NCBI RefSeq assembly: GCF_000424145.1
Contig: NZ_AUJI01000014.1
Location: 1-64,000 of the forward strand
Length of the DNA: 64,000 bases
Direction: 5' to 3'
Source: Butyrivibrio sp. AC2005
GTDB lineage: Bacteria > Bacillota > Clostridia > Lachnospirales > Lachnospiraceae
The number at the start of each line of letters is the position of its first letter. Within the stretch, counting starts at the first letter, position 1. Under the pieces are notes generated by a model. The model saw only the letters and a program-made list of their open reading frames with translations, did no database searches and was not told the origin of the DNA. The translations under genes were made by a program, and so were the position numbers. Shown here in pieces: positions 1-64,000 of this stretch.

Positions 1-520
1 CCTTCCTATAATTTCAAGCTCAAATTTCAGTATTTATGAGCTTTTTGTTTGTTGATATACCTCTTTAACAGGAGCCAGAGGTGATGAATAGTCATATATC
101 ATATACTGAATAGCTGATTGAAGGTAGCACTAATAAAGCATCCCTTTGTTTGCTCTATAAAGGCTATTTTCCCTTTGATCAACTATGATGGTGAACCTTC
201 CGTGTCTAAAGGGATCGTGTCCCAACTTCCTTCGTCCCACCTATTCATACACCAAGTGCCAGCAAAGCTTTCAAACAGGGTCTATGCCCTATGGAGAGAA
301 CTCCCGCCAGCTACAGCTCTTGTTTGTCTTTGGTACTTACTAACTGACCTATTATGTCTTGAATGGTACCGGCAAACGGTGGACGCAATCCATCAAAGAC
401 ATATGTTGGTAGTTTTTGTAGGAGATTCCCCCTACTGTTAATGGGTTACCATCCGGAACCCTGCTCAGCTATCGAACTGTATTCAACAGCTCGGCAGGAT
501 TCCGGAAATGTGATTCTTAC
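1..520. other. Non-coding, structured flank of the IS110-type transposase gene
   Basis: I see no convincing gene here; the short open frames have no family signature and no good ribosome site. The part next to the transposase stop codon can fold: CCGGAACCCTGC at 453-464 pairs with GCAGGATTCCGG at 494-505 apart from one mismatch, and AGCT-containing inner arms lie in the loop. IS110-family elements encode a guide (bridge or seeker) RNA in a non-coding part of the element, upstream of the transposase in the IS110 group and downstream in the IS1111 group, so this flank is a candidate. The outer end of the element was not found. Confidence 0.4.
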
Positions 521-1960
521 TTATGCAGCTACTATCTCAGCATTCTCAAATCTCTTGATATCATCAAGCATCTTTTGAGGGTCATAAGTAACGCCTTTCT
601 TGAGGATTGCATATATAATCCTCAGAAGCTTACACGCTATGACTATCAGCGACTGCATCTTCTTTAGCGGATTCTTGGGCCGTGTAGTGTAGTACTCATG
701 TATCAACTGGAATTCTTCAGCATGAGCCACAACTGATTTAGCTCCTTGGAACAGCCAGGTTCGCAGTTCTTTGCGTCCTCTGTGGCTTATCTTTGTTTCG
801 CCATTATGCTTGCCCGAACTGCATGCAACAAGGTTTAATCCACTTAGTTTCTGTATTTCCTTAACATCGTCAAATCTATCAATATCCCCCATTGAAGATA
901 TGATCCCTGCAACTATGTTCTGACCCAGACCAGATATTTCAAGAATGTTTTCAGCGTGTGGTATTTCCATACACTTCGCATTTATAGCTGCCTCTATTGT
1001 GGTCAGTTTTTCATCTAGAGAGATCATTTCTTCCACAAACCATCTGACAGCTTCTCTGTCGTATTCTGCGCCTTCATTTCTTCCCACGCTTGTACTGGCA
1101 TATCTGAATAGTTCAGCTGCCCTGCTATAGCCGCGTCCTCTTAGCTTAGCATTGTGCCAAATCTCTCTTATGCCATCTTCACCCAATGCAACTATGTCCT
1201 TTGGAAATGGTGCAATCTTTAATACTTCTAAAGCAAAACTTCCATCCACTCTTCCAAATGCGTCCTTATATTCAGGAAAGTGTATTTTCATTAGCCTGTG
1301 CATCCTGTTTGCACAACGGATCCTGTTCTCGGTAAGCTGACTCCTTAGAAGCGAGAGACTACGCAGATCTGCGTATATGCCCTCTGGAAGATATGGCATA
1401 CCATAGTTTCCGTTCATTACCAGATTTGCTATTACTTTGGGATCTTTTCTGTCATCCTTTAACTGGCTGTTGTCTTCAACCTCCTTTGTCTGCTTGACTG
1501 CATATGGATTTACCTGTACAACACTGATACCATTGCTTATAAGCCATGTCGCTATACAGAACCAGTAATGACCTGTAGGCTCAAGTCCTAATACTATCTG
1601 CTTTTTGCCATTTACTGCAGCAAGCTCAACCATCCATGCCTTTGCAGCTTCAAATCCTTCTTCATTATTCGTGAATGAAAATGGTTTTTTGCTGAGTTCT
1701 CTGCCTCGTATATCTATAGCTCTCAGATAATGAGTTTCACTGCCTATATCGCATCCTACTATAAGCATGTCCTCCGATATAAAAGAAAGCTTGGCATTCT
1801 TATCAAACTTCCCCGTTGTTTCAAGATCATGCCAGGTCTTAGCCTGCATTGTCTTAAGAAGTTCATCGATTCTTGACTGTCTTTCTTCGGCTGATAGAGT
1901 GTTTATTACCGAAAAACTATTGGTGACTTGATTTTTGTTTCTTGTTGTCTTAGCATTCAT
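521..1960 (-). CDS. IS110-family DEDD transposase/recombinase
   Basis: 479 residues with both IS110 domains. The N-terminal RuvC-like DEDD domain shows VGCDIG near residue 70, GLEPTGHYW near 125-135 and DDRKDPK near 170. The C-terminal Tnp20 domain shows ISGLGQNIVAGIISSMGDI, followed by LSGL, a serine in ACSSGKH that fits the nucleophile position, and SHRGRKELRTWLF. Family members excise and insert a circular intermediate without long terminal repeats, guided by an element-encoded RNA. The protein is longer than the usual 330-450 residues because of a roughly 60-residue N-terminal extension. The frame is intact, so the element may be active. Element ends and target duplication could not be assigned. 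Confidence 0.9.
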   Translation of the reverse strand: MNAKTTRNKNQVTNSFSVINTLSAEERQSRIDELLKTMQAKTWHDLETTGKFDKNAKLSFISEDMLIVGCDIGSETHYLRAIDIRGRELSKKPFSFTNNEEGFEAAKAWMVELAAVNGKKQIVLGLEPTGHYWFCIATWLISNGISVVQVNPYAVKQTKEVEDNSQLKDDRKDPKVIANLVMNGNYGMPYLPEGIYADLRSLSLLRSQLTENRIRCANRMHRLMKIHFPEYKDAFGRVDGSFALEVLKIAPFPKDIVALGEDGIREIWHNAKLRGRGYSRAAELFRYASTSVGRNEGAEYDREAVRWFVEEMISLDEKLTTIEAAINAKCMEIPHAENILEISGLGQNIVAGIISSMGDIDRFDDVKEIQKLSGLNLVACSSGKHNGETKISHRGRKELRTWLFQGAKSVVAHAEEFQLIHEYYTTRPKNPLKKMQSLIVIACKLLRIIYAILKKGVTYDPQKMLDDIKRFENAEIVAA

Positions 1961-2138
1961 GTTAGATACCTCTTGTATTCTTGGATTATTACCAACTGCC
2001 AGGTCAGTAACAATCCAACTTTACTTGAGGTATTCTTTTTAGGTCAATCCCTGTTTAAATCATACAGGAAGCTTTCTTAAAATAAAAATATGGTTGATAG
2101 TTTCGTTATGCCCTTTTCCATGTGCACCTGATTTTGGA
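1961..2138. other. Upstream flank of the IS110 gene, no gene seen
   Basis: About 180 bp between the IS110 start codon and the terminator of the next gene. No coding frame is supported. It is the alternative location for the element's guide RNA, since IS110-group members carry it upstream of the transposase. Confidence 0.3.
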
Positions 2139-2139
2139 C

Positions 2140-2189
2140 AAAAAAATAGACCAGTAAGTATCGGACGTCTCCGACCTTTGCTGGTCTAT
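2140..2189 (-). terminator. Rho-independent terminator of the small membrane protein gene
   Basis: ATAGACCAG (2146-2154) pairs with CTGGTCTAT (2181-2189), with an inner CGGA/TCCG stem. Read on the minus strand it ends in a run of T. It lies 80 bp after the stop codon at 2271. Confidence 0.8.
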
Positions 2190-2270
2190 GTAATGATATT
2201 TTTCAGTTTTCTATAATGTAATTATTCTATTCTTTACCATTCAAGTGTGATTTTCATAATATTTTCCTCC

Positions 2271-2495
2271 TTATGCTTCCTTAGTCAAAAGACCAATTAT
2301 CATTGCAACAATAAGTATCGGGAATGCTATGTAAAGTAGTCCACCTACTACCATTGCTATTAAAATAAACGGCAGGAACACAAGGTAAAATGCTACCTTG
2401 ATAATGCCCCAGGAGAACTTAAAAGCAAATCCTATGAGCTTTCCAACAAAACCTAACAAACAAACTATAAAAAGCATTGTCAGTAACATGATCAT
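2271..2495 (-). CDS. Small hydrophobic membrane protein (hypothetical)
   Basis: A short protein that is almost entirely hydrophobic, with two or three membrane segments separated by a short Lys/Gly-containing turn (GKLIGFAFKFSWGIIK). I recognise no functional family. The start is chosen by the ribosome site: AGAAGG ends at 2502, directly against a first possible ATG (2501), and sits 6 nt before the second ATG at 2495, which gives 74 residues. It appears to be transcribed alone, with its own terminator at 2140-2189. Confidence 0.6.
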   Translation of the reverse strand: MIMLLTMLFIVCLLGFVGKLIGFAFKFSWGIIKVAFYLVFLPFILIAMVVGGLLYIAFPILIVAMIIGLLTKEA

Positions 2496-2648
2496 CACCA
2501 TCCTTCTATATGTACCAACAACTACTGTTTCATCTTTATGGTCATATTGTAAGAAAAAAGGTGATTATGTTACATATCGAGTATAGTAAATAATATATCC
2601 ATATTTTCCATTTTTTGTGGATTAAAGGAAAAGCAGACCACCTACGCT

Positions 2649-3371
2649 GATGGTCTGCCAAACTATAAACGTCATAGAGAGCTTTTGTTGGAAAACACAG
2701 GGATTTGCTGGAATATTAAAGTAATTCCATGTTAATCGATTTCTTTGTAAAACACATTTCTTATTACTGCAAAAGCATATTTGTGAATTCTTCTATATAG
2801 GGAACTGTGTCCTGATAAATGCTCATTGTAGTAACTCTTTCTGTTCACGCAGATATTGTTCATATACTTCTTTAATGCTTTTATTCATATTATTGGGCAT
2901 CATCAATTGTATATAGCAGTTTCTGAACAATCTTTCAGGTATATCTGCAACAGATTTGTACTTCCCAGTTTCATGATTGCTGTTATAGCATCCATATACA
3001 AGTGCATTAAATGCATTACTTATTTGCTTATCACTATACAGATTTATGATTCCCCAAATGGCTGTGTTGCTTTTTACATATCCAACCAATTTTTCATCTT
3101 CCAAAATGGCATCATAATTATCCAATGCCTTTTTTTTGTCATTTTTGTAAAAATAGCAGCAGCCATACTTATTCCAGGTCTCTATGGTTTTAGTTGTATA
3201 CTTATCGCTTTCATCAAATCCAAATGAAGATTTCCAATATGGATAATCATCAAAAAGGAAGCTGACTAAAAGAAACAGAAATATTGCTATTATTAAAATA
3301 ATAAGGTGTCTCTTATTTACTTCTATAACTATTTTTTTACCGTTTTCCATATCAGCTTTCTATTACTCCAT
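2649..3371. repeat. Long direct repeat, copy 1 (about 723 bp)
   Basis: Nearly identical to 6284-7009, in the same orientation. The match begins at GATGGTCTGCC and ends at TATTACTCCAT on both sides, after which the flanks are unrelated. It holds one complete gene (2823-3350) plus about 170 bp downstream of that gene. Together the copies bracket the abiE pair. Confidence 0.9.
2823..3350 (-). CDS. Membrane-anchored hypothetical protein (copy 1 of a duplicate pair)
   Basis: 175 residues: a basic N-terminus (KKIVIEVNKRH), one membrane segment at about 15-33, and a soluble, aromatic and Asn/Lys-rich domain of about 140 residues that includes YGCCYFYKNDKKKALDNY. That last stretch could be a TPR-like helix pair. 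I do not recognise the family. It differs from the copy at 6461-6988 at only two residues that I found (Phe/Leu in the membrane segment, Asp/Glu in NYDAIL), which points to recent duplication with both copies kept intact. Confidence 0.6.
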   Translation of the reverse strand: MENGKKIVIEVNKRHLIILIIAIFLFLLVSFLFDDYPYWKSSFGFDESDKYTTKTIETWNKYGCCYFYKNDKKKALDNYDAILEDEKLVGYVKSNTAIWGIINLYSDKQISNAFNALVYGCYNSNHETGKYKSVADIPERLFRNCYIQLMMPNNMNKSIKEVYEQYLREQKELLQ

Positions 3372-3402
3372 TACAGATGATAATCACTCGATCCTTCTCA
3401 TA

Positions 3403-4341
3403 TTATTTACATTTCCATAGTGCCATCGGATGGTTCTGTATGCGCTCTACAATCTCTGCATCTTCAAAAAGCAGCTCCGGCTTATATTCCTTTGCTATAA
3501 ATCTTTCCATATATTCCATTTCCTGAGCTGTCGGCTTCATAAGCGAAGCTATATACTCCTTTGCCTGTTGCTTCTTTCCTTCCAGGTCAAATTTATCCTT
3601 CACAGCCAGAACCGGGAACAAATCTGATTTTATTTTTGAAAAGACAAGACTGTCTATAGCAGATGTATCAAAGGTTTTGTTCACTTCTTTTGCCGAAATT
3701 GTTGCATAGAAAATAATGCATTTTCTAAACAAGTCTTCCTCTCCTGCAAACATCTTAATATCAGCCATATTACAGAAGTCATACAGATCTCTTGCAGCCG
3801 CTCTACTTATAAGAGCATTGGTTTTTGCCGCAAAGATTTCCATTGCAGCAACCGTCCTGACTTTTATCGGTTCTCCAAAAGCATCCGTAACTAATGCCCT
3901 GTCCTCTGGTAATAACATGTGAGTTCTCAGTGAATAGTTGATCTCTATCTTGATCATATCTCTATTGCCAGCTGCATTCACATAATTATAATGAAATGCG
4001 TCCAGGCTGTGACTGAATCTCGATGCCTCAGAGAGAGAATATCCTTGCTCCGACATAAATCCCTTCAGGATCTCCGTAAGTCGTTCTCTTTCATTCACCG
4101 TTTCTTCTCTTGTCAGATTTGGAACAAAATCCAAATCTATATCAACCGACAATCTTGGAAGGTTAAAAACAGTCAGATTTATTGCCGTTCCGCCCTTAAG
4201 CAACAAATGTTCACGCATATATTCATGCGTATTTAGAAAATCAAGAATTGTCCTCAATCGAAGAACCTTCTCAAAGGTATCGCGATTAAAGCCATATTCC
4301 CGAGCTCTTACATCAAGCTCTCTTCTATTAAATTGCGGCAT
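3403..4341 (-). CDS. abiEii: AbiEii/AbiGii-type nucleotidyltransferase toxin
   Basis: 312 residues of the type IV toxin-antitoxin AbiEii family. Visible nucleotidyltransferase motifs are LLLKGGTAINL near 45-56 (GG-T/S site), SVDIDLDF near 65-72 (metal-binding Asp pair), and AMEIFAAKTNALISR followed by ARDLYDF near 165-190. AbiEii toxins transfer nucleotides and cause reversible growth arrest; the pair can act against phage. The start codon overlaps the end of the antitoxin gene by 14 bp, with GGAGG just before it, so the two are translationally coupled. Confidence 0.92.
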   Translation of the reverse strand: MPQFNRRELDVRAREYGFNRDTFEKVLRLRTILDFLNTHEYMREHLLLKGGTAINLTVFNLPRLSVDIDLDFVPNLTREETVNERERLTEILKGFMSEQGYSLSEASRFSHSLDAFHYNYVNAAGNRDMIKIEINYSLRTHMLLPEDRALVTDAFGEPIKVRTVAAMEIFAAKTNALISRAAARDLYDFCNMADIKMFAGEEDLFRKCIIFYATISAKEVNKTFDTSAIDSLVFSKIKSDLFPVLAVKDKFDLEGKKQQAKEYIASLMKPTAQEMEYMERFIAKEYKPELLFEDAEIVERIQNHPMALWKCK

Positions 4342-5095
4342 CTTCTAGCCCTCCGTTTTTCATTCTCTTAATATTCTTTGGATAGACCAACTTCCATTCA
4401 CCGGAATAAGCAGGCTCATTTATACCGGTTGTCAGATATCGTTTTGAATCTCCGCTCCTATCCTTACATATCTTTATAAAATCATCGCTTATACCAAGTT
4501 CCCTCTGATATTCACTATAGATAAAACCTGTCTTCTGATATAAAAAGGCATTGTCATATAAGGCCAGATACTTTAACATTTTTGTTTCATCAATACTGTT
4601 CACGGACACGACACATGAAAGCACCTCTTCCAGCCCGGCAATGAGATTCATATCCTTTATGGAGTCTGTTATCGTCCGCTCCTTATCCGTAATCCTCACG
4701 CAGCCGCCAAATTCCGGAAAAACTATACCTTCCTTCAGCTGTTCTTTTACATAATGATAAGTGTACCCATCAAATTCAAAGTCGTGAAAACGTGTCTCTG
4801 AACCAACATAAACCTCATAGAAAACCTGATCGGCAGTTCCATAATATTCAAATGCTGTATGATGTGATACATATGAAGATGGAGTGATAGCACTGGCAAT
4901 TTGAAATCTGTTAGCCACTGGTCCACCATTTTCACCGCTAAGACACGTATATAACCCATTTCGAATTTTCAGCACCATATTTTCCTTCAGAAGCTTTCCT
5001 AATGCCATCCTTGCTGTCCGTTCACTTGAATACAGACCATTAACCTCTTTCATGGAAAAAATGGGGTATTGTAACAGTTCATAATATAAGTTCAT
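4328..5095 (-). CDS. abiEi: AbiEi-type antitoxin / transcriptional regulator
   Basis: 255 residues. The N-terminus has the winged-helix form of AbiEi antitoxins (SMKEVNGLYSSERTARMALG, then a Gly-Leu-Tyr wing), and the central part has the family's SSYVSHHTAFEYYG stretch, followed by the AbiEi C-terminal domain. In known systems AbiEi represses its own operon and counters the toxin. It is the first gene of a two-gene operon with abiEii. GGAGCGAG precedes the ATG. A TATAAT-like -10 lies about 40 bp upstream, with only a weak -35. Confidence 0.9.
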   Translation of the reverse strand: MNLYYELLQYPIFSMKEVNGLYSSERTARMALGKLLKENMVLKIRNGLYTCLSGENGGPVANRFQIASAITPSSYVSHHTAFEYYGTADQVFYEVYVGSETRFHDFEFDGYTYHYVKEQLKEGIVFPEFGGCVRITDKERTITDSIKDMNLIAGLEEVLSCVVSVNSIDETKMLKYLALYDNAFLYQKTGFIYSEYQRELGISDDFIKICKDRSGDSKRYLTTGINEPAYSGEWKLVYPKNIKRMKNGGLEDAAI

Positions 5096-5396
5096 ATACT
5101 CGCTCCGTAATGTTAATTATTTGTCTGATTTTACTCTATTATATGTCATTTCTATACATATTTTTAACTTATCATCATAGAGTTGCCTTGTCAAGTTAAG
5201 TTTATGTATTTTTTTACCATATTTGTTGTAACTATCATACAATATTTAAACCAAGCAACATAGATTATTCAATATTTCCGGTCAGATAGAAATACCATTT
5301 TTTCAAAATTGATTTGTTAAATGCTAATTTGGGACTTTTAAACTAGAAAGTTACCAAAAATGGCATGAAGTATTCCCTCATAGGACTACCCAAAAA

Positions 5397-5449
5397 CGAG
5401 TGCCATCGAGTGCCATATCGAGTGCCACCAAGTGCCACACGAGTGCCAT
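5397..5449. repeat. Five 10-bp direct repeats, consensus CGAGTGCCAY
   Basis: Units at 5397, 5407, 5419, 5429 (CAAGTGCCAC) and 5440. An inverted TGGCA sits upstream at about 5361, and AAAAATGGCA there pairs with TGCCATTTTT at the end of the array. It lies between the abiE operon and the McrB-like remnant. The rest of 5096-5535 shows no gene. Confidence 0.75.
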
Positions 5450-5535
5450 TTTTTTATAAAATATATGAATCTTTATCAAGTTATATCAGAGTTGGGATTT
5501 CCGCAAATGAAGTATTTATGCGGTTTTGAATAAAT

Positions 5536-5838
5536 TTAATGTTTTATATGGAGATATATGAAAAAGGCCTTCAAATAACGATCCAGGGTTTTCTTCTGCC
5601 TGTAATACGCATTTCTAATTTCGGAAAGTTCCTTTTCCAATTCCTTGATTCTCTTATTCTCTCTTGCATTTCTGGATAGTAACACATCCATATTGTCATA
5701 GAATTCATCTACAGCCTCAGCATCAAGTTCAAAAGAATCATCTTCCTTATCTATAAGTTCTTTTCTGTTGTTTCTATACTCAAGAAGCTTTGATGCAAAC
5801 TCCTCGTAATAATCTACCCATTTGAATTGTTCTGTCAT
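5536..5838 (-). pseudogene. Remnant of an McrB-like restriction ATPase gene (N-terminal part)
   Basis: 100 residues. The first 35 (WVDYYEEFASKLLEYRNNR and the next few) look like the N-terminus of McrB-type AAA ATPases of Firmicutes; the rest is a charged coiled coil (RENKRIKELEKELSEIR) ending abruptly. The ATPase domain is absent. It has a good ribosome site (AAGGAG, 7 nt before ATG), so a short protein may still be made. Alternatively it is a genuine small coiled-coil protein; I favour a relic of a restriction locus because the next gene is also broken. Confidence 0.45.
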
Positions 5839-5901
5839 AATAGCACTCCTTTTTCCACTTTCCTTACCATTTAATATTTTTTAATTTCTAATCTGGTTTA
5901 A

Positions 5902-6283
5902 TCACTCAATAACCTCCCAATATCCACCTTTAGTTTTACCAACCCTCTCAATAAAACCATTATTTCTCAAATAAGCAATATTATTATCAATGGCTGTAGT
6001 ACTTATACCTATTATTTCTGAAAGCTCGTGTTTTGTTACATATGGATTCTGCTTGATTTCCAACAGGATTGTCTGCCTTCTGGGATTTAAAATGGGTCTA
6101 TCCACATCGGAATTACCAACTTTTTTACCAACCTTTTTACCAACTTCATTAAGCCTGTTAAACGGAATCGTAACCACAATTGAATTTTCTCTAAAGGTAA
6201 TGGCATCCTTGCCATATGTGTCAATAATGGTAGGAACTCCTCTTCCAGACTTTTCACTAATATGCAGTTGCAAGAATATCTCC
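5902..6283 (-). pseudogene. 5'-truncated AlbA_2/RecG-like regulator gene
   Basis: Encodes only the C-terminal part of a DNA-binding AlbA_2 / HATPase_c_4-type protein: the characteristic PSEIFLQLHISEKSGRGVP, then a C-terminal winged helix (TKHELSEIIGISTTAIDNNI and a wing ending GYWEVIE). The frame stays open up to the CCATC that begins repeat copy 2 at 6284 and then becomes unrelated sequence, so the gene was cut exactly at the repeat border. No start codon or ribosome site remains. Confidence 0.8.
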
Positions 6284-7009
6284 GATGGTCTGCCAAAATA
6301 TAAACGTCATAGAGAGCTTTTGTTGGAAAAACACGGGGATTTGCTGGAATATTAAAGTAATTCCATGTTAATCGATTTCTCTTGTAAAAACACATTTCTT
6401 ATTACTGTAAAAGCATATTTGTAAATTCTTCAATATAGGGAACTGTGTCCTGATAAACGCTCATTGTAGTAACTCTTTCTGTTCACGCAGATATTGTTCA
6501 TATACTTCTTTAATGCTTTTATTCATATTATTGGGCATCATCAATTGTATATAGCAGTTTCTGAACAATCTTTCAGGTATATCTGCAACAGATTTGTACT
6601 TCCCAGTTTCATGATTGCTGTTATAGCATCCATATACGAGTGCATTAAATGCATTACTTATTTGCTTATCACTATACAGATTTATGATTCCCCAAATGGC
6701 TGTGTTGCTTTTTACATATCCAACCAATTTTTCATCTTCCAAAATGGCCTCATAATTATCCAATGCCTTTTTTTTGTCATTTTTGTAAAAATAGCAGCAG
6801 CCATACTTATTCCAGGTTTCTATGGTTTTAGTTGTATACTTATCGCTTTCATCAAATCCAAATGAAGATTTCCAATATGGATAATCATCAAAAAGGAAGC
6901 TGACTAAAAGAAGCAGAAATATTGCTATTATTAAAATAATAAGGTGTCTCTTATTTACTTCTATAACTATTTTTTTACCGTTTTCCATATCAGCTTTCTA
7001 TTACTCCAT
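6284..7009. repeat. Long direct repeat, copy 2 (about 726 bp)
   Basis: Partner of 2649-3371 with a handful of substitutions and three single-base insertions in A or CT runs. Its left edge interrupts the AlbA_2-like gene. Its right edge falls before unrelated non-coding DNA. Confidence 0.9.
6461..6988 (-). CDS. Membrane-anchored hypothetical protein (copy 2 of a duplicate pair)
   Basis: 175 residues with one N-terminal membrane segment and an unrecognised soluble domain, nearly identical to the product of 2823-3350. Most differences between the repeat copies lie in the non-coding part and the reading frame is unbroken, which suggests the frame is under selection or the duplication is very recent. 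Confidence 0.6.
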   Translation of the reverse strand: MENGKKIVIEVNKRHLIILIIAIFLLLLVSFLFDDYPYWKSSFGFDESDKYTTKTIETWNKYGCCYFYKNDKKKALDNYEAILEDEKLVGYVKSNTAIWGIINLYSDKQISNAFNALVYGCYNSNHETGKYKSVADIPERLFRNCYIQLMMPNNMNKSIKEVYEQYLREQKELLQ

Positions 7010-7459
7010 AAGTAAAGAATTCTCTGAGGGCACCAACCTATATCAAAATTGCTGCCTTCATGTAGATGCATTTATTATAAATAGTGATTTTTCGGATGTT
7101 TCTTGTTAGAAACTATATCTGATGATATCACAGATGAGTTGTGATTGGGGATTAATGAGGGATGCCGGACTCATAAGAATCCGGCGGGTTAAATGAAGAA
7201 AAGTGTTTCTGTGAGTACAAGAGGTTTGGGGCTCCTCTTGCTGTGTTTAATATAAAATATGAACTTAAAATAAAACTAAAGCTGTTTTGAAAGTCACACT
7301 GAAATGTAAAAGTTGTTAGCTTTGGGGAACTTCGCTGTTTTATGCAAAAAGACCTCGCCACATCACTGCAGCATGTTCAAAAATAATGAAAAATGACTTC
7401 GTGCCAAGCGGTCTCTATACGCCATATGCCGATATCGGCATAATCTGCCTGCTTTTATG
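7010..7459. other. Non-coding stretch with hairpins
   Basis: No gene is supported. Two structures stand out: GCCGGA...TCCGGC near 7164-7187, and an 18-bp perfect palindrome, TATGCCGATATCGGCATA, at 7425-7442. The palindrome lies 120 bp beyond the chemoreceptor gene and has no T run, so it is not a standard terminator. Confidence 0.5.
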
Positions 7460-7506
7460 AAAAAACATCCCACACTCTTATATACTTTTAAGGGTATGGG
7501 ATGTTT
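7460..7506 (-). terminator. Rho-independent terminator of the chemoreceptor gene
   Basis: AACATCCCA pairs with TGGGATGTT around an AT-rich loop. On the minus strand the hairpin is followed by six T. It lies 60 bp after the stop codon at 7566. Confidence 0.85.
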
Positions 7507-7565
7507 AAATTTTAATGGTATTTAGAAGATCTTTACGGACTTCTTCAAAAACTCATTTACATAAG

Positions 7566-9623
7566 TCAGCTTATTGTGAATCTTTCAAGGTTATTATTGA
7601 TGGTATCAACCGCGTCAGAAACAGAGGTTGCAGCGGAGGATACATTTTCAGATGATGAAGCAACGCCCTGAGCTGCAGCTGTTACTCTTTCAACGTTGTC
7701 TGCAATTTCCTGTGTGGATGCGGACTGCTCTTCAGATACTGAAGCCATGTTGGTAGCAACGTCATTGACCTTGTTCATCTGCTCGGCCATTTCTACAAGG
7801 ATATCATTGGCATCGGACAATTCCTGAGTGATCTCTTTAAAGGTTGTAGCTGCAACATTTACGGTCTCAGCACTGTTATTGATAAGAGTAGTATTGGTCT
7901 CGGATTTTTCAGAAAGCATCTGCACCTTCTGGGACATATCCTTTATAATTTCACCGATCTGGTTAGTAGCATCTGCTGAATTCTGAGCAAGTGTTCCAAT
8001 CTCGGAAGCAACAACCGCAAATCCTTTTCCTGCTTCACCTGCTCTTGCTGCCTCGATGGAAGCGTTGAGTGAAAGGAGATTGGTCTGGGAGGAAATAGAG
8101 TTGATAAGGTCAATGATCTGATTGATCTTATCGGCAGCTTCGTCAACGTTTTTAACGGCATCTGCCATATCCTTCATGGAGTCAACGATGTCGGACATTC
8201 CGTTTGCTACGTTAGACATATCATGCTGACCGCTTTCAGCCTTTTTAACAAGTTCATTCATAGAAGCTTCAATCTGGGCTTCCTGATCTGTAACATTGGA
8301 TACGGTCTGAGCCAGAACGGTTGCATTTTCAGCAACTTCATTTACGGCGCTGGCCATATTTTCAATGTTTTCTTTGATCTGAGTCATGCTTGCGGACTGA
8401 TTGTTAGCGGCCTCTTCCAGATTCTCTGCTGTATCCTTGGAATTCTGTGCATCACCCATAAGCTTTCCGGATACATCTTTTATCTCTGTAAGCGATGAGC
8501 GCATACCTGTTATGAACTCTCCCATAGCTCTGTTCATGTAAGCAATTTCGTCATCACCCTTAGTGGTGATATCAACTGTAAAGTCACCGCTCGAAATCTT
8601 TTCAATGTTTTCGGTAAGGGCTGTGACAGGTTTCTTGATCATCCTCTGAAGTACCTGAGAGATTATGATAATAACCACAACAATCGATACTAAGGATACA
8701 ATGACAAGAGCCAGAATGAGTTGATTTAATACTGCCAGAACTTCGTTCTGTTTTGCATATATAACAACTCTCCAGTCAGTACCGCTAACCTTGGATGTTA
8801 CTGAATAGAAGGTCTGTCCATCTGCCTTAAATGAGTGAACAGGACCTGTGTCACTTTCACTATTTGCGGCATCATCACTAACAATTGCACCTATATTGGA
8901 AATAAATGCATTGTTTGAAAGTTCGGAAACATTTTTTCCGTTTAATGAAGGATCATCTCTGTATGAAAGAATGAGTCCCTGAGGTGTAAGCAACATCGCA
9001 CCACCGGTTTCATAGAGTTTAATCTGGTTAAGACTTTCCTGAGAGCCTGACAGGAAAAGATCCGCTGCAAAGCATCCCTCACGCCCGTCCTTTAAATGAA
9101 TGTGTCTGATAACTGTCGCACACAGATCACCTGTTACTGTGTCAAAATATGGGACGTCATAAAAGTAGAACCAACTGTTGTCATAGCCTAAAGACTGTGT
9201 ATACCAGGGCTTTTCAGTGATGCCTTCCATCTGAAAATCAGGCTGGCTTGGATAGATGAAGGTTTCATCGTTTAGCGCAATATAAGCTCCTGTGGGAAGC
9301 ATTTTATATCTGCCTACAGTTCCTATCATATATTGCATAAGCTCATCGTTGCTGTTATATTGATTCTGCTCAACAGCATCGGCAACACCATTTAGGTAAT
9401 AGAATGTTGCATTAAGCTCTTTGTTTATCTCACCGGCATCACTTGAAACCTTATTAGTCAAAGTGGAGTCGATAAGATTCTTGACAAGCCCGTAGCCCAT
9501 GGTAATCACGATGGTTTCGCTTACCAGAATGCTCAGCACAAGAAGCCCCACAAACAGAATGGACAACCTGACGCTTATGGCCTTTACTTTTTCTTTTTTC
9601 CCGGTTTTATCGGTGCTACTCAT
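7566..9623 (-). CDS. Methyl-accepting chemotaxis protein with dCache sensor
   Basis: About 685 residues in the classic order: membrane segment near 20-45, extracellular dCache_1 domain (about 50-295, with [17 protein letters not shown] typical of Cache ligand domains), second membrane segment (about 300-325), HAMP ([19 protein letters not shown], near 335-385), then the coiled-coil signalling domain with the conserved tip [20 protein letters not shown] near 525. Family members bind small ligands outside the cell and control CheA. AGGAGG at 9634-9639 lies 10 nt before ATG 9623 and 4 nt before TTG 9629; I prefer the ATG. The ligand cannot be predicted. It is transcribed alone. Confidence 0.93.
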
Positions 9624-10028
9624 GATCAAATAACCTCCTATCAGTCAATATGTGCAACGCTACTATTTAGTATAAAATACAATAGTTTACAACATATAAA
9701 TAATGTCTGTAGGAATTATTAAATATAAGTGATAATTCTATATTTTTTATCACTCAGCTTGCGATTTTAGGATATTTGCCCCTGGCTATGCACAGAAAGC
9801 GCCCACAAAGCGTGCTGAATCTCCTTTACACTTATCTATGATAATATTCATAAGGCAATAATCCTCCAAGTTATTCGTATCATAAATACATAAGAAAAAC
9901 TATGATCTCATCACGAAACGACCTTTTTCATACCTGAAATGATCCCAAAACTCTATTGACGCAAAAAGAGCCAGACAGGAATACCATCCCATCCGACTCA
10001 ATGTATTACAATTTTTCTTTATCTTTTA
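9624..10028. other. Intergenic stretch, no gene seen
   Basis: About 400 bp, AT-rich, between the chemoreceptor start and the end of the VOC gene. It must hold the chemoreceptor promoter, but I could not find a convincing -35/-10 pair or a flagellar-type (sigma-28) promoter. Confidence 0.5.
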
Positions 10029-10412
10029 TTACTTATCTTCTTCACGGATATGCTGCGTAAGCTGGATTGAGAATCCTGAAGGTGAAATCAAAAGGCATGA
10101 CCGTGCAGACTTGGAATCTACTAAATGGTCATCCCCTCTTGCATTCTTAAAACCATGAGCCTTAAAAAATTCATAAGCTTCATCAAAGTCACGTACATTC
10201 ATACGCATGGTTGTCATATCCTTTTCCATGGACTCAACATGTGCTACGTCCAAATGAAATCCATTTGCATCTTTCATGCGAACACTGGAAATATCCTTAT
10301 TATCAATGTTGTCGACCTGATGTCTCTTCTCAAATCCCATCTCTTCAAAAAGCTTAATGATATTGTCAGCGTCTTTTGAAAGAATCATTGGGTTAAAAGT
10401 AGTAATTTCCAT
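10029..10412 (-). CDS. VOC-family (glyoxalase/bleomycin-resistance fold) protein
   Basis: 127 residues with the paired beta-alpha-beta-beta-beta pattern of the vicinal oxygen chelate fold: FNPMILSKDADNIIKLFEEM (partner strand and helix), FHLDVAHV, then the second half with DFDEAYEFFKAHGF and FSIQLTQHI. Possible metal or substrate residues are His and Glu in LDVAHVESM. Family members include dioxygenases, glyoxalases and drug-binding proteins; the substrate is not evident. The start is firm: AAGGAGG lies 8 nt before the ATG. Monocistronic. Confidence 0.8.
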   Translation of the reverse strand: MEITTFNPMILSKDADNIIKLFEEMGFEKRHQVDNIDNKDISSVRMKDANGFHLDVAHVESMEKDMTTMRMNVRDFDEAYEFFKAHGFKNARGDDHLVDSKSARSCLLISPSGFSIQLTQHIREEDK

Positions 10413-10568
10413 GCTTAGTTCCTCCTTAAAGTAAAATGCTCATAGTGAATAAATAATAAATCTTTAAAAATTTAATTCTATAATTACCACATATACGATT
10501 TTACAATGAGGACTGACAAAAACACTATTAACTGAGTATAAAATATCTATGTATTAGTATTTTAGAAT

Positions 10569-11252
10569 TTATGCTCTCTTAGCTGCCATCATCACGCTTC
10601 TGTAACCAAGGCGGGACAATTCCTTTTTATATAGAAGATTAGCCAGCACAACGGACATAATGCATCCCAGGATAATGAGCACGTAACCGATTACTACCGA
10701 TCTTGTAAGGCTCTGTGCAGCGAAATTATATATAGGATCATTTTTTGAAAACTGAGATAAAAATACCAAAGGAATCACTATCACAAATAATCCTATCATT
10801 CCACCGACAAAATATTTATAGCAGATGCCTATGTATGTATACATGCAAAATGCCATGATTCCTGTGATAAGTATGTATCTGCTCTGCATCGCAGTGTACT
10901 CTTCCATGGTATAGCCCGCTGCTCCGTGCTTTGCAGCAACAACATGTATTACAACCATAAGTGTAAACAGTATCAGTGCAAGAGGAATCATCACCAGATA
11001 CGGAAGGTAAGTCTGCGTCTTCTTTTTAAGCGGAGAGGACTGATACAGACTTGAATAACATAATGGATAAATCATCTGCACCACATAGGAGCATGGAAGC
11101 AGAAGATAAAGCCCCCATACCACTGACTCCGCTTCTGCAGTTAAATTCATAACGATTCCAAATACAGTAAATACCCCCATGAACAAAAACTGTTTTTTAC
11201 CGTTGGGACCATATTTTAATAGTTTAAAAATGAGCTTTAAATCTTTTTTCAT
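10569..11252 (-). CDS. ABC transporter membrane protein (second permease of the YtrA-type operon)
   Basis: 227 residues with about five or six membrane segments and a cytoplasmic N-terminus (KKDLKLIFKLLKYGPNGKKQ). No sequence motif names the substrate. It is last in the operon GntR - ATPase - permease - permease, its ATG overlapping the stop of the preceding gene by 4 bp, so it is very likely a transmembrane subunit of the same exporter. Comparable operons (YtrA/BcrA type) handle antimicrobial peptides or cell-wall stress; that role is inference. Confidence 0.7.
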   Translation of the reverse strand: MKKDLKLIFKLLKYGPNGKKQFLFMGVFTVFGIVMNLTAEAESVVWGLYLLLPCSYVVQMIYPLCYSSLYQSSPLKKKTQTYLPYLVMIPLALILFTLMVVIHVVAAKHGAAGYTMEEYTAMQSRYILITGIMAFCMYTYIGICYKYFVGGMIGLFVIVIPLVFLSQFSKNDPIYNFAAQSLTRSVVIGYVLIILGCIMSVVLANLLYKKELSRLGYRSVMMAAKRA

Positions 11253-11911
11253 CCTGCAATCTCCTCATGAAATGATCTGTCGTAATTTTTCAAAACTGTT
11301 CTTATCATAGTAAATGTTGAAAGGACTGTAGCAAATGCAAAAACAAAAAGCCATACCATCAGGTGCATATTACCATCCTGATATCCCAGGTACATAAAGA
11401 CGTTGCCCAGGATTCCAAAAAGTAGCACCACCCCCATCAGCAGTCCGTAATACATCCACGTAGTAATATTTCTCATCAGGATCAGCGCAAATGTAACATA
11501 CGAATAGGAAAAAAGAGCATGCAACGCTGCGACAAGAAGATAGTCACCTTTAATTTCATTTGGCATCAGGATAATTGCTATATATGCGCATATTTCCATA
11601 ATAGCCAGATTACAGAAAAGTCGTCTCAGCTGATCTGCAATAATACCGTTTTTCACAAGTTCTCTTCCACGTTTGGAACACTGTAAAAGCCCAAAGGAAT
11701 ATCCCCTTGAAGTCACTCCGTTAAAGGAAAAATAATCAGCCATTCCATCAATATACATATAGTAAATACTTATGAGAGTTAAACTCAAAGTTCCTGCCCC
11801 TCTAACCATCAGAGCCTGTAATGCAATAAATAATAATGGAATAATAAGCAGCACAACCAGACTGTATATACATCCTGTAAAACAGCGGTATCCAATCATC
11901 AATCTTTTCAT
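11249..11911 (-). CDS. ABC transporter membrane protein (first permease of the YtrA-type operon)
   Basis: About 220 residues, five or six membrane segments, basic N-terminus MKRLMIGYRCFTG. An upstream in-frame ATG at 11929 exists, but GGAGG lies inside that extension, 9 nt before the ATG at 11911, so the shorter start is preferred. It sits directly after the ATPase gene and overlaps the next permease by 4 bp. The pair would form the membrane channel of one exporter. Confidence 0.7.
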   Translation of the reverse strand: MKRLMIGYRCFTGCIYSLVVLLIIPLLFIALQALMVRGAGTLSLTLISIYYMYIDGMADYFSFNGVTSRGYSFGLLQCSKRGRELVKNGIIADQLRRLFCNLAIMEICAYIAIILMPNEIKGDYLLVAALHALFSYSYVTFALILMRNITTWMYYGLLMGVVLLFGILGNVFMYLGYQDGNMHLMVWLFVFAFATVLSTFTMIRTVLKNYDRSFHEEIAG

Positions 11912-11928
11912 AATGTCAGACCTCCGCA

Positions 11929-12837
11929 TTAAAAGCCTGAGAGCTTAGTATTGGCTCTCATAACTCCGATTGTGATCTGCATAAGTGTCGGTGATTCAAA
12001 TACAAGATCAAGTCCCGAAAGCTTATCAGCATTTTCCGAAAGGCAGAGGCCCTCAAATCCATAGCTACCGGAGGTCATGTCAAACATGTATTTTCCAGCC
12101 TTTTCTTCATCAGCCTTATTTCCCTTTACGTATACATATTTTTCCTTAAGATCCTCTACAAAGCCCTTCTCTACTACTCTTCCATTCTCAACAATAGCCA
12201 CATAATCAGTAACATTCTCCATATCAGCCACATTATGTGTTGAGAAAATCACAGACTTTTCACCCTCATTCTCAGCAAGATAATCTCTGATAATGGAACA
12301 GAGCTTATCTCTCATCAACGGATCAAGCGGGGATGCAGGCTCATCCATAAGTAACAGCTTTGTATCTCTGGCAAGTACGCCTGCAAGCATGACCTTTGTT
12401 CTTGTTCCATCTGAAAGATTATTAACCTTCTTGTTCTTTTCAAAAGCAGATCCGTTAACAACTGCAAGGTCCTTCAATATCTTTTCATATTTTTCACCAT
12501 CAAAGCTATCAAAAAGAATCTCCTGAACCTCCTTCGCCTGCTTCATATCCCAGTTGGGAAGGAAGTAAGTACCGGTTCCTGTATATCCGATGCTGTTCTT
12601 TACTTCCGGATTATTCTCTCTGTCCTTCTCTGAAAACTTATCAAAATAGGTTACCTCCCCCTTATGATCAAGCCTTATGCCTGCCATAATCTCGAGAAGT
12701 GTGGTCTTACCTGCACCGTTTTCCCCGATAAGCGCTGTCGCAAAGCCCTTGGGAAAATCCAGTTCATCAACCTTAAGCTCAAAATTCTTGTATTTCTTTT
12801 CGATGTTTCTACATGAAATTACTGCACTTGTTTCCAT
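11929..12837 (-). CDS. ABC transporter ATP-binding protein
   Basis: 302 residues. Walker A GENGAGKTTL near 38-47, a variant signature LSDGTRTK near 140, Walker B KLLLMDEPASPLDP near 160, and the switch His in FSTHNVADME near 200. The last 80 residues form the C-terminal domain common in BcrA/YtrB-like export ATPases. The signature departs from LSGGQ, which is frequent in this subfamily. GGAGG sits 8 nt before the ATG, inside the last codons of the regulator gene (the stop codon and next start are 1 nt apart), so translation is coupled. Confidence 0.9.
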   Translation of the reverse strand: METSAVISCRNIEKKYKNFELKVDELDFPKGFATALIGENGAGKTTLLEIMAGIRLDHKGEVTYFDKFSEKDRENNPEVKNSIGYTGTGTYFLPNWDMKQAKEVQEILFDSFDGEKYEKILKDLAVVNGSAFEKNKKVNNLSDGTRTKVMLAGVLARDTKLLLMDEPASPLDPLMRDKLCSIIRDYLAENEGEKSVIFSTHNVADMENVTDYVAIVENGRVVEKGFVEDLKEKYVYVKGNKADEEKAGKYMFDMTSGSYGFEGLCLSENADKLSGLDLVFESPTLMQITIGVMRANTKLSGF

Positions 12838-12838
12838 A

Positions 12839-13213
12839 TCATTCCTCCGCGAATTTAAGTAATGTGTTTAATGTGTCTGTCAGTTCGCTGTCACTCATCC
12901 CGGCTATCTTTGCATATTTGATAGCCTCGAGGAGCGCTCCCTCAACCTTTCTCTGATGTTGTTCCCTCAGCATCTCTCCATCCTGCGCATTCACATAGTA
13001 GCCCTTACCCTGCACTGCAGTTACAAGGCCTTCGCTCTCAAGCTGTTCATACGCTTTGATGGTTGTTATAACACTGATCTTCAGCTCCTTTGCGAGTCCT
13101 CTTATCGAGGGAAGATATGCACCTTCTTCATATTTACCCTCCAGAATATCATTTCTGAAACTGTCTGATATCTGCTGATAAATCGGTACTCCTGAACTCT
13201 GCGATATTATCAT
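12839..13213 (-). CDS. GntR-family regulator, YtrA subfamily
   Basis: About 124 residues. Winged helix at about 8-75 with the GntR signature (SGVPIYQQISDSFRNDILEG; SIRGLAKELKISVITTIKAY; GLVTAVQGKGYYV), followed by a short C-terminal helical segment of about 45 residues rather than a large effector domain, which is typical of YtrA-type regulators. The start at 13213 has GTGAGG 5 nt upstream, whereas the longer frame (13249) has none. First gene of its operon and likely autoregulator; see the promoter and inverted repeat at 13257-13312. Confidence 0.9.
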   Translation of the reverse strand: MIISQSSGVPIYQQISDSFRNDILEGKYEEGAYLPSIRGLAKELKISVITTIKAYEQLESEGLVTAVQGKGYYVNAQDGEMLREQHQRKVEGALLEAIKYAKIAGMSDSELTDTLNTLLKFAEE

Positions 13214-13256
13214 GGCAACCTCACAAAAATACAGTTTGTTTTTCAGCATTATGTAA

Positions 13257-13312
13257 CAGGTGTGCTGTACTGTATATGTGTTATATATACACCTGTATCA
13301 GTTGCATGTCAA
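13257..13312 (-). promoter_or_regulatory. Sigma-A promoter and inverted-repeat operator of the gntR-ABC operon
   Basis: On the minus strand TTGACA (13307-13312) is separated by 17 bp from TATATA (13284-13289). An inverted repeat, CAGGTGT (13257-13263) and ACACCTG (13289-13295), brackets the -10 and start point. Binding by the YtrA-type regulator encoded next to it is inference. Confidence 0.7.
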
Positions 13313-13326
13313 CCTAAATAAAACGA

Positions 13327-13372
13327 AAATAAAAAAATCTCCGCAGGTTGCATTTTTCAGCGTCCTGCGGAG
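13327..13372 (-). terminator. Rho-independent terminator of the small gene 13379-13594
   Basis: Perfect 9-bp stem: CTCCGCAGG (13339-13347) with CCTGCGGAG (13364-13372). On the minus strand a T-rich tail follows. It also separates this gene from the gntR promoter. Confidence 0.9.
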
Positions 13373-13378
13373 TTCTTA

Positions 13379-13594
13379 TTATCTATGAGTTTTAACTCTC
13401 CTGATTTTGTATTTCACATATAATCTAAGTGCCATGAAAGCGTATGGCATACACAAAACCATAGCCGCTATTGTATCACTGCTTGAAAGTCCATCCTCGA
13501 ATAAGTATAAAACGCCGCCAATTGCCAGCGCTATAGCACTTATAACGTTTATTGTAAAGTAGAACTTCTTCTCTTCATATGACATTTGTTGCAT
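13379..13594 (-). CDS. Small two-segment membrane protein (hypothetical)
   Basis: 71 residues: MQQMSYEEKKFYF, membrane helix at about 13-33, short acidic loop (EDGLSSSD), second helix at about 42-60, then a basic tail RRVKTHR. The start at 13594 is chosen because GGGAGG lies 9-10 nt upstream; a longer frame to 13687 has no ribosome site. No family is recognised. Divergent from the hybrid kinase gene, with about 170 bp between the starts. Confidence 0.6.
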   Translation of the reverse strand: MQQMSYEEKKFYFTINVISAIALAIGGVLYLFEDGLSSSDTIAAMVLCMPYAFMALRLYVKYKIRRVKTHR

Positions 13595-13766
13595 TGTTTT
13601 TATACCTCCCTCACAAACTAAATAAAAAGTATATTTAATATCTATACTCAACATGATAATCCGGTGTGTCCAACAAATGTCCATCAAAAAGTTTTTATAC
13701 TTTTTTCCGTTATAGTTAACTATTTACAACTTAGCGGAATGATATAATTTATGAGAGGTTTTTGCC

Positions 13767-16700
13767 ATGGGTATTGATACCGTCGAAAATGTATGCATGC
13801 TGCTATCGGTGACCATCGGATCACTATATGCACTTTTCAAGTATATAAAAACTCCAAAACGCGGATGGATATTCCTTTCCGTCTTTTTTCTGATGCATCT
13901 CCTCAGTGATTACTATTGGACTATATATACACTGGTCATGGGTGAGGATCCCGATGTATCTGCATTTATGGCATACTTTGGGTGGAACATCGGCTATTTG
14001 TTCATGCTTTTTCTCACATTAAACATGCGTCCTCCTGAAGCAAAAAGATTTTTTCATCCTCTCATACTTATCCCTATTCCGCTAAACATATGGCAGTTTT
14101 TCATCTATATTCAGTATGGCGGAATCTTCAACAACATATGGGAAGGCGTTCTCGCAACAAGCGTAGCTTGCTTCAGCCTGCAGGTTATATTGTATTATTT
14201 AAAAAACAGAGCTACATGCAAGTCATTCCCTTTTCTTCATACAGTAATTTTCTTTTTCATAGTCTTTGAATATGGCATGTGGACCTCCTCCTGCTACGAT
14301 TGGAGCTGGGCACCTGTAAATCCATACTATATTTCTGCTTTTCTTGAGTGTGTTACACTGCTGCTTCTTGGTTATGTCACAAACAAAGAATATGAGCAGA
14401 TGAATGTATCAAAACAGGAAAAAAGCAATCAGGAGACCCGTTTTGCTATTCTTCTCCAGATAACAGTAGCTGTTATTATCTTTTTCGGAGGAGTCGGAGG
14501 TTATTATGTCGGTTTTCTGATGAAGAGTTCTATCCCGCTTAATTCAAATAATCCCGGCACTTATAAGAATATAGCCATAACGCTTTTTGTGATATCTATC
14601 ATTTTAGTTGTATTCATTATTATGATCATTCTGATGACAGCCCTGCGGTATAAATCCACAGAGCATGATCTTCCGGAAGAGGCTGCAATTAAGCGCGGAC
14701 GTTACAATTTCATCCTAACCCTCATCATCACATTCAGTTTGATGATAGCCTCAGTTATCTATACATCCAGATTGTTCTATCAGGTATCTGTGGAAGGAGC
14801 CCTGGAAGACGGAAAATCAAAAGTTTATTCAACCACTGAAGAACTGGAGAACTACCTGGCTGTAGCAAGATCCATACTTTTGGTAACCGCAGATACGGTT
14901 GATATCATGCTTCACAATGGTGAATCGCAGGATAGCATAATAAGGTATATCTATGCCCAGACCTCCAATCAGGCTGTGCAGTTTGATGAAAACTTTACAG
15001 GAATATATGCCTATATTAATGGCGAATACATGGACGGCTCAGGATGGGAACCGCCCGCAGATTACAGAGTTGAGAACCGTGACTGGTATAAGGAAGCTGT
15101 CGATGCAAAAGGTAAAACAATAATTGTCTCACCCTACATCGATGCACAGACAGGATCTGCAGTTATCACTATATGTAAGCTCCTTAATGATGGAGGTATT
15201 GAAGGAGATTACAAAGAACGTGAAGTTGTAGCTCTCGATCTCGTTGCCAATCACGTAACCGATATTACAGATGAAATTTCAATTGCCGGAAAAGGCTATG
15301 GATTCATCGTAAGTCAGGATGGGATGATCATTACCCATCATGATCATGCTCTAAATGGAAAAAATGTTAATAAGGTTTATGGCGAAAATTTCATGGATCT
15401 TATCACTACCGGGAACAGCTCTGCAATAGATGCCACTCTTGATGGTGAAAACTACACCCTGTTTGTAGACAATGTCATTGATCAGTGGTATGTGGTTATC
15501 GCCATAAGTGACAAGGAGCTTTTTTCAGAAACATATAGTCAGCTTGCAGTGAACATCATTGTCTCACTGGTTATTTTCCTGCTTATCTCCTTATTCTATT
15601 ACATGGGTTATAAGAACGAACAGCTGAATGCAAAAAAGATGGAAGAAATGCGCTCTACCGATATGCGTCGCGTTTACGAAGCCAGGATATTAAAACAAAA
15701 AGAGGCATCAGCTACTGAAGCAAATAAGGCAAAAAGCCAGTTTCTTGCACAGATGTCACATGAAATCCGTACGCCCATAAACGCAGTCCTTGGTATGAAT
15801 GAAATGATTCTGCGTACTACAAAGGACGAACAAACACTGGAATATTCAAGGAATATTGATTCTGCAGGTAATACTCTACTCGCACTGATAAATACAATTC
15901 TTGACTTCTCGAAGATAGAGGACGGCAAAATGGATATTATCCCTGCCAACTATGATACAGCATCCTTCATCAATGATCTGGTAAATTCCATAGTTCAAAG
16001 AGCAGAAGCCAAAGGTCTGGAATTCATTCCCGATATAGATGAAACCCTTCCACGCACGCTCTATGGTGATGATGTACGTCTGAAACAGATTATTATGAAT
16101 CTGCTTACAAACGCAGTTAAGTACACAGAGAGCGGTTCTGTCAGATTTACTGTAAAAAGTGCCGGAAAAATAGGCGATAAGCTTCAGCTCTATGTATCAG
16201 TAAAGGATACCGGTATCGGCATTCACCCTGAGGATGTTGACAAGCTTACCCTCTCCTTCCAGAGACTTGATGAAAAGAAGAATCGTAACATTGAGGGAAC
16301 AGGTCTTGGCATGTCAATCGTCTCTAATCTGTTATCTCTTATGGGAAGTAAAATCTGCGTAGATAGCACCTACGGTGAGGGTTCCAACTTCTATTTCACT
16401 ATAGAGCAAGGAATTGTTGATGAAACTCCTATTGGCGATTTTGCAGATAATACTGAGAACAGGCGCACTGATCGCTCCAACACTGATCTTATCAATGCGC
16501 CCGGTGCACGTATACTTGTTGTTGACGATAACGAGCTTAACCTTATGGTTGCAACAAGTCTTCTTAAGCTGTGCAACATCGCTCCGGATGAAGTATCCTC
16601 AGGAGCAGAAACCATACAAAAAATGTCTGAGAACACCTATGACATAGTATTTTTGGATCACATGATGCCCAAAATGGATGGTATCGAAACCTTGCATGAG

Positions 16701-17336
16701 TTGAAAAAACAGAATCTGATTCCTCCTGGGACAAAGATGGTAGCCCTTACCGCAAATGCAATTATGGGTGCCAAGGAGAACTATTTAAATGAAGGCTTCG
16801 ACAATTATTTGTCCAAACCAATGGAAATAAAAGAGATGGTAAGTCTCCTGAAAGAGTACCTTCCTGACAGCGCTTATACTGAGGATAGGCCTGCTAATCC
16901 TTCGTATTTTGATCCTGAGGACGATACTATCGATACTACAGATGACGCAAATGCCTCTAATGAAAACACCACAGAAGAAGATCCTGTTATAAAGAAATTG
17001 CAGGAAGCCGGTATCGATACAGACAATGGCATTGACTATTGTAAGGATCATGATACTTACCTGGAAGTGCTGTCCTTCTTCACTGAGGAATATGCTACAA
17101 AAAGCGCAAACATCAACTCCTGCTTCGAGAATGAAGACTGGGAGGATTACTCTGTTCGCATACATGCATTAAAATCCAACCTAAAGACCATGGGCATGCC
17201 TGAGCTTGCTGAAAAAGCTCTTGGTCTTGAGAAGGCCTCAAAAGAGGATGATCTTGATTATGTCATGACTAATCATGCTTCATTCATGGAGGATTATCGG
17301 ATGATAGTAGAAAAAATTGCGGGTATTTTAACATAA
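13767..17336 (+). CDS. Hybrid sensor histidine kinase with dCache, REC and Hpt domains
   Basis: 1189 residues. About 1-215: a multi-helix membrane domain of roughly seven segments. About 225-320: further membrane segments. About 335-620: extracellular dCache domain (ADYRVENRDWYKEAVDAKG, YGFIVSQDGMIITHH) closed by a membrane helix. Then HisKA with SHEIRTPINAVLG (phospho-acceptor His665), HATPase with N, G1 and G2 boxes (NLLTNAVKY, DTGIG, GTGLGMSI), a receiver domain (VVDDNELN, FLDHMMPKMDG with Asp964, Lys in LSKPM) and an Hpt domain (HALKS, His1133). All phosphorelay residues are present. The output partner is not in this window. AGAGG lies 8 nt before the ATG. Confidence 0.93.
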   Translation: MGIDTVENVCMLLSVTIGSLYALFKYIKTPKRGWIFLSVFFLMHLLSDYYWTIYTLVMGEDPDVSAFMAYFGWNIGYLFMLFLTLNMRPPEAKRFFHPLILIPIPLNIWQFFIYIQYGGIFNNIWEGVLATSVACFSLQVILYYLKNRATCKSFPFLHTVIFFFIVFEYGMWTSSCYDWSWAPVNPYYISAFLECVTLLLLGYVTNKEYEQMNVSKQEKSNQETRFAILLQITVAVIIFFGGVGGYYVGFLMKSSIPLNSNNPGTYKNIAITLFVISIILVVFIIMIILMTALRYKSTEHDLPEEAAIKRGRYNFILTLIITFSLMIASVIYTSRLFYQVSVEGALEDGKSKVYSTTEELENYLAVARSILLVTADTVDIMLHNGESQDSIIRYIYAQTSNQAVQFDENFTGIYAYINGEYMDGSGWEPPADYRVENRDWYKEAVDAKGKTIIVSPYIDAQTGSAVITICKLLNDGGIEGDYKEREVVALDLVANHVTDITDEISIAGKGYGFIVSQDGMIITHHDHALNGKNVNKVYGENFMDLITTGNSSAIDATLDGENYTLFVDNVIDQWYVVIAISDKELFSETYSQLAVNIIVSLVIFLLISLFYYMGYKNEQLNAKKMEEMRSTDMRRVYEARILKQKEASATEANKAKSQFLAQMSHEIRTPINAVLGMNEMILRTTKDEQTLEYSRNIDSAGNTLLALINTILDFSKIEDGKMDIIPANYDTASFINDLVNSIVQRAEAKGLEFIPDIDETLPRTLYGDDVRLKQIIMNLLTNAVKYTESGSVRFTVKSAGKIGDKLQLYVSVKDTGIGIHPEDVDKLTLSFQRLDEKKNRNIEGTGLGMSIVSNLLSLMGSKICVDSTYGEGSNFYFTIEQGIVDETPIGDFADNTENRRTDRSNTDLINAPGARILVVDDNELNLMVATSLLKLCNIAPDEVSSGAETIQKMSENTYDIVFLDHMMPKMDGIETLHELKKQNLIPPGTKMVALTANAIMGAKENYLNEGFDNYLSKPMEIKEMVSLLKEYLPDSAYTEDRPANPSYFDPEDDTIDTTDDANASNENTTEEDPVIKKLQEAGIDTDNGIDYCKDHDTYLEVLSFFTEEYATKSANINSCFENEDWEDYSVRIHALKSNLKTMGMPELAEKALGLEKASKEDDLDYVMTNHASFMEDYRMIVEKIAGILT

Positions 17337-17368
17337 GACGTTTTTTTTAGAAATACTCCGCTTTTCGT

Positions 17369-17394
17369 GGCTCGGTCTTGTCCGGGCCTTTTTT
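17369..17394 (+). terminator. Rho-independent terminator of the hybrid kinase gene
   Basis: GGCTCGG pairs with CCGGGCC (one mismatch) around TCTTGT, followed by six T. It lies 30 bp after the stop codon. Confidence 0.85.
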
Positions 17395-17431
17395 AATTTC
17401 CTCTGTTTGGAAATATAGTGCATATTTTCTT

Positions 17432-17472
17432 AATTTGGTATCCCATATTTTGAAAAACATGGGTACCAAATT
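17432..17472. repeat. GGTACC palindromic repeat, copy 1
   Basis: AATTTGGTATCCC pairs with GGGTACCAAATT across about 16 bp. The same element with closely similar flanks recurs at 28839-28879. It ends 9 bp before the left end of the IS66 element. Confidence 0.65.
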
Positions 17473-17514
17473 GAAAAAACTGTAAGCGGTGCAACAAGCG
17501 CGTCTAGGAACCAC

Positions 17515-17563
17515 CCTCCTGTATTGGTAGTATTCTCTTAGAGAATACTACCAATACAGGAGG
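17515..17563 (+). promoter_or_regulatory. Perfect hairpin that sequesters the tnpA ribosome site
   Basis: Two 24-nt arms, 17515-17538 and 17540-17563, are exact reverse complements around one base. The 3' arm ends in AGGAGG, the Shine-Dalgarno of tnpA, whose ATG is at 17571. A transcript entering from outside the element would fold and hide the ribosome site, a control known in principle for several insertion sequences. That it acts so here is inference. Confidence 0.85.
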
Positions 17564-17570
17564 ATTTTTT

Positions 17571-17966
17571 ATGGATTCAGAAGTAATGGATGTAAGACTT
17601 CAGAGCTGGATACCTGTGCTTAAGGCGCAGGCTGAAAGTGGACTCAACAAAAGGGAATTCTGTGAAAAACATGGCATTCCCGAGAACTCTTTTTATAGAT
17701 GGCAGCGCAATGTCAGGAAAAAGATGCTCAAAGACGGTGCTGACATGCAATCACTGTTCGATACTTCAGAAGACAATGGGCAGGGTGCCTTTGTAGAGCT
17801 GCCTATGGTTCAGTCTGTACAACAGCCAAGTTGTTCGCCGGAAGTTATTGCCCCGCAGAAACCATCTTCCATGACACTCTCATTTCACGGAGTCTCTATA
17901 AAACTGGATGGATCAGTCGATGAAGCCGCACTCTCTTCTGTACTAAGGGCGGTGAAGCATGCTTAA
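17571..17966 (+). CDS. tnpA: IS66 accessory protein TnpA
   Basis: 131 residues. The N-terminal helix-turn-helix (WIPVLKAQAESGLNKREFCE, EKHGIPENSFYRWQRNVRKK) is typical of IS66 OrfA. The C-terminal half ends in the short LSFHGVSIKLDGSVDEAALSSVLRAVK segment seen in this family. It is needed with TnpB and TnpC for transposition in studied IS66 elements and probably binds DNA. It overlaps tnpB by 8 bp. Its ribosome site is buried in the hairpin just upstream. Confidence 0.92.
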   Translation: MDSEVMDVRLQSWIPVLKAQAESGLNKREFCEKHGIPENSFYRWQRNVRKKMLKDGADMQSLFDTSEDNGQGAFVELPMVQSVQQPSCSPEVIAPQKPSSMTLSFHGVSIKLDGSVDEAALSSVLRAVKHA

Positions 17967-18333
17967 TGCTAACGGGCTTACTTTTTCAAAGGTCGTTATT
18001 CTGGTTGGGCGCTGTGATCTTCGCAAGGGTATTGATGGACTCTCCGCGCTTGTAAGACTCAGATATAACCGTGATCCATTAGAAAAGGACACGCTGTTTT
18101 TATTCTGTGGCACACGTAAAGACCGGCTCAAGGGAATCCTGTGGACCGGAGACAGGTTCATACTTCTTTACATACGTCTTGTGGAAGGTTCCTTCCAGTG
18201 GCCTCGTTCTGAGGAGGAAGCACGGAATCTCTCCGGAGAAGAATTCATGCGTCTGATGGATGGATTCTCCATTGACCCTTCAGTCGGTAAAAAACGTGTG
18301 CCTGACCCTGTACGGATTGAACGCAGACACTAA
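17959..18333 (+). CDS. tnpB: IS66 accessory protein TnpB (Orf2)
   Basis: 124 residues with the family's hallmark stretches: GRCDLRKGIDGLSALV near 17-33, LFLFCGTRKDRLKGILW near 48-64 and RLVEGSFQWP near 74-83. Normal length. Its biochemical role is not firmly known. Starts inside the end of tnpA, so translation is coupled. Confidence 0.95.
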   Translation: MLNANGLTFSKVVILVGRCDLRKGIDGLSALVRLRYNRDPLEKDTLFLFCGTRKDRLKGILWTGDRFILLYIRLVEGSFQWPRSEEEARNLSGEEFMRLMDGFSIDPSVGKKRVPDPVRIERRH

Positions 18334-18337
18334 AAAA

Positions 18338-18412
18338 CATAGTGATAATTCATGAAATAATTACCACTAGCTTATTGACACTAGCATAGGTATGTGGTAA
18401 ATTATCACTATG
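18338..18412 (+). promoter_or_regulatory. Internal IS66 promoter inside a nested inverted repeat
   Basis: CATAGTGATAATT (18338-18350) pairs with AATTATCACTATG (18400-18412), and TAATTACCAC/GTGGTAAATTA form inner arms. Within it TTGACA (18375-18380) and TAAATT (18398-18403) are 17 bp apart. It lies between tnpB and the third ORF and could drive that ORF and tnpC separately. Confidence 0.5.
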
Positions 18413-18424
18413 GAGGACAAGAAG

Positions 18425-18775
18425 ATGTCTATTGTAAAGCACACCGACAAACGTTCCGGAGTTACCTATGTATATGAGTCCGAGTCCTACTGGGATAAGG
18501 AAAAGAAGCAGCCACGCTCCAAGCGTACCCTCATCGGAAAGATCGACGAAGAGACCGGTGAGGTGATACCGACTGGAAAGAGTGGGAAAAAGAAATCAGA
18601 GGCAGCCGTTACCCCGGAGCAGACAAAGACTCCCGAAGCTATCACTGACCATGTAAGACTTCTTGCTGAGAAGGATGAGATCATCAGCTCATTAAAGGCA
18701 GAGAACAGACGCCTTTTAAAGGAAAAGCAGGAAATGATCGAGGCACTTGACGTACTGTTAAAGAAATGGTCATGA
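18425..18775 (+). CDS. IS66 third accessory ORF (coiled-coil protein, hypothetical)
   Basis: About 116 residues starting MSIVKHTDKRSG. GGAGG lies 8 nt before this ATG, within a longer frame that begins at 18410. N-terminal beta-rich segment (SGVTYVYESESYWDKEKKQPR) with a basic patch; C-terminal leucine-heptad helix (LLAEKDEIISSLKAENRRLL onward). It resembles small DNA-binding or adaptor ORFs found between tnpB and tnpC in some Clostridia IS66 elements; function unknown. The N-terminus also resembles the first part of some IS1634/IS4-type transposases, which usually begin with a similar segment. Confidence 0.65.
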   Translation: MSIVKHTDKRSGVTYVYESESYWDKEKKQPRSKRTLIGKIDEETGEVIPTGKSGKKKSEAAVTPEQTKTPEAITDHVRLLAEKDEIISSLKAENRRLLKEKQEMIEALDVLLKKWS

Positions 18776-18797
18776 AACACTGAGGGAGGATGCAGGG

Positions 18798-20735
18798 ATG
18801 AAAGCAGATAGGAAAAACTTTGAAAAAACCATAAATGGTCTGGGGGAGTACTATCTGCGAGAGCTCTGCATGTCCATGTATGACATGATCGAGGAAAAAA
18901 CGCTCAGGGAAAATGCAAGTGACAGGATAAACACGGAAAGTGCCCTCGCATTCCGTGCCATGCAGAAAGAGCTCGAAGACACAAAAAAGGAGCTTGGAGA
19001 CTGCAAAAAAGTCATTGCTAAGCTTAATGAACAGCTCTCCCTTAAGACTAGGATGATATTCGGACGTCATACAGAGAAATTCATTGATTCCCTTGAGAAT
19101 GCGCAGAACCCTCCTGAAGAGTTTGAGGATGAAAGCCAGGTTGAAGATTCCGATGAACGTGGAAAAAAGAAAGGAAGCCTCATAAGTTTTGAGGATCTCA
19201 AAAAGTCACGTTCTGAAGATCCCGGTAAAGACGGGCAGAACAATTCCGGCAATAATGGCAGCCATGTAACAAAGGACAACGGTTCTAAAAAAGGTACACG
19301 TACAGCTAACCTGTATGAATCCATAATGAACCTTCCTATGCAGCTGCTTTATGACCTTGATATAGACAAGCTCAATGAAGAATACGGTGAGGGCAACTGG
19401 CGAATAGCCAGTTGGCACGAACATTTCACTATCGAAAAGATAGAGTGCCCCATCTATGTAAAAAGGATATTTACTCCTGTGATATCGTCAGGTCTTGAAC
19501 ACAGGATGTCGACCGTTCCCTATAAAAATCCCATAAAAGACAGATCATATCTTTCAGCATCACTCCTTGCAGACATACTGTACAGGAAGTTTGTGCTTGC
19601 GCTGCCCTTCTACAGGCAGTCCGATGACTACAACAACTGGGGGCTTGCCCTTTCAAGACAGGTCATCATAAGGTGGGTAAACGAACTCGTTCCTGTGATA
19701 ACTCGCCCGGTCATAGAGTACCTTACAGAGCTCATGCTGCAGTGCAGGTATCATCAGTGTGATGAAACATATCTTCTCGTAAACAGAGACGGAAGAGCCG
19801 CAGGAACAAAGGGTTTTCTCTGGGTTCACAGTACCAGTGAGCTGGCTTCCTGCAATCCTATAATACTGTTCTTTTATGAAGCAACACGAGGCACTGACCA
19901 CTTAAGGAAACTCCTTCTTGAATTCCATGGTTATATCACCTGTGATGCATATATATCCTATCATGTTATGGAGGAAGAAAGTGAAGGAAGGATCCTGGCT
20001 ACAGGATGCCTGATGCACTGCCGCAGGTATTTTGCCATTGCACTTTTTGTCAATGACCTGAAAGGACTTACGGATGAGCAGATACTTGAGATGCCCGAGG
20101 TAAAGGCCCTCATGCTGATAAGGGAAGTCTACGAGGAAGAAAACAGGCTTAAGAACATGACAGCTGATGACAGACTCCTTGCAAGGAAAGAGTTTGTTGC
20201 CCCGAAGATGGGTTCCCTGTTTGAATATATCCATGAACTGGCCGAGTCAGAAATGATATTCTCCGAGAAGCTTGCAAAAGCCATTGACTATGCCATAAAC
20301 CAGGAAGTATACCTTCGAAGGTTCCTTGAAGATGGAAACATCCCATGCGACAATGGAAGCAGCGAACGCCATATCCGTGGTTACAGCGTGGGCAGAGCCA
20401 ACTGGCTTTTTGCTGATACCGTTACCGGAGCAGAGGTAAATGCTGCCATGTATTCCATTGTGGAGACTGCAAAAGCAAACAACGTCAATCCTTATACATA
20501 TATCAAATATCTCATAGAAAAGATGCCGGAACATCTGGATGAATACGGAAATATCACTGACCGTGAATGCCTTAAGGACATGGTCCCGTGGTCAGATGCA
20601 TTCCACACTTACGAAGAGGAATGCGCTGAAAACAGGAATCAGATGTATTCAGGCATGTTCCCTGCACCTGTAATTCCAAAGCCGCCACGGAAGACCGCAG
20701 AAGCTTCCGATAATCCTGTGGCAGATACAGCCTGA
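18798..20735 (+). CDS. tnpC: IS66 DDE transposase TnpC
   Basis: 645 residues, longer than the usual 500-540 because of an extended N-terminus and linker. N-terminal coiled coil (about 55-85) leading to LSLKTRMIFGRHTEK, typical of IS66 transposases; acidic linker 95-170; DDE core with QCDETYLLV near 315, ITCDAYISYH near 375 and the catalytic Glu in CDNGSSERHIRGYSVGRANW near 515; C-terminal IS66 segment with NPYTYIKYLIEKMP. All three acidic residues are present. The AGGGAGGATGCAGGG stretch gives the ribosome site. Confidence 0.95.
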   Translation: MKADRKNFEKTINGLGEYYLRELCMSMYDMIEEKTLRENASDRINTESALAFRAMQKELEDTKKELGDCKKVIAKLNEQLSLKTRMIFGRHTEKFIDSLENAQNPPEEFEDESQVEDSDERGKKKGSLISFEDLKKSRSEDPGKDGQNNSGNNGSHVTKDNGSKKGTRTANLYESIMNLPMQLLYDLDIDKLNEEYGEGNWRIASWHEHFTIEKIECPIYVKRIFTPVISSGLEHRMSTVPYKNPIKDRSYLSASLLADILYRKFVLALPFYRQSDDYNNWGLALSRQVIIRWVNELVPVITRPVIEYLTELMLQCRYHQCDETYLLVNRDGRAAGTKGFLWVHSTSELASCNPIILFFYEATRGTDHLRKLLLEFHGYITCDAYISYHVMEEESEGRILATGCLMHCRRYFAIALFVNDLKGLTDEQILEMPEVKALMLIREVYEEENRLKNMTADDRLLARKEFVAPKMGSLFEYIHELAESEMIFSEKLAKAIDYAINQEVYLRRFLEDGNIPCDNGSSERHIRGYSVGRANWLFADTVTGAEVNAAMYSIVETAKANNVNPYTYIKYLIEKMPEHLDEYGNITDRECLKDMVPWSDAFHTYEEECAENRNQMYSGMFPAPVIPKPPRKTAEASDNPVADTA

Positions 20736-20746
20736 TCAAAAATCAC

Positions 20747-20780
20747 AAAAAAAAACCCTGCGGACACATGGTCTGCAGGG
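20747..20780 (-). terminator. Minus-strand terminator between tnpC and the passenger gene
   Basis: CCCTGC-GAC pairs with GTC-GCAGGG; read on the minus strand nine T follow. With the second terminator at 20852-20882 it would stop passenger-gene transcripts before they run antisense into tnpC. Confidence 0.75.
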
Positions 20781-20851
20781 CAGTTCGTATGCTTGTCTTT
20801 CAAAACTTGTAAAAATTGCAAAAGTTTTGAATGATAGCTGATTGATCTCAT

Positions 20852-20882
20852 AAAAAAGGCAGCTCTCGGGTTGAGAACTGCC
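20852..20882 (-). terminator. Terminator of the IS66 passenger gene
   Basis: GGCAG-TCTC pairs with GAGA-CTGCC; on the minus strand six T follow. 18 bp after the stop codon at 20901. Confidence 0.8.
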
Positions 20883-20900
20883 TGGTATGGTTTCACATTT

Positions 20901-21875
20901 TCAATTGTCGGACATAAGCTTTTTTAAGAGATCATCTGCACTGTTGGCTTCGATTCCGTAAGGATTTGAACAGTCCTTATAGTTGGCGTGATATGAGACT
21001 TTTCCATTATCGTCAAGTGTAACACCAAATCTAAGGAATTCTTTATTACCGGAATAGGCTTTTTCTATATCTTTCATTTCATTAACTGACTTATCAATTA
21101 CTTTGAGTATATTACGCTTATCGTCATCGCTGCCGTATGTCAGTTTCTCAAGCAAATCCGTAGACATGAGCATATTGAACTTAGTACTATATCTCCAAAG
21201 ACTTGCTCCGGAAAATATATTCTTTGGTTTGAGATCCTCACCTGTAAAATGCGTATTGATGCTTAAGTCATGTTTTGAATCAGAATAGGTCTTCTCAAGA
21301 ATATCGATAGTTGATCTCCGTACAGAATTTCTATTCATTTGTGGATCATTCTGATATTTAAGATCACGGAAATCACTAAATCTACTGTATGCTTTATATA
21401 AAAGCTTTAAACTATCTTCATTCCAATCAAAGATTTCAGTTACCCCATCGTGTTTTTTTATTCGACTATTTATGGCCTCATCCAGGAGCTTGATATAATC
21501 AGCATAGCCATCCGGATCTTCTACTCTGAATGCATATAGCATACTGTCGTTGCCTAACCAGTCTTTCCTGTCATAACCTATAAATTCTTTACTGCAAGAT
21601 TCCCAGGGCTCTCGTTGACTGGTTACACCTGCTTCTTTATAATTCTCGGTTGAGTTTGAAACAGATTCTGATAGTTTCTTTCCTTCTTCAGAAATCTCAA
21701 CAGAAACAGCACTTGACAGCTTTTCTTTAAGCGGATTATCTGGGTCTTCAGCTAATATTTGCTCTAATTTTTCTTTTATAAATACTGGTTCAGCCTTTTT
21801 AGGAATGTCAATCTTAGGAACTTGATCCTTTAAACCTGGATCATATCGTAAAAAACCCGGATCTTTTATAATCAT
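20901..21875 (-). CDS. Passenger gene inside IS66: hypothetical soluble protein
   Basis: 324 residues, no signal peptide or membrane segment. N-terminus MIIKDPGFLRYDPG, a segment with VSVEISEEGKKLSESVSN near 55-72, a charged helical middle, and a C-terminus ending ADDLLKKLMSDN. The ISEEGKKL stretch resembles one seen in Lachnospiraceae hypothetical proteins, but I cannot assign a family or function. It has a good ribosome site (GGAGG, 6 nt before ATG), lies opposite to the transposase genes, and is insulated by terminators on both sides. It is not a known part of IS66 and so is presumably carried cargo. Confidence 0.65.
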   Translation of the reverse strand: MIIKDPGFLRYDPGLKDQVPKIDIPKKAEPVFIKEKLEQILAEDPDNPLKEKLSSAVSVEISEEGKKLSESVSNSTENYKEAGVTSQREPWESCSKEFIGYDRKDWLGNDSMLYAFRVEDPDGYADYIKLLDEAINSRIKKHDGVTEIFDWNEDSLKLLYKAYSRFSDFRDLKYQNDPQMNRNSVRRSTIDILEKTYSDSKHDLSINTHFTGEDLKPKNIFSGASLWRYSTKFNMLMSTDLLEKLTYGSDDDKRNILKVIDKSVNEMKDIEKAYSGNKEFLRFGVTLDDNGKVSYHANYKDCSNPYGIEANSADDLLKKLMSDN

Positions 21876-21962
21876 AGTCGACCTCCATGTACAACTTTGA
21901 TAACAAATAGTATCTCATTTACGATATCGGCTAATAACTGCATTTTAATAATAGCAAATTAT

Positions 21963-21996
21963 AAAAAACCAGAAACAATATAATCGTTTCTGGTTT
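21963..21996 (-). terminator. Insulating hairpin upstream of the IS66 passenger gene
   Basis: AAACCAGAAAC pairs with GTTTCTGGTTT; read on the minus strand it is followed by six T. It sits between the right IS end and the passenger gene promoter, so it would stop transcription entering the element from outside on that strand. Confidence 0.7.
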
Positions 21997-22031
21997 CAAA
22001 AGCCCGTGTACGCGCTTGTTGCACCGCTTAC

Positions 22032-22190
22032 CTTTATTTTATATATTTTCTACCCTAAAACGGGTACCAATTCAGGAAAATACCTCTCCTGTTAACCTAA
22101 TATGTGTTTATAAATATCTCACTTACAAAATCAGGAATTAAGGTCTGTTTTTTTAAGAAGACCTGTATTTTTAACTTTCCAACCGGAAAT
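22032..22190. other. Flank right of IS66, no gene seen
   Basis: Contains CTACCC/GGGTAC and a GGTACCAATTC stretch reminiscent of the GGTACC palindrome on the left side of the element, and a small AGGTCT/AGACCT hairpin near 22141-22163. No coding frame. Confidence 0.4.
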
Positions 22191-22231
22191 AAAAAAGCGC
22201 CCTTCGAAAAAACAATTCTCGAAAGGCGCTC
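22191..22231 (-). terminator. Rho-independent terminator of the sugar isomerase gene
   Basis: AGCGCC-TTCGA pairs with TCGAA-GGCGCT; on the minus strand six T follow. 50 bp after the stop codon. Confidence 0.9.
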
Positions 22232-22280
22232 TTATTCTTATTTCTATAACCTAGCTATTGTATAAAACAATTATCACTAA

Positions 22281-23759
22281 TTATGCGAAAGGATTCTCTG
22301 TAGGATAAGGAAGTGATGCAGGCTGGTTGTAGCCGATTGTCTCAGCACCTACATACTTGAATACCTCGTAAAGAGCCTTTCCGAAGTGACCAAATGCAAC
22401 TGCACCGTGATGAGGGAAGTTGCCCTGGATGAGAACATGTCTGTAGAATCTTCCCATCTCCGGGATAGCGAATACACCGATACCGCCGAAGGACTGAGTA
22501 GCAACAGGAAGAACCTCACCCTGTGCAACATATGCGCGAAGGTGGTTATCAGATGTGCTCTGCAGTCTGTAGAATGTGATATCACCAGGCACGATGTCAC
22601 CTTCAAGTGTTCCCTGTGTAACTTCCTCAGGAAGGTTTCTGGCCATAATTCTCTGGAACTTCATCTCGCAGCTTGAAAGCTTGCTTGTGCATGTATTTCC
22701 GCAGTGGAAGCCCATGAATGTATCTGTGTGCTTGTAATCGAACTTGCCCTTGATGGACTGCTCGTACATATCAGCAGGTACAGAGTTGTTGATATCAAGA
22801 AGTGTAACAGCGTCATTAGAGATGCATGTTCCGATGAACTCACTGATTGCACCGTAGATATCTACTTCGCAGGATACCGGAATTCCGCGGCCTGTAAGAC
22901 GGCTGTTTACATAGCAGGGAACAAAACCAAACTGTGTCTGGAATGCAGGCCAGCACTTACCAGCGATACATACAAACTTCTTACCGCCTCTGTGCTCCTC
23001 GATCCAGTCAAGAAGTGTAAGCTCATACTGAGCAAGCTTTGCAAGGATTTCAGGCTTCTTGTTACCAGCGCCAAGATCCTTCTCCATATCTGCAACGACA
23101 TCAGCGATTCTTGCATCACCGGCATGCTTGTTGAAGCTCTCGAAAAGATCAAGCTCTGAGTTCTCTTCAATCTCAGCACCAAGGTTGTAAATCTGCTGAA
23201 TAGGTGCGTTACAAGCAAGGAAGTTCATCGGACGAGGGCCAAAGCTGATAACCTTGAGCTCTGACAGTCCGTAAAGTGCTCTTGCGATCGGAACGAACTC
23301 GTTGATCATCTTAGCGCACTCATCTGCTGTTCCAACAGGATACTCAGGAATATATGCCTTTACATTGCGAAGGTGAAGGTTGTAGCTTGCGTTAAGCATA
23401 CCGCAGTATGCATCTCCTCTGCCATCGATAAGGTCACCCTGTGACTCCTCTGCTGCTGCGCAGAACATTACAGGACCACCAAACTTCTCTGCAAGAAGTG
23501 TCTCTGAAATCTCAGGACCGAAGTTACCAAGATATACACAAAGTGCATTACATCCTGCCTTCTTAACATCCTCAAGAGCCTCAAGTGTCTGAGTCTCGCT
23601 CTCGATGATACAAACAGGGCACTCATAAACGTCTACGTCGTTGTAAAGCTTCTTGTAGCTCTCTACTAAAGCCTTTCTACGATTGATTGCAAGTGATGCC
23701 GGGAAACAGTCACGGCTGACTGCTACCAGACCGATTTTAACCTGGGGAATGTTATTCAT
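22281..23759 (-). CDS. L-fucose/L-arabinose-type sugar isomerase
   Basis: 492 residues, the normal length of the family. N-terminal domain with VKIGLVAVSRDCFPASL; middle domain with ALYGLSELKVISFGPRPMNF; C-terminal barrel with GFVPCYVNSRLTGRGIPVSCEVDIYGA (metal-binding Glu and Asp in CEVDIYGA) and the His in MGFHCGNT. These cytoplasmic enzymes interconvert aldoses and ketoses with Mn2+; the exact sugar is open, as L-fucose, L-arabinose and related pentoses are all possible. AGGAGG precedes the ATG by 8 nt. It is controlled from the promoter/operator at 23884-23936. The DUF4867 neighbour is shared regulation partner. Confidence 0.88.
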   Translation of the reverse strand: MNNIPQVKIGLVAVSRDCFPASLAINRRKALVESYKKLYNDVDVYECPVCIIESETQTLEALEDVKKAGCNALCVYLGNFGPEISETLLAEKFGGPVMFCAAAEESQGDLIDGRGDAYCGMLNASYNLHLRNVKAYIPEYPVGTADECAKMINEFVPIARALYGLSELKVISFGPRPMNFLACNAPIQQIYNLGAEIEENSELDLFESFNKHAGDARIADVVADMEKDLGAGNKKPEILAKLAQYELTLLDWIEEHRGGKKFVCIAGKCWPAFQTQFGFVPCYVNSRLTGRGIPVSCEVDIYGAISEFIGTCISNDAVTLLDINNSVPADMYEQSIKGKFDYKHTDTFMGFHCGNTCTSKLSSCEMKFQRIMARNLPEEVTQGTLEGDIVPGDITFYRLQSTSDNHLRAYVAQGEVLPVATQSFGGIGVFAIPEMGRFYRHVLIQGNFPHHGAVAFGHFGKALYEVFKYVGAETIGYNQPASLPYPTENPFA

Positions 23760-23883
23760 TCTTTTTTCCTCCTACCCTTATAAATAATTTTCTTTTTTAA
23801 AATGCGATTTTCTTTCCAAAACCGCGAAAAGCCACTTGATTTTCATGCATTTACAGGTATCTGTAATGCATCCCATCATTTTG

Positions 23884-23936
23884 TGTGTACGTTAACACAT
23901 CTACTAAATCATAAGTTTTATGGTGCCTGTTGTCAA
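23884..23936 (-). promoter_or_regulatory. Sigma-A promoter with LacI-type operator, isomerase gene
   Basis: Minus strand: TTGACA (23931-23936), 17-bp spacer, TATGAT (23908-23913). The near-palindrome TGTGTACGTTAACA (23884-23897), core GTNNACGTNNAC, lies at the expected transcript start. The same 14-mer, in the opposite orientation, overlaps the start point of the DUF4867 promoter. Confidence 0.85.
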
Positions 23937-23984
23937 TTTGACATATTTCACAGAAATAATGGGAAAATTTTGTGTAAATGCCCT

Positions 23985-25013
23985 CTATAAATTCTGCTCA
24001 ATATGAATACTAAGCTCGGTATAATTCACCTTCTTGGGCACTGTCCCATAAGCCAGATAATTAAATAGTATCTCCAATGAAAGTTTTCCCTGTTTTTCAG
24101 GCTCCTGACATATGGTCGCAGTAATCATTCCCTTATGGAACATCTCATACTGCACTGCAACAAGGTCATTCGTTATGATACGTATCTTGTGCTGCGTATC
24201 CTCCATCGCTATCAGTCTGCATATGTCATAATCTCTGGGATTTATCACATACACCACATTAGTCTCGGGATACTTAATAAACATTTCTCTTACAGAACGC
24301 CTATTTTCTTCACGGTCCAGCGCAATACTCCATTTTCCCAGAAGCTCCATATCCGGATAGCGGGAATTCATCTCGTTTGAAAAGCCCCTAATACGCTCTG
24401 TTGCACTTTCCTTGATACTGTCATATTCCGTGAAAAAACAAATCTTAGCGTCTTCTCCGCCAGCCATTGCAGTAAGTCCTGCTGCCAGCCTTCCTGATGC
24501 AATATAGTCACATCCCACATACGCAAGATGCTCTACTCCATCCAGCCTGCTGTTGTAGAAAACAAGCGGAAGATCACGCTTTTTCTGCTCTTCGATTATC
24601 AAATCATTAATAGGTGAAACAGTGCCTGTTATACACACACCGTCATATTCACCTATAGTTTTATGTAGCGATTTTAATAGTGCCTTCTCGTCAGCTTCAT
24701 TATCGGGATATTCTATAATATCTGTAGTCGCCGCATATGCTTCAAGAGATTTTGCCTTCTTTTCCGCACTCTCCCTCACCGGAATAAAAAACGGACTGTA
24801 CTGAGTCTTGGGAATCAGGAAAAGGAATTTCAATTTCTTTTTCCTGACAGCAAGTCCCTGTGCCACACGATTTGGTTCATAATGAAGCTCTTCACAGGCT
24901 TTTTCCACCCGTTCCCTTGTCTCAGCCTTCACATAGCCTCTGTTATGCAAGACACGGTCAACAGTGCCTATTGAAACTCCGGCCACCTTCGCTATTTCTG
25001 TTATTGTTGCCAT
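23985..25013 (-). CDS. LacI-family transcriptional repressor
   Basis: 342 residues. LacI helix-turn-helix at about 3-22 (ITEIAKVAGVSIGTVDRVL) with hinge helix (PNRVAQGLAV), then a periplasmic-binding-protein-like sugar domain (about 60-340). GTVDRVLHNRG rather than GTVSRVLN marks the subgroup with type-4 sugar domains, often pentose or polyol sensors. The start is ATG 25013; the open frame extends 17 codons upstream, but those encode the dispersed repeat. The repeat's GAGGGG end serves as the ribosome site. Likely regulates its two neighbours through GTNNACGTNNAC operators. Confidence 0.92.
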   Translation of the reverse strand: MATITEIAKVAGVSIGTVDRVLHNRGYVKAETRERVEKACEELHYEPNRVAQGLAVRKKKLKFLFLIPKTQYSPFFIPVRESAEKKAKSLEAYAATTDIIEYPDNEADEKALLKSLHKTIGEYDGVCITGTVSPINDLIIEEQKKRDLPLVFYNSRLDGVEHLAYVGCDYIASGRLAAGLTAMAGGEDAKICFFTEYDSIKESATERIRGFSNEMNSRYPDMELLGKWSIALDREENRRSVREMFIKYPETNVVYVINPRDYDICRLIAMEDTQHKIRIITNDLVAVQYEMFHKGMITATICQEPEKQGKLSLEILFNYLAYGTVPKKVNYTELSIHIEQNL

Positions 25014-25016
25014 GAT

Positions 25017-25062
25017 CCCCTCATCCGTCAGCTTCGCTGACACCTCCCCCCAAGGGGAAGGC
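25017..25062 (-). repeat. Dispersed two-hairpin repeat, copy A
   Basis: Minus-strand order: GCCTTCCCCTTGGGGGG, then a hairpin GTCAGC-GAA-GCTGAC, then GGATGAGGGG. The hairpin differs from the other copies (GGCAC/GTGCC) on both arms, so pairing is kept. It ends 3 nt before the LacI start codon. Confidence 0.85.
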
Positions 25063-25106
25063 AATAGTATTATGCTTCACCATCTTGTAATAGCAATATT
25101 TTTCTA

Positions 25107-25742
25107 TTAGATGAGATTTGCTATATCAATATTCTCGCCTGTAATACCTTCGTATGCACCATCAGCGATCTCAGATGCATCCTTGTGTGCAAGAAGCCAC
25201 TTGTTAGTCGCAAAAAGTGTTCTGTCATCAAGGTTCTTGCCTGCTGTCTCTGTTGTTCCTACGTTTGTTCCCTTGGGAAGTGCGATGAGGACCTTAAAGC
25301 CCTTTGATGCATCTGCATGGCAGGGAGCATAGTGAAGTGTTGATGCATAAACCTCAACAAGTACGCCCTTAGGGCACTTGAATGCTACTACCTTTGAAGA
25401 ATCAAGCTTACCGTCTTCAATGTCGCTGAGCTTTGCAAGAAGAAGAATGAAGTCCTCTGTGCCAAGGTTAAATTCGCTGTCTCTGTGATACTCCATGCAG
25501 TTCATCTTTGTGTTATGTCCGTTGCAGTAACCGAACTGGAAAGGCATTCCGCCGAAAAGGCTTGTTCCAAGATCCTTAGTATCTGCAGTAGCCATGAGCT
25601 TTGGCTCCTCAGCTACATAAACAACACCCTCCGGACAAGGTGTGTCATTCTCAAGAGTCTTAAGAATTTCTGCAACACTGTATCCCTCAACAACTCTGCC
25701 ATACTCTTTAAATTCTTTGTCTGTTACACTTTTGATTGTCAT
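25107..25742 (-). CDS. DUF4867-family protein
   Basis: 211 residues, starting MTIKSVTDKEFKEYG. A longer frame to 25784 would begin inside the operator and is rejected; GTAGGA lies just before ATG 25742. The fold looks like a cupin-type sugar-binding protein (MPFQFGYCNGHNTKMNCMEY; EVYASTLHYAPCH contains His and Cys that could bind metal). DUF4867 genes often sit beside sugar isomerases; their reaction is, to my knowledge, not established, though a mutarotase or isomerase-accessory role is plausible. It shares an operator with the isomerase gene. Confidence 0.82.
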   Translation of the reverse strand: MTIKSVTDKEFKEYGRVVEGYSVAEILKTLENDTPCPEGVVYVAEEPKLMATADTKDLGTSLFGGMPFQFGYCNGHNTKMNCMEYHRDSEFNLGTEDFILLLAKLSDIEDGKLDSSKVVAFKCPKGVLVEVYASTLHYAPCHADASKGFKVLIALPKGTNVGTTETAGKNLDDRTLFATNKWLLAHKDASEIADGAYEGITGENIDIANLI

Positions 25743-25789
25743 TTTTCCTACCCCACTTTTTCTGAATTTCTCGTCTTTACGCAAAATCC

Positions 25790-25832
25790 GTTAACGTACA
25801 CACATTATAGATTATATGACTTTCTTCTTCAA
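25790..25832 (-). promoter_or_regulatory. Sigma-A promoter with LacI-type operator, DUF4867 gene
   Basis: Minus strand: TTGAAG (25827-25832), 17-bp spacer, TATAAT (25804-25809), directly followed by GTGTGTACGTTAAC (25790-25803). The last is identical to 14 bases of the operator at the isomerase promoter. Confidence 0.85.
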
Positions 25833-25883
25833 TTATCAGATTTAAACAAATTTCCCGCCTTTATTTCTTACACAATTACACAT

Positions 25884-25900
25884 ACCTAATCTGATTAGGT
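25884..25900. promoter_or_regulatory. 17-bp palindrome upstream of the 2H phosphoesterase gene
   Basis: ACCTAATC-T-GATTAGGT, perfect arms of 8 bp, ending 17 bp before the ATG. A likely protein-binding site or small hairpin; no regulator is identified. Confidence 0.5.
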
Positions 25901-25917
25901 TGCTTTAGGATAAGACT

Positions 25918-26589
25918 ATGGATAAAAAATTTTTAAATGAACATTATGAAAAAATACTAAGAAACAATAGAGATTGTTTTCTGAATGGTGGTAACGGGGA
26001 TATTTTGTTAAAAAATGCAGAAAACGATAATAGAATGGCGCTGGTCGTCCTGATACGAATTGCCCCAGATATTTCAGCAAAAATAAGTGAATGTATACAA
26101 AGTTTGAGGGAAATAGAGCCCGGTCTGTACTTTTACCCCGAAAAAGATTTTCATATAACAGTTATGGATATTCTAAGGGGAGAAGAGGGTAGACGAATCC
26201 CGGATAATCTTGATGATTACATTAGATGTATAAAAAAATGCAGCATGGAAATATCGCCCTTCAATATTATGTTTGACGGACTTACTGCAAGTGATAATGC
26301 AATCATGGTAAAGGGTTATTACGATGAACAGCTTCAGCAATTCAGAGAAGCTCTAAGGGCTTCACTTGCATCAAATGGTCTGTTACTTGAAGAACGGTAT
26401 AAGACAGTTTCATCTCATATTACTATTTCAAGACTCCATGAAAAATACAAAAATGCTGATAAGCTTATGCATTACATAGAAGAACCTCATATTTTGGGAA
26501 CTATGACTGTAAATTCTTTTGAGATCTCTTTTCACAATTGGTACGACACACGTAAACAGGTATTGGAAATCGTGAAGCCAGGATCTTGA
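25918..26589 (+). CDS. 2H phosphoesterase (2'-5' RNA ligase-like) superfamily protein
   Basis: 223 residues. The two signature motifs are present and correctly spaced: FHITVMDI near residue 80 and SHITISRLHEK near 165, both H-h-T/S. This superfamily cleaves or forms 2',5' or cyclic phosphodiesters in RNA and nucleotides; the substrate is not known here. An N-terminal helix of about 40 residues precedes the core. The gene stands alone, in the opposite direction to its neighbours, with a palindrome just upstream and a weak ribosome site (AGGA, 8 nt). Confidence 0.78.
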   Translation: MDKKFLNEHYEKILRNNRDCFLNGGNGDILLKNAENDNRMALVVLIRIAPDISAKISECIQSLREIEPGLYFYPEKDFHITVMDILRGEEGRRIPDNLDDYIRCIKKCSMEISPFNIMFDGLTASDNAIMVKGYYDEQLQQFREALRASLASNGLLLEERYKTVSSHITISRLHEKYKNADKLMHYIEEPHILGTMTVNSFEISFHNWYDTRKQVLEIVKPGS

Positions 26590-26653
26590 ATAACTCTTAT
26601 GCAGTGCTTCTTACATCGTATTTTCGACGTTTGCAATCGCAGATGTTTCTGCA

Positions 26654-26816
26654 TGTAGAGCATTCCTACGTTCACGATCCCACCACAGTTCCTGCATTTA
26701 GAGTATTACTACGTTCACGATCCCACCACAGTTCCTGAATTTAGAGTATTACTACGTTCACAATTCCACTACAGTTCCTGCATTTAGAGTATTACTACAT
26801 TTACTATCCCACCACC
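26654..26816. repeat. 43-bp tandem repeats derived from the 3' end of the CDF gene
   Basis: Units at 26654, 26697 and 26740 (43 bp each) and a last partial unit from 26783 that is the real gene end. On the minus strand, the units at 26697 and (in part) 26740 re-encode the C-terminus GIVNVVIL plus stop codon, with a few base changes; the outermost unit has diverged. Confidence 0.85.
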
Positions 26817-27662
26817 GATTTCATCAGATACTCTTTTTCTTATGTCTTCCGATACCTTGCTGACTTCACGAAAAGGCATGTCCTGCTTAAAGCAAAGTTC
26901 AATATCAACATATTGATCATTTCCGCTTATACGGCTTTTAATCTCTCCAAGTTCATCATAGTATTCATAAAACTCATTTAAAGCCTTGAGAATTTTCAGT
27001 TGTGATTCCTCATCTAATGTCAGATCACTAAGTTCTCGAATAGCATCCGTTAGATGGTGAACCACAATATATGCTAATGGCAACGACACAACTACACATA
27101 CTATCGGTGAAAAATATCTTATCCAACTCTTTTTTTCAAATATAATTCCAATTATCAGAGTTACAATAGAAATTGCATCAAACACGAATTCGTTTCTGGC
27201 TGCAACAAATGCAGAGTGAATCATCCTGCTGTGTTCCTTTTCGACAAAGCTCTTTTCCTTATAATAAATAAATATATCAATTAATAATCCAATAATACTT
27301 ACAACCAGTGCAAACGCAAGGAAATCTTCCTCTATGTCCGGCATTATTATCTTCCTTATTGCAAAGAAAACAACGCAAAAAATTCCCGCAAGATCAAACA
27401 TCTCACAGCTTAGCGCTGATATTGCTTCAACTTTTCCAGTTCCATAGTTAAAAGTAAACTTCAGGTTCTGACTAAGCTTGCCCGAGAGAATAACAATAAT
27501 AATTCCCGGTATCAGAATACTCGCATTCTCGATAAACTCCAGCCACACCACCATAGAACCACTTGCAGCCGCAGCTATAAGCGATGTAACAAACTCAGGA
27601 ATTCTATATATGATTAACAGGATTGCCACTTTTTTCTGTTCAGCCAGGACATTTTTCTGCAT
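26784..27662 (-). CDS. Cation diffusion facilitator-like membrane transporter (atypical)
   Basis: About 292 residues, six membrane segments and a C-terminal cytoplasmic domain of about 80 residues of the CDF (ZT-dimer) type. The loop FNYGTGKVEAISAL matches the CDF YGxGKxE signature. The usual metal ligands are altered: segment 2 has FIENASIL, and segment 5 has RNEFVFDAISIV, with Asn where His is normal. Substrate may differ from Zn/Mn/Fe. The start at 27662 has GGGAG 7-8 nt upstream; the longer frame begins with an unsupported GTG. Confidence 0.78.
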   Translation of the reverse strand: MQKNVLAEQKKVAILLIIYRIPEFVTSLIAAAASGSMVVWLEFIENASILIPGIIIVILSGKLSQNLKFTFNYGTGKVEAISALSCEMFDLAGIFCVVFFAIRKIIMPDIEEDFLAFALVVSIIGLLIDIFIYYKEKSFVEKEHSRMIHSAFVAARNEFVFDAISIVTLIIGIIFEKKSWIRYFSPIVCVVVSLPLAYIVVHHLTDAIRELSDLTLDEESQLKILKALNEFYEYYDELGEIKSRISGNDQYVDIELCFKQDMPFREVSKVSEDIRKRVSDEIGGGIVNVVIL

Positions 27663-27901
27663 ATTGTTTCTCCCTATTATCTCTTTCATTACTTTCACAA
27701 TAACATTTTTATACTATATTTACATTATAATTCAAACATGTTATCATCTAATTCGTTTAAAGGATATTCATCCGCATTTTCCTATTTTAGTTTTTGAAGC
27801 ATTTTCCTATTTTGATTTTTGAAGCATTTTTCTTTTGAGGAGTAGTAATTTGTAAGGAGTATTATTTATATTGCCTCAACGATGGCAATATATAAAAAAG
27901 T

Positions 27902-28672
27902 ATGTCTAATTATTTTTCAACCAGAAAACAGCAGCTAACACAGCTGCTTCACAAATATAAATCTGAAGTAAACACTTTACCTGAAGGAACTCTTGTAATA
28001 TATCAAAATGGAGCAAAGTGGTATCTTCAGGAAAAAGATAAATCCGGCAAATTCAAAAGGACTTATATATCCAAGAGTAAAACTGAATATGCATCACAGC
28101 TTGCTAAAAAGGCTCTGTTAAACAACTTTATTCGCGATATTGAAAATGAGATCAGTGCAATCAATGCTTATTTACGAGTCAGAAAGCAATGCAAGCTCGA
28201 TAAAATATTAAATGCAGATTCTCCTTATCTATCCCTTCTGTCAGATCAATATCAATGGCTAAGTGATCAGGATTACGAATCCAACCCCAATCACCCCGAA
28301 GCCTTGATAATAAAAGCACCTAAGGGACAATTTGTCAGATCAAAGTCAGAAGCTATTATCGCCTACGCTTTGTTTGATCATCAGCTTACTTATACATATG
28401 AGCGTGCACTTTTGCTGGGCGATTACACCATTTATCCTGATTTCACAATTCAACATCCTGTTACCAACAAATTATATATTTGGGAGCACTTTGGTCTTGC
28501 TGATCAAGCCAAGTATCAAAATACTATGTGTAACAAGATTAGAAGCTATATAAATGCCGGATATGTTCCGGGAGACAATCTAATTCTCACCTACGAAACC
28601 GCTGACTATCCTCTTGATATCAGCTACGTTCAAGGGTTAATTGATTTGCATTTTGGAAGAGACATAATATAG
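27902..28672 (+). CDS. Hypothetical protein with PD-(D/E)XK nuclease-like C-terminus
   Basis: 256 residues. N-terminal half: helical, with GTLVIYQNGAKWYLQEKDKSG forming a beta-hairpin. C-terminal half reads like a PD-(D/E)XK core: FVRSKSEAIIAYAL (first Glu), YPDFTI (Asp), LYIWEHFG (Glu in place of the E-x-K strand), then KYQNTMCNKIRSYINAG. These matches suggest a nuclease fold; activity is not shown. No clear ribosome site precedes the ATG. An AAGGAG at about 27855 lies instead before a short out-of-frame ATG at 27886 and an ATTGCC/GGCAAT hairpin, so translation may be weak or controlled. Confidence 0.65.
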   Translation: MSNYFSTRKQQLTQLLHKYKSEVNTLPEGTLVIYQNGAKWYLQEKDKSGKFKRTYISKSKTEYASQLAKKALLNNFIRDIENEISAINAYLRVRKQCKLDKILNADSPYLSLLSDQYQWLSDQDYESNPNHPEALIIKAPKGQFVRSKSEAIIAYALFDHQLTYTYERALLLGDYTIYPDFTIQHPVTNKLYIWEHFGLADQAKYQNTMCNKIRSYINAGYVPGDNLILTYETADYPLDISYVQGLIDLHFGRDII

Positions 28673-29218
28673 TCCAAATCCTGATATACCCATGCGCAAC
28701 TTTTATGCTATCAGCAGCTTTATTTGACCTATAGTTTTTTCTTTGAAAAAAACACATAAAAATCTTGTTTTGGTATCCCTTTTCAACTATAACCAGGCTT
28801 GTTTTAAGTGCTATTTTCGCTGTGAGTCGATTTTTCTTAATTTGGTACCCCTATTTCAAAGTATTATGGGTACCAAATTGATATTTTTATCGAGATATTT
28901 CCTTTATTTGAAATATCACCCTCTAAAACTCACCAAAAAGGATACCAAACAGCAAAAAGTTCCCCAATATTTCCTTTCACACAGAAAAGCACTCAAAAGC
29001 GTCCTCTTTCTCAAGACTGAAACAAAAGCACAAAAGTCTCTGCTTAAGACCTCGTGTAAAAAGACGCCACAGCCTCAAATTTACAAAAGCGCCGCAGCAA
29101 GCCATATCGGCAAGCCACAGCGCCTTATAATCTTATTGTAGGCTTATAAAAACAAAACTGCAATACTTATAAATACACAGCATGTCTGTACACTGTCTAA
29201 TATTTTGGCAAACTCTCT
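28673..29218. other. Non-coding stretch with nested inverted repeats
   Basis: No gene supported; an open frame of 132 codons (28743-29141) looks random, rich in Lys, Ser and Leu without a ribosome site. It contains the GGTACC palindrome copy 2 (28839-28879), outer arms GTTTTGGTATCCCTTTT (28767-28783) and AAAAAGGATACCAAAC (28935-28950), and a possible atpC-side hairpin near 29085-29125. Confidence 0.5.
28839..28879. repeat. GGTACC palindromic repeat, copy 2
   Basis: AATTTGGTACCC (28839-28850) pairs with GGGTACCAAATT (28868-28879). Flanking bases (TTTTTCTTA left, TGATA right) also resemble those of copy 1 at 17432-17472. Confidence 0.7.
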
Positions 29219-29325
29219 ATCAGTCTGCCTAAAATACCCATCAGTCTACTCAAAGCCCATCAATTAGCCTGCTTAAAGATCATCAATCAGTCTGATTACA
29301 AGACATCAATCAGTCTGCAGAACCA
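29219..29325. repeat. Degenerate tandem repeats derived from the 3' end of atpC
   Basis: Four or five units of about 19-24 bp with core ATCAATCAGTCTGC or variants. On the minus strand the core reads GCAGACTGATTGATG; in the gene this is Ala-Asp-stop plus the following bases. The repeat thus begins in the last codons of atpC and continues past the stop codon. Confidence 0.7.
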
Positions 29326-29711
29326 ATTCTTACAAGTGCACGATAAAGCTTGGCTTCGGCGCGGATTCTTGCCTCTTTGGTGAGCTTAGCATCTTTAAGC
29401 GCTTCCTCTGCCCTGGCCTTTGCTGAACGCGCACGTTCCACATCTATTTCGTCGCTCCAAAGCCAGTTTGTAGGAAGAATTCGGACTTCGCCTTCCATAA
29501 CAGAGAGCATGCCTCCTATGCAGGCTGCCTTTCTCTCCTTGCCATCTGCGAAGGTTACATGAGCAGTTCCCATGCCGATGCCTGTACAGTAGTTGGTGTG
29601 TCGGGCAAGAATCTCAACATCACCGTCTATAGTACGAAGCAGCACCTTCTCAACTTCGCCCTCATATTCCAATCCATCAATGGACACGACCTGTAAATGA
29701 TAAGTAGCCAT
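29310..29711 (-). CDS. atpC: F-type ATP synthase epsilon subunit
   Basis: 133 residues, normal length. N-terminal beta-barrel (HLQVVSIDGLEYEGEVEKVL, IDGDVEILARHTNYCTGIG) and C-terminal helical hairpin (DVERARSAKARAEEALKDAK). The subunit links gamma to the c ring and can inhibit ATP hydrolysis by extending its C-terminal helices. Last gene of the atp operon, 12 bp after atpD. Confidence 0.95.
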   Translation of the reverse strand: MATYHLQVVSIDGLEYEGEVEKVLLRTIDGDVEILARHTNYCTGIGMGTAHVTFADGKERKAACIGGMLSVMEGEVRILPTNWLWSDEIDVERARSAKARAEEALKDAKLTKEARIRAEAKLYRALVRIGSAD

Positions 29712-29723
29712 ATATCAACCTCA

Positions 29724-31196
<1,473 letters not shown>

Positions 31197-31226
31197 TTAC
31201 TTTTATCTATAATGAAGACAACTTTT

Positions 31227-32084
31227 TTATGGTTCTTCAGCACCCGCGACGATCTCGGTGATCTCCTGCGTGATGCTTGCCTGTCTGGCTCTGTTATAGT
31301 ACAGACTTAATGTTTCAATCATTTCTTCTGCGTTGTCGGTAGCTGCTTCCATTGCAGTTCTTCTAGCTGCAAGTTCACTCGCAACTGAAATACTTATACT
31401 TGTAAAAAGCACTCCCGCCAAATACTCCGGTACAATTGCATTAAATACAGTCTCACTATCCGGCTCATACAGAATAAGCGATTTAGCTTTTTTATGAGCC
31501 CCGCCTTCTGCTGCCAGATCTGACAGCGGTAAGATGGGACTGGCCTTCGGAACCTGTGACATCATTGATATGAAATCTGTATAACACAGGAAAATATGCC
31601 CGAATTTTCCTTCTTTATATGCTTCACAAATAATCTTTGCTACAGAGAAACACTCTGATACAGTTACCTTTGCAACCTCTGCAAATTCCTCTGTGAAAAT
31701 CGGAACATTTCTGTGCTTGAAATATTCAACAGATTTTTTTCCTATCGGAAATACCTCAATATCACGGCCCTTTGTTTCGCTTTCCATGAACTTAAACAGG
31801 TTGGAGTTATATCCTCCCGCAAGTCCTCTGTCACCGGCAATTACAACATATAACCACTTATCACTCTTGGTTGCCTTGGTGTAAGGCGACTGGAAATCAT
31901 GGTTTTCATTGGCAATGTCCTGCAAAGTTGTAAGCAAAGTATTAAGATAGGGCTTGGAGTTATCTGCTTTCTCCTTAGCCTTTCTCAGCTTACTTGCTGC
32001 AACCAGCTGCATCGCCTTTGTAATCTGCATAGTACTCTGTACGCTTTTTATCCGGAGCTTCACAGCTTTCATATTAGCAGCCAT
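31227..32084 (-). CDS. atpG: F-type ATP synthase gamma subunit
   Basis: 285 residues. N-terminal helix KAVKLRIKSVQSTMQITKAM and C-terminal helix ARQASITQEITEIVAGA are the conserved coiled-coil shaft; the centre has VVIAGDRGLAGGYNSNL. The start has GGAGG 7 nt upstream. Rotates within the alpha3beta3 ring. Confidence 0.96.
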   Translation of the reverse strand: MAANMKAVKLRIKSVQSTMQITKAMQLVAASKLRKAKEKADNSKPYLNTLLTTLQDIANENHDFQSPYTKATKSDKWLYVVIAGDRGLAGGYNSNLFKFMESETKGRDIEVFPIGKKSVEYFKHRNVPIFTEEFAEVAKVTVSECFSVAKIICEAYKEGKFGHIFLCYTDFISMMSQVPKASPILPLSDLAAEGGAHKKAKSLILYEPDSETVFNAIVPEYLAGVLFTSISISVASELAARRTAMEAATDNAEEMIETLSLYYNRARQASITQEITEIVAGAEEP

Positions 32085-32137
32085 GTATTATCCTCCAAAT
32101 TCAACCTGTACTGAAAATGTATTTCTGTACATTTTTC

Positions 32138-33661
32138 TTAAGCTTTCTTGCTTAGGAACTGATCAGTATAAGCCTTGAGTACAGACTTCATCTTCTCTTC
32201 TGTCTCTGCCTCGAGTTTTCCTGTCTCGCGAATAGTCTTCATAACATCGCTTCCGTCAGGATTGGTATCAAGGTATTCGAAAAGTCCAGCCTCATACTCT
32301 GCAATATCTGTAACAGCAACCTCTGTCAGTACATTGTTGATAACTGCGTACAAGATAGCAACCTGTTTTTCAACAGCAACCGGTGAACTCTTATCCTGCT
32401 TAAGAACTTCCACGATTCTTTCACCCTGTGCAAGACGACTCTTGGTGTCTTCATCAAGGTCTGAACCGAACTGAGCAAAACTCTGCAGCTCACGATACTG
32501 TGAATAGATCAGCTTCAGGGTACCTGCAACCTTTTTCATAGCCTTGATCTGAGCATTACCACCTACTCGGGATACTGAGATACCGGGGTTAACCGCAGGC
32601 ATGATACCTGAGTGGAAAAGCTCGGTCTCCAGGAATATCTGTCCATCAGTGATGGAGATAACGTTTGTAGGAATGTATGCAGATACGTCACCGGCCTGAG
32701 TCTCGATGATAGGAAGAGCGGTAAGTGAACCGCCGCCATTTTCATCAGAAAGCTTTGCAGCTCTCTCAAGGAGTCTTGAATGCAGGTAGAATACGTCGCC
32801 GGGATATGCCTCACGTCCCGGAGGTCTGCGAATAAGAAGGGAAAGTGCACGATACGCAACAGCGTGCTTTGAAAGGTCATCATAGATAACCAGTACATGC
32901 TTACCCTTATTCATGAAGTACTCACCCATGGTGCAGCCTGTGTAAGGTGCGATGTACTGCAGCGGGCTGGGTTCTGAAGCCGTAGCTGCAACGACAATGG
33001 AATACTCCATTGCACCTGCGTTCTGCAGTTCTGCCACAAGTGATGTAACTGTAGATCTCTTCTGACCAATTGCAACATAGATACAGATAACATCCTTGCC
33101 CTTCTGGTTGATGATTGTATCGATGGCAATTGTGGTCTTACCTGTCTGACGGTCACCGATGATAAGCTCACGCTGTCCGCGTCCGATCGGGATCATGGAG
33201 TCGATAGCCTTGATACCGGTCTGCAAAGGCTCTTTAACGGGCTGTCTCTCGATGATACCCGGTGCCTTAATCTCAACAGGTCTGTAATCATTTGATTCGA
33301 TAGGGCCTGCGCCGTCGATCGGCTGACCGATAGCATTTACAACACGTCCTATCATTGCATCGCCTACCGGAACGGAAACAACGCGTCCGGTACGCTTAAC
33401 GGTCTGTCCTTCGCTGATACCAACATCTTCTCCGAACAGAACCGCGGATACTACTGTCTCTTCGAGGTTCTGAGCCATTCCGAATGTACCGTTCTCGAAC
33501 TCAAGAAGCTCTCCTGACATACAGTTCAAAAGTCCGCTAACTCTGGAAATACCGTCACCAACGGTGAGAACTGTACCGGTCTCATTCTGAATGATCGCAT
33601 TTTGATAGTTTTTGATCTGGCTTCGAATCACCTCGGATATTTTTTCTGGTTTTAATTCCAT
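32138..33661 (-). CDS. atpA: F-type ATP synthase alpha subunit
   Basis: 507 residues, full length. N-terminal beta barrel ([20 protein letters not shown]), P-loop GDRQTGKT near 170, [16 protein letters not shown] near 265, and the SISDGQIFLE-like [11 protein letters not shown] region. Non-catalytic nucleotide-binding partner of beta. GGAGG-type site upstream; 30 bp after atpH. Confidence 0.97.
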
Positions 33662-33691
33662 TCTAAAAGCCTCCGTGGGTTTTATTCTTTC

Positions 33692-34231
33692 TTATAGGAC
33701 TGTCTCGTCAACCTTCTTGCGGAGTTCATCAAGGCGCCCCTGAACCGTTCCGTCATAGAGCTTTCCTTCGATCTCCACACGGATACCTCCGAGTACAGAT
33801 CCATCGGTTTTCTGAGTTAGAAGAATCTTCTTACCGCTGATGGATTCAAGCTTTGTCTTAAGAGCGCTGACCTGCGACTCATTAAGGGCTATAGCACTTG
33901 TCACTGTTGCTTCCGCAATGCCGTGATCCTTGTTATAGCAGCTTCTGAACCTCTTTTCACATGCTGAAAACTGTCTCAAAATTCCTCTCTCAATGAGAAT
34001 TTTTATAAAGTTCAGCAGGTACGGCTGGAGCTGTCCGTCAAAAGCTTCATCAACAAGCTTTAATCTCTCTTTCCTAGGAACCGAGGGCTCCGATAAAAGC
34101 GTTACATAATCAGGATTCTCCTTGAATATCTCCTTGACCGATTCCATCTGACTTAAGATATCATCCGTAAGGTTTTCCGAAAGCGCCAGATCATACAGAC
34201 TCTGTCCGTATAAATCTCCAGCCTTGGTCAT
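33692..34231 (-). CDS. atpH: F-type ATP synthase delta subunit
   Basis: 179 residues. N-terminal helical bundle beginning AGDLYGQSLYDLALSE; C-terminal GSVLGGIRVEIEGKLYDGTV is the conserved delta/OSCP signature. Connects the b stalk to the top of F1. Overlaps atpF by 4 bp (ATGA). Confidence 0.94.
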   Translation of the reverse strand: MTKAGDLYGQSLYDLALSENLTDDILSQMESVKEIFKENPDYVTLLSEPSVPRKERLKLVDEAFDGQLQPYLLNFIKILIERGILRQFSACEKRFRSCYNKDHGIAEATVTSAIALNESQVSALKTKLESISGKKILLTQKTDGSVLGGIRVEIEGKLYDGTVQGRLDELRKKVDETVL

Positions 34232-34731
34232 GACGCCTCCCCTACATTGTTAATGAATTCATCAATAAGTTTCTTATGATCGTTCTCGTTGATTTCCTTC
34301 TCCACAACTTTTCCTGCAATATCCATTGCAAGTCCGCCAATGGTGTCCTTAGCCTCGTTAATGGCTTTCTTCTTCTCCTGTTCAATGTCAGCTTCAGCTC
34401 TTTCAATGAGACCCTTAGCTTGCTGCTCAGCTTCCTTGACGATAGTGTCAGCCTTGCCCTGTGCTTCCTTGGTTGCAGATGCAACAATATCTGCTGCCTG
34501 TGCCTGTGCGGAAGAAAGGCTTGTCTCATATTCCTTCTTCATCTCTTCAGCCTTCTGCTTTGCTTCGCGAGCTCCCTTGATCTCATTCTCAGTGAGCTGT
34601 CTTCTCTTTTCAATAACCTCATTTATAGGCTTGAAAAGGAACTTCTTAATAAGCCAGAGCTGAATGAAGAGGTTGCATATCTGTGCTATGAACGTCCACG
34701 GAACGATTGTAACTAGATCCTGTGTGCCCAT
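34228..34731 (-). CDS. atpF: F-type ATP synthase b subunit
   Basis: 167 residues: one membrane helix at about 8-28 (PWTFIAQICNLFIQLWLIKKFLF region), then a long charged coiled coil of about 130 residues. Family signature KFLFKPINEVIEKR directly after the membrane helix. Peripheral stalk; coupled to atpH by overlap. Confidence 0.95.
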   Translation of the reverse strand: MGTQDLVTIVPWTFIAQICNLFIQLWLIKKFLFKPINEVIEKRRQLTENEIKGAREAKQKAEEMKKEYETSLSSAQAQAADIVASATKEAQGKADTIVKEAEQQAKGLIERAEADIEQEKKKAINEAKDTIGGLAMDIAGKVVEKEINENDHKKLIDEFINNVGEAS

Positions 34732-34782
34732 TCGTGTACCTCCATTATTTCTACTTTGGGGCTTAAGCTACTGAATAATTAT

Positions 34783-35076
<294 letters not shown>

Positions 35077-35112
35077 CTAGATTTTTTATATGATTTTTCT
35101 TTATTAAGTTTT

Positions 35113-35157
35113 CCCCTCATCCGGCACTTCGTGCCACCTTCCCCCCAAGGGGAAGGC
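35113..35157 (-). repeat. Dispersed two-hairpin repeat, copy C
   Basis: Minus strand: GCCTTCCCCTTGGGGGG, hairpin GGCAC-GAA-GTGCC, GGATGAGGGG. It lies between atpB and atpE, 49 bp before the atpE start. Confidence 0.85.
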
Positions 35158-35173
35158 TGTGAGTTATTTTTTC

Positions 35174-35935
35174 TTAACCCTCAGCCGCATTAGCAATATA
35201 CATAATTGTCAGCATTGAGAAAATAAACGCCTGCATACATCCTGTAAACCAGTCGAAATATACGCCAAGAATAGCAGGGAGTCCGACATCCAGGATCGGA
35301 ATATTAGATAGCACATCACCTACAGCGCCCGGAATAAGTCCGAATATTGCGGAAGAAGCAATCGCAAGTGCTGTATAAATGAGTCCGTCAATAACAATAC
35401 CCGAAAGAATATTACCAAAGTGACGGCAAGCCATACTTACAGGCGTTGCCAGCTCAGATAGGATATTGAACGGTGTCATTACAGCAATCGGCGTTGTGAA
35501 GCTCTTGAGATAACCCAGGAACCCTCCCGCTTTAATCTTACATGCAGTGATGATTATGAAGACCACAATTGCCCACGCTGCTTCCGTAGAAAGATCAGCT
35601 GTCGGACTTCTGAGACCAACAAGGCATATCAGGTTAGACACAATACTTGTGGCGAAAATCGCCGAAACAAGCGGAATCAGCCAGTCGAATTTCGTTCCAC
35701 CGGTATTGCTGCGAACCAGATTGTGTGCCGCCTCTACGATCATCTCTGCAACCGCCTGGCGCTTTGAAATATTCTCTACCCGAAGGTTTCTCGTCAGGAA
35801 GATACACAGCAGCGTTATGATTGCCATTACAATCCAGCTGACTACCAGCGTCTCTGTGATATTGAAATCACCAAGTACAGGTATGCCGGTGTGGATTGTG
35901 TAATAGATCTTACTGCCGGTTACTTCAAAGTTCAT
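35174..35935 (-). CDS. atpB: F-type ATP synthase a subunit
   Basis: 253 residues, five or six membrane helices. The essential Arg is in helix 4 (PVSMACRHFGNILSG; usually S-L-R-L-F-G-N), and the conserved last helix has GCMQAFIFSMLTIMYIANA. It forms the ion half-channels against the c ring. The variant ACRHFGN is a small departure from the common SLRLFGN. Confidence 0.95.
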   Translation of the reverse strand: MNFEVTGSKIYYTIHTGIPVLGDFNITETLVVSWIVMAIITLLCIFLTRNLRVENISKRQAVAEMIVEAAHNLVRSNTGGTKFDWLIPLVSAIFATSIVSNLICLVGLRSPTADLSTEAAWAIVVFIIITACKIKAGGFLGYLKSFTTPIAVMTPFNILSELATPVSMACRHFGNILSGIVIDGLIYTALAIASSAIFGLIPGAVGDVLSNIPILDVGLPAILGVYFDWFTGCMQAFIFSMLTIMYIANAAEG

Positions 35936-35944
35936 ACTCTAGTA

Positions 35945-36379
35945 TCACCTTCCTTTCCTCGCAGTTAGAATCCCGCGAATTTTTATTAAAATACTCGGAA
36001 TAAAAAGAGGAATTACACCGGTTACAAGATTTATAGCCGGTATGAAGATAGATAGAATAACCCACAGAAGCTGCATCATCGTACGATAGCGCAGACTTAC
36101 TGCCATGGTACTTCTTGCTCTGTCCATCTCCTCTTCATTCATCCCTGTGATCTTCTGTACCGTAAGTCCCATCCAAAAGAAGTTACCTACAGCGACGACA
36201 GTTCCACCTATCGCACCCAGAAAGACCGTATAATCAAAAGGTACCTTATAGCCAAATGGCGCATCTTTCGGTACCACTTGATGCAAAACAAAAAACAGTA
36301 CTATAACGATAAGGCTCGCCACCGCTGTCCCCACAGCTATAAATGTGGTTTCCTTTTTCACTGCATCCTGAACTACCAT
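35945..36379 (-). CDS. Membrane protein in the AtpI position of the atp operon
   Basis: 144 residues from ATG 36379, four membrane segments (about 12-32, 46-68, 95-112, 118-138) with a cytoplasmic MNEEEMDRARSTMAVSLRYR between segments 2 and 3. AtpI-type proteins help c-ring assembly; placement right before atpB fits, though the sequence is too diverged for me to name it firmly. The frame continues 21 codons upstream through the dispersed repeat; the true start has GGAG/GGAG bases partly supplied by the repeat's end. Confidence 0.7.
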   Translation of the reverse strand: MVVQDAVKKETTFIAVGTAVASLIVIVLFFVLHQVVPKDAPFGYKVPFDYTVFLGAIGGTVVAVGNFFWMGLTVQKITGMNEEEMDRARSTMAVSLRYRTMMQLLWVILSIFIPAINLVTGVIPLFIPSILIKIRGILTARKGR

Positions 36380-36395
36380 ATCTTTTTTCTCCGCT

Positions 36396-36440
36396 CCCCT
36401 CATCCGGCACTTCGTGCCACCTTCCCCCCAAGGGGAAGGC
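36396..36440 (-). repeat. Dispersed two-hairpin repeat, copy D
   Basis: Minus strand: GCCTTCCCCTTGGGGGG, hairpin GGCAC-GAA-GTGCC, GGATGAGGGG, directly upstream of the AtpI-like gene. It abuts the 34-bp tandem array on its left side in minus-strand order. Confidence 0.85.
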
Positions 36441-36576
36441 ATTTTTATCCAGTTCCTCCCCCTAAAGGGAAGGCATTTTTATCCAGTTCCTCCCCCTAAA
36501 GGGAAGACATTTTTATCCAGTTCCTCCCACTAAAGGGAAGACATTTTTATCCAGTTCCTCCCGCAAAAGGGCAGAC
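36441..36576. repeat. Four 34-bp tandem repeats
   Basis: Units start at 36441, 36475, 36509 and 36543, with consensus ATTTTTATCCAGTTCCTCCC plus CCTAAAGGGAAGGC. The second part resembles the CCCC...GGGGAAGGC end of the dispersed repeat next to it, so the array probably grew from that repeat. It lies between the first two genes of the atp operon. Confidence 0.9.
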
Positions 36577-36584
36577 AATTAAAA

Positions 36585-36863
36585 TCAAATGTGTTTATTG
36601 AAATTTACTTCTTTATCAGGGCGTTTCTTTGTCTGATTCTTCTTTTCCACTTCCAGATACACCTTATAAGCCGTCATGGCAGATCCGCCAAGTCCAAAGA
36701 AGAATCCTAAAATATACACCCATCCGCCGACTCCAAGCCTGGTTGTCAGCATATAACACGCAAAAATACAGATGAGTAGCGGGGTTACCAACGACAACCC
36801 AAGCTGTCCCACCATAGCAAACTGCGTCATAAGTTTTGAAAAATCTGTTGTTTTTTTGATCAT
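36585..36863 (-). CDS. AtpZ/AtpI-family protein, first gene of the atp operon
   Basis: 92 residues, two membrane helices (about 14-37 and 45-67) joined by a short Gly loop, with a basic C-terminus KKNQTKKRPDKE. Typical AtpZ/AtpI family: small, just before the atp genes, with the FFFGLGGSAMTAYKVYLE segment. Suggested roles are Mg2+ or c-ring assembly functions. The start is weakly supported; the ATG at 36863 has no strong ribosome site. Confidence 0.82.
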   Translation of the reverse strand: MIKKTTDFSKLMTQFAMVGQLGLSLVTPLLICIFACYMLTTRLGVGGWVYILGFFFGLGGSAMTAYKVYLEVEKKNQTKKRPDKEVNFNKHI

Positions 36864-37187
36864 CTATGCCTTTTCCGAGAAATAGTCTGTATTATACAGG
36901 CTAAGCATTGAATTTTTATTGATCATATGGCGGTTTCAAGGATGTATTTCTGATATTTTTTAAAAATGTCCAAAATACCGCAACATATATTTCAATAATA
37001 CAAGTATTTTTCAGAAAAAACAATTGAAAAAGGACGATTTTACAAACATTTCACTTTTAAAAAAAGCTCCCCGAGAGAGAAATAATCATTTCCGGTCTCG
37101 TTGCGCAAGCGCATAATCGACCGGGAACTGATTACCCCTCTCTCAGGGAGCATAAAAACTTACGTTTCCTAATTGTTCAAGGAATGA
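36864..37187. other. Intergenic stretch upstream of the atp operon
   Basis: Holds the aspS terminator (37059-37151) and presumably the atp promoter, in an AT-rich stretch at 36870-37050. I could not assign a clear -35/-10 pair. Confidence 0.5.
37059..37151 (-). terminator. Large branched terminator of aspS
   Basis: GCTCCC-GAGAGAG (from 37066) pairs with CTCTCTC-GGGAGC (to 37151). Inside the loop are CCGGTC/GACCGG-type arms and a TTGCGCAAGCGCA palindrome. Read on the minus strand the outer stem is followed by seven T. It is unusually long for a plain terminator. Confidence 0.85.
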
Positions 37188-38990
37188 TTAACTGTTTTCC
37201 TCAGCTACCGTCTTAATATGTAATTCTTCAAGCTGCTTCTCTGTTACTTCTCCGGGAGCACCCATCATGATATCCTGAGCATTCTTGTTCATAGGGAACG
37301 GAATAATCTCTCTGATAGAATTCTCACCTGCAAGAAGCATTATCATACGGTCAACGCCGGGTGCAATACCTGCATGCGGCGGTGCACCATAGCAGAATGC
37401 ATTGTACATAGCAGGGAACTTAGCCTTAACATCCTCTTCACCAAGGCGAACCATCTCAAATGCCTTGATCATGATCTCGGGATCATGGTTTCGAACAGCA
37501 CCTGATGAAAGCTCAACACCGTTACATACAAGGTCATACTGATCAGCCATGATATCAAGAGGATCAATCTCACCTCTCTCAGCCTTAAGAAGTGTTTCCA
37601 TTCCGCCTGAAGGCATTGAGAAAGGATTATGACAGAACTCAAGCTCACCTGACTCCTCACCGATCTCATACATCGGGAAATCTACAATCCAGCAGAAAGC
37701 ATACTGCTCTTTATCCATATGTCCTGGAACAGCAGCACCGAAGGTCTTAACAACAACACCTGCAGTCTTCTGTGCCTGTCCAAGCTTACCTGCACTTATT
37801 ACAACAAGATCACCGCTCTTAAGTCCGAGAGCTGCAATAACCTCATCCTTCTTATCCTGAACAAACTTAGCGATACCGCCGACAATCTCGCCATTCTCAT
37901 CAAGTCTGAACCAGTAAGGCTTGTTACCGGCCTGAACTTCAACATCAGCGATAGTCTTATCAATAAACTTGCGGCTCTCCTTAAAGTCTGAAACAACAAC
38001 AGCCTTGATTCTTACATCTGTATCGCTTCCATCTTCAGCCTTTGTTGCGAACGGACCAAAGCCGCAATCCTTAAGAACCTCTGTAGCATCCTGAACTGTC
38101 AGGTCGATTCTGAGATCAGGCTTATCGGAACCGTACTTCTCCATCGCCTCACGATAAGGAATACGGGCAAACGGAGCACCGGAAGCTCTGTCATATAAAC
38201 CATACTTGGCAAAAATCGGAGGAAGAACATCCTCACAAATCTCAAATACATCTTCCTGAGAAGCAAAAGCCATCTCCATATCCAGCTGATAGAACTCACC
38301 CGGGCTTCTGTCTCCTCTTGCATCCTCATCTCTAAAGCAGGGTGCAATCTGGAAATAACGGTCAATTCCGGAGGTCATAAGCAGCTGCTTGAACTGCTGA
38401 GGTGCCTGAGGAAGTGCATAAAACTTTCCGGGATGCTTTCTCGCAGGAACAAGGTAATCTCTTGCACCTTCAGGAGATGACACTGTAAGAATAGGTGTGG
38501 TAATCTCCATGAAATCATGCTCGATCATAGATGCTCTCAGCGCTGCAATAACATTGCTTCTAAGAATTATGTTCTTCTTAACTTCAGGATTTCTAAGATC
38601 AAGATAACGATACTTAAGACGTGCTGTCTCATCGGCCTCACGGCTTCTGTTTATCTCAAAAGGAAGCTCGTTGTATCTGCAACGGCCAAGAATCTCTATC
38701 TTCTCCGGGACTACTTCGATATCACCTGTAACCTGCTTAGGATTCTTAGAGCTTCTCTCTCTGACAGTACCCTCAACAGAAATTGTTGATTCCTTATTAA
38801 TCCCCTTAACAACCTTCATCATGTCTTCTGTTTCAATGACAATCTGAGTTGTTCCGTAAAAATCTCTCAAAACCACAAATCCAAGCTCAGCACCAACTTC
38901 ACGAAGGTTCTCAAGCCAGCCGACAAGCTTAACCTTATCACCCACGTTTGCAACTCTGAGCTCACCACATGTATGTGTACGTGACTGCAT
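37188..38990 (-). CDS. aspS: Aspartyl-tRNA synthetase, bacterial type
   Basis: 600 residues, full length. N-terminal anticodon-binding OB domain; class II motif 2 FRDEDARGDRSPGEFYQLD near 215-235; bacterial GAD insertion domain at about 300-410; motif 3 GVDRMIMLLAGENSIREI near 545-565. Charges tRNA-Asp in the cytoplasm. AAGGAG precedes the ATG. Monocistronic, with a large terminator. Confidence 0.97.
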   Translation of the reverse strand: MQSRTHTCGELRVANVGDKVKLVGWLENLREVGAELGFVVLRDFYGTTQIVIETEDMMKVVKGINKESTISVEGTVRERSSKNPKQVTGDIEVVPEKIEILGRCRYNELPFEINRSREADETARLKYRYLDLRNPEVKKNIILRSNVIAALRASMIEHDFMEITTPILTVSSPEGARDYLVPARKHPGKFYALPQAPQQFKQLLMTSGIDRYFQIAPCFRDEDARGDRSPGEFYQLDMEMAFASQEDVFEICEDVLPPIFAKYGLYDRASGAPFARIPYREAMEKYGSDKPDLRIDLTVQDATEVLKDCGFGPFATKAEDGSDTDVRIKAVVVSDFKESRKFIDKTIADVEVQAGNKPYWFRLDENGEIVGGIAKFVQDKKDEVIAALGLKSGDLVVISAGKLGQAQKTAGVVVKTFGAAVPGHMDKEQYAFCWIVDFPMYEIGEESGELEFCHNPFSMPSGGMETLLKAERGEIDPLDIMADQYDLVCNGVELSSGAVRNHDPEIMIKAFEMVRLGEEDVKAKFPAMYNAFCYGAPPHAGIAPGVDRMIMLLAGENSIREIIPFPMNKNAQDIMMGAPGEVTEKQLEELHIKTVAEENS

Positions 38991-39114
38991 TTTTAATATC
39001 TCCTTAAAACAAAAAATAAAGCAACATATTTATATTGCTCTTATGAGCATGTAAAATACCGAAAACCATTTTAGCACAATTACTGCGACTTTGTTATAAA
39101 ATCTTGAGACATTG

Positions 39115-42100
39115 TTATTCCATCCCCTCTGTCTCATAGGTAAGCAAGTATCCTTCATGGCCTTCCATATTGTTCCACTGCTCCAGAATTCTATTGATAG
39201 GAGTACTTCCATCATCTGCCTGAATAGCAGTGAGTATCAGTATCACCTGGTTCTTTCCGTTTTGAGCCATAACATCATTACTCCTTAAATTAACACTCAA
39301 AACCTCAAGGAAGTTATCCATTACTTCCTTTTCAACTTCACCACCATCCTCGCGGCTCAGGATGAACTGTACAATCCAGATATTGACTATTGTTCTTTTA
39401 GCTATTCTCACAAACAGCCTGTATACCATTTGGAGCTTTTCAAAATCCACAAGGTAGGCTCCTTTATGGACGCCTCCTCTCTCCTCCAGAATCATCTTTA
39501 TTCCAGCAACACCGGAAACATTGACTTCATCACCCACCCCAACGCCTGATGTTCTGAACATGAAATAACCATGCTTTCCATTCTGTTTTACATTGTACAG
39601 AGCTTTATCAGCCTTTCTGAAAAGATCAGCATAATCTCCACCTTCATCCACAGTAGCAACCGCTCCTATAGATACGCCGGTAGGTATGTTCATATCCTTC
39701 CCCATCAGCTCCTCGCAGACGGTGATAATCCTTTCATTTAAGAGCCTCTCTTTTTCAGCAACAGCACTTTCTTCAGACGTCTCCATTATGAAGGCGATAA
39801 ACTCATCACCTCCGATTCTACCGATAAAGTCATCATCTCTAAGGCATGAACGTATTAGCTCCGCAAATTTTATAAGGACCTTATCCCCCATCTCATGCCC
39901 GTATATATCATTAACCAGCTTGAAATTATCAAGGTCAATGATCATCAGAATACCTTCATGGTTTTTGCATAATTCCGGAAGGAACTGCTCAGTAAATCCC
40001 TTGTTCCAGAACTTTGTCATGGGATCAATCTTGGCTTCCTTCTGCCATCTTTCCATGCTGGTAATACCTGCTCTTATATTTCCAACGAGCCACCCTATGA
40101 ACAGTACAAAGAGAACGCAAACCACGAAAAGATATATCTTGAAGTAAAGCCTCTCAAATATCTGCGACTCCTTCATTACACGGAATTTTTCTTCCCTTAT
40201 TACGTTCCTGCCGGCAGAATCATAGACCTGAACCCGAAGCGTATAATTACCATAAGGAAGATTGATATAGCTAAGTGCCTGCATCTCCTTTTGCGTGCAG
40301 ATTATACCGTCATCCCCGGAGCCCTCAAGAAAAATGTGCATCATAGGATTTGAAAGCGTGTAGTTCAAAACCGCAATATTGAAGGTTATTCTTCCGGAAG
40401 TAGCAGGAATTATATAGTCACCCTTTTCATTAGGTTCAATCACTTCATTATTTGCAACAAGCTTACTTATCTTGATTGAATAATCCCTGTCAAGAAAATT
40501 GTCATCTCCTACAGAAATTCTTCTAACGCCATCTGTACAGCATAAATATAAGTATTTTCCATCGAAGGTATTCCGTGCATTGGCAGTAAGGGATGTATCA
40601 AGTCCTCTGGCCTTATTCAACAGCGAATAACTGTAATCCCCGTTTTTTATCATATCTGCCTTATTTACGATATATATTCCGGCACCGGAAGTCACCCAGG
40701 CATTCCCATCATCTGTATAGAACACATCATAGTTATCGTTATAAGGGAAGTTTGTAAGCTTTGTTACCTTTTCATCCTTAAAATAGTAAAGTGCATTACT
40801 AGTGACATAAATACACGAGCCATCGTCATCATAGGGAATAACCTTGAGAACAACGAGAGACTCCATGCCCTGCTCTTTCCCATATATGCCCGCTATCTTA
40901 CCATCCGAAACAACAGCAATTCCCTGACCGTCAGTACCTACGGTAATAACGCCGGGTTTGTACTCAACCATATCAAGCACCTGTGTTGTCAGGCCATCCT
41001 TTTCCCCTATTGTATTTACTACAACACCGTCCTTTATAAAGCTAAGTCCGGTATTACTGCCCGCAACTATGGTTCCGTCAGACTGTTCCATCACAGTCCT
41101 GAATCTACCACCTTCAGTGTGCTTATTAACCTCATTAAAAGTGTCAACACTACCATCTGTCTTTAATTCAATCAGACCGTTCTTTCCATAGGTACATACC
41201 CAGACATTCCCTTTTGAATCCTCCATCAGATCTTTTATTTTGACATTTTTTAAAATATCCGGATGATCTATTGGAACGGAATAATAGGTTTTCAGATCAA
41301 TAGTAAAAAGTCCGTTGTTTGTTCCTACATACAACATCCCATCTTTTATCATCGTTGCATTTACTACTTCGGAATCAATCTTCGCTCTCGCAAACACATC
41401 CATAAACGGATTCCAGGAATATTTGATAATTCCCTGTTTATTGGAGGCAAACCATATATTTCCCTGATAGTCTACAATTACATCCCATGCAGAACTGCGA
41501 AAATCCTGGGTGGACATATCTGTATACTTACCTTCTCTTGTGAGAAATCCGTTACCGACCTCCAATGCACAAAAGAAGCCATTATTCTGCTCAGAATAAA
41601 TTATTCTGTTAAAATACTCCGCCTGCTGGACTACATACTTTTTTCCTAAAACTATTTCCCCGTCTTCAAGAGTCGCATAAACAGCGTAATTTGAGCTTGA
41701 ACCCACAAGAAATTCTTCATGCTCTCCGGCTGCAACTGCGGTAAATACCACATGTTCGTCATCAAGTACAGTCTTACCCAGAAACTCATGATATCTGACA
41801 AAGAAAAGCTCCCCTGAATTTGTCACTCCCGCAACGACATCCCTCTCATTACTGGTAAGGGTTCTGACTCCATATATATCCCCATCAGTGATGGTTTTTA
41901 TTGTTCCGTCCTTTGTAATAACGCATAGCTGCGTAGCTGTTCCAATATATACATTCCCTAATTTATCATCACATATCGCTCTGATAGAATCCGATGGTAA
42001 CCCATCTTTTACAGTATAAAACGTGATTGAATTATTCTTAGGGTTATAGCATGCCAGACCGCTGTCATTTGTGCCTATCCACAAATTACCCCTGCGATCA

Positions 42101-42939
42101 ACATGCATATCCATTACATTGCTGATTCTCTCATCCAGCTCAGCAGCTACAAAACTGTGACCGTCGCTCCTATAAAGTCCTGCGTAAGTTCCCACCCAAA
42201 GGTAGCCATCTTTCGTCTGGGCAATGGCGTTAATCTCCATAGTAGCAAGACCGTCATCCGTATCATAATGAATGACAGCATATTCAGAAGCCATATCCAC
42301 AGCTTTTGAGTTTATGGAAAAAGCGCATAAAGCAGCAGGCAAAAGGAACCATAATAAAGCACTTTTTCTTATGGCTCTCTTTCTTCTGTTTGCCACATAA
42401 TAATAAATCTGTATAAGCTTTGTTGCGACAATAACGCTTAGGGCTTTATCAGGAATATCAACAAAAGCTTCTCCTAAAAAAGAGCAGACCACAGGTACGT
42501 TAATGTCCCTTGAAAGCATGTCAATAAGACCGTCTCCCCATATATTCCCTGTTCTTCCATCATAGAAATATATGTTTAGCGGCGTAGATAAGACAACAGC
42601 AACAAAGCCTGCAAACACTGCCGTTGAGATCACTCTGAATAAACTATGGGAACCTGTTTTTGGAAAGAAAAATCCTACAGAAACACCTATGCCTACAGAT
42701 ACTATTATATATGTCAGATTAGCTATTCTATTCTGGCTCCATATTCCCAATAAAGTATTGAGAGCAGCACCAGAAATAGCTCCGCCTAAAGGGCCAAGCT
42801 GAATAGCCGCAATAAGTGTACCTATCGCGTCCAACCAGAAAGGAAGTTCAAAAACAGCTGCTATCCTTCTGCCTATGAGATTAATGAGTATGCATACAGC
42901 CAGTAACACCCAGCTCTGCCAGCTCTTAAGCTTTTTCAT
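39115..42939 (-). CDS. Beta-propeller sensor diguanylate cyclase with ECF-like membrane N-terminus
   Basis: 1274 residues. About 1-190: five or six membrane segments resembling the S component of ECF transporters (GTLIAAIQLGPLGGAISG). About 220-830: two sets of Reg_prop beta-propeller blades (DGLATMEINAIAQTKDGYLWVGTYAGLYR and many similar repeats, cut here only in description). About 860-945: Y_Y_Y domain; membrane helix near 955-975; GGDEF domain with the intact motif GGDEF at 1043-1047. About 1130-1270: an extra C-terminal domain that looks like a second, degenerate GGDEF-type fold. Family members sense sugars outside the cell; here the output would be c-di-GMP. GAGGGG precedes the ATG by 6 nt. 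Confidence 0.9.
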   Translation of the reverse strand: MKKLKSWQSWVLLAVCILINLIGRRIAAVFELPFWLDAIGTLIAAIQLGPLGGAISGAALNTLLGIWSQNRIANLTYIIVSVGIGVSVGFFFPKTGSHSLFRVISTAVFAGFVAVVLSTPLNIYFYDGRTGNIWGDGLIDMLSRDINVPVVCSFLGEAFVDIPDKALSVIVATKLIQIYYYVANRRKRAIRKSALLWFLLPAALCAFSINSKAVDMASEYAVIHYDTDDGLATMEINAIAQTKDGYLWVGTYAGLYRSDGHSFVAAELDERISNVMDMHVDRRGNLWIGTNDSGLACYNPKNNSITFYTVKDGLPSDSIRAICDDKLGNVYIGTATQLCVITKDGTIKTITDGDIYGVRTLTSNERDVVAGVTNSGELFFVRYHEFLGKTVLDDEHVVFTAVAAGEHEEFLVGSSSNYAVYATLEDGEIVLGKKYVVQQAEYFNRIIYSEQNNGFFCALEVGNGFLTREGKYTDMSTQDFRSSAWDVIVDYQGNIWFASNKQGIIKYSWNPFMDVFARAKIDSEVVNATMIKDGMLYVGTNNGLFTIDLKTYYSVPIDHPDILKNVKIKDLMEDSKGNVWVCTYGKNGLIELKTDGSVDTFNEVNKHTEGGRFRTVMEQSDGTIVAGSNTGLSFIKDGVVVNTIGEKDGLTTQVLDMVEYKPGVITVGTDGQGIAVVSDGKIAGIYGKEQGMESLVVLKVIPYDDDGSCIYVTSNALYYFKDEKVTKLTNFPYNDNYDVFYTDDGNAWVTSGAGIYIVNKADMIKNGDYSYSLLNKARGLDTSLTANARNTFDGKYLYLCCTDGVRRISVGDDNFLDRDYSIKISKLVANNEVIEPNEKGDYIIPATSGRITFNIAVLNYTLSNPMMHIFLEGSGDDGIICTQKEMQALSYINLPYGNYTLRVQVYDSAGRNVIREEKFRVMKESQIFERLYFKIYLFVVCVLFVLFIGWLVGNIRAGITSMERWQKEAKIDPMTKFWNKGFTEQFLPELCKNHEGILMIIDLDNFKLVNDIYGHEMGDKVLIKFAELIRSCLRDDDFIGRIGGDEFIAFIMETSEESAVAEKERLLNERIITVCEELMGKDMNIPTGVSIGAVATVDEGGDYADLFRKADKALYNVKQNGKHGYFMFRTSGVGVGDEVNVSGVAGIKMILEERGGVHKGAYLVDFEKLQMVYRLFVRIAKRTIVNIWIVQFILSREDGGEVEKEVMDNFLEVLSVNLRSNDVMAQNGKNQVILILTAIQADDGSTPINRILEQWNNMEGHEGYLLTYETEGME

Positions 42940-43081
42940 TGAATCCCCTCACAAGCCTTATGGCATTGCCATAAACCACCGTGATGCCACAGTTTTACTC
43001 ATTAATTCTATCACCGCACCTTAGGGCACTCAATGAAGCAGATGTCAAGAAAACATAAAGAAATTATAAAATTACCGCTTA

Positions 43082-44005
43082 TTATTTAAGGCATATTGCC
43101 CCCACAAGCGGTATCGTAATTACAGAAAGAAGGGTGGTAAGTGCAACTCCCCTTGAGGCAGTCTCCTCATCCCCTCCGTAAACCTGCGCAAGCATGGCAG
43201 TCATACTTCCTACGGGAGTCGCAATCATTACAAAGCACACTCCGAGAAGAATCGTATCCCTGATAAACATCTTCATCAGAAACACACTGATTACAGGTAT
43301 AACAATCAGTTTCAGCGCAGAGAATATCATAAGCTTGTAATCTGAAAACAGTTCCTTAAGCTTCATTCCACCCATCGAATATCCTATAACCATCATACTC
43401 ATCGGCACTGTCAGCCCGCTCAGACTTGTCACCACGTCCTCAACAGGCTCCGGAACATGTACATGTGTAAGATAAAGAGCAAGGGAAACAAAAACTGATA
43501 TTACTCCGACATTTATTATATTTTTCCATGAAAAGGTCTTGTCAAAATCTATATCCTTCCCACTCCTCATGGCGCGTATACCATAAGTATAAATGAGCAG
43601 ATTAAAAGGAAACTGAAAAAATGCCGCATACAACAGCCCCGTACTTCCGTAGGTAGCTGACACAATAGGAAATCCCATAAATCCGATATTGGAAAAAATC
43701 GTCATTACTCTATAGGTTCCGAAATAATGCTTGTCGAGTTTAAGAATGTTAGGCATAAAAAGTGATATCAGTATCAGTCCAAGGTACATAATAATGGAAG
43801 CAAAGACACAGGCCAGGAGCTGTTTGTTTGAAACAACCTCTTCCTTGTTTATCCCTGCGGAAATAATAAAGGCCGGACTTGCAATATTAACAACAATACC
43901 CGACATACCTTTACTGATTCTGTCATTCATCAGCTTTGTTTTCCTGCAGATAATTCCCACAGTCATAAGCACAAACAACACAAACATCTGCTGTAATAAG
44001 ATCAT
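43082..44005 (-). CDS. AEC-family (auxin efflux carrier-like) transporter
   Basis: 307 residues, about ten membrane segments arranged as two inverted halves. Family features are FVLMTVGIICRKTKLMND at the N-terminus, FSNIGFMGFPIV near 110, and FVMIATPVGSMTAMLAQVYGG with TTLLSVITIPL at the end. Bacterial AEC proteins often carry malate or other small organic acids; substrate not evident. GAGGTAG precedes the ATG. Confidence 0.88.
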   Translation of the reverse strand: MILLQQMFVLFVLMTVGIICRKTKLMNDRISKGMSGIVVNIASPAFIISAGINKEEVVSNKQLLACVFASIIMYLGLILISLFMPNILKLDKHYFGTYRVMTIFSNIGFMGFPIVSATYGSTGLLYAAFFQFPFNLLIYTYGIRAMRSGKDIDFDKTFSWKNIINVGVISVFVSLALYLTHVHVPEPVEDVVTSLSGLTVPMSMMVIGYSMGGMKLKELFSDYKLMIFSALKLIVIPVISVFLMKMFIRDTILLGVCFVMIATPVGSMTAMLAQVYGGDEETASRGVALTTLLSVITIPLVGAICLK

Positions 44006-44050
44006 TTTGACTACCTCATACCTAATATTTCATATAGCTTTAACCATTAT

Positions 44051-44082
44051 AAAAGCACTTCTCAAAACTGAAAAGTGCTTTT
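44051..44082 (-). terminator. Terminator of the type IV pilus operon
   Basis: AAAAGCACTT (44051-44060) pairs with AAGTGCTTTT (44073-44082), giving T runs on both strands. It lies 10 bp after the giant pilin stop codon, so it ends the operon; on the plus strand it could also act. Confidence 0.8.
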
Positions 44083-44091
44083 ATATCGTCA

Positions 44092-47000
44092 TTATTCAGT
44101 TAGTGCAGTAAAAGGATCTTTATCCGGAGCTTTAGGTTCCGTTGCTCTTACAATTCCATCAGAGTCTTCTTTTACCTCGAATTCAAACTTTGTATTTTCT
44201 CCTGCTCCACCGGATGCCGATTCAACAAGGTAATACTTGCCCACACCGAGCTTTCCGATAAAGAACGCGCCTGCATCTCCTGAAATCCAGCTTCCGTCGA
44301 TGTTCTTGGCAATACTCATAAGATCCGCTCTCAGGATGTCAAATTTTGGTCCTCTATACGGCAAGTCTCCACTACCGGTCTTCTTGAGAACAACCTTGCA
44401 TTTTGCTTTTGACAGATTGATAATTCCAAGCTTTTCTATAACTGACTTACCTTTTTTTATGCATTCCTTATCAATCTTCTCATTGTCCTTGTCCATGCGT
44501 ACAAGAACAAATTTTGTAGCTTCATCCTTGTGGTCTTCGTCAAGATCAGACTCTAATTTAACATCTATAGTGAGTCCGGTATCATTCGATACATCCTCCT
44601 TAGCCTGCTTTACATTATCCTCTCCGACATAAAGCTTATAAACATACTGCTTACGATTTTCCTCCACATCAGGATCATCTCCGGCTTTTACAAAATAGTC
44701 ATACTCATATTTTGCATCATCAGGAAGCTTCGTCTCTTTCATGAAATAGATACCTGCAGGAATCTTAAATACGACATTATTTCCCTTTTCATCCTGCGGC
44801 GCGGTTGATACTACCTTTTCTGTAGTGACCTCATTTTCACCTTCCTTTATGATCACTCCACTAAACGGCGTTCCATTATTCTCAAGAACTCCGGCAAAAG
44901 TATTCGCATCTCCGGTCTCCGACGTATCATAGAAAGTGAACTCTGCTCCTGCAAGAGGTTCTCCGTATCCATCAATCTTTTTAAATGAAATATCCACACC
45001 ATTACTGTTAGTAACAAGGAAATACTCACTTTTGGCAACTCCCTGCTCATCATATTCCTTCGGAACAAATTGATCATCATTGCAAGGCTTTATACTGCCA
45101 TAGGCTGTCTTCATCTTCACGTCCTGCTTTTGTACTCTGATATCGCCCTGGTCATCGATGGTAATCTTGAACTGCGGAATATTTTCTGTATCATTATGTC
45201 CCTGATACTCTTCCGGAATTGTCTCCTTGATTATATAGGTATCTGTTTTTTCTGCTTCTGCCTGTGGAATACTGATCTTAAGTAGTCCCTCGGCATTTGT
45301 CTTAGCCACATTAACATATTCCTTATTCTCGTATAAAAGGGAATATTCACCATCCTCATCATCATGAAGGTTATAGAGTCTTAATGCATCGTCATTCGAA
45401 TCCGCCTTGTCCGCTTTAAATATTCTGAATTCTACGTTCTTTATAGGTTCCTTCGTGTCAGTAACCTTTTTAATATTCAGAACAGTCGTCTTCTTCATGG
45501 TATTGATGAAATTCGTAGACTCATTGTCATCCATGTCTACCGCATCCAAAGGCTCTGCATTTGTCTTTACTCTCTTTTCCGGATTCCATGGTTTATACTC
45601 TTCATCATCCGGATCTCCTGTATTTGTCTGGTTAAATGTCACTTCTGCTCCGTATACAATCTCCTTCTCGCTCTCACTATCTTGCAGATGTATTGTGTAA
45701 TTATTTTCTTTGACTATGTAATTTTGATTTCCTTCAATGGGAACAACCCATGTATATGTTATATTTCCATCCTTCTCAGTCTTTTTAATAAAACCATATA
45801 TATTGGTATCAACTTTACCCCTGGTTGTCACCGCATAGAAGGATCCTGCCGAAACCCTGTCAAGCATCGTCAGCATTATCGTATCATCCGTGATACTGGT
45901 AGTATCATTCGCGTTGCTATCCCCATTGCCGGTAGCAGCATTTTTTAGTGTGATATTGAATCTGTTTTTGGCTTTTGCTATCTTTGCCTGTACATCAGCT
46001 TCCGAATCTGTATCTGAAATTGTATCAATATCTGCCGTAGCAGCCTCAACAGCAACCGGATCACCCTTGAATGTCTTTGTGATTGTTACACTACTTACCT
46101 TTTTCGTGATCTTACCGTTTACGTGAAAACCTGCTTTTACATCCGATGACTGATATTTAACAACAAACCATCTGATCAGATAATTTTCAGGCGTAAGCTC
46201 CTCTTTAGGAATTTCCACCTTGGTTCCGGTTCTCTCATCATAATACTTTATCTTCAGGTTAGATTCCTGTAACTTTTTGAAGACAAATTCATCACTTGGC
46301 AAGTATGAAATATGCCATGTTCTATTCTTCTCATTTTCTTCATAGGGATCAACATCGTGCGCCCCATGGAACTTATCATGCACATTCTTGTCAATAACTC
46401 CGTCATCAAAATATCCGGATTCCCCTGCAAGCTCCTCTCTTATCTTTTTGTCAACCTTAGCAGCTTCCTGGGCTCTCTGAGTATAATTTTCCATATCCTG
46501 AATAAAGGTAACAAAATATTTATATTTTCCTTTAGAAGGTGAATTTATCTCATTAGAAAATAATATTTTGTTTGTATCATTATCAGTACTATAGAATGCC
46601 GCAGGTCCCAGATGTACATATTTACTTGAGGTTTCTATAATATAATCTTCGGCACTGATAGGGTTATCTATCTGGTCAGCGTCTGACAATATAGAGAGAT
46701 TTGTTGAAGATTTCGCTGCTGATGTCGTATTTTTCCAATCACATGCCCAACTTGAGACAAGAGTGATTTTTTCATCATGATCATTGTCAAGATCAGTCAG
46801 ATCATATATTCCATTTTCCAAATCATATGGCCTTATTATTGAGCCATCCTCAAGTCTCCATCCCCTAAACAGATATGTGCGTCCATATTCGCCCGGAGTC
46901 TTTTGATAAGTACGAATATATTTATTCCCGAAATATCCATCCGGATCAACTGTTTCCATATAGGAAACATATCTGCCATTATACTCATATCCCACATTAG

Positions 47001-50000
47001 GGAATTTATATGATGTTACAGCTTCACCCTCACGTATCTCTTCATATTTATCCTGACCAATCTTTGTATAGGTTCCGCCAAATTCAGTATCTATTACAGG
47101 TAAGCTTCCACCATCTATTTGACTGCTATACCCCGGATCGCTATCAATAATGTTATATTCTATTGTGAATTTTAGCGCTTCCTCCTTAACTAATTTCCAT
47201 ACTGCCTTTATGGTTATTGTTGTTCCCATCTGTTCAGCTGCGAAATCAACAATATCTCCCGGAATATAGGAGCCATCTGTCAAAGTTCCTGCATATCCTT
47301 TTATTTTCCAGCCAACAAATTCATAAGTATACTTTTTACCTGAATCCATGGAAACATATTTGTCAGCTACCGGATCTTTTAAAGTATATTCATATGCACT
47401 TTCATTTTGTTTAATCGAGACTTCTTCCGTTGTTGCAAGAGGCAGATTATTCTTAAGCCCCTTATCTCCCGTAGCCTTTCCATAAACATAATTTATCGTC
47501 AATACTTTTTGGCTGGAACTGTCTGCAGCCAGATTAAACCAGTCATCATCATAATTTTTAACGACATCAGTATGTGCCTGGAAACTTTTAGCCTTATAAT
47601 TCAAAGAATACTGATACTGACTGTCTTTTGTAGTAATTCTTATTCTTCCGTTCAGTTTGGTTGATATATAGAACATCTGCGGATTATCTGTATAACTTAC
47701 ATTTCCTCTCTTTGCATGTCCATAAGTTATATTCAGATACTTTCCTGCATACTCTCCGTTTTTGATTACTATATAATATCCAAACTTCTCATCCTGCTTT
47801 ATAAATTCAAAAATACCAAGATCATTACCCGAAGTAATTTCACCGTTAGCAACAGTAATTACTTCTCCCTTTATGCATTGTTGAATTCCACCATCTCTGT
47901 TTACCGGAATAATATCATTTCTCATTCCATATTTATTATCTGCAGAATAGATAACGTATTCACCGCTGATATTTACATCCTGAATCAGTAACATCCTGGA
48001 ATTTTCTGAAACATTAAGCATATCCGGTTCTTCAACAATCCTGAACTTATCTGCAGTATCTGACTCCTTAAATACAATACATTCAAGGCAATACCCCGGC
48101 TTATCAAGACTCTCTATTACATGATAGTCTCCCATATCCATTATTCTGAATCTGGCAGCTCTATCCAGTGTACAGTTTGTCTTGACAGACATGGTTGCTG
48201 TATCAGCATCAAATCCTATATAATTCGATCCATTGTGAATCCTATATCCGTTATTGCTAGCTGTGAATGTCCATGCAGTTGCTTCAAACGGCACAGTTGT
48301 GCCATTTCTGGCACCGGTACTGTCATATTTTAAGAACTGACCACCTGCTGTAATATATAAATCCTGACCGTTAAGTGATCTGTCTCCGATATCCGTAGAA
48401 TCTACTGCCTCCGAAAGAACAAGCTTTGTTCCTTCCGCAGACACATTAAGACTACTTACATAATCTGTTGTAGCACCATATCCCAGGTATTTATTTATTT
48501 CATTTGATTTAGCAAGGCATATTCTATGATAGCTGTCCCAATCAGTTACAGTAAACCGGCTTGAATTTTCTTCTGTATCAGGATGCCATCCGGTTATTGT
48601 TATCGGATCTGTTTCCGACAGAGTCACCGTTAAGTAATCTGTCCCGTTAAATATCTGATATCCGTCGCCTTCGGTTTTAAATGACCATGCGGTTGCCTTT
48701 GTACTATCATCCGTTGAGGAAAGTGTTTTTACTCCTTCTTCCTCCTTTATGCTCAAATATCTGATAACAGAAGGCTCTTCGCTATCGTCAACATACGATA
48801 TGTAATATGCGCTACCGTCAAGAGCGGTATCAAAGACATCAAAATTAGGAAGTGAAACTATTGTATAATTCGAAAAGCTATTTGCAGCAAACTCTATTAT
48901 TCCATCATTGACAGCAGATTCTACAGCTTCGACCGAATCTCCAAAATGAACAACCTTGATCTCTTCGTCTTCTTTGCCAATCTCATCTTGGATGAGCTGA
49001 ACTGATACCTTTACATCCTTAGTCGGTTGATAGATATCTCCCGTTTCCTTGTCAACAAAGGATATATCAAAAATTCTGGCCATTCTCACATATTCGCTAT
49101 AAGTTCCAAGCTCCTTGGCACTTTCCTCAATATATCCTGCATATTCTTCATTTTCCACCGTCACTTCAGATACAGTAAGTTCTGCATTCGCAGGTATGCC
49201 GGATGCATTATCATAATCAACGGTTATACTATAAACACTTTCATCTGACGCAATTACTGTCTTCTGTTGTACAGGCTGTACAAGAACAAATACCGAAAAG
49301 CCATCTGTTTCAAAACTTACCTTATCGGCAGGTGTTCTGGCAGCGGGATTGTCATCTGTTTCTCCGTTTTCTTCATCTTCATTGGTAACATCTGCTTCAA
49401 TTATCTGTGGTTCCTCATTTTTCATATGAACTGCAGCCAGTTCATCATCTGCAAACAGTTCATTATTCGTATATAAACCATCAGCTTGAATTTCAACATA
49501 TACAGGTGCTTCCGGCTGGATTTCCTCACCATCCTTTTGAATAGAAAGATCAAAAAGCCTATAGCTTGCAACATCCTCAGCTTCTATTTCCATTGCCTCT
49601 GTAGCATCACTAACAAGCTGTCCATAGTCATAGTCCTCACTATCCTCAGCTATATCTGTAACACAAAGTTCAGCTCCTTCAGGAATATTTGCGTCCGTTC
49701 CAAAGTATACGGCTATTCCCCTATCCTTATCCTCCAGAACGCCTTCATATAATTTTTCTTCCGCATACTCTTTCTCATCTATATTACCTTTTTCTGTTGT
49801 TTCAACAGAATTCTTAGAACTTCCGGATAATATATCTTTTAGTGTATCCTCCCCATTTTCACCTGTAGATTGATTTGTTGTTCCCTCTGCAGTTTCTTCC
49901 TTTTTATTCTCGTTCTCTTCTTTTACTTCTTCAGAATTGGTGGCAGTATTCTCCTGCTGCGCCTCACTTCCGTTTGCATCATTTGCACTCTCCCCTGAAT

Positions 50001-53000
50001 TGTTCGCTGTCTCTTCGGATGAAGCTGCTTCATTCGATGCATTATCCGCATTCTGAGGCTGGCTTTCTCCTGAAGCTTCTTCCTGAGATTGGTTTTCTCC
50101 TGAAGCTTCATTCTGAGACTGACCTTCTCCTGAAGCTTCTTCCTGAGACTGACCTTCTCCCGTAGCTTCTTCCTGAGGCTGATTTTCTCCTGAAGCTTCC
50201 TCCTGAGATTGATTTTCTCCTGAAGCTTCATTTTGGGATTGATCTTCCCCGGAGCCTTCGTTCTGGCTATTTTCCTGTTGTTCTTCCTGCTCAGTTGTAT
50301 TCTCTTCAGGCGCAGCAGACTCTCCATTCGAGGAGTCCTGATTCTCTGTAGTCACATCCTGATCATTCAAATCCTCTTCCGGTATAGGCTCAGTAATAAC
50401 TGCCTCAGCAAGAGCTCTTACAACATCTGAATTCCTAATGTCGGAAGCTACCGCCTTAATAACCGCAAACGGGTCAATTTCATGTCTGGTATCTCTTACT
50501 ATTCCATCAGGATTCTTAACAAATGTTTCTACTATCGGCCAATCACCATAATGTGCATCTACAAAGAATAATTCTGAAAATGATCCTCCTCTTAATTTTG
50601 AAACAAAGGGGAATCCATAAATTGCAGGTTGAAGATTTGAATCGTATCTGTGAGTTTTTTCACCTCGCAAAATAGTAAGCTCCGAAGCAGGAAGCATAAA
50701 CTTGTTATACTCGTACCCCTCATCATTACTTATTTCTGAATCATCAATTGCTTTTATTCCATTTTCATCTTTGACAGTTCCGCCTATGCCCTTTAAATAA
50801 TTGCCATTATCAATCTGATTGATTAATTCAAAATATCTGTCTGCTGCAAGTGATGCTCCACCACTTCCAATAAATCCACCCTTACCTGATACACTTATCG
50901 GTGTATTCGATGTAGATGCAGCCGTTTCAAATAATACCTGTCCAACAGCATAGCAGTTGGTAATATTTCCACCAGAGGCTGTTCCTGCAAAACCTCCTAC
51001 AGTTGAAGCAGATGCAGAGCATGTAGAATAACTATTTTGAATTGTTGCTCCTGCTGATGTCCCGACAAAACCACCTGCGGATGAGCTTCCTATAACATTA
51101 ATTCTTCCTTTTGTACCTTCTGAAGTCTCTTTTCCGTATTTTCCGGGTTTATCATTTTCTGTTATGGTATGTCCACCTGAAAAGCTCTCATCAATTGATG
51201 TATTTGACGCCATACCAACCAGACCACCGGCCATTCCTCCCGTTGATCTGACATATAATGCTGCTGCGCATCCTGTAACTCTTCCACCGTCTATTTCACC
51301 AATAAGTCCCCCGGTTCCTGCTGATCCGGTGATTTCCAACCCTTCATCAGGATAATCTACGGTAGTTGCTACTGCTTCGCCGGAAGTAGCAAGTGTTCCA
51401 TTATAGGCAAGCACATTCTTTATTTCGTTGCTTCCTGTGCCCTTACCAATCAGTGCTCCTGCAGCCCCACCTGATGATTTGACACAAAGGTTCTTTATTA
51501 CAACTCCGTCTATATTACAGCTGTCTGCTTCTCCGATAATTCCGGCTGTATTTCCACTTCCGTTAATTGTTTCTTCCGGAATATTCTCATTGCTGTTATA
51601 TGCAAAAACATTCTTAACGGTTGAACCTGTCAGTCTTCCCGCAAGCATTCCTGCACTATTATTTGCAACCGTATTATTTATCTTAAACTCAGTAATAACA
51701 AGATTAGCAATTATTATGTTATTCTGATCACCAAATAAACCGATTTTTCTATTGGTTCCTAATATGGCATAACTGTCAGAAGTATCTACTTTCAGACGTC
51801 TTATTACATGATAATCATTCTGAGTGTAATCTGAATTTGAATTTTTCTCTTCAGGATTAACTGTTTCAACATCTGCCACTGAAGTTATTGCATTAACAGT
51901 GTTGTTCTCTGTCCTGTCGCCATTGAAGGATCTGAGTTCGGAATTAGTTATGGGAGTAAAGTTTCTAACCTGACCATTACCTTTGGGATATTTATTCTCA
52001 TCTTCAGCCCAATCGATATCATCCAGTAACACTGCCGCCATCGAAGAAGCCTCTCCGCCTGCTGCCATTCTGCTCTCAACCTTGGAAAAATCTTTTGCAA
52101 GATTCTGTAAGTGACGGGGATAAATGATTTGTGCAACACCAATGCCATTATCCACATCAAAGTCTGCATACAGGCTGTTTTCAACATTTGATACCGCCGT
52201 GGCTCCACGTGTAAGCTTTGAAACCTCCGAGCTGCTATTGTCCGTATCCCATACCTTAAAGGAAATGCTTATATCATCACCCGGTGTAATCTGACTTCCC
52301 AAATTACCACCGCTCTTTGTTTTTAACAGATTAAACTGCATATCCTTATCAAGTGAGTCAAGCTTAATATAACCTATAAGTCCATACTTTTCAGATGAAT
52401 CCCTTTGTGTTCCAAACGCTGATACCGGAATAGTTGTCTGTCCTGAACCGGTGGTATAAACAATTCCTGTCGTTCCATCTGTTTCAAGATAATTACTATC
52501 AGTATCCCCGCTATAGTTCTGCCATCTTATTTCATTAGCTGAAATATCTATTCCCTCGGAGCTGTTTCCACCCGAAGACTTTTCTCCCTTTACTGTCAGT
52601 TTGAATGCAATATTTGTTTTGCCTTCAATCTGTTTTCTTGTATTCTCATCTATTGTTATCTTTACAACACCTAATAAATCACGACTGTTAATTATCCAGG
52701 CTCCTGCTGAGAGACCTCCTTTCACATTAGCCCCAAGGAGTCCGGTTGCTCCTTCAGAATAATATCCGACATATGCATTATAAGCCGCAATTCTGTCCGC
52801 AGCTGTTCCCCTGAGAGGAGAGCCCAGGTCTGTTCCTGCAAGAGCTGCTATACTGGTTCCTGCCTTTTCCGGCTCATCGCAAACCACAGCAGCATATACA
52901 TCAAGACTTACAGGATCATATTCAATAACGATGGATGTTCCTCCACGCTCGGCGCTGAAAAATTTATCGTTAAATGCCTTATCTTTAAAAAACAGACTTG

Positions 53001-53367
53001 CTGCTTCAGAACCATCATCCGATGTAAGGTAAGCCAGCTGCGTATTTCCCCCAATGGAGAATTTGTTAGCATTGTATAATTCCTTAACTACACTTATTGT
53101 CTGTCCTTCGGCATTTACCTCATCACTCTTTTCCTGTGCAACAAACAGTTCCATCATCCTGCTTTGAGCAGCATAATAAACAGCCTCAGCTCTTTTATCA
53201 AGGTGAGACTGTCGCGTATTCTTTATTAGTTTATCGCCCACAATAAAGCCTATTGCAGACAAAACAAGCAGTATTGCTACTACCACAAGCAGTTCTACAA
53301 TACTAAATCCCCGTGCAGCTCTCTTTCTGCTGCCCATTACGTTTTTCACACTATTTACTTTTTTCAT
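44092..53367 (-). CDS. Giant modular type IV pilin (prepilin N-terminus fused to a large adhesin)
   Basis: 3091 residues. Residues 1-45 are a class III signal: basic leader RKRAARG, then FSIVELLVVVAILLVLSAIG with Glu5 after the predicted G/F cleavage. Further on: GLUG-type repeats at about 550-815 (GGFVGTSAGATIQNSYS); seven 10-residue E/Q/S-rich repeats at 1034-1103; two similar modules at about 1210-1290 and 1375-1460; two W-F-G-Y-NG modules at about 1520-1640 and 1665-1760; InlB-like repeats near 2012 and 2160; and at least three SpaA/Cna-type domains (from about 2620, 2790 and 2985; VDISFKKIDGYGEPLAGAEF). There is no LPXTG and no C-terminal membrane helix. Last gene of the pilus operon; probably a tip or surface adhesin. 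Confidence 0.9.
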   Translation of the reverse strand: MKKVNSVKNVMGSRKRAARGFSIVELLVVVAILLVLSAIGFIVGDKLIKNTRQSHLDKRAEAVYYAAQSRMMELFVAQEKSDEVNAEGQTISVVKELYNANKFSIGGNTQLAYLTSDDGSEAASLFFKDKAFNDKFFSAERGGTSIVIEYDPVSLDVYAAVVCDEPEKAGTSIAALAGTDLGSPLRGTAADRIAAYNAYVGYYSEGATGLLGANVKGGLSAGAWIINSRDLLGVVKITIDENTRKQIEGKTNIAFKLTVKGEKSSGGNSSEGIDISANEIRWQNYSGDTDSNYLETDGTTGIVYTTGSGQTTIPVSAFGTQRDSSEKYGLIGYIKLDSLDKDMQFNLLKTKSGGNLGSQITPGDDISISFKVWDTDNSSSEVSKLTRGATAVSNVENSLYADFDVDNGIGVAQIIYPRHLQNLAKDFSKVESRMAAGGEASSMAAVLLDDIDWAEDENKYPKGNGQVRNFTPITNSELRSFNGDRTENNTVNAITSVADVETVNPEEKNSNSDYTQNDYHVIRRLKVDTSDSYAILGTNRKIGLFGDQNNIIIANLVITEFKINNTVANNSAGMLAGRLTGSTVKNVFAYNSNENIPEETINGSGNTAGIIGEADSCNIDGVVIKNLCVKSSGGAAGALIGKGTGSNEIKNVLAYNGTLATSGEAVATTVDYPDEGLEITGSAGTGGLIGEIDGGRVTGCAAALYVRSTGGMAGGLVGMASNTSIDESFSGGHTITENDKPGKYGKETSEGTKGRINVIGSSSAGGFVGTSAGATIQNSYSTCSASASTVGGFAGTASGGNITNCYAVGQVLFETAASTSNTPISVSGKGGFIGSGGASLAADRYFELINQIDNGNYLKGIGGTVKDENGIKAIDDSEISNDEGYEYNKFMLPASELTILRGEKTHRYDSNLQPAIYGFPFVSKLRGGSFSELFFVDAHYGDWPIVETFVKNPDGIVRDTRHEIDPFAVIKAVASDIRNSDVVRALAEAVITEPIPEEDLNDQDVTTENQDSSNGESAAPEENTTEQEEQQENSQNEGSGEDQSQNEASGENQSQEEASGENQPQEEATGEGQSQEEASGEGQSQNEASGENQSQEEASGESQPQNADNASNEAASSEETANNSGESANDANGSEAQQENTATNSEEVKEENENKKEETAEGTTNQSTGENGEDTLKDILSGSSKNSVETTEKGNIDEKEYAEEKLYEGVLEDKDRGIAVYFGTDANIPEGAELCVTDIAEDSEDYDYGQLVSDATEAMEIEAEDVASYRLFDLSIQKDGEEIQPEAPVYVEIQADGLYTNNELFADDELAAVHMKNEEPQIIEADVTNEDEENGETDDNPAARTPADKVSFETDGFSVFVLVQPVQQKTVIASDESVYSITVDYDNASGIPANAELTVSEVTVENEEYAGYIEESAKELGTYSEYVRMARIFDISFVDKETGDIYQPTKDVKVSVQLIQDEIGKEDEEIKVVHFGDSVEAVESAVNDGIIEFAANSFSNYTIVSLPNFDVFDTALDGSAYYISYVDDSEEPSVIRYLSIKEEEGVKTLSSTDDSTKATAWSFKTEGDGYQIFNGTDYLTVTLSETDPITITGWHPDTEENSSRFTVTDWDSYHRICLAKSNEINKYLGYGATTDYVSSLNVSAEGTKLVLSEAVDSTDIGDRSLNGQDLYITAGGQFLKYDSTGARNGTTVPFEATAWTFTASNNGYRIHNGSNYIGFDADTATMSVKTNCTLDRAARFRIMDMGDYHVIESLDKPGYCLECIVFKESDTADKFRIVEEPDMLNVSENSRMLLIQDVNISGEYVIYSADNKYGMRNDIIPVNRDGGIQQCIKGEVITVANGEITSGNDLGIFEFIKQDEKFGYYIVIKNGEYAGKYLNITYGHAKRGNVSYTDNPQMFYISTKLNGRIRITTKDSQYQYSLNYKAKSFQAHTDVVKNYDDDWFNLAADSSSQKVLTINYVYGKATGDKGLKNNLPLATTEEVSIKQNESAYEYTLKDPVADKYVSMDSGKKYTYEFVGWKIKGYAGTLTDGSYIPGDIVDFAAEQMGTTITIKAVWKLVKEEALKFTIEYNIIDSDPGYSSQIDGGSLPVIDTEFGGTYTKIGQDKYEEIREGEAVTSYKFPNVGYEYNGRYVSYMETVDPDGYFGNKYIRTYQKTPGEYGRTYLFRGWRLEDGSIIRPYDLENGIYDLTDLDNDHDEKITLVSSWACDWKNTTSAAKSSTNLSILSDADQIDNPISAEDYIIETSSKYVHLGPAAFYSTDNDTNKILFSNEINSPSKGKYKYFVTFIQDMENYTQRAQEAAKVDKKIREELAGESGYFDDGVIDKNVHDKFHGAHDVDPYEENEKNRTWHISYLPSDEFVFKKLQESNLKIKYYDERTGTKVEIPKEELTPENYLIRWFVVKYQSSDVKAGFHVNGKITKKVSSVTITKTFKGDPVAVEAATADIDTISDTDSEADVQAKIAKAKNRFNITLKNAATGNGDSNANDTTSITDDTIMLTMLDRVSAGSFYAVTTRGKVDTNIYGFIKKTEKDGNITYTWVVPIEGNQNYIVKENNYTIHLQDSESEKEIVYGAEVTFNQTNTGDPDDEEYKPWNPEKRVKTNAEPLDAVDMDDNESTNFINTMKKTTVLNIKKVTDTKEPIKNVEFRIFKADKADSNDDALRLYNLHDDEDGEYSLLYENKEYVNVAKTNAEGLLKISIPQAEAEKTDTYIIKETIPEEYQGHNDTENIPQFKITIDDQGDIRVQKQDVKMKTAYGSIKPCNDDQFVPKEYDEQGVAKSEYFLVTNSNGVDISFKKIDGYGEPLAGAEFTFYDTSETGDANTFAGVLENNGTPFSGVIIKEGENEVTTEKVVSTAPQDEKGNNVVFKIPAGIYFMKETKLPDDAKYEYDYFVKAGDDPDVEENRKQYVYKLYVGEDNVKQAKEDVSNDTGLTIDVKLESDLDEDHKDEATKFVLVRMDKDNEKIDKECIKKGKSVIEKLGIINLSKAKCKVVLKKTGSGDLPYRGPKFDILRADLMSIAKNIDGSWISGDAGAFFIGKLGVGKYYLVESASGGAGENTKFEFEVKEDSDGIVRATEPKAPDKDPFTALTE
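50059..50268 (-). repeat. Seven 30-bp coding repeats in the giant pilin
   Basis: Seven in-frame units encode decapeptides such as SQEEASGENQ. They form a Glu/Gln/Ser/Gly-rich, unstructured linker between the pilin-plus-GLUG part and the distal modules. Repeat number may vary between strains. Confidence 0.9.
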
Positions 53368-53415
53368 ACCCCTGTTCTCCCAAACATAATAAATTTCTAT
53401 AGCGAATCTATAAGA

Positions 53416-53985
53416 TTAATTGTCTTCTTTTTGTTCTCTGGGCACATCGATGACATATTCCCCTTTTGTCAACTCCCTGCCCTTTTTATCAGACACCGTA
53501 ATAGCTACTTTAAACTTCCAATATGGATTATCACCTTCCTTTGTCTTCTCCGGTGAATTAATAACTGCATTTACCCTTAATTCTTCAGCATATTTTTCTG
53601 ATCCATCCCCCAAAATCGGATAATATTGTTTATTCCCATCTATGCTTTCAAGATAAATAGTATTATCTCCCGTTACAAGCTTACATCTGCCTCCAATAAG
53701 GCCACTTCCATCTACAAATGTGCTTCCATCCTCATCAAATCCACTTGCCGTAGTGAGTTCGGCTCTGACAAAGTCCATCAATGTAGACATTATCATCTGT
53801 GACTTTGACCGGTTTGTACTCTCTCTATACTGGTCAGCTGCCAGTCTCATTGATTGTGATACAAGAAAAGTTGCAAGCAACAAAATCAGGACAGCAAGAA
53901 GCATTTCAATAATGGAAAAGCCTTTACTGCCTGAATTCCTTATTTTTTTTTGTAATTGTTTACCTGATTTCTTTATAATTCTCAT
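53416..53985 (-). CDS. Minor prepilin, PilW/PilJ-like
   Basis: 189 residues. Prepilin motif SKGFSIIEMLLAVLILLLAT with Glu5, after a 23-residue basic leader. Globular part of about 140 residues containing two beta-rich segments (GSGLIGGRCKLVTGDNTIYL). Probably primes pilus assembly or sits at the tip with its neighbours. It directly precedes the giant pilin gene. Confidence 0.82.
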   Translation of the reverse strand: MRIIKKSGKQLQKKIRNSGSKGFSIIEMLLAVLILLLATFLVSQSMRLAADQYRESTNRSKSQMIMSTLMDFVRAELTTASGFDEDGSTFVDGSGLIGGRCKLVTGDNTIYLESIDGNKQYYPILGDGSEKYAEELRVNAVINSPEKTKEGDNPYWKFKVAITVSDKKGRELTKGEYVIDVPREQKEDN

Positions 53986-53996
53986 TCCCCAAATCT

Positions 53997-54227
53997 TTAT
54001 TCGATGGTAAAACCGGTCACCTCAACATGATTGTCAAAGCCACCACTCCCATTTTCCGCACTGTAATATACAGATTTCTCCTTTGACTGCTTATTTGCTT
54101 TTGTTGCGGCAACAATTGCTCCCGGTAGCATTACCAGCGCAACAGCCGCTATCAATAGAGCAAAAAGCGTTTCAATAAGCGTTTCCCCAACACTATTTCT
54201 AATCTTTTCCCTGATATTGCTCCTCAT
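53997..54227 (-). CDS. Minor prepilin, PilV-like, very short
   Basis: 76 residues. VGETLIETLFALLIAAVALV is a pilin-type helix with cleavage likely after the Gly in VG/E, so that Glu of LIE lies at the expected fifth or sixth position. Almost no globular domain remains (about 30 residues). Placement in the minor pilin cluster (W-V-X order) supports the PilV-type role. Confidence 0.75.
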   Translation of the reverse strand: MRSNIREKIRNSVGETLIETLFALLIAAVALVMLPGAIVAATKANKQSKEKSVYYSAENGSGGFDNHVEVTGFTIE

Positions 54228-54247
54228 TATTACTCATTCCTCTGATT

Positions 54248-54892
54248 TTAATTACCGTTTTTATCTTTTACTCTTGAGGTAACATACATACCATCCTTTG
54301 ACCAGGATATGTAGGTTACTTCTTTTTTCTGGAACTTTCCGTTTGAATCCTTGGGTTTTAAATAGTCATCCTCCTTAACAGTCACCGCTGTTCCCGGTAT
54401 AGTCAGTGTAAGGGGATAATCGGTTACTGCATTCTCCATCCAGACATCTACTGTTATGGTATAGTCCTTGCTCATGGTTATTCTTCCCTTGAGCTCAGCA
54501 TTTTTTAGCAATTCTGTTCCGGAATAACTAAAGGTTATGTTCTTTGTCCCCCCGCCGGCTTTTGCCATTTCCTTAACACTTATTCCAAGTTCATCCTTCA
54601 TGCCTTCTACCGCAGTAGTTCCGGCGCTGTTACTTTCCTGTCCCTCATATTCTTTATCATAGACAAAAGAAGCATTATCTTCCATGCAGTTCTGAATAAG
54701 TCTTATTGCTTCCGTAGTTGCAGAATATGCAATTTCGACCTTTCTTTCCTCTGCAGTCCTCTCTGCGTTAAGTATTGCTGCATTAACTATAGCAATAGCC
54801 ACAAATGCCACGATCAAAAATACGACAAGTGCCAGTATTACAGACGCTCCCTTATTATTAAATTTCTCCCGAAAACACTTTTTTCTTCTCAT
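54248..54892 (-). CDS. PilX-like minor pilus protein
   Basis: 214 residues. N-terminus NNKGASVILALVVFLIVAFVA resembles the PilX type, in which the pilin helix begins after G/A; Glu5 is absent. C-terminal half is beta-rich with DYTITVDVWMENAV. Such proteins often promote assembly or aggregation in other systems; its role here is inferred from position. Confidence 0.72.
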   Translation of the reverse strand: MRRKKCFREKFNNKGASVILALVVFLIVAFVAIAIVNAAILNAERTAEERKVEIAYSATTEAIRLIQNCMEDNASFVYDKEYEGQESNSAGTTAVEGMKDELGISVKEMAKAGGGTKNITFSYSGTELLKNAELKGRITMSKDYTITVDVWMENAVTDYPLTLTIPGTAVTVKEDDYLKPKDSNGKFQKKEVTYISWSKDGMYVTSRVKDKNGN

Positions 54893-54906
54893 GTCCCATC
54901 TCGTAG

Positions 54907-55539
54907 TTAAAACCCAAATATCGCACTATCACTTGAGCTGTTATTTTTCTCCGACTCATCCTCCGGCAGTTCCTTATCAGGAGTTCCGCCCTGCATTGTC
55001 TCATAAAAATCTCCGGTAAGACTAACTGTTACTTCATCATCATTTATATTTGTGCCGAACAAAACCGGTGAAGCCACAACATTATTAACAAGGCAGCGTA
55101 TCTCACTTGATTCCAGCTTCTCAATTATTTCCTCTGCCTCTGTAAAATTTTTTACAGTAAATCCCATCTCAAATTCTCTTCTTATGAGATCACCATTTCT
55201 TGTCAGTTTTGTAAACTTCACAGAATAATTAATTGTATCGCTTAAAAGAGCATGAAGGAAATCCAGTTCATCTTTTCCGGCATTGTAGCTTGGAAGATAA
55301 CTAAGTGACTTAACTTCATCTCCATTTAAAGCCTCTGACATATCATTGATTCTTTTAAGCTTGTTCTGAACAACCTCCAGCTCCGTTGTGAGAGCATTCT
55401 GTTCCTGTATCGCAGACTGTATTCCCTGCTCTATCGGAGTTGATACCAAAAGATAGTATAATGCCCCAAGAATTATGATAAACAGTATTACCAACAGTAT
55501 TTTTTCACTTTTCGTAAAAGCCTTATTTAGTATATTCAC
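54907..55539 (-). CDS. PilO-like type IV pilus assembly protein
   Basis: 210 residues from a GTG start at 55539; AAGGAG lies 7 nt upstream, within the end of the preceding gene. One membrane helix (KILLVILFIIILGALYYLLV, about 13-32), coiled coil (QNALTTELEVVQNKLKRI), then a ferredoxin-like domain. Tail is disordered (PEDESEKNNSSSDS). Pairs with PilN in the inner-membrane alignment complex. Confidence 0.82.
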   Translation of the reverse strand: MNILNKAFTKSEKILLVILFIIILGALYYLLVSTPIEQGIQSAIQEQNALTTELEVVQNKLKRINDMSEALNGDEVKSLSYLPSYNAGKDELDFLHALLSDTINYSVKFTKLTRNGDLIRREFEMGFTVKNFTEAEEIIEKLESSEIRCLVNNVVASPVLFGTNINDDEVTVSLTGDFYETMQGGTPDKELPEDESEKNNSSSDSAIFGF

Positions 55540-55540
55540 T

Positions 55541-57115
55541 TTATTTCTCCTTATCAGAAGACTTCGTTATAAGATACACTTTAATCTCAGCATTTACACC
55601 TGATTCAATGGCTTCTGTCGTTATATCATCTATAATTGTTTTTGCGGACACAACTGAACAGCTCTCAATAATGTCCTGCTCCCTCAAGAAATTAGTAAGT
55701 TTGCTTACCTCCTCCAAAGTGCGCGCCGTCAGGTCTATTGTCATTGTCCCCTTTACCGTATCCATGTAGGTAACCTTCATTCCCTGACTGCCTATCAGAT
55801 CGACAATACTTGCGGCTTCAAGTCTGCTTACCCTTGTGCGTTCTTCTTCATTCATTGTATCCCACGTATAATGACTATATTCTACCGTAAGAGTCTCTGC
55901 ACTGTTGATTTGCTCATACTGTGCATCAATCTGTTCCTGTAAAAGTGCAGCCTTATGTCTCTCATTTTCAAGGACTCGCATTCTGTCTACAAATGTAAAT
56001 TTGCCTACTATGAGAAAAGCGACAACTAAAGCAGCCACAATTCCCAATATCACCCAAATATTCTTTTTGTCCTTTTCTCCGGCAGAAGCCAGATTACTAT
56101 TGGTTTCAACCCCAACTGCATCGCTCAATATGATTCCGACTGAACCATACGTAACATTTATTTCCTTCTGCTTGCTATACTTGGGGAATAATTCATCCAT
56201 TGTCTGGACATTTTTATCAATTCGAGTCTTTAGCATTTCTACCAATGGCTCTGTCATCGCACCCGTACCGCAAAGGACCACATCATTCAGCCTTGCTGTC
56301 ATATCTGATGTCTCATAGAAATTCAGCCCTTTCAGAATTTCTATTGATATATCTTTGTATGCATTTACTGCAGCAGGAAGCTTGTCACAATCGTTATATC
56401 TGTTTCTGAGATATGTTACAGCCAGATGCGAATCAACATTCAGCTCATCCGCTATGGCATTTATCACGTTGTCCTCTCCTATATCCAGCATCTGTGACAA
56501 CTTGAATTCGCCATTTTTAAAAACCATCATTCGGATATTACGGCGACCAATATCCATAAAGCAGCGCTCTTTTTTAACTTCCTCCTCTACTCCAAGAGCA
56601 TTTAGAAGCGCCTCATACACGGAAGTTTCCGGCAATGCTTTAACAAGCTTCAAACCGGCAAGCTTCAAGGTCTCACGTAATCCCGTAATAAGATCCAGCG
56701 GAACTGCATATGCAAGAAGGCTTATACTGTTTGATTCCTCACCGCCTTTTTCATCAATTCTCTTTACATAGTCATAAACATACTGATTCAATTCCCCCTG
56801 AATGAAGTCCTTAAACTCAAAGGGGATGTTATATCTGATCTGTTCATCAGAAAGCCTGGGGGTTGTAATCTTACGTACAAATATTTCGCTGTCTGCTATT
56901 ACATAAGCTGCATTTTTGCACTTAATTTCCTTATCTTTTATCTGCTCTTTTAAAAACTCAGCAAAAAGATGATGAGAAATAATTTTATTACCCTCAACTA
57001 TATTATCCGGCAATTCTTCCCAATATGATTTGCGGACTACCCCGCCTCTCATCAAGGTCATTGCCAGTCTTCCATGTGTGACGCTTATTCCTAAAACAGC
57101 CTGCTTATTTGCCAT
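55541..57115 (-). CDS. PilM-PilN fusion protein
   Basis: 524 residues. About 1-320: PilM-type actin-like ATPase (SVTHGRLAMTLMRGG; CFMDIGRRNIRMMVFKNGEF near 190-210; VVLCGTGAMTEPLVEML near 275). About 350-372: a membrane helix (IWVILGIVAALVVAFLIVG). About 375-515: coiled coil and a PilN-type periplasmic domain (ERHKAALLQEQIDAQYEQI). The two are separate genes in most type IV pilus operons; here one frame without a stop between. GGGAGA precedes the ATG. Confidence 0.85.
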   Translation of the reverse strand: MANKQAVLGISVTHGRLAMTLMRGGVVRKSYWEELPDNIVEGNKIISHHLFAEFLKEQIKDKEIKCKNAAYVIADSEIFVRKITTPRLSDEQIRYNIPFEFKDFIQGELNQYVYDYVKRIDEKGGEESNSISLLAYAVPLDLITGLRETLKLAGLKLVKALPETSVYEALLNALGVEEEVKKERCFMDIGRRNIRMMVFKNGEFKLSQMLDIGEDNVINAIADELNVDSHLAVTYLRNRYNDCDKLPAAVNAYKDISIEILKGLNFYETSDMTARLNDVVLCGTGAMTEPLVEMLKTRIDKNVQTMDELFPKYSKQKEINVTYGSVGIILSDAVGVETNSNLASAGEKDKKNIWVILGIVAALVVAFLIVGKFTFVDRMRVLENERHKAALLQEQIDAQYEQINSAETLTVEYSHYTWDTMNEEERTRVSRLEAASIVDLIGSQGMKVTYMDTVKGTMTIDLTARTLEEVSKLTNFLREQDIIESCSVVSAKTIIDDITTEAIESGVNAEIKVYLITKSSDKEK

Positions 57116-57128
57116 TAGTTCTCCCCTC

Positions 57129-57920
57129 TCATAGCATTCGTAAATACCAGTCTGTTATATCGTTGCCAATTATAAGTAATATGTATGATGCTGTTGCTAT
57201 AGCAGGTCCAAAAGGAAACTCTTTTGTCGCCTTTGGATCTATAATTTTTCTCGCCATTGCAAACATTAGTCCTAATACACAGGACAAAATAACAAGTTCA
57301 TAAGCTCCTGCAAATCCAAGATACAATCCCAGTATTGCAAATAGTTTTATATCCCCGCCTCCAAGACTATCCCTTTTGAGGATTCTGTCCATTATAAGGC
57401 TGAGTGTAAGCATTACTGCCCCTGCAATAACTCCTGCCAATAACCCGAAACCCAAATCCTTTATGCTCCAGTCTCCTGTTACAACCTCGAGCAGAGAAAA
57501 AAATACCCAGTTAAAAAAAGCTGTTATAAGAAGACCATTCGGTATTTCAAGTATCTCAAGATCAACCAATGCCATAGCAAAAAGGCAACCGGTCAAAACC
57601 CAGTTTTTACAGAACAGAAGCATATCGGGCTTTGTAAAAGCATAGAGGAAAACCGATAAAAACATAAATATAAGCTCTGTAACCGGATATCTTACAGATA
57701 TTTTTTTGCCACAATATCTGCACTTCCCTCTGCTTAGCACATAACTCAAAACAGGAATCAGATCAATCGCCCCAAGCTTATGTCCGCAATCCCTGCAGCG
57801 GCTTCTGTCTTTGACAAAATCTTCATTTCTTACAATCCGCATAGCCATACAATTCAGAAATGACCCAAATATAAGTCCAAATACTGCTATACAGGCTATG
57901 TTGTATACCCCTTCTGTCAA
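57129..57920 (-). CDS. pilD: Prepilin peptidase PilD (type IV leader peptidase)
   Basis: 263 residues, about seven membrane segments. N-terminal methylase domain with two CxxC pairs (CRDCGHK, CRYCGKK) that bind zinc. Catalytic aspartates are in VDLEILEIPNG near 140 and in GGGDIKLFAILG near 190 (GxGD motif). Cleaves prepilins at the Gly and methylates the new N-terminus. TTG start; AGGGG 8 nt upstream; 2 nt from the end of pilC. Confidence 0.92.
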   Translation of the reverse strand: MTEGVYNIACIAVFGLIFGSFLNCMAMRIVRNEDFVKDRSRCRDCGHKLGAIDLIPVLSYVLSRGKCRYCGKKISVRYPVTELIFMFLSVFLYAFTKPDMLLFCKNWVLTGCLFAMALVDLEILEIPNGLLITAFFNWVFFSLLEVVTGDWSIKDLGFGLLAGVIAGAVMLTLSLIMDRILKRDSLGGGDIKLFAILGLYLGFAGAYELVILSCVLGLMFAMARKIIDPKATKEFPFGPAIATASYILLIIGNDITDWYLRML

Positions 57921-57921
57921 A

Positions 57922-59145
57922 TCACAACCCCTGATACATGCTGAACATAGACATGTATATTGCTATTACAATAAATCCTGCAACAACAGCTATAAATATC
58001 AAAAGCGCAGGCTCAAGCATCGCAATAGCCTTTGTAACCGCCTGCTCCAGTTCGTTATCGTAGTAAGCAGCGATTACATCAAGGGTGTGTTTCATTTCAC
58101 CTGTCTCTTCTCCAACACCAACCATATCCGTAAGTATGTCAGGCATAACCTCTGTATCACGCATGGAATCAACTACGGTACGTCCTTCTTCAATTTTGGA
58201 AACCATACCCTCTATTTTTTTCCTGTAAACTTCATTGGTCATTACCTTTGAAGTTATGCTGACAGCCTTGGTCATTGGAATTCCTGCGCCTATCATGGTT
58301 GCCATTGTATTTGCAAACAGGCTTGCAGCATTAAGTTCTGCAATATTTCCAAGCACAGGAAGCTTTAGCTGAATTTGCGAAAGCTTGTAGGCGCCTCCCG
58401 GCGTCCTTTTGTATAAGTAGTAAGAAACAATAATGATTGCAATTACCAACAGAATAATAATTATATTGTCTTTGAAAAAATTGGAGATAGCAATCAGCAT
58501 CCTTGTCGGAAGAGGCAATTGTCCGCCAATTTCGTCAAATATTGCGGTAAAAGTCGGAACAACTTTAGCCATCATCACTATTACAACCAAAACAGCCACA
58601 GCCAGAACAAACAAAGGATAGCTCATTGCATTTCTTACTTTTGCACCCATTTTAGTCTGCTTGTCAAAATGTCTGAACATGGAATCAAAAGCGCCTGCAA
58701 GATCTCCTGCTTCTTCTCCGGCTCTTAATGTTTCACTGAATGTCGGTGGTAAAAAGTCGCCTCCGTGGTCCTGGAAAGAGGTTGAAATTGATCTTCCTGC
58801 TTCTACATCCTCGAACACTTTCGCAAGAAGTTTTTTTAGCACTTTATTAGCAGTCTTATCACCAATAAGCTTAACCGCTCTTGATATGGGTATTCCTGCA
58901 GACAAAATTGTCGCGAATTGGCTGCACATAAGAGTAAAAGCTTTGGAATCCAGCCTTTTACCTCCAATATCCGCCACTAAAAACTCAGGAAGTACCATAC
59001 CCTTTCCATGCAATTCTTTTATAGAAAGCACTGCATCATACTGTTGTTTTATTTTAGCAGTAGCTTCAAGCTGATCGATTGCTTCCAGCATTCCGTTGAC
59101 TTTTTCCCCCGAAGCCGTTAGTGCTGTATACTTGTAGCTATTCAT
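57922..59145 (-). CDS. pilC: Type IV pilus inner-membrane platform PilC
   Basis: 407 residues with two T2SSF domains (about 70-195 and 275-395) and three membrane segments. Both carry the FARQ/FSSQL-type TLMCSQFATILSAGIPI and ALLFANTMATMIGAGIPM-like (AASLFANTMATMIGAGIPM) signature, each with the GEETGEM/GEEAGD motif. Scaffold for PilB and PilT. Start GGGGGAAATATG. Confidence 0.92.
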   Translation of the reverse strand: MNSYKYTALTASGEKVNGMLEAIDQLEATAKIKQQYDAVLSIKELHGKGMVLPEFLVADIGGKRLDSKAFTLMCSQFATILSAGIPISRAVKLIGDKTANKVLKKLLAKVFEDVEAGRSISTSFQDHGGDFLPPTFSETLRAGEEAGDLAGAFDSMFRHFDKQTKMGAKVRNAMSYPLFVLAVAVLVVIVMMAKVVPTFTAIFDEIGGQLPLPTRMLIAISNFFKDNIIIILLVIAIIIVSYYLYKRTPGGAYKLSQIQLKLPVLGNIAELNAASLFANTMATMIGAGIPMTKAVSITSKVMTNEVYRKKIEGMVSKIEEGRTVVDSMRDTEVMPDILTDMVGVGEETGEMKHTLDVIAAYYDNELEQAVTKAIAMLEPALLIFIAVVAGFIVIAIYMSMFSMYQGL

Positions 59146-59174
59146 ATTTCCCCCATAGAATATGTCTTAAGTGG

Positions 59175-60227
59175 TTAGTTCATGTTTCTGGAAACGAAGT
59201 CCTTATTTACTGCATAATATAGTGCGCTGTCTCTTGATATCAGTCCTTTTCTTACCAGCATCACTATTGACTGATCCATTGTCTGTCCGCCTATTTCGGC
59301 ACTTGTAGCAACTGCATTTGCAATCTGCGGAGTATTCCCTGTTCTGATAAGGTTTCTGATTGCATCAGTAACAATCATGTACTCTGCTGCAAGCGCTCTT
59401 CCACCGTCTTTTTTCTTGATAAGCTGTTGTGTAAGTACCGCCTGCAGTACCATTGAGAGCTGAAGCCTTATCTGCTGCTGAGCCCCCTCAGGAAATACCT
59501 GAACCATACGATCTATGGAATCCGAAGCACTTCCTGTATGAAGCGTTCCAAAGACAAGATGTCCTGTTTCTGCAGCTGTTATAGCCGTTTCTATCGTATC
59601 TCTGTCTCGCATTTCTCCGATAAGAATAACATCAGGATCTTCTCTTAATGAAGCTCTAAGCCCCATCGAAAAACTCTCTGTATCTTTTCCTATTTCTCTT
59701 TGATTTATTGCGCAAAGATCCGGCGTATACACATACTCAATCGGGTCTTCCAGAGTGACTATATGTTTCTTATAATGATGATTTATATCATCAAGTATTG
59801 CTGCCAGTGTAGTGGATTTACCGGATCCTGTTTCACCTGTTACAAGCACAATTCCCTTATGAAGCTTCGGAAGATCAAGCACTCCCAAAGGAAGTCCTAA
59901 CGTTCCCAACTCCGGTATATACTCTGACAATATTCTAAGCGCAAGTGAAGGTACTTCACGCTGCTTAAAAAGATGTATACGACATCTGCTTCCTGCAAAG
60001 GTATCTGCAGCATCGAATTCGCCAACTTTTAGAAATTCATTAAAAGCCTCTTCTGTTTTGGTTAGGCTTTTCGCTATACTAATGCACTCTTCTCTGGTAA
60101 CCGGGGTATCTACAATATTCTCCAGCTCACCATTTTTCCTAACCTTTGGCGGAATCCCACATATAATATGTATGTCTGATGCACCTTCAGCCTTTGCTCC
60201 GGCAACCATTTCATCTAATGTCATCAT
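59175..60227 (-). CDS. pilT: Pilus retraction ATPase PilT
   Basis: 350 residues. Walker A GETGSGKSTT near 130, Asp box DPIEYVYTPDL, Walker B ILIGEMRDRDTIETAIT near 200, His box HLVFGTLHT, and the PilT-specific AIRNLIRTGNTPQI near 290. Drives retraction, so the pili are predicted to support twitching or pulling. Located between pilB and pilC in the operon. Confidence 0.95.
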   Translation of the reverse strand: MMTLDEMVAGAKAEGASDIHIICGIPPKVRKNGELENIVDTPVTREECISIAKSLTKTEEAFNEFLKVGEFDAADTFAGSRCRIHLFKQREVPSLALRILSEYIPELGTLGLPLGVLDLPKLHKGIVLVTGETGSGKSTTLAAILDDINHHYKKHIVTLEDPIEYVYTPDLCAINQREIGKDTESFSMGLRASLREDPDVILIGEMRDRDTIETAITAAETGHLVFGTLHTGSASDSIDRMVQVFPEGAQQQIRLQLSMVLQAVLTQQLIKKKDGGRALAAEYMIVTDAIRNLIRTGNTPQIANAVATSAEIGGQTMDQSIVMLVRKGLISRDSALYYAVNKDFVSRNMN

Positions 60228-60257
60228 GGCATGTACCTCTTAACTACGATTCCCATG

Positions 60258-61973
60258 CTACATATTTTCATTTGTTACTCTTAATACTTCATAAACCGTA
60301 GTCACACCTTCTTCAATAAGCTTTACACCCGACTCTTTAAGTGATACGAAATCCGAGTCTTCCTTTTTCAGCTCTTTTTCTATCTCGCCTCTTCCGGCTT
60401 TATGATATATAAGTTCTGCAATCTGAGGTGTCACCATCATTATCTCAAATATGGCAATTCTTCCGGAATATCCTGTATTGAAGCAGTGTTGACATCCTTT
60501 ACCGAACTTAAACTTTGTTCCGGGTTTTATTTTTACTCCAAGTCTTTCAACTTCATCTCTTTGAGGCTCATATTCCTCTGCACAATACGGACAAACCCGT
60601 CTGACAAGTCTCTGAGAAATAACTCCTCTAAGAGTGGCGGAAATCAGATATGGCTCAACACCCAAATCCTCAAGTCTGTCAATTGCACCCACTGCGTCGT
60701 TAGTATGAATTGTACTCATAACAAAACGTCCTGTAAGGGCCGCTCTCAGACATATCTCTGCTGTTTCTCCGTCACGTATCTCACCTACAGATACTATATC
60801 GGGATCCTGACGAAGAATCGCTCTTAGTCCATTTGCAAAGGTCATATTGGTCTTGGTATTTACCTGAACCTGATTAAGACCATCAAGGTTATATTCTATA
60901 GGATCCTCCAGTGTAACCAGATTAACATCCCTTGTATTAAGCTCATTAAGCATCGCATACATGGTAGTGGTTTTACCGGATCCTGTAGGACCTACAAGAA
61001 GCATTACACCATTTTTATAGTGTATCAGTTTCTCATACTTCTCCATATCATCTGAGCGAAGTCCCAGCATTTCTTTATCAATTTCTGTATTGGATTTATC
61101 CAGAAGACGACATACTATTTTCTCTCCCCACGCTATCGGTAGAGTAGATACACGCATGTCTATACTTTTATTAAGAACACTGACAGCGAATCTGCCATCC
61201 TGGGGAATTCTTTTTTCTGCCACATCCATTCCGGACATAGTCTTTATTCTCGCCAATACAGCTGCAGTAACTTCATTTGGCACTTTCAGAATATCCCTTA
61301 GGACACCATCAATACGCATCCTGACATCCATATCTGTTTCTCTTGGCTCAAAGTGAATATCAGATGCACGTTCTGCAACCGCTCTCTCAATAATGGAATT
61401 TACAAGACGAATAGTGGGAGCACTTTCACTGTCCCTACTTAATGAATTTGAGGTTATGACATAGTCAAAACCTGATAATGGTGACTCTGTCCCACCATCA
61501 TGTCCGATTTCTTTCTTATAGTCAGCTATTGCCTGCTTTGCATTCTCATTGCCATACAATGTATTTATGGCTCTCTCCACGGCAACATGCGTCGAAATTA
61601 GCGGTACAATTTTTAAATTTGTCGCCTTACGCACTTCATCAAGCGCATAATAATTAAGGGGATCATCCATAGCCACATAAAGCGTATCCCCTTCCTTTTG
61701 TACCGGAACAAGGTGATTCTGCTTAGCAGTATTACGCTGGACAAGTTTTGCCATCTCCTGCTTAATACTTACCTTCGCAAGATCTATATAGTCGACCTCC
61801 AACTGAATTGCCAGAGTCTGTGCAATATCATCCGGAGTAACTATTTTATTATTTATAAGAACTTCACCAAGTTTTTCATGCGTTTGTTTCTGCATTTCAA
61901 GTGCATACTGCAACTCATTCTCATTGATCAGACCTCTCTCTATGAGCAGGTCACCGATTCTCTTCTTTGGCAT
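60258..61973 (-). CDS. pilB: Pilus extension ATPase PilB
   Basis: 571 residues. N-terminal MshEN domain (RIGDLLIERGLINENELQYA), Walker A GPTGSGKTTT near 325, Walker B SVGEIRDGETAEI near 390, and the zinc knuckle CPYCAEEY...CQHCFNTGY near 465-500. Powers pilus assembly. MshEN domains can bind c-di-GMP, which may connect to the GGDEF sensor at 39115-42939; that is inference. Confidence 0.95.
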   Translation of the reverse strand: MPKKRIGDLLIERGLINENELQYALEMQKQTHEKLGEVLINNKIVTPDDIAQTLAIQLEVDYIDLAKVSIKQEMAKLVQRNTAKQNHLVPVQKEGDTLYVAMDDPLNYYALDEVRKATNLKIVPLISTHVAVERAINTLYGNENAKQAIADYKKEIGHDGGTESPLSGFDYVITSNSLSRDSESAPTIRLVNSIIERAVAERASDIHFEPRETDMDVRMRIDGVLRDILKVPNEVTAAVLARIKTMSGMDVAEKRIPQDGRFAVSVLNKSIDMRVSTLPIAWGEKIVCRLLDKSNTEIDKEMLGLRSDDMEKYEKLIHYKNGVMLLVGPTGSGKTTTMYAMLNELNTRDVNLVTLEDPIEYNLDGLNQVQVNTKTNMTFANGLRAILRQDPDIVSVGEIRDGETAEICLRAALTGRFVMSTIHTNDAVGAIDRLEDLGVEPYLISATLRGVISQRLVRRVCPYCAEEYEPQRDEVERLGVKIKPGTKFKFGKGCQHCFNTGYSGRIAIFEIMMVTPQIAELIYHKAGRGEIEKELKKEDSDFVSLKESGVKLIEEGVTTVYEVLRVTNENM

Positions 61974-62003
61974 ATTTCCCCCTGCATTACCAACTAAGAA
62001 ATG

Positions 62004-62363
62004 TTATGGTTTAACCCATTCGGTTATTACACTCTGATCTTCTGCAATTGTAATTAACAGGTACTTTCCCTGATGCTCCTTTGAGGATCCATATGGCACG
62101 ACAGTTGTCTTCGCTTTCAGTGGATCAACAAACTTCTTGTTTTCAGCATCATAAACAGCCTCTGTGAACAGATCATTCTGCACAAGCTCAAGCGATGCCT
62201 TACGTTCTGCAGCAATAACTATCTCATTATCCATGTCTTCCAACGAATTATTAATATTATTACGCGCAATTCTTACAACAATAATTGCAACAAGTGCAAG
62301 TGCAATAAGCGCTATAAGAACCACTACTCTGGATAATCCTTTACTGCCTTTTAATTTCATCAT
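62004..62363 (-). CDS. Atypical pilin-like membrane protein without Glu5
   Basis: 119 residues. SKGLSRVVVLIALIALALVA resembles a prepilin segment with Gly before the hydrophobic run, but Arg lies at position 3 and there is no Glu5. C-terminal domain of about 65 residues with DQSVITEWVKP. Placed between the major pilin and pilB. It may be an unprocessed membrane protein or a special pilin; cleavage by PilD is uncertain. Confidence 0.65.
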   Translation of the reverse strand: MMKLKGSKGLSRVVVLIALIALALVAIIVVRIARNNINNSLEDMDNEIVIAAERKASLELVQNDLFTEAVYDAENKKFVDPLKAKTTVVPYGSSKEHQGKYLLITIAEDQSVITEWVKP

Positions 62364-62391
62364 TATTTCCCTGTAAGATAGTCAGAAAACA

Positions 62392-62748
62392 TCAGTTTAC
62401 GCTAAGCTCGCCATCATCATTGCAAGATACAGACCAACTTCCTGAAGTCTTTGCTGCCGGTGGGTTAATTCCACTTGGCCATGCAATCTCAGACTGCCAA
62501 CCTTCTTTCTTCTGCTGAACAGGTGCAGTCTTAGCTCCAACTGCCTTTCCTGTTTCAAGGTATTCTGCCATTACCTCAGCATAAAGCGCTCTGATATTCG
62601 CAGCATCAGTAGCTTCCCTCGCCTTTTCCAACTGATTTGTAAAGGTGGGGATTGCAATTGCAACAAGAACTGCTATGATCGCAACTACAATTAAAAGCTC
62701 CGCCAACGTAAAACCTTTTTTCAATCTCTCCCTCATTGTTTTGATCAT
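62392..62748 (-). CDS. pilA: Major type IV prepilin (PilA)
   Basis: 118 residues. Leader KTMRERLKKG, cleavage at G/F, then FTLAELLIVVAIIAVLVAIA with Glu5 present. The globular part is short (about 70 residues), with WQSEIAWPSG and SGSWSVSCNDDGELSVN at the C-terminus. Only one Cys, so no disulphide loop. First gene of the pilus operon; AAGGAG lies 7 nt before the ATG. Probably the abundant shaft subunit. Confidence 0.93.
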   Translation of the reverse strand: MIKTMRERLKKGFTLAELLIVVAIIAVLVAIAIPTFTNQLEKAREATDAANIRALYAEVMAEYLETGKAVGAKTAPVQQKKEGWQSEIAWPSGINPPAAKTSGSWSVSCNDDGELSVN

Positions 62749-62895
62749 TTCATCTCTCCTTTATATCACTCAAAATATAATTAGCTATGAAATAGATTAT
62801 AGTATTAATATTTTACCGCTTTAGCATTCCTTTCACAATAATACAGTATTGAGTTTTTCTAAAATTCCTATTAATTTATTATATTTTTACACAAT
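62749..62895 (-). promoter_or_regulatory. Upstream region of the pilus operon
   Basis: AT-rich. A perfect minus-strand TATAAT at 62796-62801 would start transcription about 40 bp before the pilA ATG; the -35 is poor. No obvious riboswitch was recognised. Confidence 0.4.
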
Positions 62896-62939
62896 TTAAA
62901 AAAGCATCCCAATAGTCACTTCTGACTATCAGGATGCTT
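62896..62939 (-). terminator. Rho-independent terminator of the solute-binding protein gene
   Basis: AAGCATCC (62902-62909) pairs with GGATGCTT (62932-62939), with an inner TAGTCA/TGACTA stem; on the minus strand six T follow. It separates the sugar-binding gene from the pilus operon. Confidence 0.9.
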
Positions 62940-62960
62940 CCATTACTTGTTATTATTCCA

Positions 62961-64000
62961 TTACTGAGCTGCTTTTCTGGCATCAAGCATAGGCTGATAC
63001 TTCTCTGTATCGAATGCTACAAGATCATCAAATCCAAGACCCTGAAGCTGACTTACCATATCATCCCACTGAGCATCGAAATCTGCATCATCCTTTGCAA
63101 ATACCATTCTCCATGAGGAATCCTTGATAACATCGCCGCACTGCTTACGGATAAGGCTGACATCTGTTGTATCGATTGCAAGAGCAATGTTGATTGAAGG
63201 AACAACTGTCATCATGTTGTTGTTCTTTAAGTACTCAACGTCATCTGCTGCACCGAACTTCTCAGACCACTCATTAGTTGTCTTTGTCTTGTTCATCTCG
63301 ATTGTTGTTGACCACATATCTGAAGCATAAGGCTCGCCTGTCTCAGGGTTAACATCACAGGAAGCTACGATCCACTGGTTGATCTGGTTGTTACCATCGT
63401 TCCAGTTGCCGCCGCCGAGTTCTTCAGGAACAAGAACTTCTGCTGAGAATCTGTTAAGGCCGTCCTCTGTAAGTGTGTACTTGCCATCTTCGATTGTGTA
63501 TGTAAGACCTTCTGTACCTGCATGCTGGATCTGAACACCCTCGGGTGAAGCGTACCAGTCAAGGAACTCCATAAGTCTTGCGAAGTTAGCATCGTCAACC
63601 TGTGAACCAACACAGAGAACACGTCCATCACCGTAATAGGTGTCTGATGGCTGATAAAGGTTTGTATCTGCTACAGGGATTTCAACGTAGTTGGTTCCCT
63701 CGTTACCTCTTGCAGGGCTGTTCCAGAAACCATACTGCCAGCTATACCAGTAGAGGTATACTCTCTTATCCTGCATCTTGGAAACAATTGCGTTCCAGTC
63801 CTGAGTTGCAGAATCGGGATCAACAAGTCCCATCTGGTTTGCCTGATAGAAGAACTTAAGCATCTTATAGTACGCACCATCCTTGTCTGTGATAGGCGCG
63901 ATGCTGTTGTCTGTACCGATAAGCACGGAGCCGTTAACTTCCTGTCCATACCACTTTGTAAGCTGAGCTACGTTCTCCATGTACTGTGAATCCCAATCCT
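62961..64000 (-). CDS. ABC transporter extracellular sugar-binding protein (3' part)
   Basis: At least 346 residues; the reading frame remains open to the window edge, so the start, signal peptide and lipobox are outside. Large-lobe features: WNAIVSKMQDKRVYLYWYSW, ARLMEFLDWYASPEGVQIQ and C-terminal FDTEKYQPMLDARKAAQ; these fit the DUF3502/LplA-type extracellular solute-binding proteins that take up oligosaccharides in Lachnospiraceae. Ends before a terminator at 62896-62939. Confidence 0.8.
   Translation of the reverse strand, partial: DWDSQYMENVAQLTKWYGQEVNGSVLIGTDNSIAPITDKDGAYYKMLKFFYQANQMGLVDPDSATQDWNAIVSKMQDKRVYLYWYSWQYGFWNSPARGNEGTNYVEIPVADTNLYQPSDTYYGDGRVLCVGSQVDDANFARLMEFLDWYASPEGVQIQHAGTEGLTYTIEDGKYTLTEDGLNRFSAEVLVPEELGGGNWNDGNNQINQWIVASCDVNPETGEPYASDMWSTTIEMNKTKTTNEWSEKFGAADDVEYLKNNNMMTVVPSINIALAIDTTDVSLIRKQCGDVIKDSSWRMVFAKDDADFDAQWDDMVSQLQGLGFDDLVAFDTEKYQPMLDARKAAQ

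What the first reader, a model, noticed from the sequence alone, without database searches (positions are those of the whole stretch)
44092..53367. A 3091-residue modular type IV pilin at the end of the pilus operon
Seen: one uninterrupted frame begins with a normal class III prepilin leader and Glu5-containing helix, then carries GLUG repeats, an acidic repeat linker, duplicated modules, InlB-like repeats and SpaA/Cna-type domains, with no LPXTG or C-terminal anchor. Known: modular pilins with added adhesive domains occur in Gram-positives (for example PilB and PilC of Streptococcus sanguinis) but are far smaller. Inference: PilD cleaves it, and the pilus displays a tip adhesin of unusual length, mounted by its pilin helix. 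Intramolecular isopeptide bonds in the SpaA-type domains would strengthen it under pulling by PilT.
Basis: partly seen in the sequence, partly recalled or inferred. Interest (0 to 1): 0.88.

Follow-up and report, generated by a model that had tools for sequence, protein, structure and literature searches.

The report
Giant adhesive type IV pilin
A Butyrivibrio-like bacterium encodes a 3,091-residue protein that begins like a pilus subunit and continues as a long chain of probably sticky domains, and comparable giants of up to about 4,500 residues recur in other members of its bacterial family.

Summary

New: a missed 76-residue pilin (53997-54227) and a neighbour without Glu5, so the giant sits in an HIJK-like set. 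Giants recur: 38 of 397 family genomes list prepilin-led frames of at least 1,500 aa, the window's included (list cut off); of 20 fetched, chosen mostly for size, all 20 start as prepilins, up to 4,537 aa. Listed rows from two small diderm samples show none.

Best reading: a tip-mounted modular adhesin. Cleavage, assembly, tip position, ligand and isopeptide bonds are inferred.

The parts
44092..53367 (-). giant modular prepilin, 3,091 aa (mature 3,071 aa, 336 kDa calculated)
53308..53367 (-). prepilin leader, residues 1-20, ending G20
   Evidence: sequence; N_methyl match 16-40
53137..53307 (-). pilin alpha-1 helix, residues 21-77, with Glu5 (E25)
   Evidence: model helix 23-77; G20, F21, E25 invariant in 10 of 10 rows of A1 and 10 of 10 rows of A4, both including the window's protein
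52879..53136 (-). probable pilin head, residues 78-163 (strands and short helices)
   Evidence: model, pLDDT block means 48-74; no fold match obtained for this part
52246..52713 (-). second beta domain, residues 219-374
   Evidence: model only
50512..52122 (-). GLUG-type beta-solenoid, residues about 416-952 (YPRHLQNL ... HYGDWP)
49768..50340 (-). acidic Glu/Gln/Ser-rich linker, residues 1010-1200
49276..49734 (-). ZU5-like module copy 1, residues 1212-1364
   Evidence: profile; Foldseek to ankyrin ZU5A-ZU5B, E 1.5e-4 but rmsd 15.9 over both domains: a suggestion
48850..49248 (-). ZU5-like module copy 2, residues 1374-1506
47521..48828 (-). two, probably three beta-trefoils, residues about 1514-1949
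46723..47415 (-). two InlB/Flg_new-like segments, residues about 1985-2215 (unconfirmed)
   Evidence: FxGW...W pattern; no Pfam match at E<=1
44998..45486 (-). SpaA domain 1, residues about 2628-2790
44398..44994 (-). SpaA domain 2, residues about 2792-2990
44095..44397 (-). C-terminal SpaA-like domain 3, residues 2991-3091; Lys and Glu kept, no conserved terminal Asn
53416..53985 (-). minor pilin, 189 aa (G^FSIIE), PilV/J-like
   Evidence: weak matches below cut-offs
   Evidence: weak ComGF/ComGE matches below cut-offs
54248..54892 (-). pilin-like protein without Glu5, 214 aa (G^ASVILAL), K-like
   Evidence: sequence; weak matches below cut-offs; no Pfam match
54907..55539 (-). PilO-like inner-membrane protein
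   Evidence: T2SSM match below cut-off; position
55541..57115 (-). PilM with an extra C-terminal part, perhaps PilN, 524 aa
   Evidence: PilM_2, pilM; PilN part inferred
57129..57920 (-). PilD prepilin peptidase
   Evidence: A24_N_bact 103.5 bits, Peptidase_A24 43.2 bits
57922..59145 (-). PilC platform protein
   Evidence: T2SSF
59175..60227 (-). PilT retraction ATPase
   Evidence: TIGR01420 411.9 against cut-off 319.1
60258..61973 (-). PilB extension ATPase with MshEN domain
   Evidence: T2SSE and MshEN; best NCBIfam model type_IV_pilB, 576 against cut-off 675.65
62004..62363 (-). 119-aa pilin-like protein without Glu5
   Evidence: sequence; same position in L004, L005
62392..62748 (-). major pilin PilA
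   Evidence: N_methyl 30.5 bits; 'major' inferred

Best explanation
It is a genuine giant modular type IV pilin that works as a tip-mounted adhesive arm. Steps: (1) the prepilin is inserted in the membrane with its 3,000-residue C-terminus outside (inferred); (2) PilD, encoded in the same operon, cuts after Gly20 (motif shown, cutting inferred); (3) with three small pilin-like proteins encoded just before it, one lacking Glu5, it forms the initiation complex at the pilus tip, which PilB then extends (gene set shown, assembly inferred from HIJK/PilABC); (4) the outer part carries a GLUG-type beta-solenoid, a flexible acidic spacer, ZU5-like modules, two or three beta-trefoils that most likely bind glycans, and SpaA domains, two of which largely keep the residues for isopeptide bonds (folds supported, ligand and bonds inferred); (5) PilT pulls the bound surface in (PilT shown, action inferred). 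The target is plausibly plant fibre, mucus or other cells (inferred; type IV pili mediate adhesion to cellulose in Ruminococcus albus, PMC6916266 passage). The same plan, with other modules, recurs across the family.
For: Prepilin motif over curated cut-offs; Gly-1, Phe1 and Glu5 invariant in 10 of 10 rows of A1 and 10 of 10 of A4; model helix of 55 residues; operon with PilD, PilB, PilT, PilC; same gene order in L004, L005 and L040-L044 as far as the stretches reach, with one extra 543-aa frame in L044 (L004 and L041 share a contig length and are taken as one strain, so six loci); p76 found in 16 of 22 loci searched (missed in L050, L051, L053, L055, L056, L057); pilin-like neighbour without Glu5, as at T4F tips in PMC10191384 (passages); solenoid and trefoil folds, plus a sub-cut-off Pfam hint of a CCL2-like lectin at 1691-1735; no LPXTG in this protein and no membrane-type tail in the fetched giants; 38 of 397 family genomes with giants listed.
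Against: No wet evidence of cleavage, export or presence in pili. The pilin head gave no fold match of its own and the model of residues 1-1010 has mean pLDDT 52. N_methyl is only just over its cut-off here, and of 14 other giants scanned with Pfam six fall short of it (L071, L072, L074, L084, P0010, P0011), though their motif is readable. Two of the three small neighbours are called pilins on motif and weak model matches alone. No paper found describes a pilin of this size being assembled. In L046, L047 and L059 the corresponding pilin is only 670-675 aa, so the giant form is not essential to such operons. Fold does not prove glycan binding: many trefoils are growth factors.
Confidence: 0.65

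Rival explanations
1. It uses the pilin helix only as a membrane anchor: a giant surface protein, cleaved or not by PilD, that stays in the membrane and is not polymerised into pili.
For: Its size is without precedent in the papers read; the modelled pilin head is weak.
Against: Glu5, tied to pilus assembly (PMC3244431 passage; that anchoring does not need it is recalled), is invariant in 10 of 10 rows of A1 and of A4; it stands beside three pilin-like genes.
Confidence: 0.17
2. It is polymerised, but sits along or at the base of the filament as a bulky side arm, not at the tip.
For: Raynaud et al. [quoted passage not shown]
Against: The gene lies in a set of four pilin-like genes, one lacking Glu5, like tip complexes. 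The long flexible linker here comes after the solenoid, not next to the pilin part.
Confidence: 0.12
3. It is an artefact of assembly or a chance fusion of a pilin gene with surface-protein pieces.
For: Mosaic domain make-up.
Against: Nine relatives of 2,991-3,825 aa and giants in many other genera, with open frames in the fetched ones.
Confidence: 0.01
4. It is a carrier or pseudopilin of a secretion-type filament, releasing effector modules rather than adhering.
For: Some relatives have a separate protein, signal peptide seen by eye, after a shorter pilin (L046, L047).
Against: PilT, not part of type II secretion (recalled), is in the operon; no enzyme family in this protein by Pfam at E<=1.
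Confidence: 0.05

Closest known systems
PilB and PilC of Streptococcus sanguinis (modular type IV pilins; PMC8179133, PMC9934059, passages read)
   Same: Class III prepilin N-terminus, extra adhesive domains not specific to pili, monoderm host, part of a minor-pilin set.
   Different: PilB is 50.5 kDa; here 336 kDa with about ten grafted domains, several tentative. PilB carries vWA and PilC an Ig-like and a ConA-like lectin module; here GLUG-type solenoid, ZU5-like, beta-trefoil and SpaA.
PilC/PilY1 tip adhesin of diderm type IV pili (PMC8179133, PMC10191384 passages)
   Same: Large, modular, tip-borne adhesin (here by inference).
   Different: PilY1 is not a pilin and has its own beta-propeller carrier domain; here the carrier is a pilin in the same chain.
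ComZ (minor pilin with a beta-solenoid module, named in PMC8179133 passage; its being from Thermus is recalled)
   Same: Beta-solenoid joined to a pilin module.
   Different: ComZ is much smaller (recalled); many more modules follow here.
Sortase-anchored SpaA/Cna-type adhesins of Gram-positive bacteria (recalled)
   Same: SpaA domains with isopeptide residues.
   Different: No LPXTG or C-terminal membrane segment; pilin helix at the other end.
3n6z and M26 IgA1 proteases (fold matches; GLUG label recalled)
   Same: GLUG-type beta-solenoid.
   Different: No protease family found in this protein by Pfam at E<=1.

Membership tests
modular type IV pilin | class III signal peptide with Gly at -1 and Glu at +5 followed by a hydrophobic stretch | tested here: met
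   N_methyl 21.8 bits over 21.2; TIGR02532 19.3 over 16.3
modular type IV pilin | pilin module: long alpha-1 helix and beta head | tested here: inconclusive
   helix 23-77 and following strands in the model, but low confidence and no separate fold match to a pilin
modular type IV pilin | at least one further domain not specific to type IV pili | tested here: met
   SpaA over cut-off; solenoid and trefoil folds
modular type IV pilin | polymerised into the filament after PilD processing | not testable with these tools
   PilD, PilB, PilC present in the operon
HIJK-like tip complex of minor pilins | cluster of four genes with pilin-like N-termini, one lacking Glu5 | tested here: met
   54248-54892 (no Glu5), 53997-54227, 53416-53985, 44092-53367, read from sequence
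HIJK-like tip complex of minor pilins | assignment to H, I, J, K family models | tested here: inconclusive
   only matches below cut-offs to PilV, ComGE/F and GspK models
SpaA/Cna B-type isopeptide domain | Lys, Glu and Asn (or Asp) in order and conserved | tested here: met
   domain 2: Lys and Glu 9 of 9, Asn 7 and Asp 2; domain 1: Lys and Asn 9 of 9, Glu 7 of 9 with the other two one column off (P0008, P0010); P0009 left out as misaligned; domain 3 keeps Lys and Glu 10 of 10 but no Asn, so it does not meet it
SpaA/Cna B-type isopeptide domain | covalent Lys-Asn bond formed | not testable with these tools
   needs mass spectrometry or a structure
sortase-anchored cell-wall adhesin | C-terminal LPXTG, hydrophobic segment, basic tail | tested here: not met
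   no motif in the last 80 residues of P0001
PilC/PilY1 | PilY1-type beta-propeller domain | tested here: not met
   not among the four Pfam families at E<=1; a remote propeller in the unassigned parts is not excluded
InlB-repeat (Flg_new) protein | PF09479 match | tested here: inconclusive
   no match at E<=1 in this protein; matches in relatives P0010 and L084
beta-trefoil lectin | trefoil fold | tested here: met
beta-trefoil lectin | sugar binding | not testable with these tools
   many trefoils in the same list are not lectins

The most novel reading that the evidence does not exclude
Giant tip pilins of 2,000-4,500 residues are a recurrent component, not described in the papers I could search, of type IV pili in the Lachnospiraceae: a monoderm answer to PilY1, in which pilin and adhesin are one chain, made possible because there is no secretin pore to pass. 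Related operons carry what looks like a split form (a 670-675-aa pilin followed by a 1,247-1,360-aa protein), so fusion and fission of carrier and adhesin could be followed. A bolder add-on: the C-terminal SpaA domain, with Lys and Glu but no Asn, could accept a strand from another protein and cross-link to it.
Probability: 0.48. Interest if true: 0.82.

Novelty: new variant of a known kind. Interest (0 to 1): 0.7.

Why it matters
Modular pilins help explain how one simple filament acquires many functions, but those described are small. Pilins of 250-480 kDa (rough, from 2,500-4,500 residues) would set a new limit for what the pilus motor can export and carry, raise the question of how such an arm crosses the Gram-positive wall, and point to a long-range adhesion device in gut and rumen bacteria. 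Domain-based censuses are likely to miss them: 8 of 14 giants scanned have no Pfam family over its cut-off other than N_methyl, and 6 of 14 miss the N_methyl cut-off.

Tried and rejected
Sortase anchoring: no motif in this protein; among the 19 proteins, P0008 (LPLTG, inside the last SpaA domain), P0015 and P0017 (IPASG) have a look-alike in the last 80 residues. Artefact of assembly: rejected by relatives. Solved-structure sequence search with the C-terminal 472 residues gave one match at E 0.033, judged chance. Foldseek for the pilin head gave nothing usable; the VIA-align lists were filled by the solenoid and the trefoils, so absence of a pilin there says nothing. In one search the lysenin rows and the ankyrin rows lie at large rmsd; the ZU5 reading is kept only as a suggestion. 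A fourth Cna-like domain around residues 2425-2590 is seen by eye only and not claimed. Promoter and terminator scans were at the shuffled level (53 found, 56.2 expected; 13 found, 10.5 expected) and are not used. The ZU5-like link between giants and the second protein of the split operons is weak: 2 of 4 proteins, best domains 14.7 and 14.3 bits, E about 1e-5 in a four-protein database; L046 gave none. The family listing was cut off, so 38 is what the list shows; 18 of the 38 were not fetched. Three of the 38 rows show a stop inside the match: G160 and G402 were fetched and are open, G385 was not fetched. Long frames whose match starts further in (for example G152 4,281 aa, G220 3,713 aa; G835, G625) were not checked for a prepilin start and not counted. 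Phylum-wide (398 genomes) only two listed prepilin-led frames of at least 1,500 aa besides the window's own appear (G721, and G313 of the same family), against the idea that such giants are common in the whole phylum. The 1,660 clusters are not shown to be prepilins; the 120 listed are close kin of P0014 (93-100% identical, 2,348-2,371 aa). Papers: no hit for type IV pilin with GLUG, modular pilins with isopeptide, GLUG motif with pili, or giant, tip adhesin and minor pilin; the listings (titles and starts of abstracts) showed no such giants. Passages only were read of PMC8179133, PMC9934059, PMC10191384, PMC3244431 and PMC6916266. Supplementary data sets could not be read.

Full report
What is there. 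The frame named in the finding lies on the minus strand, 44092-53367, and runs for 3,091 codons without a stop. The window is part of a 5.13 Mb genome in 74 contigs. Named relatives are Butyrivibrio strains, and genome G020, which the tool places in the window's genus, has a contig of the same length as one of Butyrivibrio sp. LC3010 (368,724 bases).

N-terminus. The prepilin motif passes the curated cut-offs of Pfam and NCBIfam, but not by much (21.8 over 21.2 bits, 19.3 over 16.3). Conservation makes it convincing: Gly20, Phe21 and Glu25 (Glu5 of the mature protein) are invariant in the 10 rows of alignment A1 (close relatives) and in the 10 rows of A4 (divergent). The AlphaFold2 model of residues 1-1010 (10 sequences, mean pLDDT 52) gives a helix at 23-77, about the length of a pilin alpha-1 (approx. 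50 residues in PMC9934059, passage), then strands. The head found no match of its own, so the pilin fold is supported but not shown.

Surroundings. The operon holds PilA, a 119-aa pilin-like protein without Glu5, PilB with an MshEN domain, PilT, PilC, PilD, a PilM protein with an extra C-terminal part, a PilO-like protein and the minor pilins. Upstream of it the 214-aa protein has a pilin-like start without Glu5. So four pilin-like genes, one without Glu5, stand together, as in the HIJK set at the tip of type IV filaments, capped by a subunit lacking Glu5 (PMC10191384, passages). This is the main ground for a tip position. The family models assign these small proteins only weakly. The same order is seen in L004, L005 and L040-L044 as far as the stretches reach; L044 has an extra 543-aa frame between pilM and pilD.

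How common. A search with residues 1-480 (candidates 1,700-5,400 aa by the tool's length rule) gave 18 further proteins, nine of them 2,991-3,825 aa and nine of 2,365-2,440 aa. A profile search gave 1,660 clusters at E<=1e-10 among 7,992 scored; the 120 listed are close kin of one another, so breadth is not shown by it. Among 145 relatives, 26 genomes had a match to the first 262 residues, the window's own included. Among 397 genomes of the family, 155 had a match to the N-terminal profile A4; in the listed rows 38 genomes (window's own included), in 36 genera by the tool's numbers, have a frame of at least 1,500 aa whose match begins at the prepilin motif (hand count, recounted; listing cut off). 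I fetched 20 of these 38, mostly the longest frames: all 20 giants begin as prepilins (18 by pattern, L081 and L088 read) and are 2,555-4,537 aa long. The pattern requires Glu5, so this is not an independent test of it. None shows a sorting signal: two have LPDAA near the end (L073, L080), and no tail reaches a hydropathy above 0.93. Other pilin or pil genes were recognised beside the giant in 18 of the 20 loci; in L081 and L082 none were by this test (L082 has a second giant).

Control. With the bare N_methyl family, 60 genomes of the family gave 156 matches (sum of the per-genome table) in 32 genomes, and the listed rows hold nine frames of at least 1,500 aa, in nine genomes. The same search gave 153 matches in 17 genomes of the phylum of Massilia sp. 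Root418, Pseudomonadota, and 155 in 16 genomes of the phylum of an Acidobacteriota MAG, with no listed frame of that size; the largest listed were 479 and 1,182 aa. In all three some matches were not listed, the samples are small, and a family is compared with phyla. That both phyla are diderm is recalled. The result fits the idea that such arms are confined to bacteria without a secretin, but in the phylum-wide sample of 398 genomes giants were also rare outside the family, so family history may explain it as well.

Split form. In L046, L047 and L059 the pilin at this place is 670-675 aa and is followed by a protein of 1,360, 1,247 and 1,247 aa. In L046 and L047 this has a signal-peptide-like start (by eye) and Flg_new repeats; L059's was not scanned with Pfam. 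A weak match to the ZU5-like module is seen in L047 and L059. I read this as carrier and adhesin in two chains.

Comparison with what is known. Raynaud et al. (PMC8179133, passages) counted more than 1,200 modular pilins in 264 architectures and named an 860-residue protein with 12 repeats as the most extreme multi-domain case; Pelicic (PMC6916266, passages) calls minor pilins above 50 kDa very large. The protein here is of that kind but between six and seven times the mass of S. sanguinis PilB. Of 14 other giants scanned with Pfam, 8 have no family over its cut-off other than N_methyl and 6 miss the N_methyl cut-off, which may be how an InterPro census passed them by. Ten searches of the open library found no paper on such giants; supplements could not be read.

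Verdict. A real, conserved, giant modular prepilin; most likely a tip adhesin; new variant of a known kind. Shown: the frame, motif, conservation, operon, set of pilin-like genes, solenoid and trefoil folds in models, recurrence. Inferred: cleavage, polymerisation, tip position, glycan binding, isopeptide bonds, role of PilT.

Noticed in passing
window 39115-42939 (-): 1,274-aa protein with an ECF-S-like N-terminus (70 bits, below the model's cut-off of 180) and a GGDEF diguanylate cyclase domain (134.6 over 37.4), second gene after the giant; PilB of the operon carries a c-di-GMP-type MshEN domain (NF053729 67.6 over 38), so c-di-GMP may control the pilus.
   Followed up: partly
window 62004-62363 (-): 119-aa pilin-like protein (G^LSRVVVLIAL) without Glu5 between pilA and pilB, no NCBIfam or Pfam match at the limits used, present in place in L004 and L005. 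Role unknown.
   Followed up: partly
window 55541-57115 (-): PilM domain followed by a hydrophobic segment and an extra part in one chain; looks like a PilM-PilN fusion.
   Followed up: no
L001 (G000:C5:22428-22502): A second PilA-like pilin elsewhere in the genome, 76% identical to the operon's PilA over 116 residues.
   Followed up: no
L046 8517-14641, L047 1563-7404, L059 698-6502: Possible split form: 670-675-aa pilin followed by a 1,247-1,360-aa protein.
   Followed up: partly
L082 5003-19899: Two giant prepilins in tandem: 3,220 aa, and a second cut off by the stretch at 1,598 aa whose frame is given as 3,167 aa.
   Followed up: no
L053 810-10169: A 3,119-aa prepilin whose arm is made of DUF285 and leucine-rich repeats (eight DUF285 stretches, E 1.1e-125): a quite different module set on the same carrier.
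   Followed up: partly
L045, L048, L049, L050, L051, L052 (frames of 668-751 aa before the giant): In a second group of the genus a frame of 668-751 aa stands just before the giant; the one scanned (L045) starts like a secreted protein by eye and has no Pfam match. Whether they are one family was not tested.
   Followed up: no
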